A stretch of DNA of 64,000 bases from Zanthoxylum bungeanum (taxonomy: Eukaryota > Streptophyta > Magnoliopsida > Sapindales > Rutaceae), in assembly GCA_019454045.1 (NCBI GenBank), contig SKCR01032775.1:372001-436000 (forward strand), in the 5' to 3' direction. Shown here one piece after another: positions 1 to 64,000 of this stretch. Every line of letters begins with the position of its first letter. Within the stretch, counting starts at the first letter, position 1. The position numbers and the translations under genes are program-made. Under the pieces are notes generated by a model. The model was given only the letters and a program-made list of their open reading frames with translations. It was not told the DNA's origin and did not search any database.

Positions 1-202
1 AATCCAAAATATGTAACGTTTCACGTCGTTTGGAAAATATATAGGGATGAGTTTATAAGCGATAATTTTCTTAATTAGAAAAAAAATTTGCGTAATTTAG
101 ACATGCAACAAAAATAAAATCTTGAAAGATCAGAGTTTCCACATTTGCCCATTTTATAATATCAAAAGAATAATATTATACATTGCAAGGGGTTATCAGG
201 AA

Positions 203-376
203 CGGACGTGGGTTTGTGATGTAGAGTTCATGATTTTACCTTAAAATTCTGGGTTCGAATTTAGGGAGTGCGTTTCTCGTAAGAGCTTAAGACAGACGGG
301 GTTTTACACGCTCCACTTAAACCCAAAAGAGATGATTTCACGGTTAGATTTCCAACGATTTAAAAAAAAAAAAAAA
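203..376 (+). repeat. tRNA-derived SINE, copy 1
   Basis: A ~175-bp retroposon with an A-box-like head (GTGGGTTTGTGATGTAG), a B-box-like word (GGGTTCGAATT), a conserved body (TTTTACACGCTCCACTTAAACCC) and an A-rich tail. It belongs to a family with at least six more copies in this window. Pol III box positions are by eye. Confidence 0.65.
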
Positions 377-1588
377 TCATTGGGAACAAACAGGGTTTAT
401 TTTTTTAATCTGAATACATGATATGCTTTGATATGTATTATTTAATTTGGTCCCATTGAAAAGGGTTGTTTTATGAATTCATCCGTTTAAGAACTGAATG
501 AATTTAATTTGACAACAGTCATTAACCTTTTGATTATTTTTTTTTCCTTTTTTAACATCATTCCTAACATACTCTTATTTATTATATCTTTGGTATATTT
601 TAATAATTTTCTAATCGATTGGATTGAAATTATATGTTAAAGAACCAATAGTTGATCAAATAAGTGGGTATGATTGATGAGTTTGTTTCACATAAAATTT
701 CTCCAATCAACTTAATCAAATTATTATAATAAGAAATTAAAAGAATCATGTGATTCCTGACAACTATTTCAGATTTTATTGGGCCAACCCTAATAATTAA
801 AGCATAAAAGGAAAATATGTCTCTATCTCTCTCTATCTCCTTAATCCTTAATTATCTACCCATAATTTTGTTTTTGCCCTTTAGCTTACCTCATTCGTAT
901 AATGCTTTTGGCTCTCACTTTATCACAGTCACTTGTCTATTTTAGCATCACTATCAGTAATGAATGTCATTATGTACAATGAAAACTTAATTTTAAGTTA
1001 ATGACTTCGGTTAGTGTTAGCTTTACCAATTAATATAAAGATAAATTTCCTATAAGATCAAAAATTAAAAGCTTTAAACTATCAAAATAAAAAACTTAAA
1101 AGATAAATTTACAAAGCTAACAGATGTGGTGTTTGAAACAGTAATGGTTGGTTAGAGTCTTAAATTTTGATCGAAAATTAGGTTCAATTTTTGAAGGAAA
1201 AAAATCAATTATAAATATATAATATAATTTTTTTTTTATCGATAAATATCATATTTCAAGAAACTATAATTAATTTTAAAAAATGTGATATGAGATATTA
1301 GTAATGTAACCAAAGTGAAAATCTTGAACATTAATGGCCATTAATCCACTACTTGCAAAATCCTGATATCTTTTTAGTCCAAATTGCCAAAAAATAATTG
1401 ACCTGTGTGTTCACAAATCACGAGTTTTGAAGTTGAAAAACAGATCATACCATGTGCTGATTTAAATAAATTTGCTTTTTTAAAAAATAAAAAATATGAC
1501 CCAGTATTGGGTATTAAATAAACAGTCAATATATAAATAAGACATACGCTTCTATTCATATTATATAAATTCTAATAGTTTTTTTTTT

Positions 1589-1757
1589 TAAATGGTTAGA
1601 AACTCTCACCATCAAATAATTTTTTTCGGGCTTAAACGAAACAGATAAAATCTCCGACTGTTTCAGACTATTACAAAAAACACACTCCCTGAATTCGAAT
1701 TCATAATCTCAGGATGAGATCCTAAACTCCACACTACTAAATCACACCCCTTTAAGG
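1589..1757 (-). repeat. tRNA-derived SINE, copy 2
   Basis: The reverse complement carries the same head, B-box-like GAATTCGAATTC region, CTTAAACG body word and A-rich end as the copy at 203-376. It is diverged in the body. Boundaries are approximate. Confidence 0.55.
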
Positions 1758-2689
1758 ACTAAATTATGATAATTATCTAATATTTACCACAAAATCAGTT
1801 TAGTACGGTATATTTTCATCCATTTTTATCATTCACTCACTCTTTCCTTTGTGGTGGCATTATTATTTAATTCCAATTCATAAATTCTAAATACAAACAT
1901 TTGCATGGTCATCTGAACTGATCATATGCCAAAAAAATTTGATTGATGAAGAAGTTTCTTTAATAGAATCAGCTTCTGCCCTCTGTGTGTTGATGATACT
2001 TATGCTCACCTTTTCTTGTTGCCCATGGAAGGAATCAAATCAAAATCAAAGAAAATAAAGTGTTTGGCATATAAAATTTCCAAGAAAATTTGAAATGAAA
2101 AGCTTTTATAAAAGCCAAAGTTCCATGCCGAAAGGAAAATAAATTTGAAACCAACCCACAAGATCAAAAAAGTCTAAAAAAAAATAGGAAAATTAAGTTA
2201 AATAGAAGGAGTAATATATAATTGAATAATGATTTGCTCTTAATTTCTTCCAATTTGGAAAGTGAAAGTAAAAATAAAATGAAAGATTCTATCATCTTAT
2301 GAGGAGGTGCTTTGGAAGGTAACTCAAGTTTTCTTTTCTTTCTTTATTTTTACTTTTTCTTTATTTATTATTGCATGAAGTCCCATTGAATGCTAAAGCA
2401 ATTGCTACCATCTATCTTCATATTTGGAGAATTATTAACAAACCATTTCTAAAAGTCATTTCTACACGATTACTTTATAAAAAGGATAAATTCCTAATAA
2501 TTTGTATAATTACTCATAATTTTATAAAATTATTTCTATTTAATCCAAAATATAATCATAAACCCATTGCCGCCTCCATTTTCTAACATCTCTCTGTATA
2601 TTCCACACAATGAAGCAAAGCAAGCAATAAATATATTTTTAAATATGTACAATGATATTGTAAGTGTAATTGAATATTTTTAACTATCA

Positions 2690-3250
2690 TTGTAATTGAG
2701 AATTGTATATGTAACTGACATTGCGATTGAATTATATGTGTGAATGTGATTTTTAACGTGACTGTAACGGTGTGATTGGCTGTAACTCTATTGTGTGATT
2801 GTGAATATGACTATGAATATGTGATTGTGACTGTGTGACTATGATTCATGAGCGGTTCAAGTCTTTTCGATGTCTTTGGCGAATTTTTTTAGTGAGATCT
2901 TATTAAAATTGCTATTCTAACTAATTATATTCATATACACATTTTTTAGATACTTTTGACTATTGCTATTTTCTACATAAAAATAATGGTAAAAGTCACC
3001 AAGTTTTAAGAAAATATATTTTTTTTTAAAATTTTTATTACTATATAAATTTTTTTTTTTTTTTGTATACTTTTTTGAGTACCTTGTAATATACTGAAAT
3101 GTATAGATAAAAAATTTTATGAGGCCTTGCATTTAGGATGGGGTCATGGGAGATTGCCTAAATTATTTAAGGGCCGAGCCACCTTATGACTATGACTATG
3201 TGAGTGTGATTGTGTGACAATGTGACTGTGGTTGTGATTGCGACTGCTAC
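2690..3250. repeat. Degenerate TGTGACTG-type minisatellite
   Basis: Two clusters (about 2,690-2,850 and 3,185-3,250) of short words such as GTGATTGTGA, GACTGTGTGACTATG and TATGACTATG, in irregular order. They flank an AT-rich insertion-like stretch that starts with a different composition. No coding signal. Confidence 0.4.
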
Positions 3251-3871
3251 ATCATAGCGAATTTGGGACCTATTTTAGAAGAGCTAATTTGATAAAGGTT
3301 TATTGATGAAACATGTATATGTGAATATTAGCTATATGTAATATATTATTGATTGTGATTTGGAGTCAGGATGAATAATAAATGGATATTTGAAAAAAAT
3401 TAATCGGTAACTTATAAATGTAAATATTATTTTTTACCCAATTTTTTCCCGTTGAAATATATATCGAATATGTTACTTGTTTTAAAACTTATGATTTGTA
3501 AATTAATAATATATGTTTTTCATTAAATATTTTATATTTTTGGTTATATTTAATTTTTAAAATTAAAATTATGAAAAATATTATGTATTTTCTGTAAATC
3601 AACGTTATTATTTTTTTTTGTTTCTTTTAATTTTTTATGGTAAATTGTAATGACATTACTTAAATAATATATTTTTAGATGCATGTAGATTATATGGGAA
3701 TAAATATTTATGTTTGAACTTAATTAAAAGAGATCTAATTATTTTAGTCCTTTTATAAATCTTGGCTATTTAATTTTACTAGTGGTTTACTTTTTTGATA
3801 ATATTTGGACGGCTGATTTTCGTTGTAAGGATAATTTGGGAAAATCACTTCTTGAATAAATCTCTCTCAAC

Positions 3872-4706
3872 TGTGAATTTATTTGGTTTATTGAGAACCA
3901 AATGCAAACTTGATAAAATATAGAAACAACAGACACAACAAAGGGTTTAAAGTGATTCGGCGGAATGGATCCAACCTACATCCACGAGAATATAAATCTT
4001 TATTCAGTGCTCGGGTTTGACCGACCTGCACTAGCTCTTTCTTACACTTAAGCTTTTTGATTTATTTTTTACAAGTTCTATGCGAAACATAATATTCAAC
4101 CCCTTACAATGAGTTATCCATCCATTTATATACTATGTCCAATTCTACTATTACACCCACTTGTGACGTCAGCCAGATTGTTAAGTTATTATTGTCTAGG
4201 CTCTCTTCCTCAATCACTCTACGAAACTACTGTTTGCCACTTAATCCTCATTAAACCATGCTACTTTTGGCAACTGCTCCACGTCTAGCCCATGTACATG
4301 CATGTATCTCAACTGCTCCTATATGATAGCATAGGTCAGAAGATAAACTGATGACCTACCCATATCACATCACCCTTTTTTGTGGACACAAGTTCCCATG
4401 TAAGGCTTACGTCATATAGACTTGAACATAATGTCATTATCCCGACCTACCTCATCGAGTCGGGAAATTGAGAGGATTGGCAGCAAATTGAAATGATCGA
4501 CCTATCCTATCATGTGGGGTCGGTGCTGAGACCTTCACTTCCCTCACTTTCCCTGAACATCTTTCCACATCGGGTCATACATCAAGGGCAAACCTTATCA
4601 GGCCAGATGTCTATGCCCCTTGGGCCTGGGCCCTTTATTCAGGAAGTGGAAATTCCCTCTATACTCTTCCTCATATTTTAGGAATACTCGGGCCGAATAA
4701 TCACCA
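3872..4706. mobile_element. Probable solo LTR
   Basis: An 835-bp block, richer in GC than its surroundings, begins TGTGAATTTA and ends AATCACCA, so it has TG...CA ends. The 5-bp word TCAAC lies directly on both sides (3,867-3,871 and 4,707-4,711), as a target-site duplication would. No coding frames are present. A GC-richer block at 43.4-43.83 kb ends in a similar AATCACCATCAACA, so the true end could lie 6 bp further; in that case the TCAAC match would be chance. Confidence 0.45.
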
Positions 4707-5579
4707 TCAACAATTACTAATTAATAAAATTTGTCAACAAACCAAAATTAATCAACACTGAAACTAAATCACTACAAAAAATTTTAAAAATAAAAATAAA
4801 AATCTTATGAGACTATATACATCTGAATACAGGTGTAATCTGACATTTTTTTATCATTTAAACTTGTATTTATATAACTTGGATCTATTATCGTAAATTT
4901 TATCATAAATAATTGATTATATAAAAAGAAAAATTTCAAATTTTCATTAAACATTAAGCATTGTTAAAAAAACTCAATTAATCCTATTTACTGGTTTATA
5001 CCTTAAATTCAACATAAAGCGGGGGGAAATATGTAAATTCAATATTAAAATGGGAAAAACAAACACATATAAATTTATGTAAATTACTGAAAATAAGACC
5101 TATTAAGCATTTTAGTCCCCAAAAAAATCCTCTTAAGAATTACATATTTAAAATAAAAAGGGCCTAAACTAATTTACAAATCTTTTATCGCCTTTTGTGT
5201 ATGCATGCTAATTTCTAATCCTCTTAAGAATTATATATTTTTAATTTTAAAAAAATATCGAAAAAGCCGTTTTGTGTATGCATGCTAATTTCTAGAACGC
5301 CTTTTGATTATAGTTTAGCGATTGGTGACTTGATGTATGATTTATAGGGGGTCCGTGAAAGCAAATTCTAATTAAGATTAATAAATGGGTTGAGTTTCAA
5401 ATTTTTTTTTTGTAATATTGTTTATTAATATTTTTAAGATTTTTAAAAAAAATTAATTTATTAAATTTTAAATTGATATTCTTATTATATTCTCACAACT
5501 TTGAACTTAAAAATAAATAACACTTAAATTATTATTGGATTTTTCGAAATCTGATCATTTGTCAACTTAAATTAGGACA

Positions 5580-5749
5580 ATGGAATTGGCAATAGAGGGG
5601 ATGAGCGAGTGCAACTCGCGAGCCTCCCGCGCTTCTCCGATTCTTTCCTTACGATGGCCCGAGCTGTCATCCCCCTCTTCCGTTGGGCCTCAGAATTTTC
5701 GCCGCATTCGTAAAAATGTCTGTAAATTGTTCTCCTTTCTTCACAGAAG
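5580..5749 (+). pseudogene. Orphan exon-like islet, unknown protein
   Basis: A sharply GC-richer 170-bp island inside AT-rich DNA. It opens with ATG (first residues MELAIEGMSECNSRAS) and stays open for 57 codons. The frame reaches AAG|GTAACA, a good 5' splice-site match, just before its stop. I do not recognise the protein and found no downstream exon that clearly continues it. It could be a truncated first exon carried by a transposon, a gene remnant, or chance. Confidence 0.25.
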
Positions 5750-5929
5750 GTAACAAAATTAGTTCGTCACGCAATTTCTCCGTGCTTGTTTGTCAATTTC
5801 AATGTGTTTGGAGAGTTTTTTTTTTTTTTTTTTTTTAAATAAAAAATAAAATAAATTTTTTTTATCAAATTTCATGAAAGGAATTGGCCCGGGTCCATAT
5901 ATGCAATATAACAATGTTTTAGATTGACT

Positions 5930-7760
5930 TCATCGTGACTTGATATTGTTTATTGATTGATTGATTGATTTTGTTTAATTTATATGTATGTGTCTGCACG
6001 TGTGACGTGTGTACATGTACAGCTTTATCTTGACTTTCACGTTACGTCGCTGACCATATATTTGGTTTATGTTTTTTCTTTCCTTTTAACTTTTTTGAAG
6101 CATTTTCTTTTAAATTTTTTTATTATTATTATTACTCCTATTAGTTTTTGATCTTGTAAATATTTCATATATTGTCGGTTTTATAATAATAATGAGACAA
6201 TTGATTTCCTTACATGTAATATTTATATCTAATTTATTTATCTATCAGTTCTCAAATAATATTTATAATTCACTATGTAATAGCTAATAGCAAGAGTTTG
6301 CATCCTGAAATATAGTAAATAATAAAAAATTCATGAAATAAAAAAAATTATATAAATAATTCAAAATAAAATATCAAATAACAATCTATCTCAAATCTAA
6401 TAAATTAGATATGTTTTGTGGTTAGCTACTATTTAGGTTTCTTATTTTAATAGAATATTATATTTTTATATTGTAATAAGGCTTTTATTTTAATTTTATA
6501 ATTTTATAATAAAAATATTAATTGGAGAAATTAAGTGACACATATTTTTTTAATAGAAGACTATAACATATCTTATTATTATAATATATAATAAAAAAAA
6601 TTATTGTAGAAATTAAGTGTCATGTATCCAAATGTTATCTTTATGTGGCTTAATTGACGGCTCAGATAATTTCATTATCTGAAAACTAAAGTGATATGTT
6701 TTGTGGTCAGTTAATGGCTAATAAAGAATCATTTCATTATATAATCTCTATCAAAATGGAAAATGAAAACTACCAAATAAATTAATGAATAAAATCATTT
6801 ATTAATGAATAAAATCATTTCAGTATAAATAAATTAAATAACAGAATCATAATCTCTCTATAAATTCTGTAACACTGTGCCGTAGGAACGGGCACACACT
6901 AGTATCAGATTATTTGTGATATTATTAAAAAATTAACAGGATATTATAATAATTTTTTTGTTATAATAGGGTTTTTATTTAAGTCCCCAAGGGACGTGAC
7001 TTGGTGGTGTATGGCTCAAGATCTCACCTTGAAGTTATGGGTTTGAATTCAGTTAGTGCGTTTATTATAAAAGCTTAGGATGACCAGAAGTTTTACCTGC
7101 TCCGCTTAAACCCAGAAGTGATGGTTTGGCGGTGAGGTTTTCGGCGATTTCGAAAAAAAAAGTTATTATTTAACAAATTTATTAATTTAATTTTATAATT
7201 TAATAATATTTTTTAATTGTAATATGATAGTACAATATATTTTCTTATTATAAAAGTGTTATCATAAAATTAGAATATGTATTTTTTGTAATAGGTTTTT
7301 TATTTAATAAAAAATTAATTGTAAATATATTTTGATTTTATATTTTAATAATAACAAATTAATTGTACATATTAAGTGTCACGTATGTTTTTTTTTTTAG
7401 TGTGAGATTATAATATATTTTCTTATTATACTAGGTTTCTTTATTTTAATTTTATAATTTAATAATAATAAATTAAAATATTAATTAATTAAATTAATAT
7501 GTTTCTTATTTTAATAGTGGATTATATTTTTATATTGTAATATTTTTCTTATGTTAATAATTTATTATTTTTAAAAAAAAAATTGTAGAGATTAGGTTAA
7601 TTGTATATAATTTACTAGTCTTTTTTTTATTTTAATATGATACAATAATAAATTTTCTTATTATAATATATTTTTTAATTATAATATGGTTCTTATTTAA
7701 TAGATTTATTAATTTAATATTATAATTTTAATATGAGACCATCACATGGCGTGATGAAAA
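5930..7760 (+). repeat. AT-rich dispersed repeat (Helitron-like?), copy 1
   Basis: Shares long AT-rich blocks (TGAGACAATTGATTT, then a CAAATAATATTTATAATTCA-like word, then runs of TTATTATAATAGG) with 15.5-17.1 kb and, inverted, with 26.26-27.58 kb. At 6,877-6,902 a GC hairpin (GTGCCGT/ACGGGCAC) is followed by ACACTAGT, the layout of a plant Helitron 3' end (hairpin, then CTAG, then T). No Rep/helicase frame is seen, so any Helitron is non-autonomous. The assignment is inference. Confidence 0.4.
6988..7160 (+). repeat. tRNA-derived SINE, copy 3
   Basis: Head GACTTGGTGGTGTATGG, B-box-like GGGTTTGAATTC, body TACCTGCTCCGCTTAAACCC and A-rich tail match the family at 203-376. It sits inside the AT-rich repeat, so it inserted later. 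Confidence 0.65.
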
Positions 7761-8008
7761 ATTTTAAAAAAATTGAATTTATCGAATAATCATGGATGGC
7801 ATTCACAGTGGACTACTCATATCGAGTGGCATAATTATAAAATTAATTTAGTGGGGTAAAATTTAATTCTCATAAAAAATAATATATATTATTTATTTTA
7901 GTAATAGAAAAATAAAATTATCCCACAAATAAATAGATTGTTCATTAATTTATATGATACATTTCAATAAATTTTCAAACTCGCTTACCTATATGTGACT
8001 ATATTATT

Positions 8009-8625
8009 TGTACGTGCCAAATTTGGTCCAAGGGTAATTTCGATCTTTTGCCTCAGACCCACTGTTAAATACACCCCCGAAACCCCCTAACCGAACCAAA
8101 TACATTGTGCAGGCCCATGCTCGGAGAAACAACATACCCAAAGACCGATATCTGAACTCATTTAATGCCAACCCATGAAACGTCCAAACCCATAATTATC
8201 CTTCATGACTGCTCATAACTGCCTCATCATGACTCGACCGTTACAAGCATCCAAAGCGTATGACAGTTAAAGCATACATGAGTCCCACCTGAAATCGCCT
8301 ATAAGAGGAACCAAAGTCCAGAAGAGAAGAGGATTCAAGCTTTACTACTCCCAACTCAGTAATATCTTCTCCATAGCTCTCAAAACCTCCCAACTACCGC
8401 CCTCACGGCAAGCAGACAAGGATCAAGGTAACATCTAACATTGACCATCCTTCTACGACTTTTGCACCTCATTTCACTCACTGACTTAGGCGTCGGAGTG
8501 CCTATGGCACCACCACACCGGTGGACATACTCTCCACGCTCACCCTACCTCTTTGTTTTGCAGGCTCGCCAGTGCCCCCTCACGAAATCTTGATTGAAGA
8601 CCTTCGGCGAAAACCAGCGTCTACA
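8009..8625 (+). repeat. 5' LTR of element A
   Basis: 617 bp, TG...CA. A TATA-like TATAAG lies at 8,300-8,305. The last ~160 bp (GCGTCGGAGTG..., ACACCGGTGG, TGTTTTGCAGG, AACCAGCGTC) are conserved in the LTR of element C, which places both in one lineage. Confidence 0.9.
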
Positions 8626-8626
8626 G

Positions 8627-8646
8627 TTTGACGCCCACCGTGGGGC
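8627..8646 (+). other. Primer-binding site of element A
   Basis: TTTGACGCCCACCGTGGGGC follows the LTR end after one base. It is a close variant of the GGCGCCCACCGTGGGGC sequence commonly found at this position in plant Tat-type elements. I do not assign the primer tRNA. Confidence 0.7.
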
Positions 8647-10328
8647 CCTAGCGATTTATAGCAAACAAAGCTTTCGTTCAGCCTACGAGAACTTGCAAGC
8701 ATTATCATAGCCTCAAGCAGTGAGCAGACATCATATCACTTGGCCGCTCAGTTGGCAATTCTCCACGAATGGCTATCAGTTTTAAAGAAAGAAAACTCAG
8801 CCACGCGAAGCTTCAGTACGAGCCTCCAAAGGCAGATGGAGCGAATGTTCTATTCCTTCCAACGACGCGAAGCTTCATATCACCCCAACAATCTTACCAT
8901 TTGATCCAACTTATTGGACACATTCAATAATGTGGCAAGCGACAATCCTCCATCACAAAACTATCCACTGACTCGAGAAAGAAGTTAACATATCTCCCCA
9001 ACTGTTCTAGCACAACAATCCACCTTCACCATGTGCAAGAAAATTCAAGAGTTTAAGGAGGCAATTTTGTCAAGCCTACCCGCCGTCAGGCCTCCACCGA
9101 GGAAGAGTCGAGCCTACACAATTGCCATCATCTGAACCAATCTACATACCCGATCAACCAAGAAGTATTCTCTTAGATTGTCATAAATTATAGACTACTT
9201 GGAATGGTTGCCCTCAATTCCATACTATATGGTTGGATTATCGTGTTACTCAGACGACACGATAAGATAGTTATATTCTCCACATTACGAGAAGAGACCG
9301 CCATCAAATCTCGACTCCATTCGACTATTGTCTCAATGACCTCCAAAAGGAACAAGCCACGTCCCTTCAATGGAACCATTTTCCTATCATTCATCTCATA
9401 CGAATAAGCGATGACTTGACATGAGAAGGATGTCCCAATGGACTATACTCTAATGAAGACTCAGTGTGGACATCCCAACTGACATTACCAGGTATGACTT
9501 GACACCTTTTATGAATGTCCCAAACTACATTAGCATGGGGTGAGACTTGTTAGAGATGTCTCACTCGACATAAGTATGATTGAGACTTGTTGAGGATGTC
9601 CCAATCAACATACAATATGTGGCTTGACACTTGTCAAGGATCACAATCGACACTACACGTCTGAGGCTAGACACTTATCCCATTTGACACTACATATATG
9701 TTAAATGTCGAATGAAGTCATTTCTATTGTTCCAAATAATTTTCATACACACTTATAATGTCATATCATACGAGCCTCATTCTATTGTTATGGGATGAGC
9801 CCCAAACAACACGTTGACTCTCTTGGTCTTTTGACCCGTAGTATGGGAATGATCATGACCTCCAACAGGTCGGGTGGGGGATATACTCACATGTACCTTC
9901 ATCAGGAATAGTAGAATGAAGACTATATTTGGACCTTCATCGGGTCCACTGTAGACTCAAATTGATTATACCCGGGACCAGGTGGGTACATGAGCGCGTG
10001 ACATTCTTTCGGTCCAATCGACGCGGGATTCCCCAATTGGACCTTAATCTTGCATGGAGACTCGCCTAGCTAGTTTTCATTCTAGTCGACTGGGCTACGT
10101 CTTTGTCTTCTATCGGTCCACCCTCATTGGATCATGTGATCATTCTATGAAGACCAATAATAGATCCAACAGAAATCAGATCCCAGCTGACTCGATAGCT
10201 CGCATCTAGAACACCGAAATGACGCCTCAATATTTGGACCTCCCACGACACATGATGTCTATTAGGTGAGATCATAAGTTTTTGTTCCGGCTTAGTGGAC
10301 ATGGCAAAGTCCCAAGAGTTATCAATGG
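8647..10328 (+). other. Element A interior, non-coding leader and degenerate repeats
   Basis: No gag frame survives. At about 9,415-9,720 imperfect ~55-60 bp repeats carry words such as GAGACTTGTTGAGGATGTC and GGCTTGACACTTGTCAAGG. At about 9,830-10,200 repeats carry ACCTTCATCGGGTCCA. Similar words occur in inverted orientation at 45.66-46.14 kb in element B, showing that A and B share this interior. Confidence 0.6.
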
Positions 10329-12910
10329 CTAGTCGATTGTACCTTCAGACACGTGTTTCCCAGGCGAGCCATGCAAGTGAGCTTTAATCTCAGGCAGCCC
10401 GATCCCCACGGGCTCAAGCCCAACATTATTTACAACATCTTTCTGGCCCAGCGCCTTAAGCCCAAGTTGTTCCACCTCTTTACATTTTTCCAACACGAAT
10501 GACATCCATGTTCTCCCTAATGGGCCCGTTCTTAGCAACTCCACTCCCCAGCTAAGGTCCTGCTCAAGAACTTCAAGGGCCTCGCTCGAGCAACGCTGAA
10601 TCAATATAAAAATAATCATGAACTAGGCCAACCGATATTTTCAGATCCAAATGATATCGCCATCAGACCTTGGAACTCTTAGATGAATCCTGATATGTAT
10701 GCACTCTCGCTAACTTCAATAAAAATTCCCTTAATCTGTAGTCATTCTTAACGTGCCCAGACGTCTTCAATTCTTCGTAATGTCGGCCCGTTAATAACCA
10801 AGCTTCATGGGACTGTTGAAGGAAATTCACTCAGCAAAAGGAACATTTCACAAGCGACGAAGTAGAAAGCCCCCGGCTTCTCCAATCTTGCTTCGTCCAT
10901 GGTCTTACACACAATAACCATCGTGCACAGCCAACACATATGCTCCACATATGCACGAATTGCTTTTTATAAAACGCATCAGTATCATGCTACAATTGCA
11001 AATATATGTTACATGCGCATGCCACTTATTCCAAAAGCAAAGCTTGAGCCCAAATCCGAGAGGCCCAAGCTCACATTGTCGAAGCCACATCCAGCCCACT
11101 CCCGTTAATTGCATGAAACGAGCCCACGTAAATGAAGCAGCAAGTAATATTGGGCCAAAAAAAAATCAAGCCCATGATGCATGCATCGTACAAAGGAAAA
11201 TGACAAATGGCCATGCGTCCTCCATGCATGCAACATGGCGCACGCAGCCCCTCACTCACAAGGTTGAAACAAGTAATTGAAAGCCAAAATTTAGAGCCCA
11301 ATGAAAATTGAGCAAATAGAAAAATGTCACAAAAGCCACGTTTTTTAGTGGCGCACTGACACACAGAAGACACGTGTAGAGTGGGCTTATTTCCTAAACA
11401 AAACCGAAAAGCCCAAAGCCAAACAAGCCCAATTCAGCCATTCACTTGACCCACATCGACTATAGCAAATTCATAAACAAAATTCAGCAAACAAAAATGC
11501 CTTCCTGGAGTCCCACATCGGCTGTTGCAGAGCCAAGCATGAAATGTAGAAAGATGCCTCTTCAGAGAAGAGATACAGCTAAAAGCTTCTGTCGAAACCA
11601 AACAGGACCAAAATGACTAAACAGAGCACCAGCTCAAGTGAACCTCTAATTAATTTTTGGGCTTTCGCCCTTTCTTGTTCCTATCCTTCACAGATTTCCC
11701 CCACAAGAGAGGGTAGTTGTATGAAGCTTCACTGATGGTGTCTGTTGAGCTTTCTGAGAATTCACAATCAGAATCCAAAGTCAGTGGCTCAAATTTGTTA
11801 AAGCTTCCCAGTGAAGCCTCGGTGTTGAGGCCGCAGATTGTTTGTGACAAAGTAAGGTTGTGACAAGCAAACATTAAAGGTAAATCCTCGTCAGAATAAT
11901 CATGGCAAATGTTGTTTTCACTTCTGCTAGACACGTCCAGATTAAACAAACACACCACAGCCAATCATCAAGCATGAGCCATTCACATGTTATATATCAT
12001 TCACCAAGTGCGCCACATGCACACAGTCATAGTCATACATCAGCCGTGGGCCACACTCTGCATCTTGTCCAGATTTGCCTTTATCTCTAGTTCATCAAAT
12101 CAATTGTTTTGGTCTTCATCACATCAACATGCAAAGGAGGCGTGTTCCACTCGATAAAGCACCAGCGCATGAGATTAGCATTTCGATTGATCGAGGCTAC
12201 AAGGCCTAGTAGGATCAGAATGGCATCAACACACTTATTGCCCAATAAATGCCCCACTTGCCAAAGCTCCATTCATAATTTTGATAACTAAGTCGTATGC
12301 AAGGTTCAAGAAAAGATAATACACGTGAAAAACAAGACCACTAAGCAAAAAAAAAAGGTATGTCCATGCAAGCCTGCTTGTGTATGGCTTCCTTGCTGCA
12401 TGACAGCTTTGGTTTTATTCTCTTGCTTAGTGGGACATTTTACATGGATTTTTGGCCATTTGCGCAAAGGACGACTTCACGCATTTAGGCCAACTTTTTC
12501 GAAGCAACAATTTGCAGATGGCATGCTCGGCGATGGTAGTTTATAAGTGATGGCATCCTGCAAAAATGATCTGAGACGTGGCTTCTTGGCGTCACTGTAA
12601 CGACCATGTATAGTGCACTCTTTGCACATGGAAGTGGGCCGACATACTGCTTGACTGGGCTCTCGTTTGTGGGAATATGGCGCGTCTAACTGTTCCAAGA
12701 GAACACCTACCATCATGTTATTTTGCGAGAGGACAGATGGCTAATGCTTGTGATCGAGAAGTTGACAGTTGATTATGGGCTAGGGAATCTCCTTTTGGGT
12801 CTTGGAAGTTGGGGCTTCTCCATTGCCCAGACTAGCGGGAGGGGCGTTAGAGCCATTATTGAAATGGTTAAAGCTTTCCTTCAAGACTTTTATCTTTTGT
12901 ATCACTGAGA
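10329..12910. other. Foreign-looking block inside element A (candidate captured host DNA)
   Basis: This 2.6-kb block differs from the flanking element sequence and lacks its repeat words. It has many GCCCA/TGGGC words (11,040-11,470) and several exon-sized frames. These are, on the minus strand, 10,329-10,619, 11,650-11,964, 12,087-12,272 and 12,477-12,716, and on the plus strand 12,723-12,908. None matches a family I can name. The sharp change in character suggests transduced host sequence, but ordinary decay of an old interior is possible. Confidence 0.35.
11650..11964 (-). pseudogene. Exon-like fragment of unknown gene, antisense in element A
   Basis: A 104-codon frame with balanced protein-like composition. 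It has an acidic/serine-rich middle (DSDCEFSESSTDTISEAS) and a basic C-terminal end (KDRNKKGRKPKN) before a TAA stop. A possible acceptor (TTTGTTTAATCTGGACGTGTCTAG) lies near its upstream end, so only residues after about SSRSENN may be exonic. It runs against element orientation, as a captured host terminal exon could. I do not recognise the family; function is unknown. Confidence 0.3.
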
Positions 12911-13359
12911 CCCATACGAAAGTATTTTTACCATTTTACCCCTCTGGTTCTCCCTTTTCCCTTTTTTAAACTTCATCTTCTTTTTTCGGATGCACTGCCT
13001 TTTCTATAAGGCAATTATGACTATAATACACACCATAGCCTATCAGATCTCCATAAGGTTTTGTAGAGTGTAGACACGTATGAACCTTCATCGGGTTTAA
13101 TGAAAATGAGATCAGTTTAAACGCTCCATTAGACTGGGGACAATCTGGAAGGTAAAAGAATAACCTTCTCCAAATATTAATAAGACCATCTGTCTCAGCC
13201 TACATGATCTCCAAATGACAGGTATGAATATTTTCTCTTCATTTATGTACCTTATATATGGTTTTGAAACTCGAGGACAATATCGTACAGCTTAAGGTAT
13301 GAACCTTCTTCTGGTCTAAATGACATGTAGACTCGGTTTGGTCCCTCTTCGATACCAAA

Positions 13360-14500
13360 CAAGTGAATGTCTTCTTGGCCTCATCAAGTCCAGTCGACGA
13401 GAAAACTCCTCAATTGGCTCGTGATGGAGTCAAGTTTAGTTCATGGACCTTCCTCTGGTCCACACGACATGTAGCCTCGATTTGGTTTCTCTTCGATACC
13501 AAACGAGTGAATGTCTTCCTGGCCTCATCAAGTCCGGTCGGCCGAGGACATCCCCCATGGACTTATGACGAGTCAAGATGTAGACATGGATTACACATGT
13601 CGTATGACTTATATATTCTTGGCCTCATCAAGTCCAATCGACTGGGGACATCCCCCACGGACTCATATCGAGTCAAGTTATAGACATGGATTACACATGT
13701 CGTATGACTTATATCTTCCTGGCCTCATTAAGTCCAGTCGACCGGGGACATCCCTCATGGACTCATGACGAGTCAAGTTATAGACATGGATTACACATGT
13801 CGTATGACTTATATCTTTCTGGCCTCATCAAGTCCAGTCGACCGGGGACATCTCTCATGGACTCATGTCGAGTCAAGTTGTGGACATGGACTAAACATGT
13901 CATATGACTTATATCCTGAACCTTCATCTGGTTCAGTCGACCAGTGACATCCCCTATGGACTTATGTCGAGTCAAGTTGTAGACATGGACTAAACATGTC
14001 ATATGACTTATATCCTGAACCTTCATCTGGTTCAGTCGACCGGTGACATCCCCCATAGACTCATGCCGAGTCAAGTTGTGGACATGGACTAAACATGTCA
14101 TATGACTTATATCATGAACCTTCACCTGGTTCAGTCGACCGGGGACATCCCTCATGGACCATGTCGAGTCAAGTTGTAGACATGGACTAAACATGTCATA
14201 TGACTTATATACTGAACCTTCATCTGGTTCAGTCGACCGGGGACATCCTATATGGACTCATGTCGAGTCAAGTTGTAGACATGGACTAAACATGTCATAT
14301 GACTTATATCATGAACCTTTATCTGGTTCAGTCGACTGGGGACATCCCCCATAGACTCATGTCGAGTCAAGTTGTAGACATATACTACACATGTCGTATG
14401 ACATATATCTGACCTTCATCTGATTCAGTCGACTGGGTATTTCCCCAATGGCTCTTGTAATTTCAAGTTCATCTAGCTCATTCGACTGGATACATCCACG
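13360..14500 (+). repeat. 99-bp tandem array in element A 3' region
   Basis: About eleven units of 98-100 bp; GACATGGA recurs at 13,583, 13,683, 13,783, 13,883, 13,982, 14,081, 14,179 and 14,278. Each unit has TGGACTCATGTCGAGTC and GGTTCAGTCGACC, the reverse complement of the core in the arrays at 44.7-45.3 and 55.8-57.4 kb. Open frames across it are only periodic echoes of the repeat. Placement between interior and PPT matches the hypervariable 3' region known for Tat/Ogre elements. Confidence 0.92.
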
Positions 14501-14639
14501 ATGGGCCATGTAGAGTCAAGTTCATAACTTGACATTCGTTTGGTTCAATCAATAGGCATCATCGACGCTCAGGAATACCTTCATCCTATGGTCTCAACAC
14601 GCGCGTCAAATACTCTCCAAGCCAAAAACTCCTTAACTT

Positions 14640-14657
14640 AGAGAGTATGGGACAAAC
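14640..14657 (+). other. Polypurine tract of element A
   Basis: AGAGAGTATGGGACAAAC abuts the 3' LTR. The same tract, inverted, abuts the LTR of element C at 55,511-55,530. Confidence 0.65.
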
Positions 14658-15274
14658 TGTACAGGCCAAATTTGGTCCAAGGGTAATTTTGACTTTTCGC
14701 CTCAGACCTACTGCTAAATACACCCCCGAAACCCCCTAACCGAACCAAAGACATTGTGCAGGCCCAGGCTCGGAGAAACACCATACCCAAAGACCGATAC
14801 CTGAACCCATTTAATGCCAACCCATGAAACGTCCAAACCCATAACTATCCTTCATGACTGCCCATAACTGCCTCTTCATGACTCGACCGTTACAAGCATC
14901 CAAAGCTTATGACAATTAAGGCATACATGAGTCCCACCTGGAATCACATATAAGAGGAACCAAAGTCCATAAGAGAAGAGGATTCAAGCTTTACTACTCC
15001 CAACTCAGTAATATCTTCTCCATAGCTCTCAAAACCTCCCACCTACCGCCCTCACGGCAGCAGACAAGGATCAATGTAACATCTAACATTGACCCTCCTT
15101 CTACGACTATTGCACATCATTTCACTCACTGACTTGGGCGTCGGAGTGCCTATGGCACCCACCACACCGGTGGGCAGACCCTCCACGCTCACCCTACCTC
15201 TTTGTTTTGCAGGATCGCCAGTGCCCCCTCACGAAATCTTGATTGTAGACCTTGGGCGAAAACCAGCGTCTACA
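14658..15274 (+). repeat. 3' LTR of element A
   Basis: 617 bp, TGTACAGG...GTCTACA, colinear with 8,009-8,625. Roughly 35 substitutions or single-base indels are counted by eye (about 6%). It contains the same TATA-like region and conserved terminal block. Confidence 0.9.
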
Positions 15275-15509
15275 CTATTGTCCATGCCCGAACCCGATAA
15301 TGATCCCATAATTTTTAGTTTTATTTCTTTTTAGAATAATAAAATATTATATCAAAATAAATTTTGATCACTCATTAAATAAAATACTAGACTATAATCC
15401 AACGAGACAACAAAAGTATTAACTTGCGAGCTAATTTTGCCCGCATATGTGTTGCAATTCTTACAATTAAAAACAAATTTTAATATATCATTTAAATATT
15501 ATATTTACA

Positions 15510-17080
15510 AATATTAATATAGGGTCCGCATTTTATACAAGTTGAACATATATTTGATGTTTTAATCTTGTAAATGTTCTGAATCTTATCAGTTTTATAA
15601 TTTAAATGAGACAATTGATTTACTTATACGTAATATTTATCATCTCATTCGTTTGTCTCTCAATTTTAAAATAATATTTATAATTCAATGTGCAATAGTT
15701 AATAGTCATAGTCTATATCCCGAAGCACTGTAAATAATAAAAAATTTATGAAATAAAAAAACTTATAATAATAATTCAAAATAAAATAATAAATAAAAAT
15801 AATAAGCCTTCTTACGCACTTCAATCCAATTCGATAAATTATACAAAAAATGAAAAAATGGGTTATCCGCAATCATTTTTTGAACACCGTAATCCACCAA
15901 AAAGTTAAGTGCTGACAAAATGAACTTTATATTGCTATATTGTGCTTGATTCTTATGTCTTTATCTCAACGGATATATCAAATCACTATTTTCATTTATT
16001 TTTTTCCTGGTATTTGAGCGGATTGGAATGTCAGGTTTCGTGGGTGCTATTATTATGTTTCTTATTTTAATAGGAGATTATATTTTTATATTGTAATATT
16101 TTTTTATTTTATAATAATTTTTTTAATAACTTATTATTTTAATTTTATAATTTATTAATAAAAACATTAATTGTATATATTAGGTACCACATATATTTTT
16201 TTATTTCAATAGAAGATTATATTATATATTCTTATTATAATAGGTAATTAAAAATTAATTATAGAGATTATATGTTATGTGACATGATGAGAAAGCTAAA
16301 AATATTTAATATATATATATATTTTTTATTGGATAATCTGTGATATTATTCAAAAATTAATCGAATAGTATAATATATTTTATTATTATAATATAGTTAT
16401 TATTTAATAGATTTATTAATATAATTTTATAAATTAATAGCGTTTTTCTAATTGTAATAGAATAGTATAATATGTTTTCTTATTATAATACAACTCTTAT
16501 AAAATTATAATATGTATTTTTATTATAATAGGTTTTTTATTTAATATAAAGTTAATTGTAAATATATTTTAATTTAATAATTTAATAACAATAAATTAAT
16601 TGTAAAGGTTAATTGACACATACGTTTTTTTATGAGATATTATAATACGTTTTCTTACTATAATAGGTTTATTTATTTTAAATTTATAATTTAAAAATAA
16701 TAAAATAAAATATTAATTAATTAGTTAAATTAATAGATTTCTTTCTTTATTAGTTGATTATGTTTTTATATTTTAATAAGTTTCTTATGTTAATAATTTA
16801 TTATTTTAGTAATATAAAAATAATTGTAGAGATATTTTAATTTATAATTTTATAATAAAAAATAATTGTATAAATAAGTTTAATTGTAAATAATTTAATA
16901 ATATTTTTATTTTCTGTTTTAATAAGATAGTCTAATATATTTTCTTGTTATAATAGGATTTTATAAAGTCATAATATTTATTTTTATTGTAATATGATTT
17001 TTATCCATTAGATTTATTAATTTAATTTAATTTTATAACTTTAATATTAAGTATTCACGTGACGCGAGGAGAAGATTTAA
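15510..17080 (+). repeat. AT-rich dispersed repeat, copy 2
   Basis: Begins near AGGGTCCGCATTTTATAC and shares GAGACAATTGATTTACTTAT and the TTATTATAATAGG-rich body with copies 1 and 3. It ends near AAGTATTCACGTGACGCGAGG, matching the other end of copy 3 in inverse. Boundaries are approximate; no coding capacity. Confidence 0.5.
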
Positions 17081-17654
17081 AAATATTTAACTTTTATATA
17101 TTATTGTTATTAACACTTGATGCTGGCTGCCAATCGCCCTTCCATATAATCCATGCTATTTTGTATTTCTTTGACCAATTAAGACAAATTTTCTATAATT
17201 TTATATTAAATAAATAACTAAATCGTGGATTTACAATAGATTTTGTTATTAACAAAGATTTATATCAATATATATATATATATAGATTTTTCTCAAGCAC
17301 CATGTTTTGAAAATCAGACTGAATTGTCATGTAGAACCGATTAAATCGGGAATTGGTTGTAAGTCTGGTCCGTTCAAGCATTAAAAATAAGATCTATAAA
17401 AAAATCCGGTCAAAATCGATGAATCATATTGGATTGGTTTTTAAATTATTTTTTAAACCAAATATTAAATTTAATATTTTATAATTTTAAATTGATTAAA
17501 TATTTATGATATCATCCATTTTTTCGGTTTAACCAGTCGAATAAGTAATGCATTAAATTTTTTGGATCACTGACCTGATTCTGAAAATACTGCTCAAGCT
17601 CAGCAATAAAATAAATATGTCCATAGGATATTCTCACCATTATATATGATTGGG

Positions 17655-17733
17655 ACAAAGTACTGATATTTATAAAAAAAAAGAAAAAAAATTGTGATAA
17701 AATTTAATCACAAATTATCAGTACTTTATAACT
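17655..17733. repeat. Short inverted repeat, MITE-like hairpin
   Basis: AAAGTACTGATA at the left is mirrored by TATCAGTACTTT at the right, with an AT-rich centre containing TTGTGATAAAATTTAATCACAA, itself an inverted repeat. It could be a very small MITE or a derivative. Confidence 0.4.
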
Positions 17734-18449
17734 TAAAAATATCATAATCATAAAATATCGGTATTTTATAATTGATTTTGTCACATTTTAATTTTCATTT
17801 TGTACAAATATCTTTTTCCTTAGGACATTGATGTGTCCAACACAGAGTTTTTTCAATTTTGTGGTTCAGTTTTTTTTTTCTTGATACAGTTTGCAAGATT
17901 GCTTTCAATTGAATTTGGGAAGAAAAACAATCAAAGCTTTCATTTGTTACTCTATAAACAAACCACAAGTTATTGAGTAACACATTTCTTTAATAAAGTT
18001 TTTTGTTGTTTTATTATTGAATAACACGATCATTTAATGATGTTATTTTGTTCTCCAATCAAATTGAAAGAGTAATCAAAATATAGTTATAATGACTATT
18101 TTTTTTAAGGTTGGAAATCCGCAGCTAAATTATTTGACCCAAAATTAAATAGAGTAGATAAATTTCCGACTGTCATAAGTTCTTAAAAAAAAAAAATACA
18201 CCCATTATACCTAACAATCAAATTCAAAATCATTTACCACCAAACCATATTAATTGGGGCTGTTATAATGACAATCGTGACATAAAACAAACAAAAACAA
18301 TGAGACAATTCAAAAAATGTTAAAGCTAAGTAATTTGATGTTGATCTCTAAATTTTAATCAAATGATTAAACCAAGTAATAATCATTATTTAAGACTGAT
18401 GTTTCATCTTCAATTGTAAAAAAGAAAGTGATAATATATTACTTTTTTA

Positions 18450-18618
18450 TTTTTTGAATCGTTGAAAACCCCGCCGTTAAATCATCAATTTCGAGCTTAA
18501 GCGGAGCAGGTAAAACCCCCAATTGTATCAGGTTCTCACAATAAACGCATTATATGAATTCGAACCCAAGACCTCAAAATAAAATTCTAAGCGTTATACC
18601 ACCAAAACCACGCCCTAC
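18450..18618 (-). repeat. tRNA-derived SINE, copy 4
   Basis: The reverse complement carries GGCGTGGTTTTGGTGGT, GGGTTCGAATTC, TTTACCTGCTCCGCTTAAGC and an A-rich end. It is one of the better-preserved members of the family. Confidence 0.65.
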
Positions 18619-18966
18619 ACCATCAAGATAATATATTACACTTTACCTAAAATCACAATTCAATGTCATTTTAGAATTAGAGGTGGCTTTGAAAATTGAT
18701 TGATTTTTTCTCCAACCATCTTATACATAGAATTTTGTGACACCCACGCAAGCGAATTTAGGCATTGCATTCTCTATTTATAATTGGTGGAATAGTCCTC
18801 CATTATCTACTGAGAAGAGTTTGCAAGATAACTATTTGAGTTTATATAAATTAGTGTTGTTTTTTCTTAGTTGATCACATAACTATTTTCTACATAATTT
18901 TTCATTTTTAATTAATAAAACTGGCTTAAAAAGATATAAATGAGAATATATTTATAAATGAAAGTT

Positions 18967-19895
18967 AATAGTACTACGGTAGTTCTAACAACGCTCTATC
19001 AAACACAGGCTCTCTCTCAACTCTCTCAACTAAAAAACCCTAGATCTAGCAGCCCTTCCTCTAGTCGCCGGCCACACCATAGTGGTCGGCGGCTAGTTCT
19101 TCTCAACTCTCCCCTCTTCCCCTTACGCCCCCACACCCTCTCATACAACCCCTTCTCCGTGTGCCATTCTCCTCCATCTCCCTCATTTTCATACAGCCCT
19201 CTTTTGCTTTAATAATTAATACCTTTTTTTTTTTTTTTTTTTTTTTTCGTTTTTTTGTTTTTGTTTATCATTTTCTTCTCTGTCTCTCTCTGCTTTTCCA
19301 GGTGTTTGGTTTTTTATTTCTTTTGATTTCCACCCCGTGTGTGGTGGTTGGTGTTTCCAATTAGATTTTATCTATATTGGCATTTTGTTTATTGTTTGGT
19401 TCCTGTCTTGTGCAGGTTTTAATAATCTTTTCATCAACATATAGAAGATTTGGTGCAGTTTAATGGTGTAGATCAGATGGTGAAGGATGAAGTTTTTCAT
19501 GATTTCTCGAGATATTTACTCTCCCATAGATCTATTAGTTTTTATGTATTAGATTGGTTGTATGTTGTTGTAAAAGTTTATGTTCAAAGTATGCATTGTG
19601 TTGTTTCACTTCTAATTAAGAATATTTAGTCACCGACTTTGCACTGAGGCTGAGGTGGGGAGACCATGCCGTACCCGTAATTCCTCTTGTTCCTAAGTAG
19701 TTTTTAAGTGTGGATATGTATTTTTATTAGTTACGGGAAACACATAATACATATTTTGCCTTATGTTATTAGGTGTTATCTTAATTAGCTTGAGTCTTAG
19801 GATATTCTAAGTTTATTTTCGAGCTATTATTTGGCCGTGTAATTACATGTTTATGATGTTTTTATGAATGAATTTCATTTAAAAAAAATAATAAT
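18967..19895 (+). mobile_element. Retroposed sequence with poly(A) and target duplication
   Basis: A ~930-bp segment ends in an A-rich tail (AAAAAAAATAATAAT). It is flanked by TGAAAGTT on both sides (18,959-18,966 and 19,896-19,903). It starts with a pyrimidine-rich leader containing CCCTAGATCTAGCAGCCC and holds a run of about 20 T near 19,230. The 3' part (GAATGAATTTCATTT before the tail) resembles a 3' UTR. It has no long ORF. It could be a 5'-truncated or non-autonomous LINE-type retroposon or a processed non-coding transcript. Confidence 0.45.
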
Positions 19896-21243
19896 TGAAA
19901 GTTGGTGTTCAGTGAGTGAAATTTCTCATCTCATCCAAATTTATGTCCGCGGTAGTCCATCATTATAATATTAATAAATTGCCCCAAATGGGTTGACTTG
20001 GTGGCAACAGACATAAGATTTGATTATCAGGTTATGAGTTATAGTCCAATAATATATTTTTTATAAGAATTTGGGACAATTGAGAGTTTTATTTGCTCTC
20101 ACTTGAACATAGATCAGATGATGTATCGGTGGAGTTTCCAACGTTTTAAAAAAAATTTAGTATATGCATCATTTTGATTTAGCGAAATAGTCACTTAGAA
20201 TTTAAAAATGGTCATATAAACCCTTTATGTACAATTATGTCGTTAGATTATATTGACCCGATTGTATTTAACCACTAAACTGCAAGATGCAATTATTTTT
20301 TTTTTTTCTTGTATTAAAAAAAAAAAACTTGTCGCTCGCGCTCAAGCAATAACACAAGAGTCCTTATACTCTTATGTTTTAGCAAGAAAATACATAGTTT
20401 TATATTTGCAATAAATAGGCATCCAATTCCAGTTAAACTTTGAAATTTATCCTTGCACTATTGACCAAATGAAACTTATTTTTAAGGGAATATTTAGGAT
20501 TGACAATCAGTCGGCATATGCTGGGATTATTCGTAATTCGTCAATCTCTATCTTAGTTTAATTATATAATTAGGACAAAAAATAATCATGGATTCCTACC
20601 ATATTTTTTAATAGAGATGAAAAATCTTTACGAATCTCATATCGAATGGTACGAAATACCGAATCATAAATTCGAGATTTTCTACTAATTCTAAGTATAT
20701 TTAATCACTCCATCAGAAATCATGGACCAATTTGATGTAATGGGAGAAACAATGTCCTTATTAATGGATATGTAAAAATTAGGGACTTTTTTTTGCTTCT
20801 TCTAAATAATAATAATAATAAAAAGTGAAAAAAATAGGAAGACATTAGACATCTAATTTGTTTTGTTTTGTTTTTAATTCGTCTAAATTTGTGGGTCTTG
20901 CAGTTAAGTTGTGAGAGAGGACTCTCCCCTATAATCTCAATTCTACCTGACGGGAAGAGAGAGAGAGAGCACCCAAAAAAAAAAAAAAAAAGGGGATTCC
21001 ATTAAGAAATATTCTCGCAAAGTCATTCCTCACCTTTGCTTCTCTCTCTTATTTAGATCTGAAAAAAATAATTCAACTAAAGTTGTTTGGTTCTAATTCC
21101 AATACTTCAATTAAATTCACACCAATCTTTAATTTGCTTCTCTCGATAATTTATAAAACAGATTAAATTTTAATTGAAAAATTAGATTTCATTTGTCGAT
21201 AAACACTGGGAGAGAGAGAGAGAGAGAGTATGTGTGTTGTGTA
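19896..21243. other. Intergenic DNA and KMS1 5' flank
   Basis: Contains SINE copy 5 (19,988-20,158) and AT-rich sequence. From about 20,880 there is a leader-like stretch with GAGAGAGAGA tracts (20,953-20,969 and 21,211-21,228) that is probably KMS1 promoter and 5' UTR. No confident TATA box is called. Confidence 0.5.
19988..20158 (+). repeat. tRNA-derived SINE, copy 5 (degenerate)
   Basis: Head GGGTTGACTTGGTGGCAAC, a diverged B-box region (GGTTATGAGTTATAG), a TTTGCTCTCACTTGAACAT body and GTTTCCAACGTTTTAAAAAAAA tail match the family layout at low identity. Confidence 0.5.
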
Positions 21244-24200
21244 ATGGGGTCTGGCAAAGGAGCGACGTCGTCTGCGCAAGATATGGCCATGTCGATCTCA
21301 GGCAAGTTTTTTTTTTTTTTAAAAAAATTTCAGATATTTGTTATTTATTATTAATTATTTGAATGTAATATAAGGAATTTCGATAACATAACATTAATTT
21401 GGATATGTTTTTATTTATTTTTTCGAAATTTTGTTGGAATTAGTGTTCAGATATTGATAAAATTGAAAACTTGTTTCTGTTAGCGTGTTTATAGAGTAAA
21501 AGAACGAATTTTTAAAGCTGCGATGATGTAGATTCTGGATTTGATTTAGATTTACTTAGTATGATTTTGAATAGGACTAGTACATTGTTTTGTTGGTTTC
21601 AATTCAAGGTTGCAATTTGTGGAACCCTACTTAATTGTTGGATTAACGAGTGTCAGATTTTGTGTTGGCTGATAAGATAGATGGGTTTTTATTGCAGACC
21701 TCTGTGAGAAGCATCAGCAGGAACTAGAAAATCTTACACTAACAACACAACCTTTTAAAACAATAAAGTTTTTCATTTTGGGTGTTATTCAATATCTTAA
21801 GAGATCGATACTGTATCTTTTGGCGAAAGGAGGATGGCTTATGCTTTCATGTACTCTGGTGGCGGCACTTGGAATTTTACTTGTGACCATTGATGGCCCT
21901 CATGAAAAGGTAATTTTGTTATATTTCTGTATACTGTATGATTGTTGATAATGGTTTTTTTTTAATGTTTGTTATCGGGTTTCTATTACCATGGCCTAGT
22001 TTATGCTAATCTCTTCACAAACTGTCATGAGTTTGTTTTTTCTCACTGTATATTGTGCAGAGGATGAATTTTGTACAAACTTTTGTTAGATTTGTTAGCA
22101 TCATTATCTGTTCATAATGTTGTTTTGATTCTTTCAATAACTTGTTTTTGCAGCATTTAGAGGAACTTTCTGAATATTTCAGGTTTGGATTGTGGTGGGT
22201 GGCACTTGGTGTTGCATCTTCGATTGGTCTTGGTAAGAACTTCAATGCAGCCATGGTTTGTGCAATTTATGTTTTCTGGACGAGATTTCTGATAGTTAGT
22301 TGGAGGCATTTTCGCTGAATGGCATAGCTTTTACTTAATAGTTTATAGGAACAGAAAAGTCATCTAGAAACTGCATGTTGATTGTTGACTAACTATTAAT
22401 TGTGTTGTCCAATGAACTGTTTTACAAGAGTGATACCGTTAACTTGTTATATTTTGATGCTATTCTCTCCTTGTCAAATTTGGAAGAGTTAGACTTTCTT
22501 AACCTCAAGTGCTTCAAGACTTTCTTAACCTGAAATGCTTCATTTCTGTCTATCTTTGTGCAACCGGGTTTGTGTCCAAACAAGTGTGTGTGTTTGTGTG
22601 AGGAGCATTGGAACTTGCCTTCCTATAATTGTTTGATTATGGCAAGTCAGAGAGAGTGAGTAACAGGTATTGACTTGATTGATATACCTTGACCTGATGC
22701 TTCATACATTCTTACTGTTTGTGTTTTGTTTTTTTTAAATCAATTTCAGGTTCTGGCTTGCACACGTTTGTCCTTTATCTGGGCCCTCACATTGCACTTT
22801 TCACAATAAAGGCAATGCAATGTGGCCGAGCTGATTTGAAAACTGCTCCATATGATACAATACAGCTGAAAAGAGGTCCATCGTGGCTTGATAAGGATTG
22901 TGATGAATTTGGACCTCCATTATTCTCAACATCAGAAGGATCAAGGGTTCCGCTTAGCAGCATATTGCCACAGGTTCAGATTGAGGCTATTTTGTGGGGT
23001 GTTGGCACTGCACTAGGGGAGCTTCCTCCTTATTTCATCTCAAGGGCAGGTATTTCCCCGAACTATATGATGTACTTCCTTATGTAACCAAGTTTTGACA
23101 CTGAAATCAATTAATGGAAAAAAAAACTTGTTGGGAGCAAAACCATATTTGTGTGACTATTTGCATATTTGTTTCTATTTTCTATGGCATGACTGGTTGA
23201 TATTATTACTTTTTCTTTTCAAGTTTAGCTTCCTGAATCCTGTTAGAATATAAAATAAATGATTGTCCCAATTTATGCAGCAAGTATATCAGGCAGCAGA
23301 TTAGATGCCATGGATGAGTTTGATGATTCACCTACAGAAGATGATGGAGTCATAGCTACCCGTCTAAAACAAATCAAACGCTGGTTCTTCACACACTCTC
23401 AGCATTTGAACTTCTTGACCATTTTAGTGCTTGCATCGGTTAGTAGTCTGGATTTCCCTCTACGAAATTTTCTGTCACTAATTTATGTGAAGATTGTTCA
23501 GATGGTTTCTTCCATGAGTATCCTATGTGGTGTTGTTCTTTGATATCTATCCTATGTGGTGTCGTTCTTTCTCTTTGTTTTTATGTGTTTGTACCACCCA
23601 CTCCCTGATTTGGGTAAAAATATTACTGAGAAGTGGCATAAGAAAAGGGTTAAGAAAGATTTACAATGTCTTTATATGTTGCCTTGAAAATATCTTATGC
23701 TTTAGACTGATCTCTTTTTTCCCTCGAGAAATATATTGGCTCATTAAGCTGCTTTGAAGTATTTGATGTCTTCCGAGTTACCTTCAACTATAATTGTTTT
23801 TCTTGTTCTAACTTTTATATTAGTTCATATTTTATTTATTTGTTTGTTAATGAAGTTTGATTTAGCTTGCACAATAAATTTCCCTTGGACATTGAAACTT
23901 GTCATATAAGCTTTCAGTCTTATGCAATTTGCTGCTTAACTAATGGATTTTCTTTTTCACAGGTGCCAAATCCACTCTTTGACCTTGCTGGCATTATGTG
24001 TGGACAATTTGGGATTCCATTTTGGAAGTTTTTTCTTGCTACATTGATTGGAAAGGCAGTTATTAAAACTCACATACAGGTTGGTGATGCCTCTTTCTCA
24101 TGCTATTTATGTTTTGGACCAGTTGAGAATCGAAATTAAGTTTTGGTTCCTCTACTCTGTGGATCCTTGTTTGTGGGTCCTGATGTGTTGTGTTTGCTAT

Positions 24201-24819
24201 TTGATTTCTTGTTGCAAATTTGTGTACCGGTTAATTAAGAAACTAAATCATAGCCCTAATTTTTGTTGCTCTTTCTAATTCCTTCTCTGCAGACTGTCTT
24301 TATCATCTCTGTTTGTAACAATCAGCTGCTTGACTGGATAGAGAATGAGTTGATTTGGGTACTCAGCCTTGTGCCTGGTTTTGCACCTGTCTTGCCCAAC
24401 CTCGTAGCTAAGCTTCATACTGTGAGAGCAAAGTATCTGAAACCCCAGCCTACCTCAAATACCAAGGTACTCGCTTGAGCCGCCGAAGGCATTCATCTAG
24501 TTTGTGCATGTTTTGGACTCTGTAACATTCCCATGTTAGTAACCAGAGGCTGCTAAGTTCTCTGTTCAGCATTCATACAGATAATTTGAACCTAATTACA
24601 CTTCTTCTGTTCATGGATTAGTTTCTCCTAAATCATTCTCAGGTGAAGATGTGGGATTTCTCATTTGCTTCAATCTGGAACACCATTGTGTGGCTTATGC
24701 TCATGAACTTCTTTGTAAAGATTGTGACTGCAACTGCTCAAAGGTATCTGAAGAAACAGCAGGAAAAGGAGCTAGCAGCGTTGACTAACAATCCATCTGC
24801 TTCAAGACAACAAAGTTAG
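21244..24819 (+). CDS. KMS1: Vacuole membrane protein KMS1/KMS2-type (VMP1 homologue), 8 exons
   Basis: CDS join 21244-21301, 21698-21909, 22154-22232, 22750-23049, 23281-23438, 23963-24079, 24293-24466, 24643-24819: 1,275 bp, 424 aa, close to plant family length. VMP1/KMS proteins are multi-pass ER/Golgi membrane proteins with a DedA/VTT (SNARE-associated Golgi) domain; plant KMS1/KMS2 are linked to early secretory pathway integrity. Seen here: a hydrophobic segment after [14 protein letters not shown], and VEAILWG-like [20 protein letters not shown] (about residues 193-212) with the hallmark GELPPYF. Then come [16 protein letters not shown], a KTHIQ loop and a last hydrophobic stretch ending in a lysine-rich cytosolic tail. 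Intron 1 uses AG|GCAAGT (GC-AG); a GT donor 4 bp on gives a stop at once. An alternative last exon (24910-24962), joined after the codons QQ, would give a different short C-terminus. KMS1 versus KMS2 cannot be decided. Confidence 0.93.
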
Positions 24820-26257
24820 GATTTTCACCATGTGCCTTGATAATTGATATACATTCAACATTATATGTCATCTTTTCTTTGTTCCCTTTTTTGCGTTGTT
24901 ATGAAGTAGGCAAGGAGATTCAAAGTGACAGCTTCATATCCAGCAATTTACAGGTAACCTGAAAATCACTTTGCTTCAGCAAGGCCTTATTAGAAAGCTT
25001 GTATAGAGAAATAGGAACACGATGCTTACAAAGGGTCACATGTTTACTTATCCTGTGTTATTTTGGAGAAAGCATGATTTAGGCTATTTTTTTTCCCATA
25101 GTCAAGTACTGTTGAAATCGGGAAATTCCTTATTGAAACTGGAAAATCGAACCTTAATATTCTTTGCAATGAAAGACACATATTGCCTCTTTTATTAAGT
25201 TTACTTATCCTTGCATATGACAAATTTTTATTTATTTTATTAAGTTTGTATCCACGTAGACCCGGTCAAGGTAACGATTTGGAACCGTAAACTTAAGGTA
25301 AGGTTCGGTTCAGAATTGAAATTAAATCTTTTTATCTTTTCTTTTGTCAAAAAAACCGGTTCAGTTCCGGTTTTACGGTTCCTAAAAAGTTGGAACCGTG
25401 AACTGGAGGGTTACCGTTAGCCAGGTAGATCGTTCTTTTATTCTACTCATGGCCTTTTATCTTTTAAACACGGGTGCGGTTCCGTAACTCTAATTATATT
25501 GCTTTAAATATATAACTTAAGAGGTAACCTTATAAATTGAGCTTTATTTTACGGTATTTAATTTTAAAATATTATTTAGTAAGTGCCATTTCAGGAGTAA
25601 GGCTGTGACCAAATATTTAAGATAATTGAGGGCGGTGCAGTTGAAGAAATATTCTAAATTTCAAACAAATGTAAGAGGAGAAAATGACATTATAACATCT
25701 ATCTTTATATCTATATTATTACAACAATGATACAGATACATACACATATATTTATATGGCTGACTGCTCAAGGCCACCTTATGTGTATGTATCTGTGCAA
25801 TTTATATGTGAATAATATTTTCGATATTATTATAATATTAATCCAATCCTGATGTAAAAGGATTGCTCTTTTTTATTCAAGGTGAATAGTGATTTCTCCT
25901 TTTTATGAGGAAAAACATTGAATTTTGTTTAAGTTGAAATTAAATGTATAATGTGAAAAGTGTGTTATGTTAAGTCCAATTTATGCATTTTGATTAAATT
26001 GGAATTAAATGTAGAATGTGAGACGTATGGATTTAATGCATTTTAGTTAAGTTGGAATTAAATTACATTTTAATTATTTTTTCCCATTATTCTACCATGA
26101 ATAAACGTAACATCTCCATCAATGTTTATATTATTAATAACCCTTTAATTAGCTTTGGATAGACTCTATTCTAAGTAAGGAAATTCTAAGTAAGGAACAC
26201 GTTCATTTTTTAAAATCACATTATAAATGTATTTAATGGAAATTAACTCGCGCATCC

Positions 26258-27580
26258 GCAGGTTTTAAAGTAGTATATATATATAAGTTAAATATTTTTA
26301 AGTATATTCATCGTGTCACGTGACGTTTCATATTAAAATTATAAAATTAAATTAATAAATCTATTAAATAAAATATATATTACAATACAAATATATATTA
26401 TAATTTTATAATAATTCTATTATAACAATAAAATATATTATAATATCATATTAAAATAAAAAATACACCATTAAATTATCTATAATTAACCTAAACTCTA
26501 CAATTAATTTTTTGTTATTAAATTATAAAATTAAATATATCTACAATTATTTTTAATTATTTAATTATTAAATTAAAATAATAAATTATTAACATATTAC
26601 AACATAAAAAACATAATCTACTATTAAAGTAAGAAACATATTAATTTAATTAATATTTTAATTTATTATTATAAAATTATAAAATTAAATAAAGAAACCT
26701 ATTATAATAAGAAAACTTATTATAATCTCTCATTAAAATAATAAACATACGTGGCACTTAATTTATACAATTAACTTCTACAATTAATTTTTTTATTAAA
26801 TAAAAAATCTATTATAATAAAATACATATTATAATTTTATAAGAACCATATTATACTATCCTATGACAATTACAAAAATGTTAAATTATAAAATTAAATA
26901 AATAAATCTATTAAATAAAAACTCTATTATAACAATAAAACATATTATATTATCCGATAAATTTTTGAATAATATCACAGATAATCCGACAAAATATATA
27001 TATATATATATAAAAGTTAAACATTTTTTAAGTTTTCTCATTGCGTCATATGATACTTAATTTCTACAATTAATTTTTTTTATTACAAATTACAATAAGA
27101 AGATATATTGTAATCTTTTATTAAAATAAAAAATATATGTGACACCTAATCTCTACAATTAATATTTTTTTTATTAAATTATAAAATTAAAATAATAAAT
27201 TATTAAAATAAAAAATATAATCTCATATTAAAATAAGAAACCTACACAGTAGCCGCCCACAAAACCTAGCTATTTTTTTGGATTTCGGTTATATTGTTCT
27301 TTGTTATTTTATTTTGAATTATTTATATAAATTTTTGTATTTTATTAATTTTTTAGTATTTAATGTGCTTCAAGATACATACTCTAATTATTAGCTCTTG
27401 CACAGTGAATTGGAAATATTATTTGAGAACTGAGACACAAATGAATGAGATATAAATATTACGTATAAGTAAATCAATTGTCTAATTTAAATTATAAAAT
27501 CGACAAGATCCAGAATATTTATAAAATAAATACCTAAAATATATGCTCAACCCGCATAAAATACTGACCCTGTGCTAGTA
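26258..27580 (-). repeat. AT-rich dispersed repeat, copy 3 (inverted)
   Basis: One end has GTGTCACGTGACG and the other has CAACCCGCATAAAATACTGACC followed by CTGTGCTAGT. The body (CTATTATAATAAG..., AATATTATTTGAGAACTGAGACAC, AAATCAATTGTCTAATTT) is the reverse of copies 1 and 2. The CTAGT end would fit a Helitron 3' end, although in copy 1 the CTAGT lies on the opposite side, so nested or composite copies are likely. Confidence 0.45.
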
Positions 27581-28954
27581 TTAAATAATTTTCCTTGGAC
27601 TGCATTTCTTATCTTAAAACGATGAAATATATAAAAATATTGTTAATGATGTGGCTACTAGTTCTCTTAGATCAACCCAAATATTGTATTTGGTTTCTTA
27701 AGAATCTTCCAAATAGAATAATGGAATTATTATTTTTTTAATGTATCCAATGCTTAGGTTTATTCACACACAATATATATAAAATTAGTAAAATTTAAAT
27801 TATTATATAGATACAAGATCTTGAATGGACCACCTTCTACGGAAGTTTACTAGTAAATTTTCTCTTTTTCCTTTTGGTTTTTTTTTTTTTTCTTTGCACT
27901 TTGAAATGGACCACCAATAAATTTTATTGACAAAAAAAGGCTTATGCTATCGTGGCACAAAAGCCTTTTCATATAAGAGCTCCTATAAATAAAGTAATGT
28001 AAAATAAAACTACATTTGCCATTGACTAAGTAGAGACACTTGCTCTACATATTAAATAGGGGTGGATAGAGTATAAATTCAATTTTTTTTTTTAATTTCT
28101 TTCTCATTCTCAATTAATTTTCGATAAATCACAATTTGCTCAAATTTCCTTTTGAGTGATTTGTTAATCAAAAAAAAAATATTTTTGAGCATTTTGTTAT
28201 CGATTTTCTATTAAATTATCTAAAAACAAGTTCGAATTCAAATGAGAAGACCCGGAACATAAAATTAATCCTACTACCCACTTTTATTTTACAAACCCAC
28301 CACATCGTCATCACTCATCTCCAATCAAGAAATTTAATTATGTAACTACATTATGAATTCAAAAGAAGAGTATTATAAAAAAAAATTAAAAAAAAAAAAA
28401 TCAAAACTAAGATTGTAGGATTTAACCAAAGTTAATTGTAAAATCCGTAAAGTCAATTACAAATACAACTTAAATAAATAAAGTGTTTAAAAAAGATTTT
28501 TTGAAAGTGGTCCTTATTTTTGTTACAATTTTGTTTTTTTCATAATAAATGCAATGAGATGGTATACAAATTCAAACCTCGCTTAAGAATAGGATGATAG
28601 CGGATTCTAATTAAAATTTAAGATTCTGTATTATTCGTTATGAAATTTGAGATGATTTTAATTGAGATCCGAAATTATTTTTATCTTGAATTCTAAATTT
28701 TACTTAAAAAAATCATGAGTCTCAATCAAGCTTTAGGAACCACAACCATTAATTCCAAGATTTAAAAAAAAAAATTATTCCGATTTAAAAATGTATACAG
28801 AATTTCATAATCAAGATATAATTTCCAAAACAATTAATTTCAAGATTCAAAAAGAAAAAAATATTTAAATTTAACAACTTATATGAATTGACAAACTTGA
28901 CTCGTTCAAACTGATCTTTATCTTAGTTCAAGAAATTCTGACATATCCTTAAGA

Positions 28955-29105
28955 AATGCGATTTGATGGTATAAAAATTTAAAAATTAGTTTCAAATCCT
29001 AGATTCAAATTCAATGGTACATTTATTATAAGAATCAGTGACAATCAAAAATTTTATCTATCTACTAATAATTTGAAAGTAGAATTTTCAACATAAAAAA
29101 AAAAA
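28955..29105 (+). repeat. tRNA-derived SINE, copy 6 (degenerate)
   Basis: Contains GCGATTTGATGGTATAAAA, an AATCCTAGATTCAAATTC B-box-like region, TTATTATAAGAATCAGTGACAA and an A-rich tail. Low identity to the other members. Confidence 0.4.
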
Positions 29106-29457
29106 TGAAATTCCGATACAATTTCAAGAATACCCCGTTAAACCGACTCTAGGACAAGTATGTTCCCGTAGCCACTCACATCAAATAAAAAGGAAAATGA
29201 AAGAAAGCTCTCTTTCAAAACTTCGAACGCTTTCAGACACAAATTACTGTTTCCGCACCATTTCTATGCCTACGTGGCGAGGCCATGCAGTCGCTAAAAT
29301 GACAATGCTGTCACACTAACTAGGGAAAACCCAAAAACAATGTTCTGGGCCCCGCAAAGAAATCTGGCCATGCATGATTGAGGACCCACTGGGGAATGGT
29401 GGGGCGGCGCCACACTCAATATGGTCCTCTCCGGTAACACAATACAAATTACACATA

Positions 29458-29466
29458 GTGTGTGTA

Positions 29467-29496
<30 letters not shown>
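29458..29496. repeat. (TG)n(TA)n microsatellite
   Basis: A TGTGTGTATGTGTGTGTATA run passes into about ten TA dinucleotides. Confidence 0.85.
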
Positions 29497-29497
<1 letters not shown>

Positions 29498-29512
29498 TAA
29501 GATATTAAGTTT

Positions 29513-29702
29513 TCATGGGGCGTGGTTTAGTGGTGTAGCCGTGTATGACTCATGATCTCATCTTAAGGTCCTGAATTTGAATACAGTAAGTGCGTTTCTT
29601 GTATGAGCCTGAGATAACCGATGATTTTATCTGCTCTGCTTAAACCTGAAATAGATAGTTTAGCGGTGTGATTTCAAACGATTTAAAAAATAAATAAATA
29701 AA
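29513..29702 (+). repeat. tRNA-derived SINE, copy 7
   Basis: Well-preserved head (GGGGCGTGGTTTAGTGGTGT), CTTAAGGTCCTGAATTTGAA, TTATCTGCTCTGCTTAAACC and tail (GATTTAAAAAATAAATAAAT). It sits directly beside the TG/TA microsatellite. Confidence 0.65.
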
Positions 29703-30929
29703 AATTTTCGACATTAGTACATAAGATAAGAGATGAATGCGTTTACTTATTGTTTAAGATTTGATAAATTTTACATACAAATCTTATTGTATAAGATTTG
29801 ATAAATTTTAAAAACGGATGTGTTGGTTAAAATAAAGGTTTTTTCAGCGAATTAATATATTTATGTCACATCAATTTTTATAAAATAAATGTGTATAATT
29901 ATTTGTGGCTTTAGTATTATTTTTTATTATAAAATTAGCACGACAACAACAAAGAACGCAGTTCAAAAATTGATAAATTAGAGAAGCTTTAAAAAACTAA
30001 ATTTATTAATTTTTAAATAAAAATAGAAAAATCCCATAATTGTAATAAATATATGTAGTCCAGCTCTGTGTATAGCAATGTGTTCGTACTGTACATATAA
30101 AGATTGAAACAGGTAGTGGTGAGTGGGTCCAGGCAGGTTTGATTCCTAATTGGTAGGTTTAATCTGACAGACTTTGTCAGATATTTAATGACAGCACTGG
30201 ATTTTGGAAAAACTGTCCTTTTTATCCTCTCTTATTTTTGGGGACCCCTGATTTCATATTTGTCTGTTCATTTTTCCTTCTTTTTTTTTTTTTTTGGTGA
30301 TTTCCTCCGACACTCTGGAATCTGGATAAGTAAATTTGAAATTTAAAGAATCAAATCTGAAGATTTTTTTTTTTGAATCTACCTATAAATAACTCCCTAT
30401 CAAATATATATGTAAAAAAAAAAAAACCATTGAAATTCACAGAATTTGGCAATTAGATCATTTGAAATCTCTAAACCCACTAAAATATTATAAGCAAGAT
30501 GAAGAAGAAAATGAATAAATGATATGAGATAATGAACCTCACACTATGTTGACGTTGACTTTAATTAATTAACTAATGAATATAATAATTACTTTTTTGA
30601 AAATTTAATTAATATAATTTGAAAAGAGTATTAAATGAATTGGCAAAGCCAAAAAAGGAAACTTCCAATTAGGTCACATACTGTTGTTATTGTTGATGTT
30701 GACCACATCTTTGCTTACATAGTTGCATGCATGTTCTTTCCTCTCATTTTTTTGTACAATAAATTTGGCATTTGCATAACAGTGAAAATTATTTAATGTC
30801 CAATTGATTACATACTAATTAACAAAACAAAAATATATACATACATAAAATTTTATTTAAAATTTTCTCACTCCCCTCACTGTAACTATAGTGAATTACT
30901 GTAGCTCACATATAAAAGAATCTTACTCA

Positions 30930-31800
30930 GCACGTTTCCTTAGTGGAACTATTATGAATAGGCAAAGGTCCACTAGAAATATGACATATGTCATGGTATT
31001 GATTGTACTAGTAGACATGAGTAGTTTAGGGTTACCTCCAAAGTCCAATAACCCCGAAAAAATATAGACTCAATTCTGAAGTAATACAACCAAGATTATG
31101 GAGACCTCAGGAAAAAAATGAGGTTCAACAAGAGCATTTAAGACCCAACCCCAGAATAATATTACTCTGGAGAAACGTCATTTTGCGGTCATATTACTAT
31201 GGAGTGGAAGAAATCATAGATGAATTCAGTGTGGTCCAGGCCTGTTCCGAAGAAGTTCACTACAGAGTCTTCAAAATGCACCAGAAGTAACACAAATATC
31301 CTGAAATATCCTTGAATACTCTAGAAAATATGATGTCACGTATATCTCCACATGAGATTAGTGAACTATAATAATAATCCACTTATCTTAACATCAAGAT
31401 AGATTAAGCATGCATAATGACATGTGTCATAACACCTAAATGTTCCAGCATGTACTATGATAAATGTACATTCTGCAGATCAATAAACAGTCTATTAATA
31501 GACACGTGTTGACACTTCCACCTGAAATCCTTTATATAAGCCAATGAGCTTGAAGAAACACATCATAGTGGGAAAAAATTTTACAATTCACCAAGATAAT
31601 AATAAAGCATGAGCATGCTGTACTCAAAACCCGAATTAAGAACGTATCCACAATATACAAAAAATGGGAGGAAGTTCATAACCAAACGCTACGTTTGTGC
31701 AAGCCCAAATTGCAAATAGCAATGAATGTACAACGCATGATCCAATTAGACTTCTACTAGGTCAGATCCAATAAATTGAAGGTAACAAATACTCTTTCTC
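30930..31800 (+). repeat. LTR-like or promoter-bearing repeat block
   Basis: A block with more GC than its surroundings. A promoter-like stretch lies near its 3' side: CACGTGTTGACA at 31,501-31,512, then CCTTTATATAAGCC with TATATAA at about 31,532-31,538, then a leader-like sequence. This layout fits a solo LTR or another promoter-carrying repeat. I could not fix TG...CA ends or a target duplication, and no coding sequence is present. Confidence 0.25.
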
Positions 31801-34219
31801 TTTCCCACTTTTACCGCACACATACCCGAATGGGGACGAGGAATAAGTAGAGATTTAATCTCCACTTACTTAATTGTTAATATTCAATTTTATGTGAAAA
31901 TTTTAGAAGAAGACAATAGATTTTTTGTTTGTAGACTATATATTTTAAAAATGTTTAAAAATTGAAAAAATTATTTGGGTGCCAAGATTGAATTGATGTC
32001 CCAAACCCGACCTGAATACACCCCGTTTAGGACGGATCCCTATGGATTTCCGAACCGTTAAGATTTTTGCCATCCCTAATTATCATCTATTATGACTTTA
32101 CTCTTCAAAAGTCCATTTTCTTCAATCATTAAACAATTATTTAAATTTAAAAGCTTAAAATATATTATTTTTTGATCTTGTCCCACCTGGAATAAGTTCC
32201 TGACTTGACTACGCCTTTATATCCAAAATACAATGTTTTACCATGTATAATCTAAAATGGACATAATTCCTTGTACCCAAATTTGCATGTGAACAAATGC
32301 GGTCTTGAGCTATCAATTAGGTGAGTTCTTAAACTAAAATTTTATCAATAAAAAAGTTAAAAAATTAATCATATTATATAATAATTTTTAATTAATTTTG
32401 AGACTAAGCCAGTTATATGTGTCAACTGTCTTAAAATATGGATTAATAGACATTTTACTTCTATTAATGCTATCTGAATGTGGATTGATAGATGATTATT
32501 TGTGGGGTCAAGAAAGGTGAGATAACTGATAACTTAAATCTTTCAATATTCTAAAATACTTGTGATATACAGCATCGGCTTCTCTTTCTTTTTTCCATTT
32601 TATTGATTCCCTTTTGTAGGTCCCTTTATTTGTCAAAAATAAAAATATTTTGTCTTTTGCTTAGGTTGTCAAAATAAAATGGAAAAAAAAATAAAAAAAC
32701 AATAAAGTGGCACATCTGTATCTCAGAACCGTCCAATTATTCTGATTACTGTTCATAACCCCATCATGTTTTTGCATGGTTAGATCCTGTTTCCTCTTTT
32801 CTCTTTCCCGCAATAACCTGTTAAAATAATATTATTATAAAATTTAATAATATAATTATTTGGTAGAATCATATAAAAATTCTGGATCATAAAATTCCTC
32901 TGTGTTTAATTTTAAAAAAAAAAAAAAAGAAGAAGAAGAGAGAAAATAGAAAAACACGCGTGTGAGCTGAAAAAGTCATCCTCAAAATCAGAGTGACAGA
33001 ACACGACGTCACTTTAGTTTAAGAGTTCTGAAAGAGAAAGCGGTCTCTCAAATATTGGGGACCGGACCACCACTAGAAGGGTAAATTTGGAAACTGAAAA
33101 AGCAATATCAACATTAATAATTTAGGTTATATCTCACATATATTATTATAAAATAATTATAAAGTTTAGATAAAGTTAAAAAAGGAGACACGGGACACGT
33201 GTCCGATACAGACAACAAAAAGAGAGGCGCTTCTTTCAACAACCTACTTTCGTCAAATAGAGAGAGTATTAAAATAATAATAATAAACAAAAACAAATAG
33301 TTGGCGACGAATAAGGTAAAATTTATAATATTCACAAATGGGCCCCGCTAACCCCCACGACCAAACAAAGTGGCACGCGAGTCCCAAGGAAGAAAGTGCT
33401 TGTACGATTTGAACTTCTCTTCTCTAGCTCCAATTTAACCAACTCACCTACTACTCTCTCTCTCTCTCTTTACACAAATATCTTATCCCTTTCTAAACTC
33501 TTACCACCACTCACTCAGCCTCAGCATCTTCTTCTTGGCAAAAGGCTTTGCTTCAATCAATTGAATAATTAATGAAATAATAATATCAGATAGATTAGAC
33601 TTTCTTTTTCTAATTTAAAAAAAAAAAATTGAAAAAAATATATTTTTCAGATTCATCACAAAACAAGGCAACAATGATAGAGACATCCAGTTCAAATAAA
33701 TAAATTTTGAGGGTTTAACAAGTAAACAGGAAGCTCCATCACAACCCCCAAAAGAAGGAAGGAGGAAAAGAGGGTCTTCGTTCTTTCCTTTACCCTCCCT
33801 CTCTACTCTTTTGCCCTACAAAAAAATTTGATCTTCTGCATTTGCTTATCCCACCACCCATCAAAACCAATAAAATATAATTAGACTTCAAGATCACTCG
33901 TCAGATTATAAACACTAGAGTACATTGCTAAATACACATTGCAATGCAAGAACATTCAACTAAGAACAATCTTTTTCCCTGTTCAACTTTCCAAAATTGT
34001 GGGTCTTAATCCTAATGTTGTGTCTTGGATTGTGCTTTTCATTGGATCTCCACATGCTGTGCTGCCAGAGGGAATGATTGTGTAAATTTATTTGGGCAAT
34101 AATTCTACTTTCCCTTCAAAATTTACATCCGAAATCTAATTCATCTCATCATCTCATTGGGCACTACGTTTTTCTTGTTCCCTATATAGAGTTGCAACTT
34201 AATGCACAGGGGACAATTC

Positions 34220-37200
34220 TTACTCACCAGCGGGTTGTTTCTGCTCTGATGGTTTCACCTGCACGGGAGTAGAAACAGCATGAACATATGGGAAGCCGGG
34301 AGGAACATGCTGATTTTGCTTCCCAGAAGACTGTGTTGTAGCAAATTGGCCAGTATGGACAAGACCCTGTGAAGATAAGCCTTTCATATTGCTAGCTGCA
34401 GCAACAGCCTTCACAGGATCAGATGTGCCTGAATTGGAATGAGTAACTGGAGGGCACAACAGTAGCATCCCAGAAGAGGATGTTGCTGATGAGCCAGGCT
34501 GCTGCTGTTGCTCACGATGTCTTTGGATGAAAAAACCACTTGCAGCTGAGGCAGATGAAGTTGTACTTGCCGCATGTGGAGCTTGAGGAGGTTGCATGTA
34601 TGCAGCATTAGAGAATAACAGCTGTGCTTGTTGAAATGCGTGTTTTGCCAATTGTTGTTGCTGCTGATGCTGAGACATTTGCTGCTTAGCTCCAGGACTT
34701 GAAGATGAGAAGATATTGGGGTTCCCAAGGATTGATGGAACTGGAGATGACTTCCGAATAGGCATTGATTGTGAATTCTTGGCTTGCTGAGATGATAATG
34801 AAGTTTGGCCGCCTTTGTTGGCTGCGGAAGTGGTGGTAGCTGTTGTCCTTGGGCTTACACCAACACTAGTTTTGGAAACTGACGAAGTTGTTGGTGAACC
34901 AACCATCATTGGTGGAGAAGCAGACTGGCTATTACTTGCTGGCGGTTGCCCCTGCGCAGATGATGATTTGGGGTTAGCTGCAAATGATATTTGGGTGTGG
35001 CCTTGCTGGCTTCTGCCTTGCTGCTGGGGAAGGTTTTTAGGGGATGATGTGGTAGATGAAGCAAGCGATTGTGAATTAACTTGAGAGGTGCTTGTCCTCC
35101 CAGAATTCTTCCACTGCGGAGATTGAGCTTGGCTGCTACTGCTTTGGACAAGGTTTTGCGGAAATACAGACAAAGCATTAGGGAACTTTGCAGCCATATT
35201 TGATGCAGGTAGATGGTCAGAGTAAACACTTCCATTACTTGTTGCTGGGGTTTTGCTTCGTTGGGCAGCAGCTGCTGCGGCTGCAAACTGCTGTTGCTTC
35301 TGAAGTTGCATCATTTGTTGGTGCTGCTGCTGACTCCGCTGCAGTTGCTGCTGCGCAGCAGAAGCATTGACATTGCTCATAGAAGCAGGCATAACTGAAA
35401 CATTAGTGCGGGCAGAGACAGAACCAAGGTTAGGAGCTCGTGTTGAACTATCAAGGACCGTGTTGCCTGTTATTGCAGAGACCTGTGCATCAGTTAAATC
35501 CTGCCTTGAGAAAGCAATGGATTGCCCAACAGTTGCCGGAGGTTTTCCATTCGACTTTCTTTCTTCTTCCAAATTAGAAGCATCATTACCTCCAGTTTTG
35601 CCTTCTTCAGAAACACGGTAATTATTTTTCTGCTGTGCTGACTGGGCAGCGGCCATAATCTGGTAGCCATGCCTAACAGCCTCTGGGAGGCTCTGAAGAA
35701 GAGCAGGATTCTGTGCAATGGAAGAAATGTCAAACCCAGGAGCTGTAGCAGCACCATTAATTGAAGCAAATGTCATTGCAAAAGTTTGGGGAATCAAAGA
35801 TTCAACTTCAGCCTTGGAGCTCTGCTGTTGTGGCTTCTTTTCACTTGTACTAGTGGGTGCAGTGGCCATCAAAGCAAAGTTTGGTGTGTGTAAAGGCATT
35901 GCAAAATTTTGGCCATAAATGTTCATATTTGCACGAGAAACTCGACTATCAGCAGTTGATTGGCTCTCTTTGCCACCCATTTCACTCTCAAGTTGCCGAG
36001 ATTGATGAGGAACTTGTTGGTTCTGCTGTTGCAGCAGCTGTAGTGGAACTTGGTTCTTTGGGGTTGGAAAACCTTGCATGGTACCATGACTACCTTTGAT
36101 GCCACTACTATGTGGCCACTGCTGCTGGTTCTGTAAATGTTTCAGTTTCTGGGACGAAGAGGATCCATTAGAAATGCTTGTATTTTGATGACCTTGTTGA
36201 CTTTGCAGCGACTGAGTCGGTAACGGCTGCTGCTGCTGCTGCGAGGGATGAAGCATTTGAGAAGAATAGAAAGATCCATTAAAGAATGGCATTGCCTGAG
36301 CATGAGTTCCTCTATAAGTAGGTTGTGCTCCCACATGTGGAGAAATTGGAAATGGGTACCCATTGTTCTGCAAAATTGCAAAGTACTGAGCCTCATTGCC
36401 CGGCATATTTGGGTAGCTGAAACTCAATGCAGTGGATCCAGGAGTTGCAGAGGCACTCACTGTGGCAGAATTAGATGCACTGGATGATGCAGCATTAGCA
36501 GATGGAGGAGACTTAACTGAACCAGGTCGAATAGCAGCAGCAGCAGCTCCCTGTTGCTGGCTCAAAGGGAAGATAAAAGCAGGAGCATGCTGAAATTGAA
36601 AGAACCAAAAAGCACCATTTAAGAAAGATGAATCGAAGAACAAAATTCGACAAACACGAGTATAGGTTGTGGTTAGATCTATACCAATATATTACTTGGA
36701 GCTCCTGGTGGGGGAGCTTGCTGAAGCAAAACTTGCTTTCTTTGTGCAGCATCCATAATGGTGGCAGGCTGGGAACTTTTGCTATCTTTCCCAGCTTGAC
36801 TAGGAAAGGTTGCCACGCTTTGCCCCTTATCTGACACAGTATTCACACCTCTTCCTGGAAAAGTTCCATGTAATTCTGTAGGAGGCACAACATTAAGATT
36901 GCATGTTGCCTTGGCCCCATAAAGTGAAGCCGAACCTGCTGCTGCTGGCCAGAATGGATTCATCTTCGTGAATTGCTGGTGGTAGTGTATATTCCGAGCA
37001 ATGTAGCAGTGTGTTTCACATCTTTTTGGTCTAGATTGAGAAAGCAACAAATGTGGAGACTGCCACAAGTTGAACGTTCATGAGCAAAAATACATCCAAA
37101 ATCTGCCGAAGTTAAAAATAAAATTTTCCCCAAAACAGAAGAAGAGAGAGAAAAAAGAAACCACGCGTACTTTTATTGCAGCAGAAGGGGCAGCGGCCCC

Positions 37201-40188
37201 ATCCATGGATACAACTCCTTGTAAAGGTGCCATATATCTGCACATAAAACTTGAGTCATTTCCCATGCAGAGCAAGTAAAACGGTAATTCACATTCCTAA
37301 TCAACAAAAGAGCATTTAACAGGAAAAATAACCAGACTGTACCCCATTGGAGGAAGACCGCCAGGCCAACTAGCCATAGAGAGTGGAAGAGGCAAAGAAT
37401 TCGATTGAACTGAAAATAAAAAAATAAAAAGAAAAAAGAGAAAAAACATGAAACAAGAGAAACTCAACCAACCAACCAAATCCAAATTAAATAGACCAAA
37501 AAGGTTCTAAATATTTTTAAAAAAATGAGCCTTTTTTTTTCCCATTTTTACCAGTTTTCTGAGGGACTTGTTGCTGTTGCTGCTGGCCACCCTTGTTGCC
37601 AGTTAAGCTACCGCCACCATTACCACTATCTCTATCACTCTTTTCCAAATCATGGTGAAGATCGATGTTTCTCTCTTTAACCGCATCTGGCTTCTGGGAT
37701 TCACTTTCTTCTATGACCGTTTTTGCCTTCTTTTCTTCTGCTTCAACACTAGTATCATATTTCACTGTTTCAACTTCCTTCTCATCCTCCCTTGCTGAAG
37801 GCTTCTGTGGCCCCTGAAATGGTCCAAAATCGACTATTTAATTTCTCAAAATTTAATTGGATAGAGAGAGAAAAATATATTGACCACTCACCGGCTGCAA
37901 ATCTACAGCCACAAAGTCAATCTCACCATCCCTTTCTGGTGAAGATCTCAATGGAGGAGCCTATGACCCCAGGAAAAAAGAATCATCAAAATCCCTCGAA
38001 TTATTCAAAAAACGAAAAAAAAAATCATCTTGTTCTTTGAAAACAAGATCCTCACCATCAGATCTATCTGGAACTTCTCCTCACGCTGGATTTCAACCTC
38101 AGAAGGCGTTGAATTTCTGAACAATAAAACATCAACAAAGAGATCAGAAAAAGGTTAATTCATAACCAAACAGAAATTAATAGAGAAAACAATTATTAAA
38201 AACACTCACGCTTTAGTCAAAGCCATATTGTCTCGACGATCATCATCTGATCTGATACCAGCCACAGATTCCTTCTTGGGGGACTGAGGCTCCTCTTTAG
38301 CGGCACACAAATCTCCTCTGCCGTTCTCTGATTCTTCAGTCAAAACCTTTGAATCAGCTAACAAATCGTTATTCTCCGGCTTCTTAGACTCTAGTTGTGG
38401 CTCAGAGGCTTGGGAGCTACCCAAATCGTATGATATCGAACCGTTCTCCGTAGCTACAGTAGCCGAATTCTTCTCCAATTTCAGTGAAGGTTCGGTCTTG
38501 GCAGATTGATCCACCTCAGACTTTGTCGTAGCCGAAATTGGATTATTTCGCACTTTAAACATCGAAGGATTCTCGTCGTCGTACTTCACTGGCCGGGGCC
38601 TCTTCCTCTTCGGAGCTGCAAATCCAAATGAAAACGGAAAAATCTCATAACTCTTCCTAACAGACCAACTTTTTTTGGAAAAAAAAATCAAAAGCTGAGC
38701 TTTATGAACTGAAAAAACAAGCTCACCAATAGCGGACATGGGAGCAGTTGAAGAGCTAGAATTTGTGGGTAAAATTGAAGAAGATTGAGGAAGTGTAGAT
38801 GGAGAGTTGGAGATCGGAGATGAAACTCTGGATTTAGCATCACTGCTGGACTTAACGTTATTAAAATTAATTTCCCGTGAAACCGAATCAGAAACCACAG
38901 TTTCGTGCTTTGACGGTCCCTGTGGCAGCCTCATCATCCCGTACAAAACTTCAGCGATCTCGATCTCAATCTCATCCTGAGCTGATGACGATGACCTGTT
39001 GCTCGATGATTTTGGCGGCCTAAGCTTCGGTCCGCTAGACTTCTATAAACAAACAAACAAAAGAATCAATACCCAATTCAACTTATCCCAAAATAGACAT
39101 GCAACAAAAATAATAGTCAGCGACTGAACTCAACTGACCATCTTCTTTCTAACTGAAACATTAGAAGGGGAAGCCGGAGCTGGAATAGCTGTCTCTGTCG
39201 GAACACTAGGCCTCACCGGAGACGTAGATGCCTGCCGGTGAATTTGTTCTCCACCAACAACACCACCACAGACTACGCCACCGGTACCGCTACTTGAAGC
39301 CCATTCGTGCGACCTCTTAGTAGATGCTGCAAAAGGGTGACAAAAAAGTAAGAAATTACAACACAAAAATCGAAAAAGAACAGTGATATACATATTTAAG
39401 AACAAATCTCTTCCACCTCTCTACCTGACCGAGCTTTTCGAGGCACCGACACGCCAATCATCTCATCACCGGCCTTCCAGGCACTGGAGGTGGTGGTCGT
39501 TGTAGTGGTGGATGTAACCGACGGCGGTGTCGCTCTAAAAACTTTCACCGGCGGCGGAAAACTCCTACGACTGAAATTGTTGTTATTATTATTACTATGA
39601 CTATTGTGAGTATTGCTATTGTGATGGTGATGATGGTGGTGGTGATTGCTGTTATGATGATTCAATATCGACGATGATGACGTGGATGGATTCGGCGGCA
39701 GCATCCGCACAGAAGAAGAATTTCCTCCACCACCTCCGTCGTCATCGTCGTCATCTTCATCGTCGTTCACACTCTCATCTGAAGTGTCATCGGCTCCCTC
39801 TTCTCTCATACTCCCGTGCATAAACTTATCGCTTCTCCGCCTTTTACTATTCCTGCTCAGCCGATCTCTCTCTCTTTCTCTGTCACGCTCACGGTCTCGG
39901 TCACGTTCCCGTTCACGGTCTCGATCACGGTCTCGGTCTTTCTTCCGATCTCTTAGCCTCGCCGTCTCTTGCAACTCCAATATTCCTTCTTCTGAAAAAA
40001 TCAAAAACAAATCAGAATCGATAAAACGGCGTAGTTTTGTTAGAATAGAAAAAAGAAGGATATTATTAGATCTGGTGAGAATTGAGACCTGGAGAGTCTC
40101 TGAGACTGTTACTACGGTGTCGTCTTCTCGACAAGCCATTTGACGCAGCCATAGTAACTCCTCTTCGTGCTTCTCTGTTTCTGTCCAT
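34220..40188 (-). CDS. TIC: TIME FOR COFFEE (TIC)-type nuclear clock regulator, 12 exons
   Basis: CDS complement(join 34220-36589, 36685-37059, 37171-37237, 37343-37409, 37552-37813, 37892-37960, 38056-38116, 38210-38615, 38727-39042, 39139-39326, 39425-39991, 40089-40188): 4,848 bp, 1,615 aa, near the size of Arabidopsis TIC. Every junction has GT-AG and the frame is open throughout. TIC is a plant nuclear protein that sustains the circadian clock and links it to metabolism, jasmonate (MYC2) and stress. Seen here: an N-terminus MDRNREARRGVTMAASNGL, an RD/RE-rich basic tract (about residues 45-75), then KRRRSDKF. Acidic poly-Asp and a poly-His/Asn stretch follow. The conserved RPKRCETHCYIARNIHYHQQ and MNPFWPAA lie near residues 705-742. 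Then come APSNILHAPAFIFPLSQQQ and a very long Q/S/A-rich C-terminal exon ending KQPAGE-stop. TIC has no known enzymatic fold. The start codon chosen is the first in the exon; a downstream Met (TMAASNG) is possible. Confidence 0.93.
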
Positions 40189-40945
40189 CTTTGTTTCGTA
40201 GTGAAAAATCAGGTTCGCTTTCAAATCTAATCCCGTCTCTCATCACCGGAAAAGTGACATAATTTTCCCGGAAATTGAGTAAATAGTCACCGGAATTTGG
40301 AGCTTTCACGGTGTTTAAAAAAAAAAACCGAATTAGTAGTATTCACAGATCTTCTTCTATACAAAGCGATTCACCAGTCTTGATCGCTTATCTTTCTCTC
40401 TCTTTCCGCCTCCCTCTCCCTTGTCCTCATTTCTTTTCTTTTTTATTTGCTCTCATCTGATCCTCTTTTCAGCTATTTCAGTACACTCGCAAGCCCGTTG
40501 AACGGCCTCGATTCGTGGCTTTATCACATACTATAATCTCAGCCATTGATTTCTAGTCAGATCTAGCGACGCACATTTAATTCAAACCAACATGGCAAAA
40601 TCTGGAGCGTTAAATGGGATGCTATCAGTAGGATTATTTAATCTTCTTTTCTGGACATTATCGCCACGTGTCAGGCTTTTCTTCCCGCCCAAGCTTCCAA
40701 TTTTACTCGCAAGTATCGATTTGGTATATTATTATGATATTGACAAACAAAATAATATAATTTTGAATAATTAAAAAATTGTGATTTGTACTGTACTCTC
40801 CTGAAGAGGAGTGAGAAATCTGTTGCCCACGAATCACGATCAAGTTGAGCCCTTGAATTTTCCAAAGCGATGTCGTGACTGGCTGTATCCGGTTATCCGG
40901 TGGCCATAGACCTTGGTAAAAGCGAACATGACGATCAAAATGAAT

Positions 40946-41041
40946 CTTGGTTAACGCAGGAATATATTCCAACCGGTCAAATTCAATTTTCGTTCCCACG
41001 TTTTCATTTTCATTTTTAATTTTTACAGAGGAGTGATAAGA
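40946..41041 (+). repeat. 96-bp direct repeat, left copy
   Basis: Identical to 42,000-42,095 apart from one base (AGGAATAT here, AGGTATAT there). The two copies are 1,054 bp apart and bound a MITE-like segment. Confidence 0.9.
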
Positions 41042-41999
41042 TTATTTTGAGAGTCTTATGGTATTGAAAAACATAATTATTTTGAAAGATTCTTTTATAT
41101 GTGTGATTCTGTGGGATTTTTTAGTGAAAATTATAAATATCAAACTCTATAAAAATCACACCCTAACCCATGAGACTTTTTACATAAGATTTTTTTGAGT
41201 GTTAGAAAATAGAAGATGAACATACATGTTAGTTAGAAAATAGAAGATGAACATACATGTTAATTATTCGTGAACAAATTACTTGCTTATTAGTAATTTC
41301 TTCTTTTTTCTTTCAAATAAAACAATATGACTTTCTTTTAAATGCAACTGATAATGTCATTTCTCCAACTATTTTTCTTAATGAATTTCATTTTCGAGGA
41401 GAAAATTTCTATCACATTTAAAGATAATTTCATAGATTTTCTTTGAGGCCAACATAACTTCTTCATTCGGATAGATAATAATGTACAAAATGAATTTAGC
41501 ACAACAAGGATTTTTTTCCTCATTTTTTCGCTAATTTTTTACTTGTATTTTATTTTTTTAAAAAAAACCCAAATTTAAGGAAAAAATTATTTATCAATTA
41601 TTAAGATCATTGATGCCGAAGTGTTATATTTTCTTCCTAAGTCAGAGAAATGACATTTTGTCATAGAAACTCATAAAATATTTCTAGGCCAGAGAAATGA
41701 CATTCGGACATTTTGAACCAATTGACTTTCATTAACTTTTTTTATTTATGGTTACGTTCCATATAATATTGGTTATAAAAAAGGAAAAAAAAATAATGGT
41801 CTTTTCAAATCTTACAAATTCTTATGAAATAAGTCTTTTAAAATCTAATATATAAAAAATCTTGATTAAAAGAAATCTAATAAAATCTTGTAAGTCATCA
41901 CATTCTTTAAATGTCTATTACATTCTTTAAATGTCTTTTAAAATCTACAGTACTTATTTATTCATAAATAGTCTTTTAAAATCTCAATTCAATACACCC
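41042..41999. mobile_element. MITE-like segment between 96-bp repeats
   Basis: The right end reads TTTTAAAATCTCAATTCAATACACCCC. Its inverse (GGGGTGTATTGAATTGAGA...) is the kind of terminus seen in plant Harbinger-type MITEs, and AAGTCTTTTAAAATCT words recur inside (41,830-41,995). A matching left terminus is not intact: the left side begins TTATTTTGAGAGTCTTATGG. It is probably truncated or rearranged. No ORF. Confidence 0.35.
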
Positions 42000-42095
42000 C
42001 TTGGTTAACGCAGGTATATATTCCAACCGGTCAAATTCAATTTTCGTTCCCACGTTTTCATTTTCATTTTTAATTTTTACAGAGGAGTGATAAGA
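42000..42095 (+). repeat. 96-bp direct repeat, right copy
   Basis: Second copy of 40,946-41,041, beginning CTTGGTTAACGCAGG and ending GAGGAGTGATAAGA. Confidence 0.9.
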
Positions 42096-43439
42096 GTAAA
42101 TTACAAAATATTTCCAAAACAGAAGCTATCAGGCCCCACAAGCGAAAAACTAAATAAGGGGAATCCACGGGTAGGATCTACCATAAAAGCAAAATAAGAG
42201 ATCTACGCCATTGATCTTATTTGACGTGGCGATAACGCCCTTTAAACAACAATCCCAAAACCATATCACAACCCAAACAAGTCCAAGCTGGCACCGAACC
42301 AAGAGGGACGTGGATGTCGATCAGTGCGCCTAAATCTGGACCGTTGGATGCACATAATCGACGGTGAAGATTGACGAAGTAGCGGTTGAAAGGAATTCTG
42401 AGTCGCGGTCACGGAGCTGCCGAGAACTGTGGACCCACATTAGCTGCCGGTGTAGCTTGCATTGGCCTATTGTCGCGTTCTGGGGATGTGGAAAGCTTGT
42501 GGTGGCGTGTATTAACTAGGTCCCACTCTTGAATTTTTTAATTTTTTTTAAAGTATCGACTAAATCAACCTATCGATCGGTCAAATTTCACAGCGAAGTA
42601 AAAAGGGAAAATTGAAAAAAGAAATTAAGATTAAGATTAAGATTAAGAAAGAATACAGTTAACTAATAAAGTAACACCAAAACAGATTACTCCACGCGCT
42701 TTTGGCGGTGTTGACACTACGTGCTTAATCATGATGGAAAGTCATCCAGCGTGGAAATGTTGTTTTCTTCGCGTGGCAGCAAGACAATGTGACACGTGGA
42801 AATAGGCTGGTTTAGCCTACCACTTGCTGTGGAGGTCCAATCTAAGGAAATGATAACTTAGCGAGGCGGTGTTGCCAATAACCTTACATGGCAGTCGGGT
42901 AACATTTTAATTTATCATCCGCACACGGCAAGTTGGATGGTGTAAGTGTGTAACCTCTTTACACAAAGCTGTTACTTTTACGATACCCACGAATTTTTAG
43001 AAAACAATAATAATATTTTGGAGACCTTTGTGGCCACGTCAGAATTGGGCCCATCGAAAATGGTTGACCCACCCTAACGGGGATCTCTTTCTCCTCACTA
43101 TTGCCGCTTCATTATATTTTATAGTTTTTTATTTCCCCTAATTTCTTGCAATTCCTATGCGGTGCCACGTATACAATCATGTGCTACATCATCATGCCTC
43201 CGTGGCAGTCTTTATCACCGAATACACAACCCTAGCCATCAGGCCCACACTAGCACCACTTTGCTAATTATAATGAACATAATAATATATAAGGATTTGA
43301 GAATAATAATTTATACTTAATTAAATTTTAAATTGTATATGTATCATAAAGTTATGAAAAAAAATAGGACAATTCAGTTCATTATCGGATCCAATTTAAT
43401 TATATAATTGGCTCTAGTAAGTAGTAGTATTTTTTTTTT

Positions 43440-44419
43440 ATATAACCGGGGTAAGGCTTAAATTATTCAAATGAAAGTACATTATACTGTAACCTTATCC
43501 TCGGCCCCCGGGTCGGCATGCCGAGGTGAATGGTGCTGAGTGATCTTCCTTACTTCTTGCACAGGTCGGGTCGGTAACAATGGTAGCACCTCAGGTCGGC
43601 TTTCACAGATGCTCAAGTGTTGCTGAATCTGATATCTTTTCTTCAGGTTGGGTCGGTATCTCAACTGGTTATGTCATCGGGTGTTCCTCAACACTACAGG
43701 CTCGGGCCATTCATCTGATCTCTCATCCTCATAAGGATCTTAGACCATCCGTTAAATGTAAACCTCTTTATTTCTCTATTTAGACTTCAGAGTTCCTTGA
43801 GGCTTAAAATCACCATCAACATTTGTCTCATAGTTTTCGGTATCAATGAGTTGGTAAGTTGATGCTGTAAACTATAAAAAAGATGGTGATTCCTTCTCAT
43901 GCTGATGCTCAATCTTGATCAAACCTAGAATCTCAAGTCTGACCCACCTCGTAACGGGTACCACAACTGCAAGCTTCAGTGCTTCTTGTGAAAATCCATA
44001 TCGGGTTCATAACCCTGATCTAGCACCTTTGTTTCTGATTCATAACTTGTGCATCTCTTCCACTAGGCCTTTTCTGACCGAAGATGTTGATATGAGCTAA
44101 CTCTGGTCAATCAATTCACTGGCTTATCTGCTTGAATAAGCTCATCTTGTGTTACCTCAAAAGGAAATGATCTGCAAAGACCTGCAAAACATAACATAGG
44201 CCACGAGGGAAAACTCCCTTCATCAGGCTATTAATAAAACAACAAGGCCTCATGGGAGAAATTCCGACCCCGAGCTTTCTTAAGTCAGCCGCAAGGGAAT
44301 GATGTTGGATTTGGTGTTTGGAGCGCCGATCCGAATAATGTATTGTACATTATATTTTATTATTTATTAATAAAATAACTATATTTTCATTTCAACCTTG
44401 TTAATAGTAATGTCATTAT

Positions 44420-44425
<6 letters not shown>
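43440..44425. mobile_element. Degenerate LTR-retrotransposon fragment
   Basis: GC-richer than its flanks. A possible LTR end, AAAATCACCATCAACA, lies at 43,808-43,823. It is followed ~15 bp on by CGGTATCAATGAG, a poor match to the GGTATCAGAGC-type primer site of Copia elements. Words such as GGTCGGGTCGGT repeat at 43,500-43,660. No coding frame remains. Element type and ends are uncertain. Confidence 0.3.

Positions 44426-44477
<52 letters not shown>
44426..44477. repeat. (AT)n microsatellite
   Basis: About 25 uninterrupted AT/TA dinucleotides. The frame at 44,379-44,561 that reads as a YIYIYI repeat is only this microsatellite. Confidence 0.95.
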
Positions 44478-44480
<3 letters not shown>

Positions 44481-44499
44481 TGACATCAACCTTATAATA

Positions 44500-46149
44500 G
44501 TATTATAGTAAGAGTATTTCAATGTATGTCGTATGAAACAAGATGTAAGAGTACCTGTCAAGAATGCATAGTTCTATACATTGTCCTCTGTCATTTGGAT
44601 GGTTCAATAAAGCCTTTCGTGTGTTTGGATATAAAAGCTCATAAGACATGAATCGTTTGGATGTTGAGTAGTCCAGGTCTTCATTTGACTCGACATGAGT
44701 CCATGAGAGATGTCTCTGGTCGACTGAACCAGATGAAGGTTCATGAGTCAATTCATACGACATTGTCGTCTAGACTGATGGAAGTCCAAGTCTTCTTTTG
44801 ACTCGACATGAGTCCATGAGGGATGTCCCCGGTCGACTGAACCGGATGAAGGTTCAGTAGTCAATTCATACGACATTATCGTCTGGACTGAGGGAAGTCC
44901 AAGTCTTCATTTGACTCGACATGAGTCCATGAGGGATGTCTCTGGTCGACTGAACCAGATGAAGGTTCATGAGTCAATTCATACGACATTTTCGTCTGGA
45001 CTGAGGGAAGTCAAAGTCTTCATTTGACTCGACATGAGTCCATGGGGGATGTCTCCAGTCGACTGAACCAGATGAAGGTTCATGAGTCAATTCATATGAC
45101 ATTGTCGTCTGGACTGAGGGAAGTCCAAGTCTTCATTTAACTCGACATGATTCCATGGGGGATGTCCGGGGTCGACTGAACCAGATGAAGGTTCATGAGT
45201 CAATTCATACGACATTGTCGTCTGGACTGAGGGAAGTCCAAGTCTTCATTTGACTCGACATGAGTCCATGAGGAATGTTCCAAGTCGAATGAACCAGATG
45301 AAGGTCATGATAATCCCTATACTACGGGTCAAAGGATCATGGGAGTCTTCAATGTCGTCTGGACCTGATGAAGGCTAGGTCTTCAACTTGACTCTACATG
45401 AGCCATGAGGAATGTTCCCAGTCGAATGAACCAGATGAAGGTCAGGATCATGAACTTGACTCTACATGAGCCATGGGGAATGTCTCAGGCCGACTGAACC
45501 AGATGAAGGTCAGGATCGTGAACTTGACTCTACATGAGCCATGAGGAATGTTCCCAGTCGACAGAACCAGATGAAGGTCAGGATAATCCACATACTACGG
45601 GTCAAAGGACCATGGGGTCTTCAATGTCGTCTGGACCATATGAAGGTCTATGAGAGACTACGCACTACTGGACCTGATGAATGTATAAGAGATTCTTCAC
45701 TCTACTTGAACTGATGGAGTTCTAAGAGAGTTACCAGACCTGATGAAGTTCCATGTGGGTCTTCATTTCTCATTCTATTAGACCTGATGAAGATCTGTAA
45801 GGGTCTTTATTCCTCATTCTACAAGACTTGACAAACGTCAAGGAATGTCTTCATTACTCATTCTACATTACCTGAAAAAGGTCAATGTGGGTCTTCATTC
45901 CTCATTCTACAAGATTTGATAAATGTCGACGGGGGTCTTCATTCTTCATTCTACAAGACTTGATAAGTGTCAATGAGGGTCTTCATTCTTCATTCTACAA
46001 TCCTCACTCTATAAGACCCGACAAAGGTCAATGAGGGTCTTCATTCCTCATTCTACAAGATCATATATGTAGTGTGAATGAGATCTTTAATGAGTGTCAA
46101 GCTTCACATGGTAGTGTCGACTAGGATCCTTAACAAGTGTAAAGCTTCA
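44500..46149 (-). mobile_element. Fragment of Tat-like element B
   Basis: Carries the 113-bp array (44.68-45.3 kb), a decayed continuation with CGAATGAACCAGATGAAGG words (to about 45,660), and then 45.66-46.14 kb repeats with GGGTCTTCATTCCTCATTCT. The last ~80 bp have inverted similarity to element A interior near 9,600. It is cut at 46,150 by the Athila LTR. No LTR or pol of its own is visible; its remainder should lie beyond the window, past elements C and Athila. Confidence 0.6.
44680..45660 (-). repeat. 113-bp tandem array in element B
   Basis: CGACATGA recurs at 44,691, 44,804, 44,917, 45,030, 45,143 and 45,256, exactly 113 bp apart each time. Later units are shorter and decayed. The core GACTCGACATGAGTCCATG and GTCGACTGAACC is shared with the other two arrays, while the linker (CATACGACATTGTCGTCTGG) is related to element A only. 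Confidence 0.92.
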
Positions 46150-46969
46150 TGACCGGCGTAAACACACACGTATAACGCAAGCGCACATATCGTTCAAGTA
46201 GTATAAAAATATCGATCCCATGAGGACTTAATTCCTACTGTTGTTATTAATTATTGATACTATTATTTACAAGTATCTAATTATAGGGAGAAGGGAATTG
46301 ATTGCTTTTGGTTGGTTGAATGTGGTTTTGCAAAATAAAATAAAAACAGACTCAAAAGAAAATACTAAGGAAAATAAAAAAAAAAAAAAAAAAAACTCAA
46401 GGATCTAGGGTCGTGACTCCACACAATATTATTATAAAGATGAATTGACTCTCTTATTTATGCGTAATAAATTAATTTGCTAACCTGGAACACGATGATA
46501 TACAAAAGCCTCTTCCGATGGTCAGACGCAAATACCCAGTAAACCCAATTGAACCATATTCCTATGTTAACCAAATTACCTTGATTCATTAAGATTAAGT
46601 TCCAATTATGGCTACCCATGCCCGATAGGTATATTCCTATCATGTAAGGAAATCTATTAAAGTGTTATCTATCCTCAAGGAATATCGTAGGCTATTGAAT
46701 CCAAGGCTGAAACCTAAAATCTCTATGTCTAGTTCATTTTAAGTTTACCATATCAATCTTATTGGTGATCAGAAAACAAGAAGCATTAAACTTAAGACTC
46801 AATAAACAAACTAAAGAATTGCCCATAAAAAGAAAATCAATTATTAAGCCTAGTAATATTGTGTTTCATCACTTTCCTATAATAAAAAAAATGCTGGGGT
46901 TAGAGGATCCACTTTTAGAAATATCAAATTATTATAATATGGAAATTGCCAGTATTATCTAATTAAGTT

Positions 46970-47360
46970 GAACCAGCCATAAATGCGGTATTATTATTTA
47001 TCCATAAACCAGCCATATAGGCGGTAATTATCTGTCACCTAAGGACCAGCCATATAGGCGGTGTCACATTATGTTACATAATTAAAACCAGCCATTAAGG
47101 TGGAATCAACTCTTAATTCATATTACTATTTCCATATTATAATTAAAGTGAGATTAATCTACCTTTACTATTTATAATTTAGAAATCTCCCTTATTATAA
47201 TATATAAATCTGTGTGATATTTACCAACCAGTCATTTAGGCGGTATCCTGATTAAGTCAAATTAATAATTAATTACCAACCGACCAACCAGGCGGTATCC
47301 TCATTAAGTCAGGTTAAAACCAGTTTAAAAATAATTACCAACCGACCAATATGGCGGTAT
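46970..47360 (-). repeat. Seven interspersed CCAGCCAT-AGGCGGT motifs
   Basis: Related 17-18-bp words ACCAGCCATATAGGCGGT, ACCAGCCATAAATGCGGT, ACCAGTCATTTAGGCGGT and ACCGACCAATATGGCGGT occur near 46,972, 47,007, 47,042, 47,087, 47,227, 47,279 and 47,340. Spacing is irregular. The arms ACCRGCC/GGCGGT can pair weakly. The motif is in the LTR part downstream of the TATA box; function is unknown. Confidence 0.75.
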
Positions 47361-47632
47361 GCTTGTTAAGTCGGGTTTTAAATAATTTATATATTATAAT
47401 TAAGGGAGATTAATCTAAATTATAAAAGTAAAAAGCTTCACATTTACCCCAGCGGAAATTTAACTACAAAACATAAAAGAAAATAGAAGAAGAAGAAAAA
47501 AAACTATTAGTACTACTGAAAATTAAAATACATAATTAAAATATTATTTATATTTGAAAACTAGATGCAATCCTCTAAAAACATGGAAAAGCTCCCAATG
47601 AAAGCACACCAAATGAAGTGAAGAAGGCTTGA

Positions 47633-48092
47633 ATTTATAGGCAAAATCGGCTTCTGGCGTCGCGACGCTGGACATTGTCGACGTGGCACGCTCTGGTTCG
47701 TCAGCTCAAATTCTGGATAATGTGATAAGGTGACACGTGGCAATGTGGTTGGAATCTCAATTATTGTGACACGTGGCGGCTTCTGATTGGTCGGCTCAGA
47801 TTCTTATCCGCCACGTGTCAGATACGGATAAGTTGGTCAATAATTGATGCTGACATGGCGACACGTGGCAAAGTGACTGTCGGCACCATAGAATTGCGAC
47901 ACGTGGCACGCTGTGATTGGTTGATGATGACGTGGCAATGACGTGGCGGTTTGACTCGGTCAACCAGTATTGTGGACGATGATGTGGCTGACATGTGGAG
48001 TGACACGTGGCGATGGCGACTTTCGGCACCGTATGATGATGACACGTGGCACGGCGCACGTTATCAGATCGGCTGTGATGGTGACACGTGGC
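47633..48092 (-). promoter_or_regulatory. LTR promoter: TATA box with eight G-boxes upstream
   Basis: On the element strand a TATAAAT lies at 47,639-47,633. Upstream are perfect CACGTG boxes at 47,734, 47,770, 47,812, 47,862, 47,900, 48,004, 48,043 and 48,085, plus ACGTGGC half-sites at 47,681, 47,930 and 47,941. Most read GCCACGTGTC, the G-box/ABRE type bound by plant bZIP (ABF/ABI5, GBF) and bHLH (PIF, MYC) factors. ATTGG (CCAAT inverse) words are interleaved. This predicts ABA-, stress- or light-dependent transcription; binding itself is inference. Confidence 0.8.
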
Positions 48093-48376
48093 ACGGCACA
48101 CGTTAGCAAAGTCAACTTTTCTCAGATTCTGATTTGTGGACCAGGCGCATATTAGTACTGTTCGCCGCATGTTAGGGGTCGCGACGCTGAAAATTACCAA
48201 AATACCATTTTAACAATTTTCACTGTTTTGGTCCAAATCACCTCCAGAATGTCCTGAAACTTTATTTATCTATAAAATAACACAAAACACATCAAAATAT
48301 TCACAAGACTCAAGAAACTATACAAAATATTAGGTTAAATGAGTGGGAAATAGTGATATAATTACCACTCATCACA

Positions 48377-48391
48377 CCCCCAAATATAACA
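48377..48391 (-). other. Polypurine tract of the Athila element
   Basis: The element strand reads TTATATTTGGGGG immediately before the LTR start TGTGATG. This is the expected position for plus-strand priming. Confidence 0.6.
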
Positions 48392-49666
48392 TTTTGCTAG
48401 TCCTCGAGCAAAACACAGAATAAAATAACATAATAAAATTTAACTATGCCACTTTCGTATGGATCACGGTTGCATTTAGCGTATGCAACAAGCCTTTAAA
48501 CCCCTAGGTGTCCCTAGTGGACGAGTTGTAGTCTCGTGAGGGTTTACATCAATGATACCCACAAACATTTTACAAAAGTAAAAAGGTAGTGAATCTAATG
48601 CACACAAAAGCAAAAAGACAAGCGAAAAGGGAATAAAGAAGTTAGTGACTAATCAGTTGAAATTTCTAATCCAAGTTACTAGTTGTTTTCTTTCTTTCTA
48701 AATTACTGAATAAGTAAATTCTCCGATCATTTTTACCATTCTCCATATACACAGCCAACATAATATTAAACAACTCATTTTTGCCCACAACAGTCACAAG
48801 TGCAGTTGATAAGAGAGTAATATTTATGTCCTAAAGTTTTATCAGAATTCACACATTTTTAGTAGCAATTGAATAATTTTTCTGATTTTTTTTATTTATA
48901 TACAATATCTTCCATCTATGTAACGAGTGTTGGGTTGGTGGCTCCCAAACCAGTTGGCTTTAGGGAACCAGGTGTTAAGACACCCCTACAGACTTAATTA
49001 CTCAGACTTCAGATATATATATTTTTGCAACATCCTTGATCCATATAGCGAGCTTTGGGCCAGTGACTCCCAAACCAGTTGGCTTTAGGGCACTAGGTGT
49101 TAAAACACCCTTACAGACTTAATAACTCGGATCTCAGATGTTTTTTTTACTCCATTGTTTTTTGATATGCTTCCTCCAATTAAACTAGAGCACTGAATAT
49201 TACAAATTTTTCAATTTTAGCTCATGTCCGTATATTACTATGCATGTTGATAATACCTGCCAACTGAGCATATGAATATCCATTTTAGTCAGTTTTATGG
49301 AGAATTTACAAATTAAATAATTCAAAATGAAATAAATAAAAATTAACTTGTTCCGAATAGGTTTGAGATACGTCTCAGAAGTGGAAACTCCTTACTCAGC
49401 TATCTCTTACAATTTCATTTTTTTAGTCAAAATAAAACACAAAAACACAAAATATTTTTGTAATTTTTGAAAAAATTTCAATTTTTTTTTTGTATTTTTC
49501 GAAAAATTTTGGACTAAAAATAAAAATAACACACAAAGTAAAAAACAAGGTACTGATCAACTAATTCCCTCCCCCAAACCTAAATGAGACATTGTCCCCA
49601 ATGTCTTAAACAGTAGAAGAATAAGTTTAGAAGATAATATTTGGTTAGCTGAAATTCTATAGAAAA
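48392..49666 (-). other. Athila 3' non-coding region
   Basis: No ORF. It contains the words CTTTCGTATGGATCACGG and GGACGAGTTGTAGTCTC, and a diverged ~115-bp tandem duplication (about 48,918-49,030 and 49,040-49,140) sharing CTCCCAAACCAGTTGGCTTT and GGTGTTAA-ACACCC. The stretch CCCCCAAACCTAAATGAGAC lies at 49,572-49,591. Such sequence is usual between the env-like region and 3' LTR of Athila elements. Confidence 0.6.
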
Positions 49667-50320
49667 TTAAAGGTTAAGATCCAGATTAATCCGACGCCTC
49701 TTACCACGATCGTCCTCAGACCAATTTATCTTTGAAATGATATGGTCAACTTGTGGTTCATAGGCTAAGAGTTGGTCAATTAGATCCGGAGCAGTTCTGG
49801 CAGTAAAGATGAGTTCTTTCATAGGTTTTGACACGAACCCATTTCTCCGAGCATCATCAATAAACACACAAAGAAAATCATAAAATCCATCAACGTTGTA
49901 CAGTCCAAGCGGTTTCTGGTGTATGTTCAGGTTCGCCAAAGATAATACTATAAAAATTTTCTCCAATGTGCCCAAGCCACATGGCAAAGCGATAAAAGCA
50001 TCAGCACGGTTAATCATTTCTACCAATCGTTCAGACATACCTGTCACGATCAGTTCCTCTCCGTTTGATGATCCAATAAGATTTGCCTCTGTCAAGGGTT
50101 TTGGGATGATTCCTAAAACGTTACTACCTCCTTCATGTACGGCCTTTGAAACGATCCCCATTAGTCCAAAATTGCCTCCGCCATATACTAAATGCATATT
50201 CCTTGTAGCTAAGACTCGACCCAATTCTTGTGCTGCTTCTACGTATTGTGGTTTAGTACCAACACTACTACCACAAAACACACAGATGTTTTCAACTCGT
50301 CTTCTTGAAGTGGCTTCCAT
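49667..50320 (-). CDS. LOG: Intact intronless LOG-type cytokinin phosphoribohydrolase ORF inside the Athila element
   Basis: 217 aa, normal LOG length. LOG enzymes release active cytokinin bases from cytokinin riboside 5'-monophosphates in the cytosol and nucleus. Seen here: ICVFCGSSVGTKPQYVEAA (residues 12-30), VYGGGNFGLMG (45-55), GIIPKPL (70-76), RADAFIALP (105-113) and QKPLGLYNVDGFYDFL (135-150). The family signature PGGxGTxxE is altered to PCGLGTLEK (113-121), with Gly to Cys and the last Glu to Lys; the usual ERK before it is ERL. The C-terminus reads GKRRRINLDLNL. Host LOG genes usually have several introns; this has none. An acceptor-like CACCCTTTTCAG lies ~50 bp upstream of the ATG. 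The unbroken frame contrasts with the broken neighbours. The ORF is read from the LTR promoter side. Activity is doubtful because of the signature changes. Confidence 0.9.
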   Translation of the reverse strand: MEATSRRRVENICVFCGSSVGTKPQYVEAAQELGRVLATRNMHLVYGGGNFGLMGIVSKAVHEGGSNVLGIIPKPLTEANLIGSSNGEELIVTGMSERLVEMINRADAFIALPCGLGTLEKIFIVLSLANLNIHQKPLGLYNVDGFYDFLCVFIDDARRNGFVSKPMKELIFTARTAPDLIDQLLAYEPQVDHIISKINWSEDDRGKRRRINLDLNL

Positions 50321-50571
50321 GTTTTACTCTGGATGTCTTCAAAAGTGTAATGATTAGTTGAATTTATAACACCTGAAAAGGGTGAGTAAAATAATGGCAC
50401 TAGTACCTGCCAAATGACAATTATTAGTTTAACAGTAAAATAAATCGTGATAGTAAAAAAGGTATGGATCCTGTCGGAGAAAATAAAAGAAAATAACAAA
50501 ACAAATCACAATTATCAGGAAAAGACAAAGAGATATAATATGTACAAGAAAAGTAGCGGCTTGATTGACGT

Positions 50572-51120
50572 CTATGCGTCAGGGACAAGCTTCCCATCTA
50601 ATTTTCTTATAAATTGGCAAACATGGTCTTTTTGAGTCAGATTCCCGAGACTTAACAGTTGTCTTTCCTTTTGGAATTGTGTGTATAACACACGAATCTC
50701 GTGATACACACATCCACTGGGATGCATCTCAAGAGTTTTAGATATGTCATCCAAAGACTCCTTACTCAAGCCATCCCTAATGAACTTAATTTTATCTTCG
50801 TGGTTATCAGACATCATTCCTAAAGAACGACAACGAGTATTACAAAACATGCGAGCACATTTATAACAAACACACATTCTTTTGGCTCTTCTCTTTTTAG
50901 CATAGGTGCTCCTTCATAAGCCAGACAGATGTGAAATAAAAGAGTCAGAAGACTCACCTGCCAATCAGACCCGTGCTTCAATAATCCAACGAATGTCAGT
51001 AGGAATACCTTTGATCTTCAGTAACCTCATCCGTTCTAAACGAGCTTTGTAAACTTTCATCAGAGATTTTTGAGGGAGAGAAGGAAATTGCTTGTGAAGA
51101 TTTACGAGAACTTCTTCCAT
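50572..51120 (-). pseudogene. Broken Cys-rich basic ORF, flexivirus-NABP-like (tentative)
   Basis: One reading frame from ATG 51,120 to the stop at 50,572, interrupted by two TGA codons (50,965-50,967 and 50,914-50,916). The first part is helical and basic (MEEVLVNLHKQFPSLPQKS...), ending TDIRWIIEARV. After the second TGA come RSTYAKKRRAKR and a Cys cluster CVCYKCARMFCNTRC, then a ~75-residue tail containing DKIKFIRDGL. An arginine/lysine patch directly before a Cx2C...Cx3C-type finger is the layout of small nucleic-acid-binding Cys-rich proteins of carlavirus-like flexiviruses. The tail is longer than I would expect. It could be an unrelated element or host zinc-finger protein. It is not functional as read. 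Confidence 0.4.
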
Positions 51121-51204
51121 CGTGAAAGGACTTAATCTGCAAAAACTAAACACACATAATTAAATCACACCAATAACTATATATACACAAATTGCATGGG
51201 TTGC

Positions 51205-51240
51205 CTCCCTGCGAGCGCTAAGTTTAAAGTCGTCAGCTAG
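51205..51240 (-). other. Athila post-pol conserved GGGAGGCAACCCA motif
   Basis: The element strand reads TTAGCGCTCGCAGGGAGGCAACCCATG just after the integrase tail. This GGGAGGCAACCCA word is typical of the region after pol in Athila-type plant elements. Confidence 0.5.
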
Positions 51241-51249
51241 ACGTGACTT

Positions 51250-51699
51250 CTCGAACGTTAAGCTGGATCTGAAAATGTGACACTTTCTTTTTGTCGCTCA
51301 AATGATTCTCCCCAGTAGTGCTTGACACGCTTGTTTTTAACCTTGAAAGTTTTGTTGGAGTCAAGATCATGTATCTCAACGGCTCTGTCTGGTAAAACCT
51401 TGGTGATCACAAATGGACCTTACCATCGTGATTTTGGCTTCCATGGGAAGAATTTCACCATTGATTTGTTTAACAGTACCTTCTGCCCTGGTTCTAGTTG
51501 TATGCGCACTAACTTCCCATCATGTCTTTTCCTTGCCTTTTCCTTGTACAATTTGGCATCCTCAAAAGGCTGTATGTGAAATTCTTCCAATTCGTTGAGC
51601 TGGTGGAACTTTTTCTCTTATGTTGCTTGTAGTGCAAGAATAGACTTCTTCAGTACGCAGTGCGCTTTATCTTCAGGCTCCACAGGTAATTGACATGTT
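51250..51699 (-). pseudogene. Athila integrase C-terminal tail (remnant)
   Basis: Reading on from the protease frame: LPVEPEDKAHCVLKKS, a TAA at 51,618, then EKKFHQLNELEEF, AKLYKEKARKRHD, LEPGQKVLL, KFFPWKPKSRW, a TAG, then GPFVITKVLPDRAVEI and a final stop near 51,256. This is the GPY/F-type C-terminal domain of Athila integrase. The zinc-binding and DDE core are missing. Two stop codons break it. Confidence 0.8.
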
Positions 51700-52484
51700 T
51701 TAAGTTTGTCAGTAGAACTATGTCTTTCATCAGAGTTCTGATCGGTACTATGTATTACATCAAGTCTGAAACATTCCTCTTTTTTTTCATCATCTGGGAA
51801 ATTCATGGCCTTGAAAACATTGAATGTTACTTCTTGGTCCTGTACCCTCATGGTTAGTTCTCGTTTTTGTACATCAATGATGGTTCGACCTGTAGCCAAG
51901 AATGGTATCCTGAGGATGATTGGCACGTCTGTGTCTTCCTTTATATCAAGGACAATGAAATCTGCTGGGAAAATGAATTTTTCAACCTTGACTAGCACAT
52001 CTTCAACTACACCTCTCGGAAATACGAGCGTTCTATCAGCAAGTTGTAGAGAGACTGAAGTTAGCATTGTTTCTCCAATCTGTAATTTCCTGAAAATAGA
52101 AAAATGCATCAAGTTAACACTCGCACCTAGATCACACAGAGCCTTACCGAAGTCATGTTGTCCTATGGTACAAGGAACAATGAAACTGTCAGGATCTTTC
52201 AACTTTAGAGGAAGTTTTCTCTGAATGATGGCATTGTTTTCTTCTGATAATACTACTGTCTCATAATCTCCCAATCTCCGCTTTCGTGAAAGAATATCTT
52301 TCATAAATTTGGCATAACTGGGCATTTGTTCCAACGCTTCTGCAAATGGAATGTTGATATGCAACTTTTTGAACACCTCCAAGAATCGAGCAAATTGCTT
52401 GTCCAGTTTATTCTTCTGAAGACGCTGAGAAAAAGGTGGAGGTGGAGTGATATGTTCTTTTTCCTTTGCTTCTTTTTCCTCCAT
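51618..52484 (-). CDS. Athila aspartic protease region (fused to integrase remnant)
   Basis: 288-codon frame. It starts in a charged linker (KLDKQFARFLEVFKKLHINI, EALEQMPSYAKFMKDILS) typical of the Athila gag-protease junction. It then gives the protease with catalytic DLGASVNLM, IGETMLTSVSLQLADRT and DFIVLDIKED, PIILRIPFLATG. After about residue 260 the RT should follow, but the frame passes directly into integrase C-terminal sequence (LPVEPEDKAH), so some 3 kb of pol is gone. The protein would mature gag; it is probably unable to support transposition alone. Confidence 0.85.
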   Translation of the reverse strand: MEEKEAKEKEHITPPPPFSQRLQKNKLDKQFARFLEVFKKLHINIPFAEALEQMPSYAKFMKDILSRKRRLGDYETVVLSEENNAIIQRKLPLKLKDPDSFIVPCTIGQHDFGKALCDLGASVNLMHFSIFRKLQIGETMLTSVSLQLADRTLVFPRGVVEDVLVKVEKFIFPADFIVLDIKEDTDVPIILRIPFLATGRTIIDVQKRELTMRVQDQEVTFNVFKAMNFPDDEKKEECFRLDVIHSTDQNSDERHSSTDKLKTCQLPVEPEDKAHCVLKKSILALQAT

Positions 52485-52487
52485 ATG

Positions 52488-53937
52488 TTACGTTGTTTCT
52501 TTTGGAACTTCCTCATCAGTTGTTTTGGCTCCAACATCTTTGTTGATTTCAGTACCGCTTTTTAACATGATGACATGACACTGCTCATTCCACATGTTCC
52601 TCGGATTTGGTTCAGTGTTGCTAGGAAGGTTACCTGGCGGTCTGTAACTCTGAGCATTGGCCAGTTGTCCAATTTGATTCTCCAGTGCTTTAATAGAAGC
52701 TAATTGACTTTGAATTAATGCTGCTTGGGATTGAAACATAACATCATATCTTTCTGCTTGAGAGTCGTGTTTTGCTTCTATCTTTTTCAAGTGGATCAAC
52801 ACTTCTGTTATTCCTGATTCATTTGTCTGCTCCTGGCCTTTGTTCTGTTGTTGGAATCCGGGTGGTGGGTTGTTCATTTGCCCTGAATTGTTGCTTCATG
52901 TGAGATTGTGATGATTTCTTCATTCTGGGTTGTAGGTGTTGGAATATGGATTGTTCCCCTGTCTGTTGAAATTCTTGACATAATTCACCGTTTCTTTATG
53001 TTGGTTGAAAGATTCTGACTCAGGTTCTCCTCCAAATGGTGAACTTGTGGATCCACCATTAACTTTCATGTTAAGAGTTTCCAGATTTTTGCAAATCACA
53101 TTCAGCTTAGAATTCAGTGCTGTGTTGGCTCCAACTTCATAAATTCCTGCAATTCTTTGAATCATGCTCCTTTCTGTTGGCCACAAGAAGTTGTTGTTGG
53201 CCATTTCTTCAATTAAGTCCCAGGCTTGATCTTCTCCTTTTGCCATCAAAGCTCCTCCAGCAGCAGCATCAATTGTGGTTCTCATTATTCCAGAAAGTCT
53301 ATTGTAGAAGGTTTTGACTTGTAGCCATTTTGCGATCTCATGATGAGGACATTTCCGGAATAAATCTTTGAATCTTTCCCAAGCTTCGCAAATGGATTCT
53401 GAATCTTGCTGCACGAAGGATGTGATGTCATTCCTTAACTTTACAGTTCTGGCTGGTGGAAAATACTTTGCAAGGAATTTGGTGGCTAGAGTGTTCCAAG
53501 TTGTGATGGAACCTGCTGGTAATGAATGTAGCCAAGCTTTGGCTCTGTCTTTCAGGGAATATGGAAAAACCTGCAGTCTCATTGCTTCTTCAGCTGCTCG
53601 GTTGTAATTGAAAGTACCGAAAACTTCCAGGAAGTTGCTGATGTAGGAATTAGGATCTTCAGTTGCATTTCCCCCAAACTGTACTGACTGTTGAATCATC
53701 TGGATGCATGTTTTGATGTCACACGCATTTGCTGGTAAATGAGGAAGTACAATACAAGCCGTCGACCACCGGAATGGTTGTGTCTCAAATGGGAATCGGT
53801 GGTGCAACGTTCAAAGGTTCAGGTTCCATGTTGACTAAAGCTTCTTGGTCTTCTCGCCTTTCCCTTCTCAACTGTCTGATGGTTCTTTCAATTTATGGGT
53901 CAAGCGGTCGGAGTTCAAAGCTTCTGGTTCGTCTCAT
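52488..53937 (-). pseudogene. Athila gag, broken
   Basis: Gag forms the retrotransposon capsid. The likely start is at 53,937 (MRRTRSFELRPLDP), followed by a TAA near 53,893 and a frame change near 53,800. The long frame 52,920-53,807 holds the retrotransposon gag core (DPNSYISNFLEVFGTFNYN, EEAMRLQVFPYSLKDRAKAW, LATKFLAKYFPPART, ESICEAWERFKDLFRKCPHH). A second frame, 52,488-52,877, continues after a break with FQQQNKGQEQT, a coiled-coil-like stretch and LENQIGQLANAQSYRPPGNL. No zinc knuckle is seen, as usual for Athila. At least three breaks, so not functional as one protein. Confidence 0.85.
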
Positions 53938-54048
53938 GTAGTTTCTGAGAACCTGAAACACAAGAAAACAAAAACAATTAGTAAAAAGAAATTAGATACA
54001 AGTAAATGTATCTAACCCCTAAACTAATAGTAAAAGATAAATAAGCCA

Positions 54049-54064
54049 CCGGCAACGGCGCCAA
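54049..54064 (-). other. Primer-binding site of the Athila element
   Basis: The element strand reads TGGCGCCGTTGCCGG a few bases after the LTR end (CGCCGGTCA, then AGTTTT). This is the Athila-type PBS, complementary to the 3' end of plant tRNA-Asp as I recall it. Confidence 0.7.
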
Positions 54065-54069
54065 AAACT

Positions 54070-54916
54070 TGACCGGCGTAAACACACACACGTATAACGC
54101 AAGCGCACGTATCGTTCAAGTAGTTTAAAAATATCGATCCCACGATGACTTAATTCCTTCTGTTGTTATTAATTATTGACACTATTTATTTACAAGTATC
54201 TAATTATAAGGAGAAGGGAATTGATTGTTTTTGGTTGGTTGAATGTGGTTTTGCAAAATAAAATAAAAACAGACTCAAAAGAAAATACTAAGGACTCAAG
54301 GATCTAGGGTCGTGACTCCACACAATATTATTATAAAGATGAATTGACTCTCTTATTTATGTGTAATAATTAATTTGTTAACCTGGAACACGATGATATG
54401 CAAAAGCCTCTTCCGATGGTCAGACGCAAATACCCAGTATAACCTAATTGAACCATATTCATATGTCAACCAAATTACCTGGATTCATTAAGATTAAGTT
54501 CCAATTATGGCTACCCACGCCCGACAGGTATATTCCTATCATGTAAGGAAATCTATTAAAGTGTTATCTATCCTCAGGAAGATCGTAGGCTATTGAATCC
54601 AATGCTGAAACCTAAAATCCCTATGTCTAGTTCATTTTAAGTTTACCATATCAATCTTATTGGTGATCAGACAATAAGAAACATTAAGCTTAAGACTCAA
54701 TAAACAAACTAAAGAATTACCCATAAAAGAAAATCAATTATTAAGCATAATAATATGTGTTTCATAACTTCCCTATAATAAAAAAAATGCTGGGGTTAGA
54801 GGATCCACTTTTAGAAATATCAAATTATTATAATATGGAAATTGCCAGTATATATCTAAGTTGAACCAGCCATAAAGGCGGTATATTATTTATCCATAAA
54901 CCAGCCATATAGGCGG
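54070..54916 (-). repeat. 5' LTR of the Athila element, 3' part only
   Basis: 847 bp matching 46,150-47,060. The copy stops at 54,916 where element C is inserted. The rest, including the U3 promoter, should resume beyond 64,000. Confidence 0.88.
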
Positions 54917-55510
54917 TGTGGACGCTGGATTTCGGCCGAGGTCCTCAATCAGAATTTGTAAGTTGGGCACTAGCAATCCTGCAAAAAACAAAGTAGAGTG
55001 GACGAGAGTAGGCTACCACCGGTGTGGTGGATACCGGGTACACTCCGACGCCCAAGTCAGTGGCAGGAGGAAATAAGTTTGTAAAATGGAAAGCAAGGTT
55101 GAATATTACCTCTACTTCCTTTGTTTGGCCGTGAGAGCCGTGTAATATATGAGGGGATTAAGGATGAGAGCATGAAGTATTAGGGTGAAAGAAATGAGAC
55201 TTGAATGAATTCTTCCTGTATTCTTTTCATATTTATAGATAAAACATGATCTTGGGTTTGGTGTATTTGGTAATGGTTTTGGAGTAAGTGAAGATTAGTG
55301 CTAAGGTAGGTTAAGTGGAGTGGAGTGGTGGGGATTAATGCTAGAGTTAGGTTAAGTGGAGTGGTGGGGATTAATGCTAGAGTTAGGTTAAGTGGTCATG
55401 CTTTATGATTTTAATTGTAATCAAATACATAATTCTTTGGGCTTGGGCCTAACATGCTGATGGGCTTAAGGTGAAAGACAGTTTACCCTTAGACCAATTT
55501 GGCTCTTACA
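54917..55510 (-). repeat. 3' LTR of element C
   Basis: 594 bp; element strand TGTAAGAGCC...GCGTCCACA. TATAAAT at 55,237-55,231. The U5-side block (GGGCGTCGGAGTG, CACCACACCGGTGG, GCAGGAT, GAAATCCAGCGTC) matches the element A LTR. U3 has a 43-bp tandem duplication (GGGGATTAATGCTAGAGTTA at about 55,328 and 55,367). Confidence 0.88.
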
Positions 55511-55530
55511 GTTTGTCCCTTACTCTCTAA
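55511..55530 (-). other. Polypurine tract of element C
   Basis: The element strand reads TTAGAGAGTAAGGGACAAAC, next to the LTR, nearly identical to the PPT of element A. Confidence 0.7.
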
Positions 55531-55778
55531 GTCAAAGAAATTTTGTCTTAGAGAGTATATACGTTTGTGTCGAATGATACTAATCACAAAAGCACGTGAC
55601 AAGAATGTATCACCTTCTGTGGATTGTTTATAAGAGCTTTATGCAAAATGTGGGTTTTTTGGAAAATATCGCGTGTATCATCTGGGCAGACGAAGTCTTT
55701 AGTCATTCTGATTTGACTTGACTTATGGTAATTGTTCTTGGTCGTATGATCAGTTTTGAAGATCCATGGATACATTTG

Positions 55779-57434
55779 ACTCGACATAAGTAATGGGGAA
55801 TATTCTCTGGTCAACTGAACTGAATGTAAATTTAGGAGTCCCGCTTGACTCGACAAGAGTCATGGGAATGTCCTTGTCGACTGAACCAAACGGTGGTTCA
55901 GGAGTCCAATTTGACTCGACATGAGTCCAGGGGAATGTCCCTTGTCGACTGAACAAACGGTGGTTCAGGAGTCCAATTTGACTCGACATGAGTCCAGGGG
56001 AATGTCCCTTGTCGACTGAACAAACGGTGGTTCAGGAGTTTACTTGACTCGACATGAGTCCAGGGGAATGTCCTTTGTCGACTGAACCAACTGCAGGTTC
56101 AGGAGTTCAACTTGACTCGACAAGAGTCCAGGGGAATGTCCTTTGTCGACTGAACCAACTGCAGGTTCAGGAGTCCAAATTAACTCGACAAGAGTCATGG
56201 GAATGTCCCTTGTCGACTGAACCAAACGGTGGTTCAGGATTTTACTTGACTCGACATGAGTCCAGGGGAATGTCCTTTGTCGACTGAACCAAACGGTGGT
56301 TCAGGAGTTTACTTGACTCGACATGAGTCCAGGGGAATGTCCCTTGTCGACTGAACCAAACGGTGGTTCAGGAGTTTACTTGACTCGACATGAGTCCAGG
56401 GGAATGTCCATGTCGACTGAACCAAACGGTGGTTCAGGAGTTTTACTTGACTCGACATGAGTCCAGGGGAATGTCCCTTGTCGACTGAACCAAACGGTGG
56501 TTCAGGAGTCCAATTTGACTCGACATGAGTCCAGGGGAATGTCCCTTGTCGACTGAACCAAACGGTGGTTCAGGTTTCCAATTTGACTCGACATGAGTCC
56601 AGGGGAATGTCCCTTGTCGACTGAACCAAACGGTGGTTCAGGAGTCCACTTGACTCGACATGAGTCCAGGGGATGTCCTTTGTCGACTGAACCAAACGGT
56701 GGTTCAGGAGTCCAATTTGACTCGACATGAGTCCAGGGGAATGTCCCTTGTCGACTGAACCAAACGGTGGTTCAGGAGTCCAATTTGACTCGACATGAGT
56801 CCAGGGGAATGTCCTTTGTCGACTGAACCAAACGGTGGTTCAGGAGTTTACTTGACTCGACATGAGTCCAGGGGAATGTCCCTTGTCGACTGAACCAAAC
56901 GGTGGTTCAGGAGTCCAATTTGACTCGACATGAGTCCAGGGGAATGTCCCTTGTCGACTGAACCAAACGGTGGTTCAGGAGTTCACTTGACTCGACATGA
57001 GTCATGGGAATGTCCCTTGTCGACTGAACCAAACATAGGTTCAGGAGTTATTCTTGACTCGACATGAGTCAGGGGAATGTCCCTTGTCGACTGAACCAAA
57101 ATAGGTTCAGGAGTTCACTTGACTCGACATGAGTCATGGGAATGTCCCTTTGTCGACTGAACCAAACATAGGTTCAGGAGTTATTCTTGACTCGACAAGA
57201 GTCATGGGAATGTCCCTTTGTCGACTGAACCAAACATGGTTCAGGAGTTATTCTTGACTCGACATGAGTCAGGGGAATGTCCCTTTGTCGACTGAACCAA
57301 ACATAGGTTCAGGAGTTCACTTGACTCCACATGAGTCATGGGAATGTCCCTTTGTCGACTGAACCAAACACAGGTTCAGGAGTTCATTTGACTGGACATG
57401 AGTTTAGGGGAATGTCCCTTTGTCGACTGAACAC
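55779..57434 (-). repeat. 68-bp tandem array in element C
   Basis: About 24 units; CGACATGAGT at 56,521 and 56,589 shows the 68-bp period. A unit reads GACTCGACATGAGTCCAGGG, AATGTCCCTTGTCGACTGAACC, then AACGGTGGTTCAGGAGTCC. Central units are almost identical, while units after 57,000 carry a variant (ACATAGG in place of ACGGTGG). CTGAACC and GGTTCAG in each unit can pair around a 7-base loop. Confidence 0.95.
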
Positions 57435-57479
57435 CATTTGTCGAGTGTACTATCTGCACCGGGGTTTGCTAAATATTTC

Positions 57480-57850
57480 ATAGATCTTCCACGTGTCGTT
57501 TAATGGAGTAAAACCTAGCGCAAATAACGAGGAGTTTCATGGCGGGAAATAAACCGCCAAAAGAAGTAGTATAAGAGTGGCTTGATGGGTTCATTTGTTT
57601 CATTTCACAAGATCAATCGATTTGGGAGAGACTTCAAGGCTCCAAGGTACTTCTTTCACTCTCTTCGCGTTCTTCATTTGCTTTGAATGTTCGTAGAGTA
57701 GCTTCAATCTGTTCTTAGCTAAATTAGGTTGTTTGATCTTTAGAATCATACTCTATTTGGAGGATTTGTGTTTGGAGATAGGAGTAGGATTTGATCTTTA
57801 AGGAACCCAAACCTTAGAAATTATTTGTTTGTAGACTCGCCGAATAGAAT
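57480..57850 (+). promoter_or_regulatory. Putative promoter and 5' leader of the antisense gene
   Basis: Between the array and the ATG at 57,851: a G-box CACGTG at 57,490-57,495, a TATA-like AGTATAAGAG near 57,571, and CCAAG|GTACTT near 57,648 as a possible donor for a leader intron. Only sequence evidence. Confidence 0.4.
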
Positions 57851-60041
57851 ATGTCGAGTGGAGACTCTTTAGAAAGTTTAGGAGAACAGATCGATACATT
57901 CGTAGGATCATCATCGAGTGAATCAACAGAAGAAAAATCATTAAGGGAATGGTCGCGTCAAGAGTTTTTTGAGGAAGGACCTGTAACCGTTATGTCGCAT
58001 GAAGTTCCGTTGCAGGCAATTCCTATTAGATCATTGGCAGCTGTCGAGGAATTTAGTGGAGGGGTGAGCACAAGTGAGCCTACCAACATACTCCAAGAAC
58101 CCAGCTAGTCGAATGACGGCTACCCTGCTAATGGAAATTAGGATTAAGTATAGATTTCCTAGAACAATGGAACTGAGGGTGCCTTTGCCGTCTGAAAGGA
58201 TTGATTATAAAATTCCTGGTTGGGTGGGTTTTTATGTAGTACCGTTTTCTAATGGGCTAGATTCCCTATTCCGAGGTTAGCTTGGGAAATCTTGGATCAT
58301 TACGGGATTGCTCCTTCACAACTAATGCCGAATGCTTGGAGGATTCTAATGTCGATTGAATGCTTAGCATTCGAACAGGGGTTTTATATTTGAGGTGAAG
58401 GATGTTTTATATTCATACTACCTCAAAGAGCATCTTACTGAGAAAGGGAGATATACTTTGTATCTTCGTCGTAAGAGGGAACAAATAATTATGGGGCTTC
58501 CAACAAACGATAGGGGTAATTGGCAATCAGAGTACTTCTTTGTGAAAAATGAGGGTATCTTTGGGTCGACTGGAATGGGTCGAGTTTCAGAATATTGGGG
58601 TGTATTTAGTGAGTATCAAATTCTTCTATTAATTGATAATTTATCAATATTATTGTCGTATGAAACTAATGCATGGATTGTTTATTATGCAGGTCCTTTT
58701 CGAAACAGTTTATTCGACAAAACACCTCTCATTTTGTCGAATACTAAAGCTCTTCTTGATCTACCGGTCGAACAAAGAGATTGGAGGATAATCTTGGTAG
58801 AGCAGAGATTAAGAGCAACTTTACAGTGGGAAGAAATCTTCGAATCAGAAGGTATATCTACCCCTTTGGCACTTTCTAAAAACGTATTGGAAGTCATCTA
58901 CTGTACTCGGTCGATTCGAGCACTGTACGGAAAGGTGTGGTTTATAAAGACATTAACTCCAAAAGAAATTTTATGCGCAGAGGACATGGCGTCGAGGCAA
59001 ATAAAAGTAGCATCAATTGATGAGTTGATGAGCCGAAAAAAGGCTAGGAAGCTCAAGATAAAGGAGCCAGAAGTGGAGGTTCCAGAACCACAATTGGTAT
59101 CGTCGACTGGAACTCCAAAGCATAAGGGGAAGTCGACCGAAATAGTTGTCAAAGGGGGGAAAAGGAAGGCGGATGAAATCGAAGAAATCGATAATATAGT
59201 TGTCAGGATTCCATCAGGGTCGACTCAATTTCGGACCCATCAAGCCTTGACCCTTTTATTAAGAAGCTATTGCTGGAGGAGGATGAACAGAGGTTATCCA
59301 AGATTGGCCCGGTCGAGTCGATGAAAAAGGCTGCGGCTTTAAGTTACCAAGTAAGAAGTAGATAGAAATTTCTTAATAATTTGTAAATGGATTCTAATTA
59401 AATCCTTTTTCCAGGCAATGGAGTGCAGTCTACATATGCAGCGATATGTCGAATCGACTCTTAAGAAACAGAGGGAGATGGATAAATCATTTGCAGCTAT
59501 GAAAAAGGAAGTGGTCCAAAAGAGGTCGCTTGAAAAAAGAAATGCTGAATTGGAGAAGGAGTTGAAGGAAGTGAAGGCAACACTTCAGATGGAAAAGGAG
59601 ACTTCTGAAGTTACAATTGAAGGCTATAAGGATGCGTTCGAGAATGTGAAGAAGGAGAATGAAGAATTACTTGAGAATCTTGAAGGGATCGCTCTTGAAT
59701 CAATGATGAAAGAACGCAGCCATCTGATGAAGGATTTCCTTGAAGGAAAGACAGGAGCTTGGGAACCAAAGAAAAAATGGATTCAGCAGTATGATCAATT
59801 ATTGGCAGGAGTTTCTTTTTCAGACGAGGGTGATGTGGAAGAGAAAGGCGAAGAGGTCGACTCGAAAGTGGCAGAAAAAGAAGTTATTGATGGCGAGGGG
59901 GCGGCTGAAGTTCAAGAAGCGGATAATAAGAATGAAGAACTTAGTCGAGTGGAAATCGAGCCGACTATACAAGTTCAAGAAATTCCTGCACCTGAAGTTG
60001 CTGCTGAATGCATTCAAGAAGAAGCCACTCCGGAAATTTGA
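57851..60041 (+). pseudogene. Antisense ORF of element C, gypsy-type transposon domain and coiled coil, broken
   Basis: Runs opposite to pol. N-terminal acidic/serine segment (57,851-58,108, then a TAG). Next, over several frames to about 58,620, comes a domain with IPGWVGFYV, RFPIPRLAWEILDHYGIAPS and QLMPNAWRILMS, the pattern of the plant 'putative gypsy type transposon' (Transposase_28) family. The frame 58,395-59,324 continues with EYFFVKNEGIFG and a basic KRKADE region. A frameshift near 59,225 follows, then a short intron (about 59,350-59,414, AA|GTAAGA...TTTCCAG|GC). The last exon (59,418-60,041) is a long coiled coil with an acidic tail. Such antisense ORFs are known in Tat elements; their role is unknown. 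Confidence 0.65.
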
Positions 60042-60205
60042 ATATTTTGTAATTTTAATTTAACCTCTTTGTAGAACAAATTTTAATGAATTAATGATAT
60101 TTTGGGATGATATTTCAAATGAAATTTGTTTTTAAGTCGAATCACACAATACATTAATTTGAAATTTACTCTGAACCATAAAATATAAATAAATGCACGC
60201 ATAAA

Positions 60206-63200
60206 TTACCGGTGAAATTGCTTAAGGTGAATTGCATTCCAACTATTGTGAATTTGTCTCCCCTCAATTGTTTGTAATTTGTAGGCTCCGTGTCCAATAA
60301 CTCTTGTGATGATGTATGGCCCCTCCCAATTTGGTCCCAACTTTCCTTCTCCGACTTCTTTTGTGTTTTGAAAAACTTTTCGTAGTACCCAATCCCCTTC
60401 TTTGAATGTTCGACTTCTGACATTTTTGTTGAAATATCTCGCCATTCTTTGTCGATGAGACGCTAGTCGTATGGTCGCTTTTTCTCGTCTTTCGTCGATT
60501 GTATCTAGATTCATATACATCAACTGCTGATTTGCGTCATCATTAGCGTACTGGTAGCGTAAAGAAGGAATGGTTTCTTCGATTGGAATTACTGCCTCTG
60601 TTCCAAATGCCAAAGAGAAAGGAGTTTCTCCAGTCGAAGAACGGATGGTCGTTCTGTAGGACCACAATACTCCAGGAAGCTCGTCTGCCCATGATCCTTT
60701 CGCCTTCTCCAATCTTTTCTTCAAAGTATTCAAAAGTGTCTTGTTGGAAGACTCGGCTTGCCCATTAGCTTGTGGAAAGCGTGGGGTTGAAAAACTTAAC
60801 TTGATCCCCCAATTTTTACAGAAGTCTTGAAAATGTCGGCTAATAAACTGGGAGCCATTATCTGTTACAATCTCTTGGGAATGCCGAAACGACATATGAT
60901 GTTTTTCCAGACAAATGTTTGAACTTCTTTATCTCGTATTTTGGCAAAGGAGTCTGCTTCAATCCACTTTGAAAAATAATCTGTCAAGACTAGCATGTAG
61001 ACTCTTTGTCCGGGGGCGATTGGTAGCTTCCCTACAATATCCATACCCCACTTCATGAACGGCCATGGGGATAGGATAGGATTCAGCTTTTCTGGTGGAA
61101 GATGTGGAATAGGAGCGAATCTCTGACACTTTTCACACTTCTTCGTGTAATTGACTGAATCAATTCTCATAGTTGGCCAATAATACCCAGTCGAATGGGC
61201 GCGTGAGGCAAGGCTTCGTCCTCCAGAATGATTTCCGCATTCTCCTTCGTGCAAGTCTGATAGTACATGTTGTGCTTGATCATGAGTAAGACATTTCAAG
61301 TAGGGTCCAGAGAATGACCTTTTCAATAGATGTCCATCAAAAATGGTGAATCTTGCTGCTTGCCTTTGAATCCTTCTTGCTTCATTTCTTTCTTCTGGAA
61401 GCAGTCCATCTTGCAAGTATTTCATGATTGGTGTCATCCACGAGTCGTCTGAAGTGATGGTGTTGATTTCTTTGTTCTCCTTCCAAATTGATGGCCAATT
61501 TAAATACACTACTGGAATTGATTGTATTTTGTCTCCATGCATGGTCGACCCGAGGGTAGCCAACGCGTCAGCCTGAGTGTTTTCACTTCTTGACACCTGA
61601 GATATGTTGAATTCTTGAAAGGTCGCCTGGACTTCTTTAACTTTCTGCAAGTAGGATAACATTTGAGGGTCTCGTGCCTGATATGAACCTTGGAGCTGAT
61701 TCACTATCAATTGGGAGTCTGATTTCACTTCGATTCTTCGTCCCCCAAGCTCTTTGACCAAGCTGATTCCTGCAATCAAAGCTTCATATTCTGCTTCATT
61801 GTTTGTAACTCGGAATCCACATTTGATTGCTTGTTGTAGTATATCCCCATCAGGAGTAGTGATCACTATGCCAAGGCCACACCCTTTCTTATTGCTAGAA
61901 CCGTCGACTGAAAGTTTCCAAAGTGAATTTGATTGGATTGAATTGACTTCGGTACCTTCCAAGGGATTCTGAGTTGGACTGAAATCTGCTACAAAGTCAG
62001 CCAAGGCTTGAGATTTGATCGCTGTTCTGGGCTGGTAAGTGATGTCGTGTTCTCCCAATTCGACAGCCCATTTTGTTAATCTCCCAGTCAATTCTGGCTT
62101 GTGTAGTATGCTCCTCAAGGGGTACTCCGAGTAAACTGTGATAGGATGCCCTTGAAAGTATGGTCGTAGCTTCCTGGCAGACATTACCAAGGCTAGTACC
62201 AATTTCTCCAAATGCAAATAACGTGACTCCGCATCAAGTAATGCTTTGCTTACATAGTAGACTGGAAGTTGGGTGCCGTTCTCTTCTCGAATCAAAACAG
62301 CGCTTACTGCTTGGTCTGACACTCCCAAGTACAAGAATAACCTTTCGTTGTCGAGTGGTTTTGACAACAATGGTGGTGATGTTAAGTACTGCTTCAGCTC
62401 TTTCAGAGCTTGTTCGCAGGCGGGAGTCCATTCAAAGTTTTTTGTCTTTTTGATGGCTGAAAAGAACATAAAACTTTTGTCTGTCGACTTGGAGATGAAT
62501 CTGTTCAACGCCGCAATTCTCCCTGCTAGTCGCATGACTTCCTTTGGGCAGGTTGGAGATGGAATTTCAAGTATAGACCTGATTTGATCTGGATTTGCCT
62601 CAATCCCTCGTTGTGTAACGACATATCCCAGGAATTTCCCAGAAGCTACTCCAAATGCACATTTTGTTGGATTCAATTTCATCCCATACCTATTCATCAC
62701 CTTGAATGCTTCTTCCAGGTGTTGCAGATGCTGATCAGATTTTGATGATTTCACCAACATGTCGTCTACATACACCTCCATCGTTTTTCCAATCTGTTGT
62801 GAGAACATTTTATTGACCATTCTCTGATATGTGGCACCTGCATTTTTGAGACCAAAGGGCATTACTTTGTAACAAAAAATTCCCCTATTGGTCATGAAAG
62901 CTGTTTTCTCTTGGTCGCCTGGATGCATAAGGATTTGATTGTACCCAGAATATGCATCCATAAAACTTAGCAATTCGTGTCCGGCTGTAGCATCAACCAT
63001 TTGATCAATATGAGGCAATGGGAATGAATCTTTTGGGCATGCTTTGTTCAGATCTGTGAAGTCGATACAAACTCTCCATTTTCCATTTTTCTTTCGTACT
63101 ACCACCACATTGGCTAACCAGGCTGGGAATTGAACTTCTTTAATGGCACCATTTTGCAACAATTTTTGGATTTCTTCATCAATGATCTGGTTTCTCTCTG

Positions 63201-63774
63201 GGGCAAACTTCCTTCTTTTCTGTCTGATTGGAGGGTAGTCTGGATCCACATGGAGTTGATGAGTAATCAAGCTGGGATCAATCCCAGTCATGTCTTCATG
63301 CGACCAAGCGAATTGGTCATGTCGTTTTCGCAAAAATTCACTTAAGTCTGCCCGAAGTCTGGGATCTAGATTTGCTCCAATTTGAGTTTTATGGTCTGCA
63401 TATTTGTCATGGATTTGAACCTCATCCAATTCTTCAATATTTGGAAGTGTGGGCTCCTGCGAATGAGGTTCGTTCTGTAATTGCTATGCTGAATGGACCT
63501 TTGCCTTCATTGTTGTTTGGTAGCATCCTCTGGAAGCAACTCTATCTCCCCTTATCTCTTGAATCCCCCACTTTGTAGGAAATTTTAGAGTTTGATGATA
63601 GGTGGACGATACTGCCCTCATTTCATGAATCCATGGCCTCCCAATAATTAGATTGTAGGCTGAAGGACAATCTAGGACTAGGAAGGTTGTCATTTTGTTG
63701 ATTCCCCCTGCGTAGACTGGAAGGCTTATTTCTCCCAAAGTAAATTTTTGTTCACCACTGAATCCAATCAACAC
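60206..63774 (-). pseudogene. Tat-type pol polyprotein of element C (protease end, RT, RNase H, aRNase H, integrase)
   Basis: Domains in order: protease C-terminal half (63,774-63,487: NLIIGRPWIHEM), an in-frame TAG (63,484-63,486), then the 60,865-63,429 frame. This gives RT (KKNGKWRVCIDFTDLNKACP, FMDAYSGYNQILMHP, MPFGLKNAGATYQRMVN, VYVDDMLVKS), Ty3-type RNase H (LYLGVSDQAVSAVL), archaeal-type RNase H (VDGSSNKKGCGLGIV, NNEAEYEALIAG, DSQLIVNQ, ADALATLGS) and integrase zinc region and core start ([17 protein letters not shown]). A 1-base deletion near 60,880 breaks integrase just before the second catalytic Asp. The rest (TDNGSQFISRHFQDFC, PQANGQAESSNKTLLN, LGPNWEGPYIITRVI) is in frame 60,895-60,206. 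It is an almost intact pol with few lesions. Confidence 0.92.
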
Positions 63775-64000
63775 AGTCGTTCTTTTGTTAACTTTTCTAA
63801 TTCAGCTCCCATGTCTGCCAAAGCTGTTGTAAAGATGATGTTGGCTGATGATCCTGTATCTACCAGAACTCGTTTGATCATAATTTGCCACCTGTAGAGA
63901 GATTACTAAGGCGTCATGATGAGGGTTCATGCTACCAGAGTTGATGTCGTCTGGAAACTCCATTATTAGATTTGTAAACATTTTTTCTAGAGACGTCGTG
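63775..64000 (-). pseudogene. Element C protease N-terminal half, frameshifted, cut by window edge
   Basis: The catalytic motif VLVDTGSSANIIF is read near 63,840-63,880, followed by TTALADMGAELEKL. This frame then hits a stop just past 63,774, and the protease continues in another frame, so a one-base frameshift lies near 63,790-63,800. gag is expected beyond 64,000. Confidence 0.7.

Follow-up and report, generated by a model that had tools for sequence, protein, structure and literature searches.

A LONELY GUY-like open reading frame in Athila-like retrotransposons of Zanthoxylum bungeanum: a probable ancient accessory gene

An uninterrupted open reading frame of the LONELY GUY (LOG) family, the cytokinin-activating enzymes of plants, lies inside a degenerate LTR retrotransposon in a stretch of 64,000 nucleotides of Zanthoxylum bungeanum (hereafter, the window), which raises the question of what a hormone-metabolism gene is doing there. 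The original prediction was that a pol-deleted Athila element had captured this gene from its host, that all the other frames of the element were broken, and that a retroelement spreading such a gene under an LTR promoter would be a new kind of cargo. The form and position of the frame were confirmed by the list of open reading frames, by Pfam and by a map of the element: 217 codons without introns, placed between an integrase remnant and the polypurine tract (PPT) followed by the 3′ LTR (Table 1).

The element in the window

The encoded protein matches the Pfam family Lysine_decarbox with 109.1 bits (cut-off 27) and also LDcluster4. Its AlphaFold model reaches a mean pLDDT of 84.7, falling below 50 at residues 204-217, and the best Foldseek match of this model in the PDB is AtLOG3 (2a33), so that both the domain and the fold of LOG are present. 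The carrier is a pol-deleted, defective, Athila-like element of the minus strand, which reads 5′ LTR remnant, primer binding site (PBS), gag, protease, integrase remnant, Cys-rich ORF, LOG, PPT and 3′ LTR. The Athila features present are the LTRs, the PBS, the PPT, gag and an Athila-type protease. The lineage name (Athila; Ty3/gypsy, OTA) is an assumption drawn from the order of the parts, and the PBS is presumably of the Asp-tRNA type. The 5′ LTR keeps about 850 of some 2225 bases, all on the U5 side, the U3 side being gone, and the two LTR remnants differ by a K2P of 0.040 over 844 sites, with 10 indels. The claim that all neighbouring frames are broken goes too far, gag and protease remaining open over 295, 129 and 288 codons.

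Table 1. Features of the LOG-bearing element, in window coordinates
Feature	Position	Strand	Basis or remark
3′ LTR	46150..48374	-	Sequence comparison; same order in fetched copies
Polypurine tract	48375..48387	-	
LOG-like ORF, 217 aa, intronless, stop-free	49667..50320	-	ORF translation, Pfam, AlphaFold model, Foldseek
C-terminal tail RGKRRRINLDLNL, basic cluster and LxLxL	49670..49708	-	Tail comparison with relatives
Codon 128, Leu; pocket Trp in relatives	49937..49939	-	Trp in 151/153 relatives
Codon 121, Lys; proposed catalytic Glu in relatives (Glu122 of CgLOG)	49958..49960	-	Glu in 149/153; PMC4979012
Codon 114, Cys; Gly of PGGxGTxxE in relatives	49979..49981	-	Gly in 145/153 relatives
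Cys-rich ORF, without Pfam match	50572..50877	-	pN/pS 0.81 among eight copies
Integrase C-terminal remnant, stop ahead of it	~51270..51420	-	Full order visible in L028/L029
Protease ORF	51618..52484	-	RVP_2 just below cut-off (Pfam)
Gag continuation, other frame	52488..52877	-	ORF list
Gag (Retrotrans_gag)	52920..53807	-	Pfam
Primer binding site	54046..54063	-	
5′ LTR remnant, U5 side only	54070..54917	-	

Copies of the LOG-bearing element in the genome

A search of the 3.96-Gb assembly with the LOG protein gave 70,294 first-look candidates, 150 of which were scored. Each of the 150 aligns with the protein over almost its full length, at 90-93% identity except for the window itself (100%). Two additional searches with pieces of a host LOG gave at least 150 places each, most of them of the element type as judged by identity only, and few overlap the first list by eye. 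At least 150 LOG copies are certain in these searches, and several hundred are likely. Twenty copies were fetched from the LOG-ranked list, L029 and L030 having been chosen with knowledge of their LOG stop. In every one of them LOG is followed by a shared 3′ region of about 1.3 kb, behind which stands a U5-side LTR piece in 19 copies and another LTR piece in L028.

The stretch upstream of LOG differs among these copies. Eight (L013, L014, L015, L019, L022, L024, L027 and L030) are window-like, with gag and protease matches and about 3.75 kb from the 5′ LTR to LOG, and L028 and L029 carry reverse transcriptase, RNase H and integrase sequence there, to which L031, the upstream stretch of L028, adds gag and LTR sequence. 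Another seven (L011, L016, L018, L020, L023, L025 and L026) have 1.8-1.9 kb between the 5′ LTR and LOG, with neither gag nor protease match. A 427-codon open frame in this part of L018, without any Pfam match above the cut-off and with a zinc-knuckle-like stretch by eye, is possibly a diverged gag piece. The same interval measures 3.4 kb, without gag match, in L017, and only 132 bases in L021 (3023-9448), which reads LTR, leader, LOG, 3′ region and LTR, so that LOG occupies the place where gag would begin. The LOG motif of L021 is PCGLGTLEE, and its target-site duplication GTGTT. Altogether, nine of the 20 copies keep LOG without gag, protease or pol matches, L021 being almost LOG alone, and a search of these nine with the pol pieces of L028 and L029 found no match inside them. 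The LOG DNA tree, many branches of which are weak, intermixes the structural classes. At the far end of L012 there is a copia reverse transcriptase ORF, likely from a neighbouring element.

Perfect 5-base target-site duplications and TG..CA ends were found around the LTR pair in five of the six copies examined (L011, L016, L020, L021 and L026), and a duplication was sought at L023 and not found. The LOG-bearing L023 splits the integrase of another Athila-like element, which lies on the opposite strand (431-1182 and 9467-9943). LTR pairs could be measured over about 650 U5-side sites in 17 of the 20 copies and give K2P values of 0.0014-0.0286. The youngest pairs show one difference in 647-698 sites (L011, L017 and L018) or two in 643 (L024 and L025), and the LTR parts of L028 (L031 versus L028) are 94.6% alike. 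Four of the 17 dated copies (L020, L021, L026 and L030) have altered LOG motifs. Some LOG-bearing copies have moved recently, and LOG has been retained in transposed copies that lack gag, protease or pol matches.

The LOG-picked list is biased, because its ranking follows the resemblance of each copy's protein to that of the window. A second sample, made to lessen this bias, was picked with 501 bases of the 3′ flank: 40 of 7,366 candidates were scored, one of them the window, and 901 bases upstream were read for the other 39, a sample that favours window-like copies. LOG or a piece of it is present in 37 of these 39, in 36 by DNA BLAST (31 at 89% or more, five at 68-72%) and in L063 as its last ~20 residues only. 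L064 and L066 share identical 901-base stretches with integrase-tail sequence beside the 3′ flank and no LOG, and are either duplicate contigs or a LOG-less derivative. These three show that LOG loss can occur. The genome also holds a second LOG-bearing subfamily (L042, L043, L049, L050 and L055), whose LOG DNA is 68-72% like that of the window. The prediction that LOG belongs to the element and recurs elsewhere in the same Athila context is supported by these samples, and a LOG ORF inside the LTR pair is a family feature of the copies in this genome. The unbroken frame, on the other hand, says little about selection on the window copy. Only five of 35 judgeable flank-picked copies have open LOG frames on frame-by-frame reading (L036, L037, L042, L065 and L069), L049 and L050 standing outside this count because the slice cuts their LOG, and the remaining ones being broken, truncated or LOG-less. 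Moreover, the window copy has lost catalytic-motif residues, and its open frame was therefore not accepted as proof of selection acting on it. Under a null based on LTR divergence, P is 0.66 for the absence of a stop and 0.03 for the absence of both stop and frameshift.

Selection on the family as a whole is a different matter. The pN/pS of LOG is 0.153 over 27 LOG-picked copies (26 plus the window), with the bias just mentioned, and 0.366 over 36 flank-picked rows, a much weaker constraint. Figures from the same biased list are, for the eight gag-bearing copies, 0.118 for LOG, 0.158 for gag, 0.228 for protease and 0.81 for the Cys-rich ORF, which is under little constraint, and 0.175 for LOG in the nine copies without gag or pol matches. 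In the gag-bearing copies the constraint on LOG thus equals that on gag and protease. The dN/dS check envisaged in the original prediction has two outcomes in the 31 close flank-picked rows, with constraint at widely shared sites and hardly any at singletons. Nonsynonymous to synonymous differences number 70:37, plus 9 stops, at singletons, 37:19, plus one stop, at sites common to two or three rows, and 15:22 at those common to at least four, the neutral expectation being 2.47:1. Singletons differ from the widely shared sites with a Fisher P of 0.011, and with the 20 fetched copies pooled the two classes stand at 73:31 and 20:26 (P 0.003). By these counts, the differences shared among copies carry the mark of purifying selection and singletons hardly do. 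We read this as source copies that would be under purifying selection and offspring that would decay, the middle class (37:19) giving no signal as yet.

Relatives, origin and the altered protein

Relatives were collected with the window protein, AtLOG3 and P0033 as queries, the best 120 of each search giving 177 element-type and 120 host-type sequences, and the host comparison consisted of 120 LOG3-like proteins plus LOG8. Trees of 63 and 55 rows, from which length outliers and redundant rows (92% and 85% identity) had been dropped, place the element-type LOGs on one side of a branch with supports of 99/96 and 100/96, respectively. The window ORF is nested inside this clade, together with proteins of Xanthoceras, Reevesia, Diplodiscus, Populus, Paulownia and Parasponia, which speaks against the predicted capture in this host. 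Xanthoceras (several assemblies) and Reevesia each contribute at least ten clusters at 90% identity, and the four largest clusters comprise 39, 35, 29 and 28 sequences. That the foreign relatives are borne by elements is deduced from such multicopy clusters and from a published report on Citrus and Populus, not from their own DNA. A 336-aa database protein of Xanthoceras (P0012) contains the LOG sequence twice and is perhaps a gene model spanning neighbouring copies.

LOG was no new cargo either. Passages of that report describe a YgdH domain, which they connect with LONELY GUY; Gypsy consensuses of Citrus sinensis and C. clementina contain it, as do those of P. trichocarpa under a weaker filter, and Steinbauerova 2011 is cited (PMC9289625). 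As in the present case, these are LOG-derived extra ORFs in Ty3/gypsy elements. However, the copies without gag or pol, the very recent copies, the evidence from nonsynonymous and synonymous differences, the pocket change and the basic-LxLxL tail set the present family apart from those passages. Literature searches on LOG, YgdH or cytokinin together with retrotransposon or gypsy gave only PMC9289625, and none of the titles listed in the literature searches dealt with the tail, the pocket or LOG-only elements, subscription papers being mostly outside their scope. The presence of LOG in plant Gypsy elements is already known in outline; what is new here is the C-terminal tail, the altered pocket and the derivatives that keep LOG.

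As for the origin of the gene, the coding sequence is split at two host LOG loci of the same genome, L071 and L072, as expected of genes with introns. L071 consists of four strong coding pieces and has at least three introns, to which a weak piece (E 0.88) would add one more, and the element LOG shows no gap where these pieces are interrupted. Since the host LOGs seen have introns and the element LOG none, an RNA-derived origin is likely, and in this part the predicted capture from an mRNA stands. However, alignment with host paralogues yielded no recent donor: the window protein is only 39-53% identical to L071, depending on the piece, so that host genes of this type would not be recent donors, and the other LOG genes seen in the genome are likewise distant. 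Scans of viral contigs found no relative with the window protein and, with a profile, one locus of 39% identity and no plant element, and a scan of GTDB gave one bacterial LOG and no plant element.

The element proteins differ from host LOGs at two places, the C-terminus and the nucleotide pocket. An LxLxL within the last 12 residues occurs in 138 of the 177 element-type sequences, fragments included, versus none of the 120 host proteins listed, and a basic cluster in the last 20 residues in 156 of 177 versus one of 120. LxLxL is also missing from the C-termini of those host LOG genes of Z. bungeanum that were read. The motif, which has the LxLxL pattern of EAR-type repressor proteins, is present in 33 of 43 representatives and absent from Xanthoceras and P0028-type rows. 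In the 28 representatives whose tail has the commonest length, the Leu columns hardly change, and the residues in between are variable.

Regarding the pocket, passages of work on CgLOG propose that Arg99 and Glu122 are catalytic, name the PGGxGTxxE loop as the site of the nucleotide, place Lys100 at the adenine, and list Lys100, His97, Glu125, Trp129 and Met96 at the proposed prenyl site; Ala changes of the listed residues around AMP, Ser19 excepted, lead to almost complete loss of activity (PMC4979012). The known binding and catalytic residues are described as conserved among the plant LOGs tested in a passage of another study (PMC11593424), and all 120 host rows keep His97, Lys100, Glu125, Trp129, Arg99 and Glu122. 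The motif PGGxGTxxE is kept in 145 of the 177 relatives, and among 153 long element-type rows Arg99 is kept in 141, Glu122 in 149, Trp129 in 151, His97 in 39, and Lys100 and Glu125 in 11 each. Among the 43 representatives and the window, the full HRKEEEW pocket is found only in four early rows (P0028, P0058, P0272 and P0033). The other 40, a derived clade that includes the family of the window, have lost both Lys100 and Glu125, residues of the base and prenyl pocket, which makes the predicted live cytokinin-activating enzyme doubtful. In all 20 fetched copies this stretch is MSERL, in which Leu takes the place of Lys100, and in L071 it is MHQRK. The catalytic Arg is replaced by Gln in L042 and L043 of the second subfamily, as in nine of the 153 relatives, and this change further weakens an enzymatic role. 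Judged from the alignments, the catalytic pair is kept in most rows and the base-binding side appears to have been rebuilt. Most element rows share with the plant enzymes AtLOG3 (2a33) and AtLOG8 (1ydh) the fold, PGGxGTxxE and the catalytic Arg and Glu, and the element form differs from them in the lack of introns, the loss of Lys100 and Glu125 and the C-terminus.

The window protein has 26 private changes with respect to the majority of three close relatives (P0001-P0003), seven of them at alignment columns in which the remaining rows show a conservation of at least 90%. The standouts are G114C and E121K, both in the PGGxGTxxE motif, which here reads PCGLGTLEK with Lys at the position of the catalytic Glu, and W128L in the pocket, where the positions of His97, Lys100, Glu125 and Trp129 read S, L, I and L. 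Because these three changes alter motif and pocket, the protein would be expected to be inactive. The window LOG copy is probably old and inactive, and can probably no longer do the job of an accessory gene.

Possible roles of the element-borne LOG

The most plausible answer to the question posed by this locus, which is held with considerable confidence in its core, is that of an ancient, selected accessory gene borne by the element. An Athila lineage would long ago have acquired LOG from the mRNA of a plant LOG gene and would have carried it ever since between pol and PPT, and the window ORF would be one decayed copy of this gene. Source copies would owe their multiplication to a working protein with the LOG fold, or would at least multiply as long as they produce one. 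How this protein may act is a more tentative matter. A nuclear effector is conceivable, in which the protein would enter the nucleus through its basic cluster, its LxLxL (EAR-type) tail would recruit TOPLESS-type corepressors, the LOG domain would bind or hydrolyse some nucleotide that is not among the classical cytokinin ribotides, and the state of the host cell would be changed in favour of the element. The proposal in its widest form is rather doubtful: in a eudicot-wide retroelement lineage, the hormone enzyme taken from a plant would have become an effector that works in the nucleus, recruits corepressors and is specific for a new nucleotide, and some derivatives would have shed gag and pol and kept LOG through dependence on it. 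Extra genes are common in plant retrotransposons and mostly have no known function. In the present case the ancestor is an enzyme with solved structures, the changes affect named active-site residues and a short tail for which the kind of partner is known, and very young copies exist, so that the use of such genes to their element can be tested directly with simple assays.

The main rival reading is that the element-borne protein still activates cytokinin like any ordinary LOG enzyme, and that its copies would increase cytokinin locally, keep cells in division and thereby favour transposition and inheritance. The PGGxGTxxE motif of most relatives, their catalytic Arg and Glu and the full pocket of the early rows agree with it. 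However, the loss of Lys100 and Glu125 throughout the derived clade, the near abolition of activity by Ala changes of the residues listed around AMP, Ser19 excepted, in passages of the CgLOG work (PMC4979012), and a basic-LxLxL tail for which an enzyme offers no explanation make this reading rather improbable. A gene that merely hitchhikes without selection would account for the many broken copies, for singletons close to the neutral expectation and for the LOG-less stretches. Against such a passenger, which is thus very unlikely, stand the depletion of amino-acid changes at shared sites, the persistence of LOG in copies devoid of gag, protease and pol matches, and the nearly unconstrained Cys-rich ORF in the same copies.

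Two other readings concern the source of the gene. Databases label some relatives as host LOGL genes, and the foreign rows were examined as proteins only, so that Populus LOGL10-type relatives might be host genes and elements might have acquired LOG several times. A single clade with a common tail and common pocket changes, the many near-copies in Xanthoceras and Reevesia, and the occurrence of the domain in Populus and Citrus consensuses of Gypsy elements, as described in passages of PMC9289625, render this highly unlikely. The least credible reading is the one from which the analysis started, a new, host-specific capture by a single Athila that spreads a hormone gene under its LTR promoter. 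LOG is indeed intronless and in element orientation, and the host LOGs seen have introns, but the clade is common to other plants, LOG in Gypsy elements was reported before, the host LOG compared is only distantly similar, and the catalytic motif of the window copy is damaged. The element-borne LOG has parallels among known elements. Two Athila-like elements with similarity to LOGL4 in the 3′ position were reportedly described by Steinbauerova in 2011. Grande, of the Tat lineage, is likewise said to be a gypsy element with a 3′ accessory gene, whose product is nuclear, a location only proposed here; to our knowledge, that gene is not derived from LOG. Passages of PMC9289625 describe 25-kb Gypsy elements of orchids that encode an m6A demethylase of the AlkB type, active in vitro. 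There, too, an enzyme domain of host type persists as an additional ORF, though it belongs to a different enzyme family.

Elsewhere in the window, a Tat/Retand-like element with reverse transcriptase and RNase H domains and an integrase occupies 58395-63429 on the minus strand, with two ORFs (309 and 207 aa) past pol on the opposite strand. Related minisatellite arrays with periods of about 67 to 113 bases (44639-45646 and 55774-57432) flank the LOG element, and another related array at 13299-14469 is similar in inverted orientation. Finally, the ORFs at 34220-40139 presumably belong to a host gene resembling TIME FOR COFFEE.
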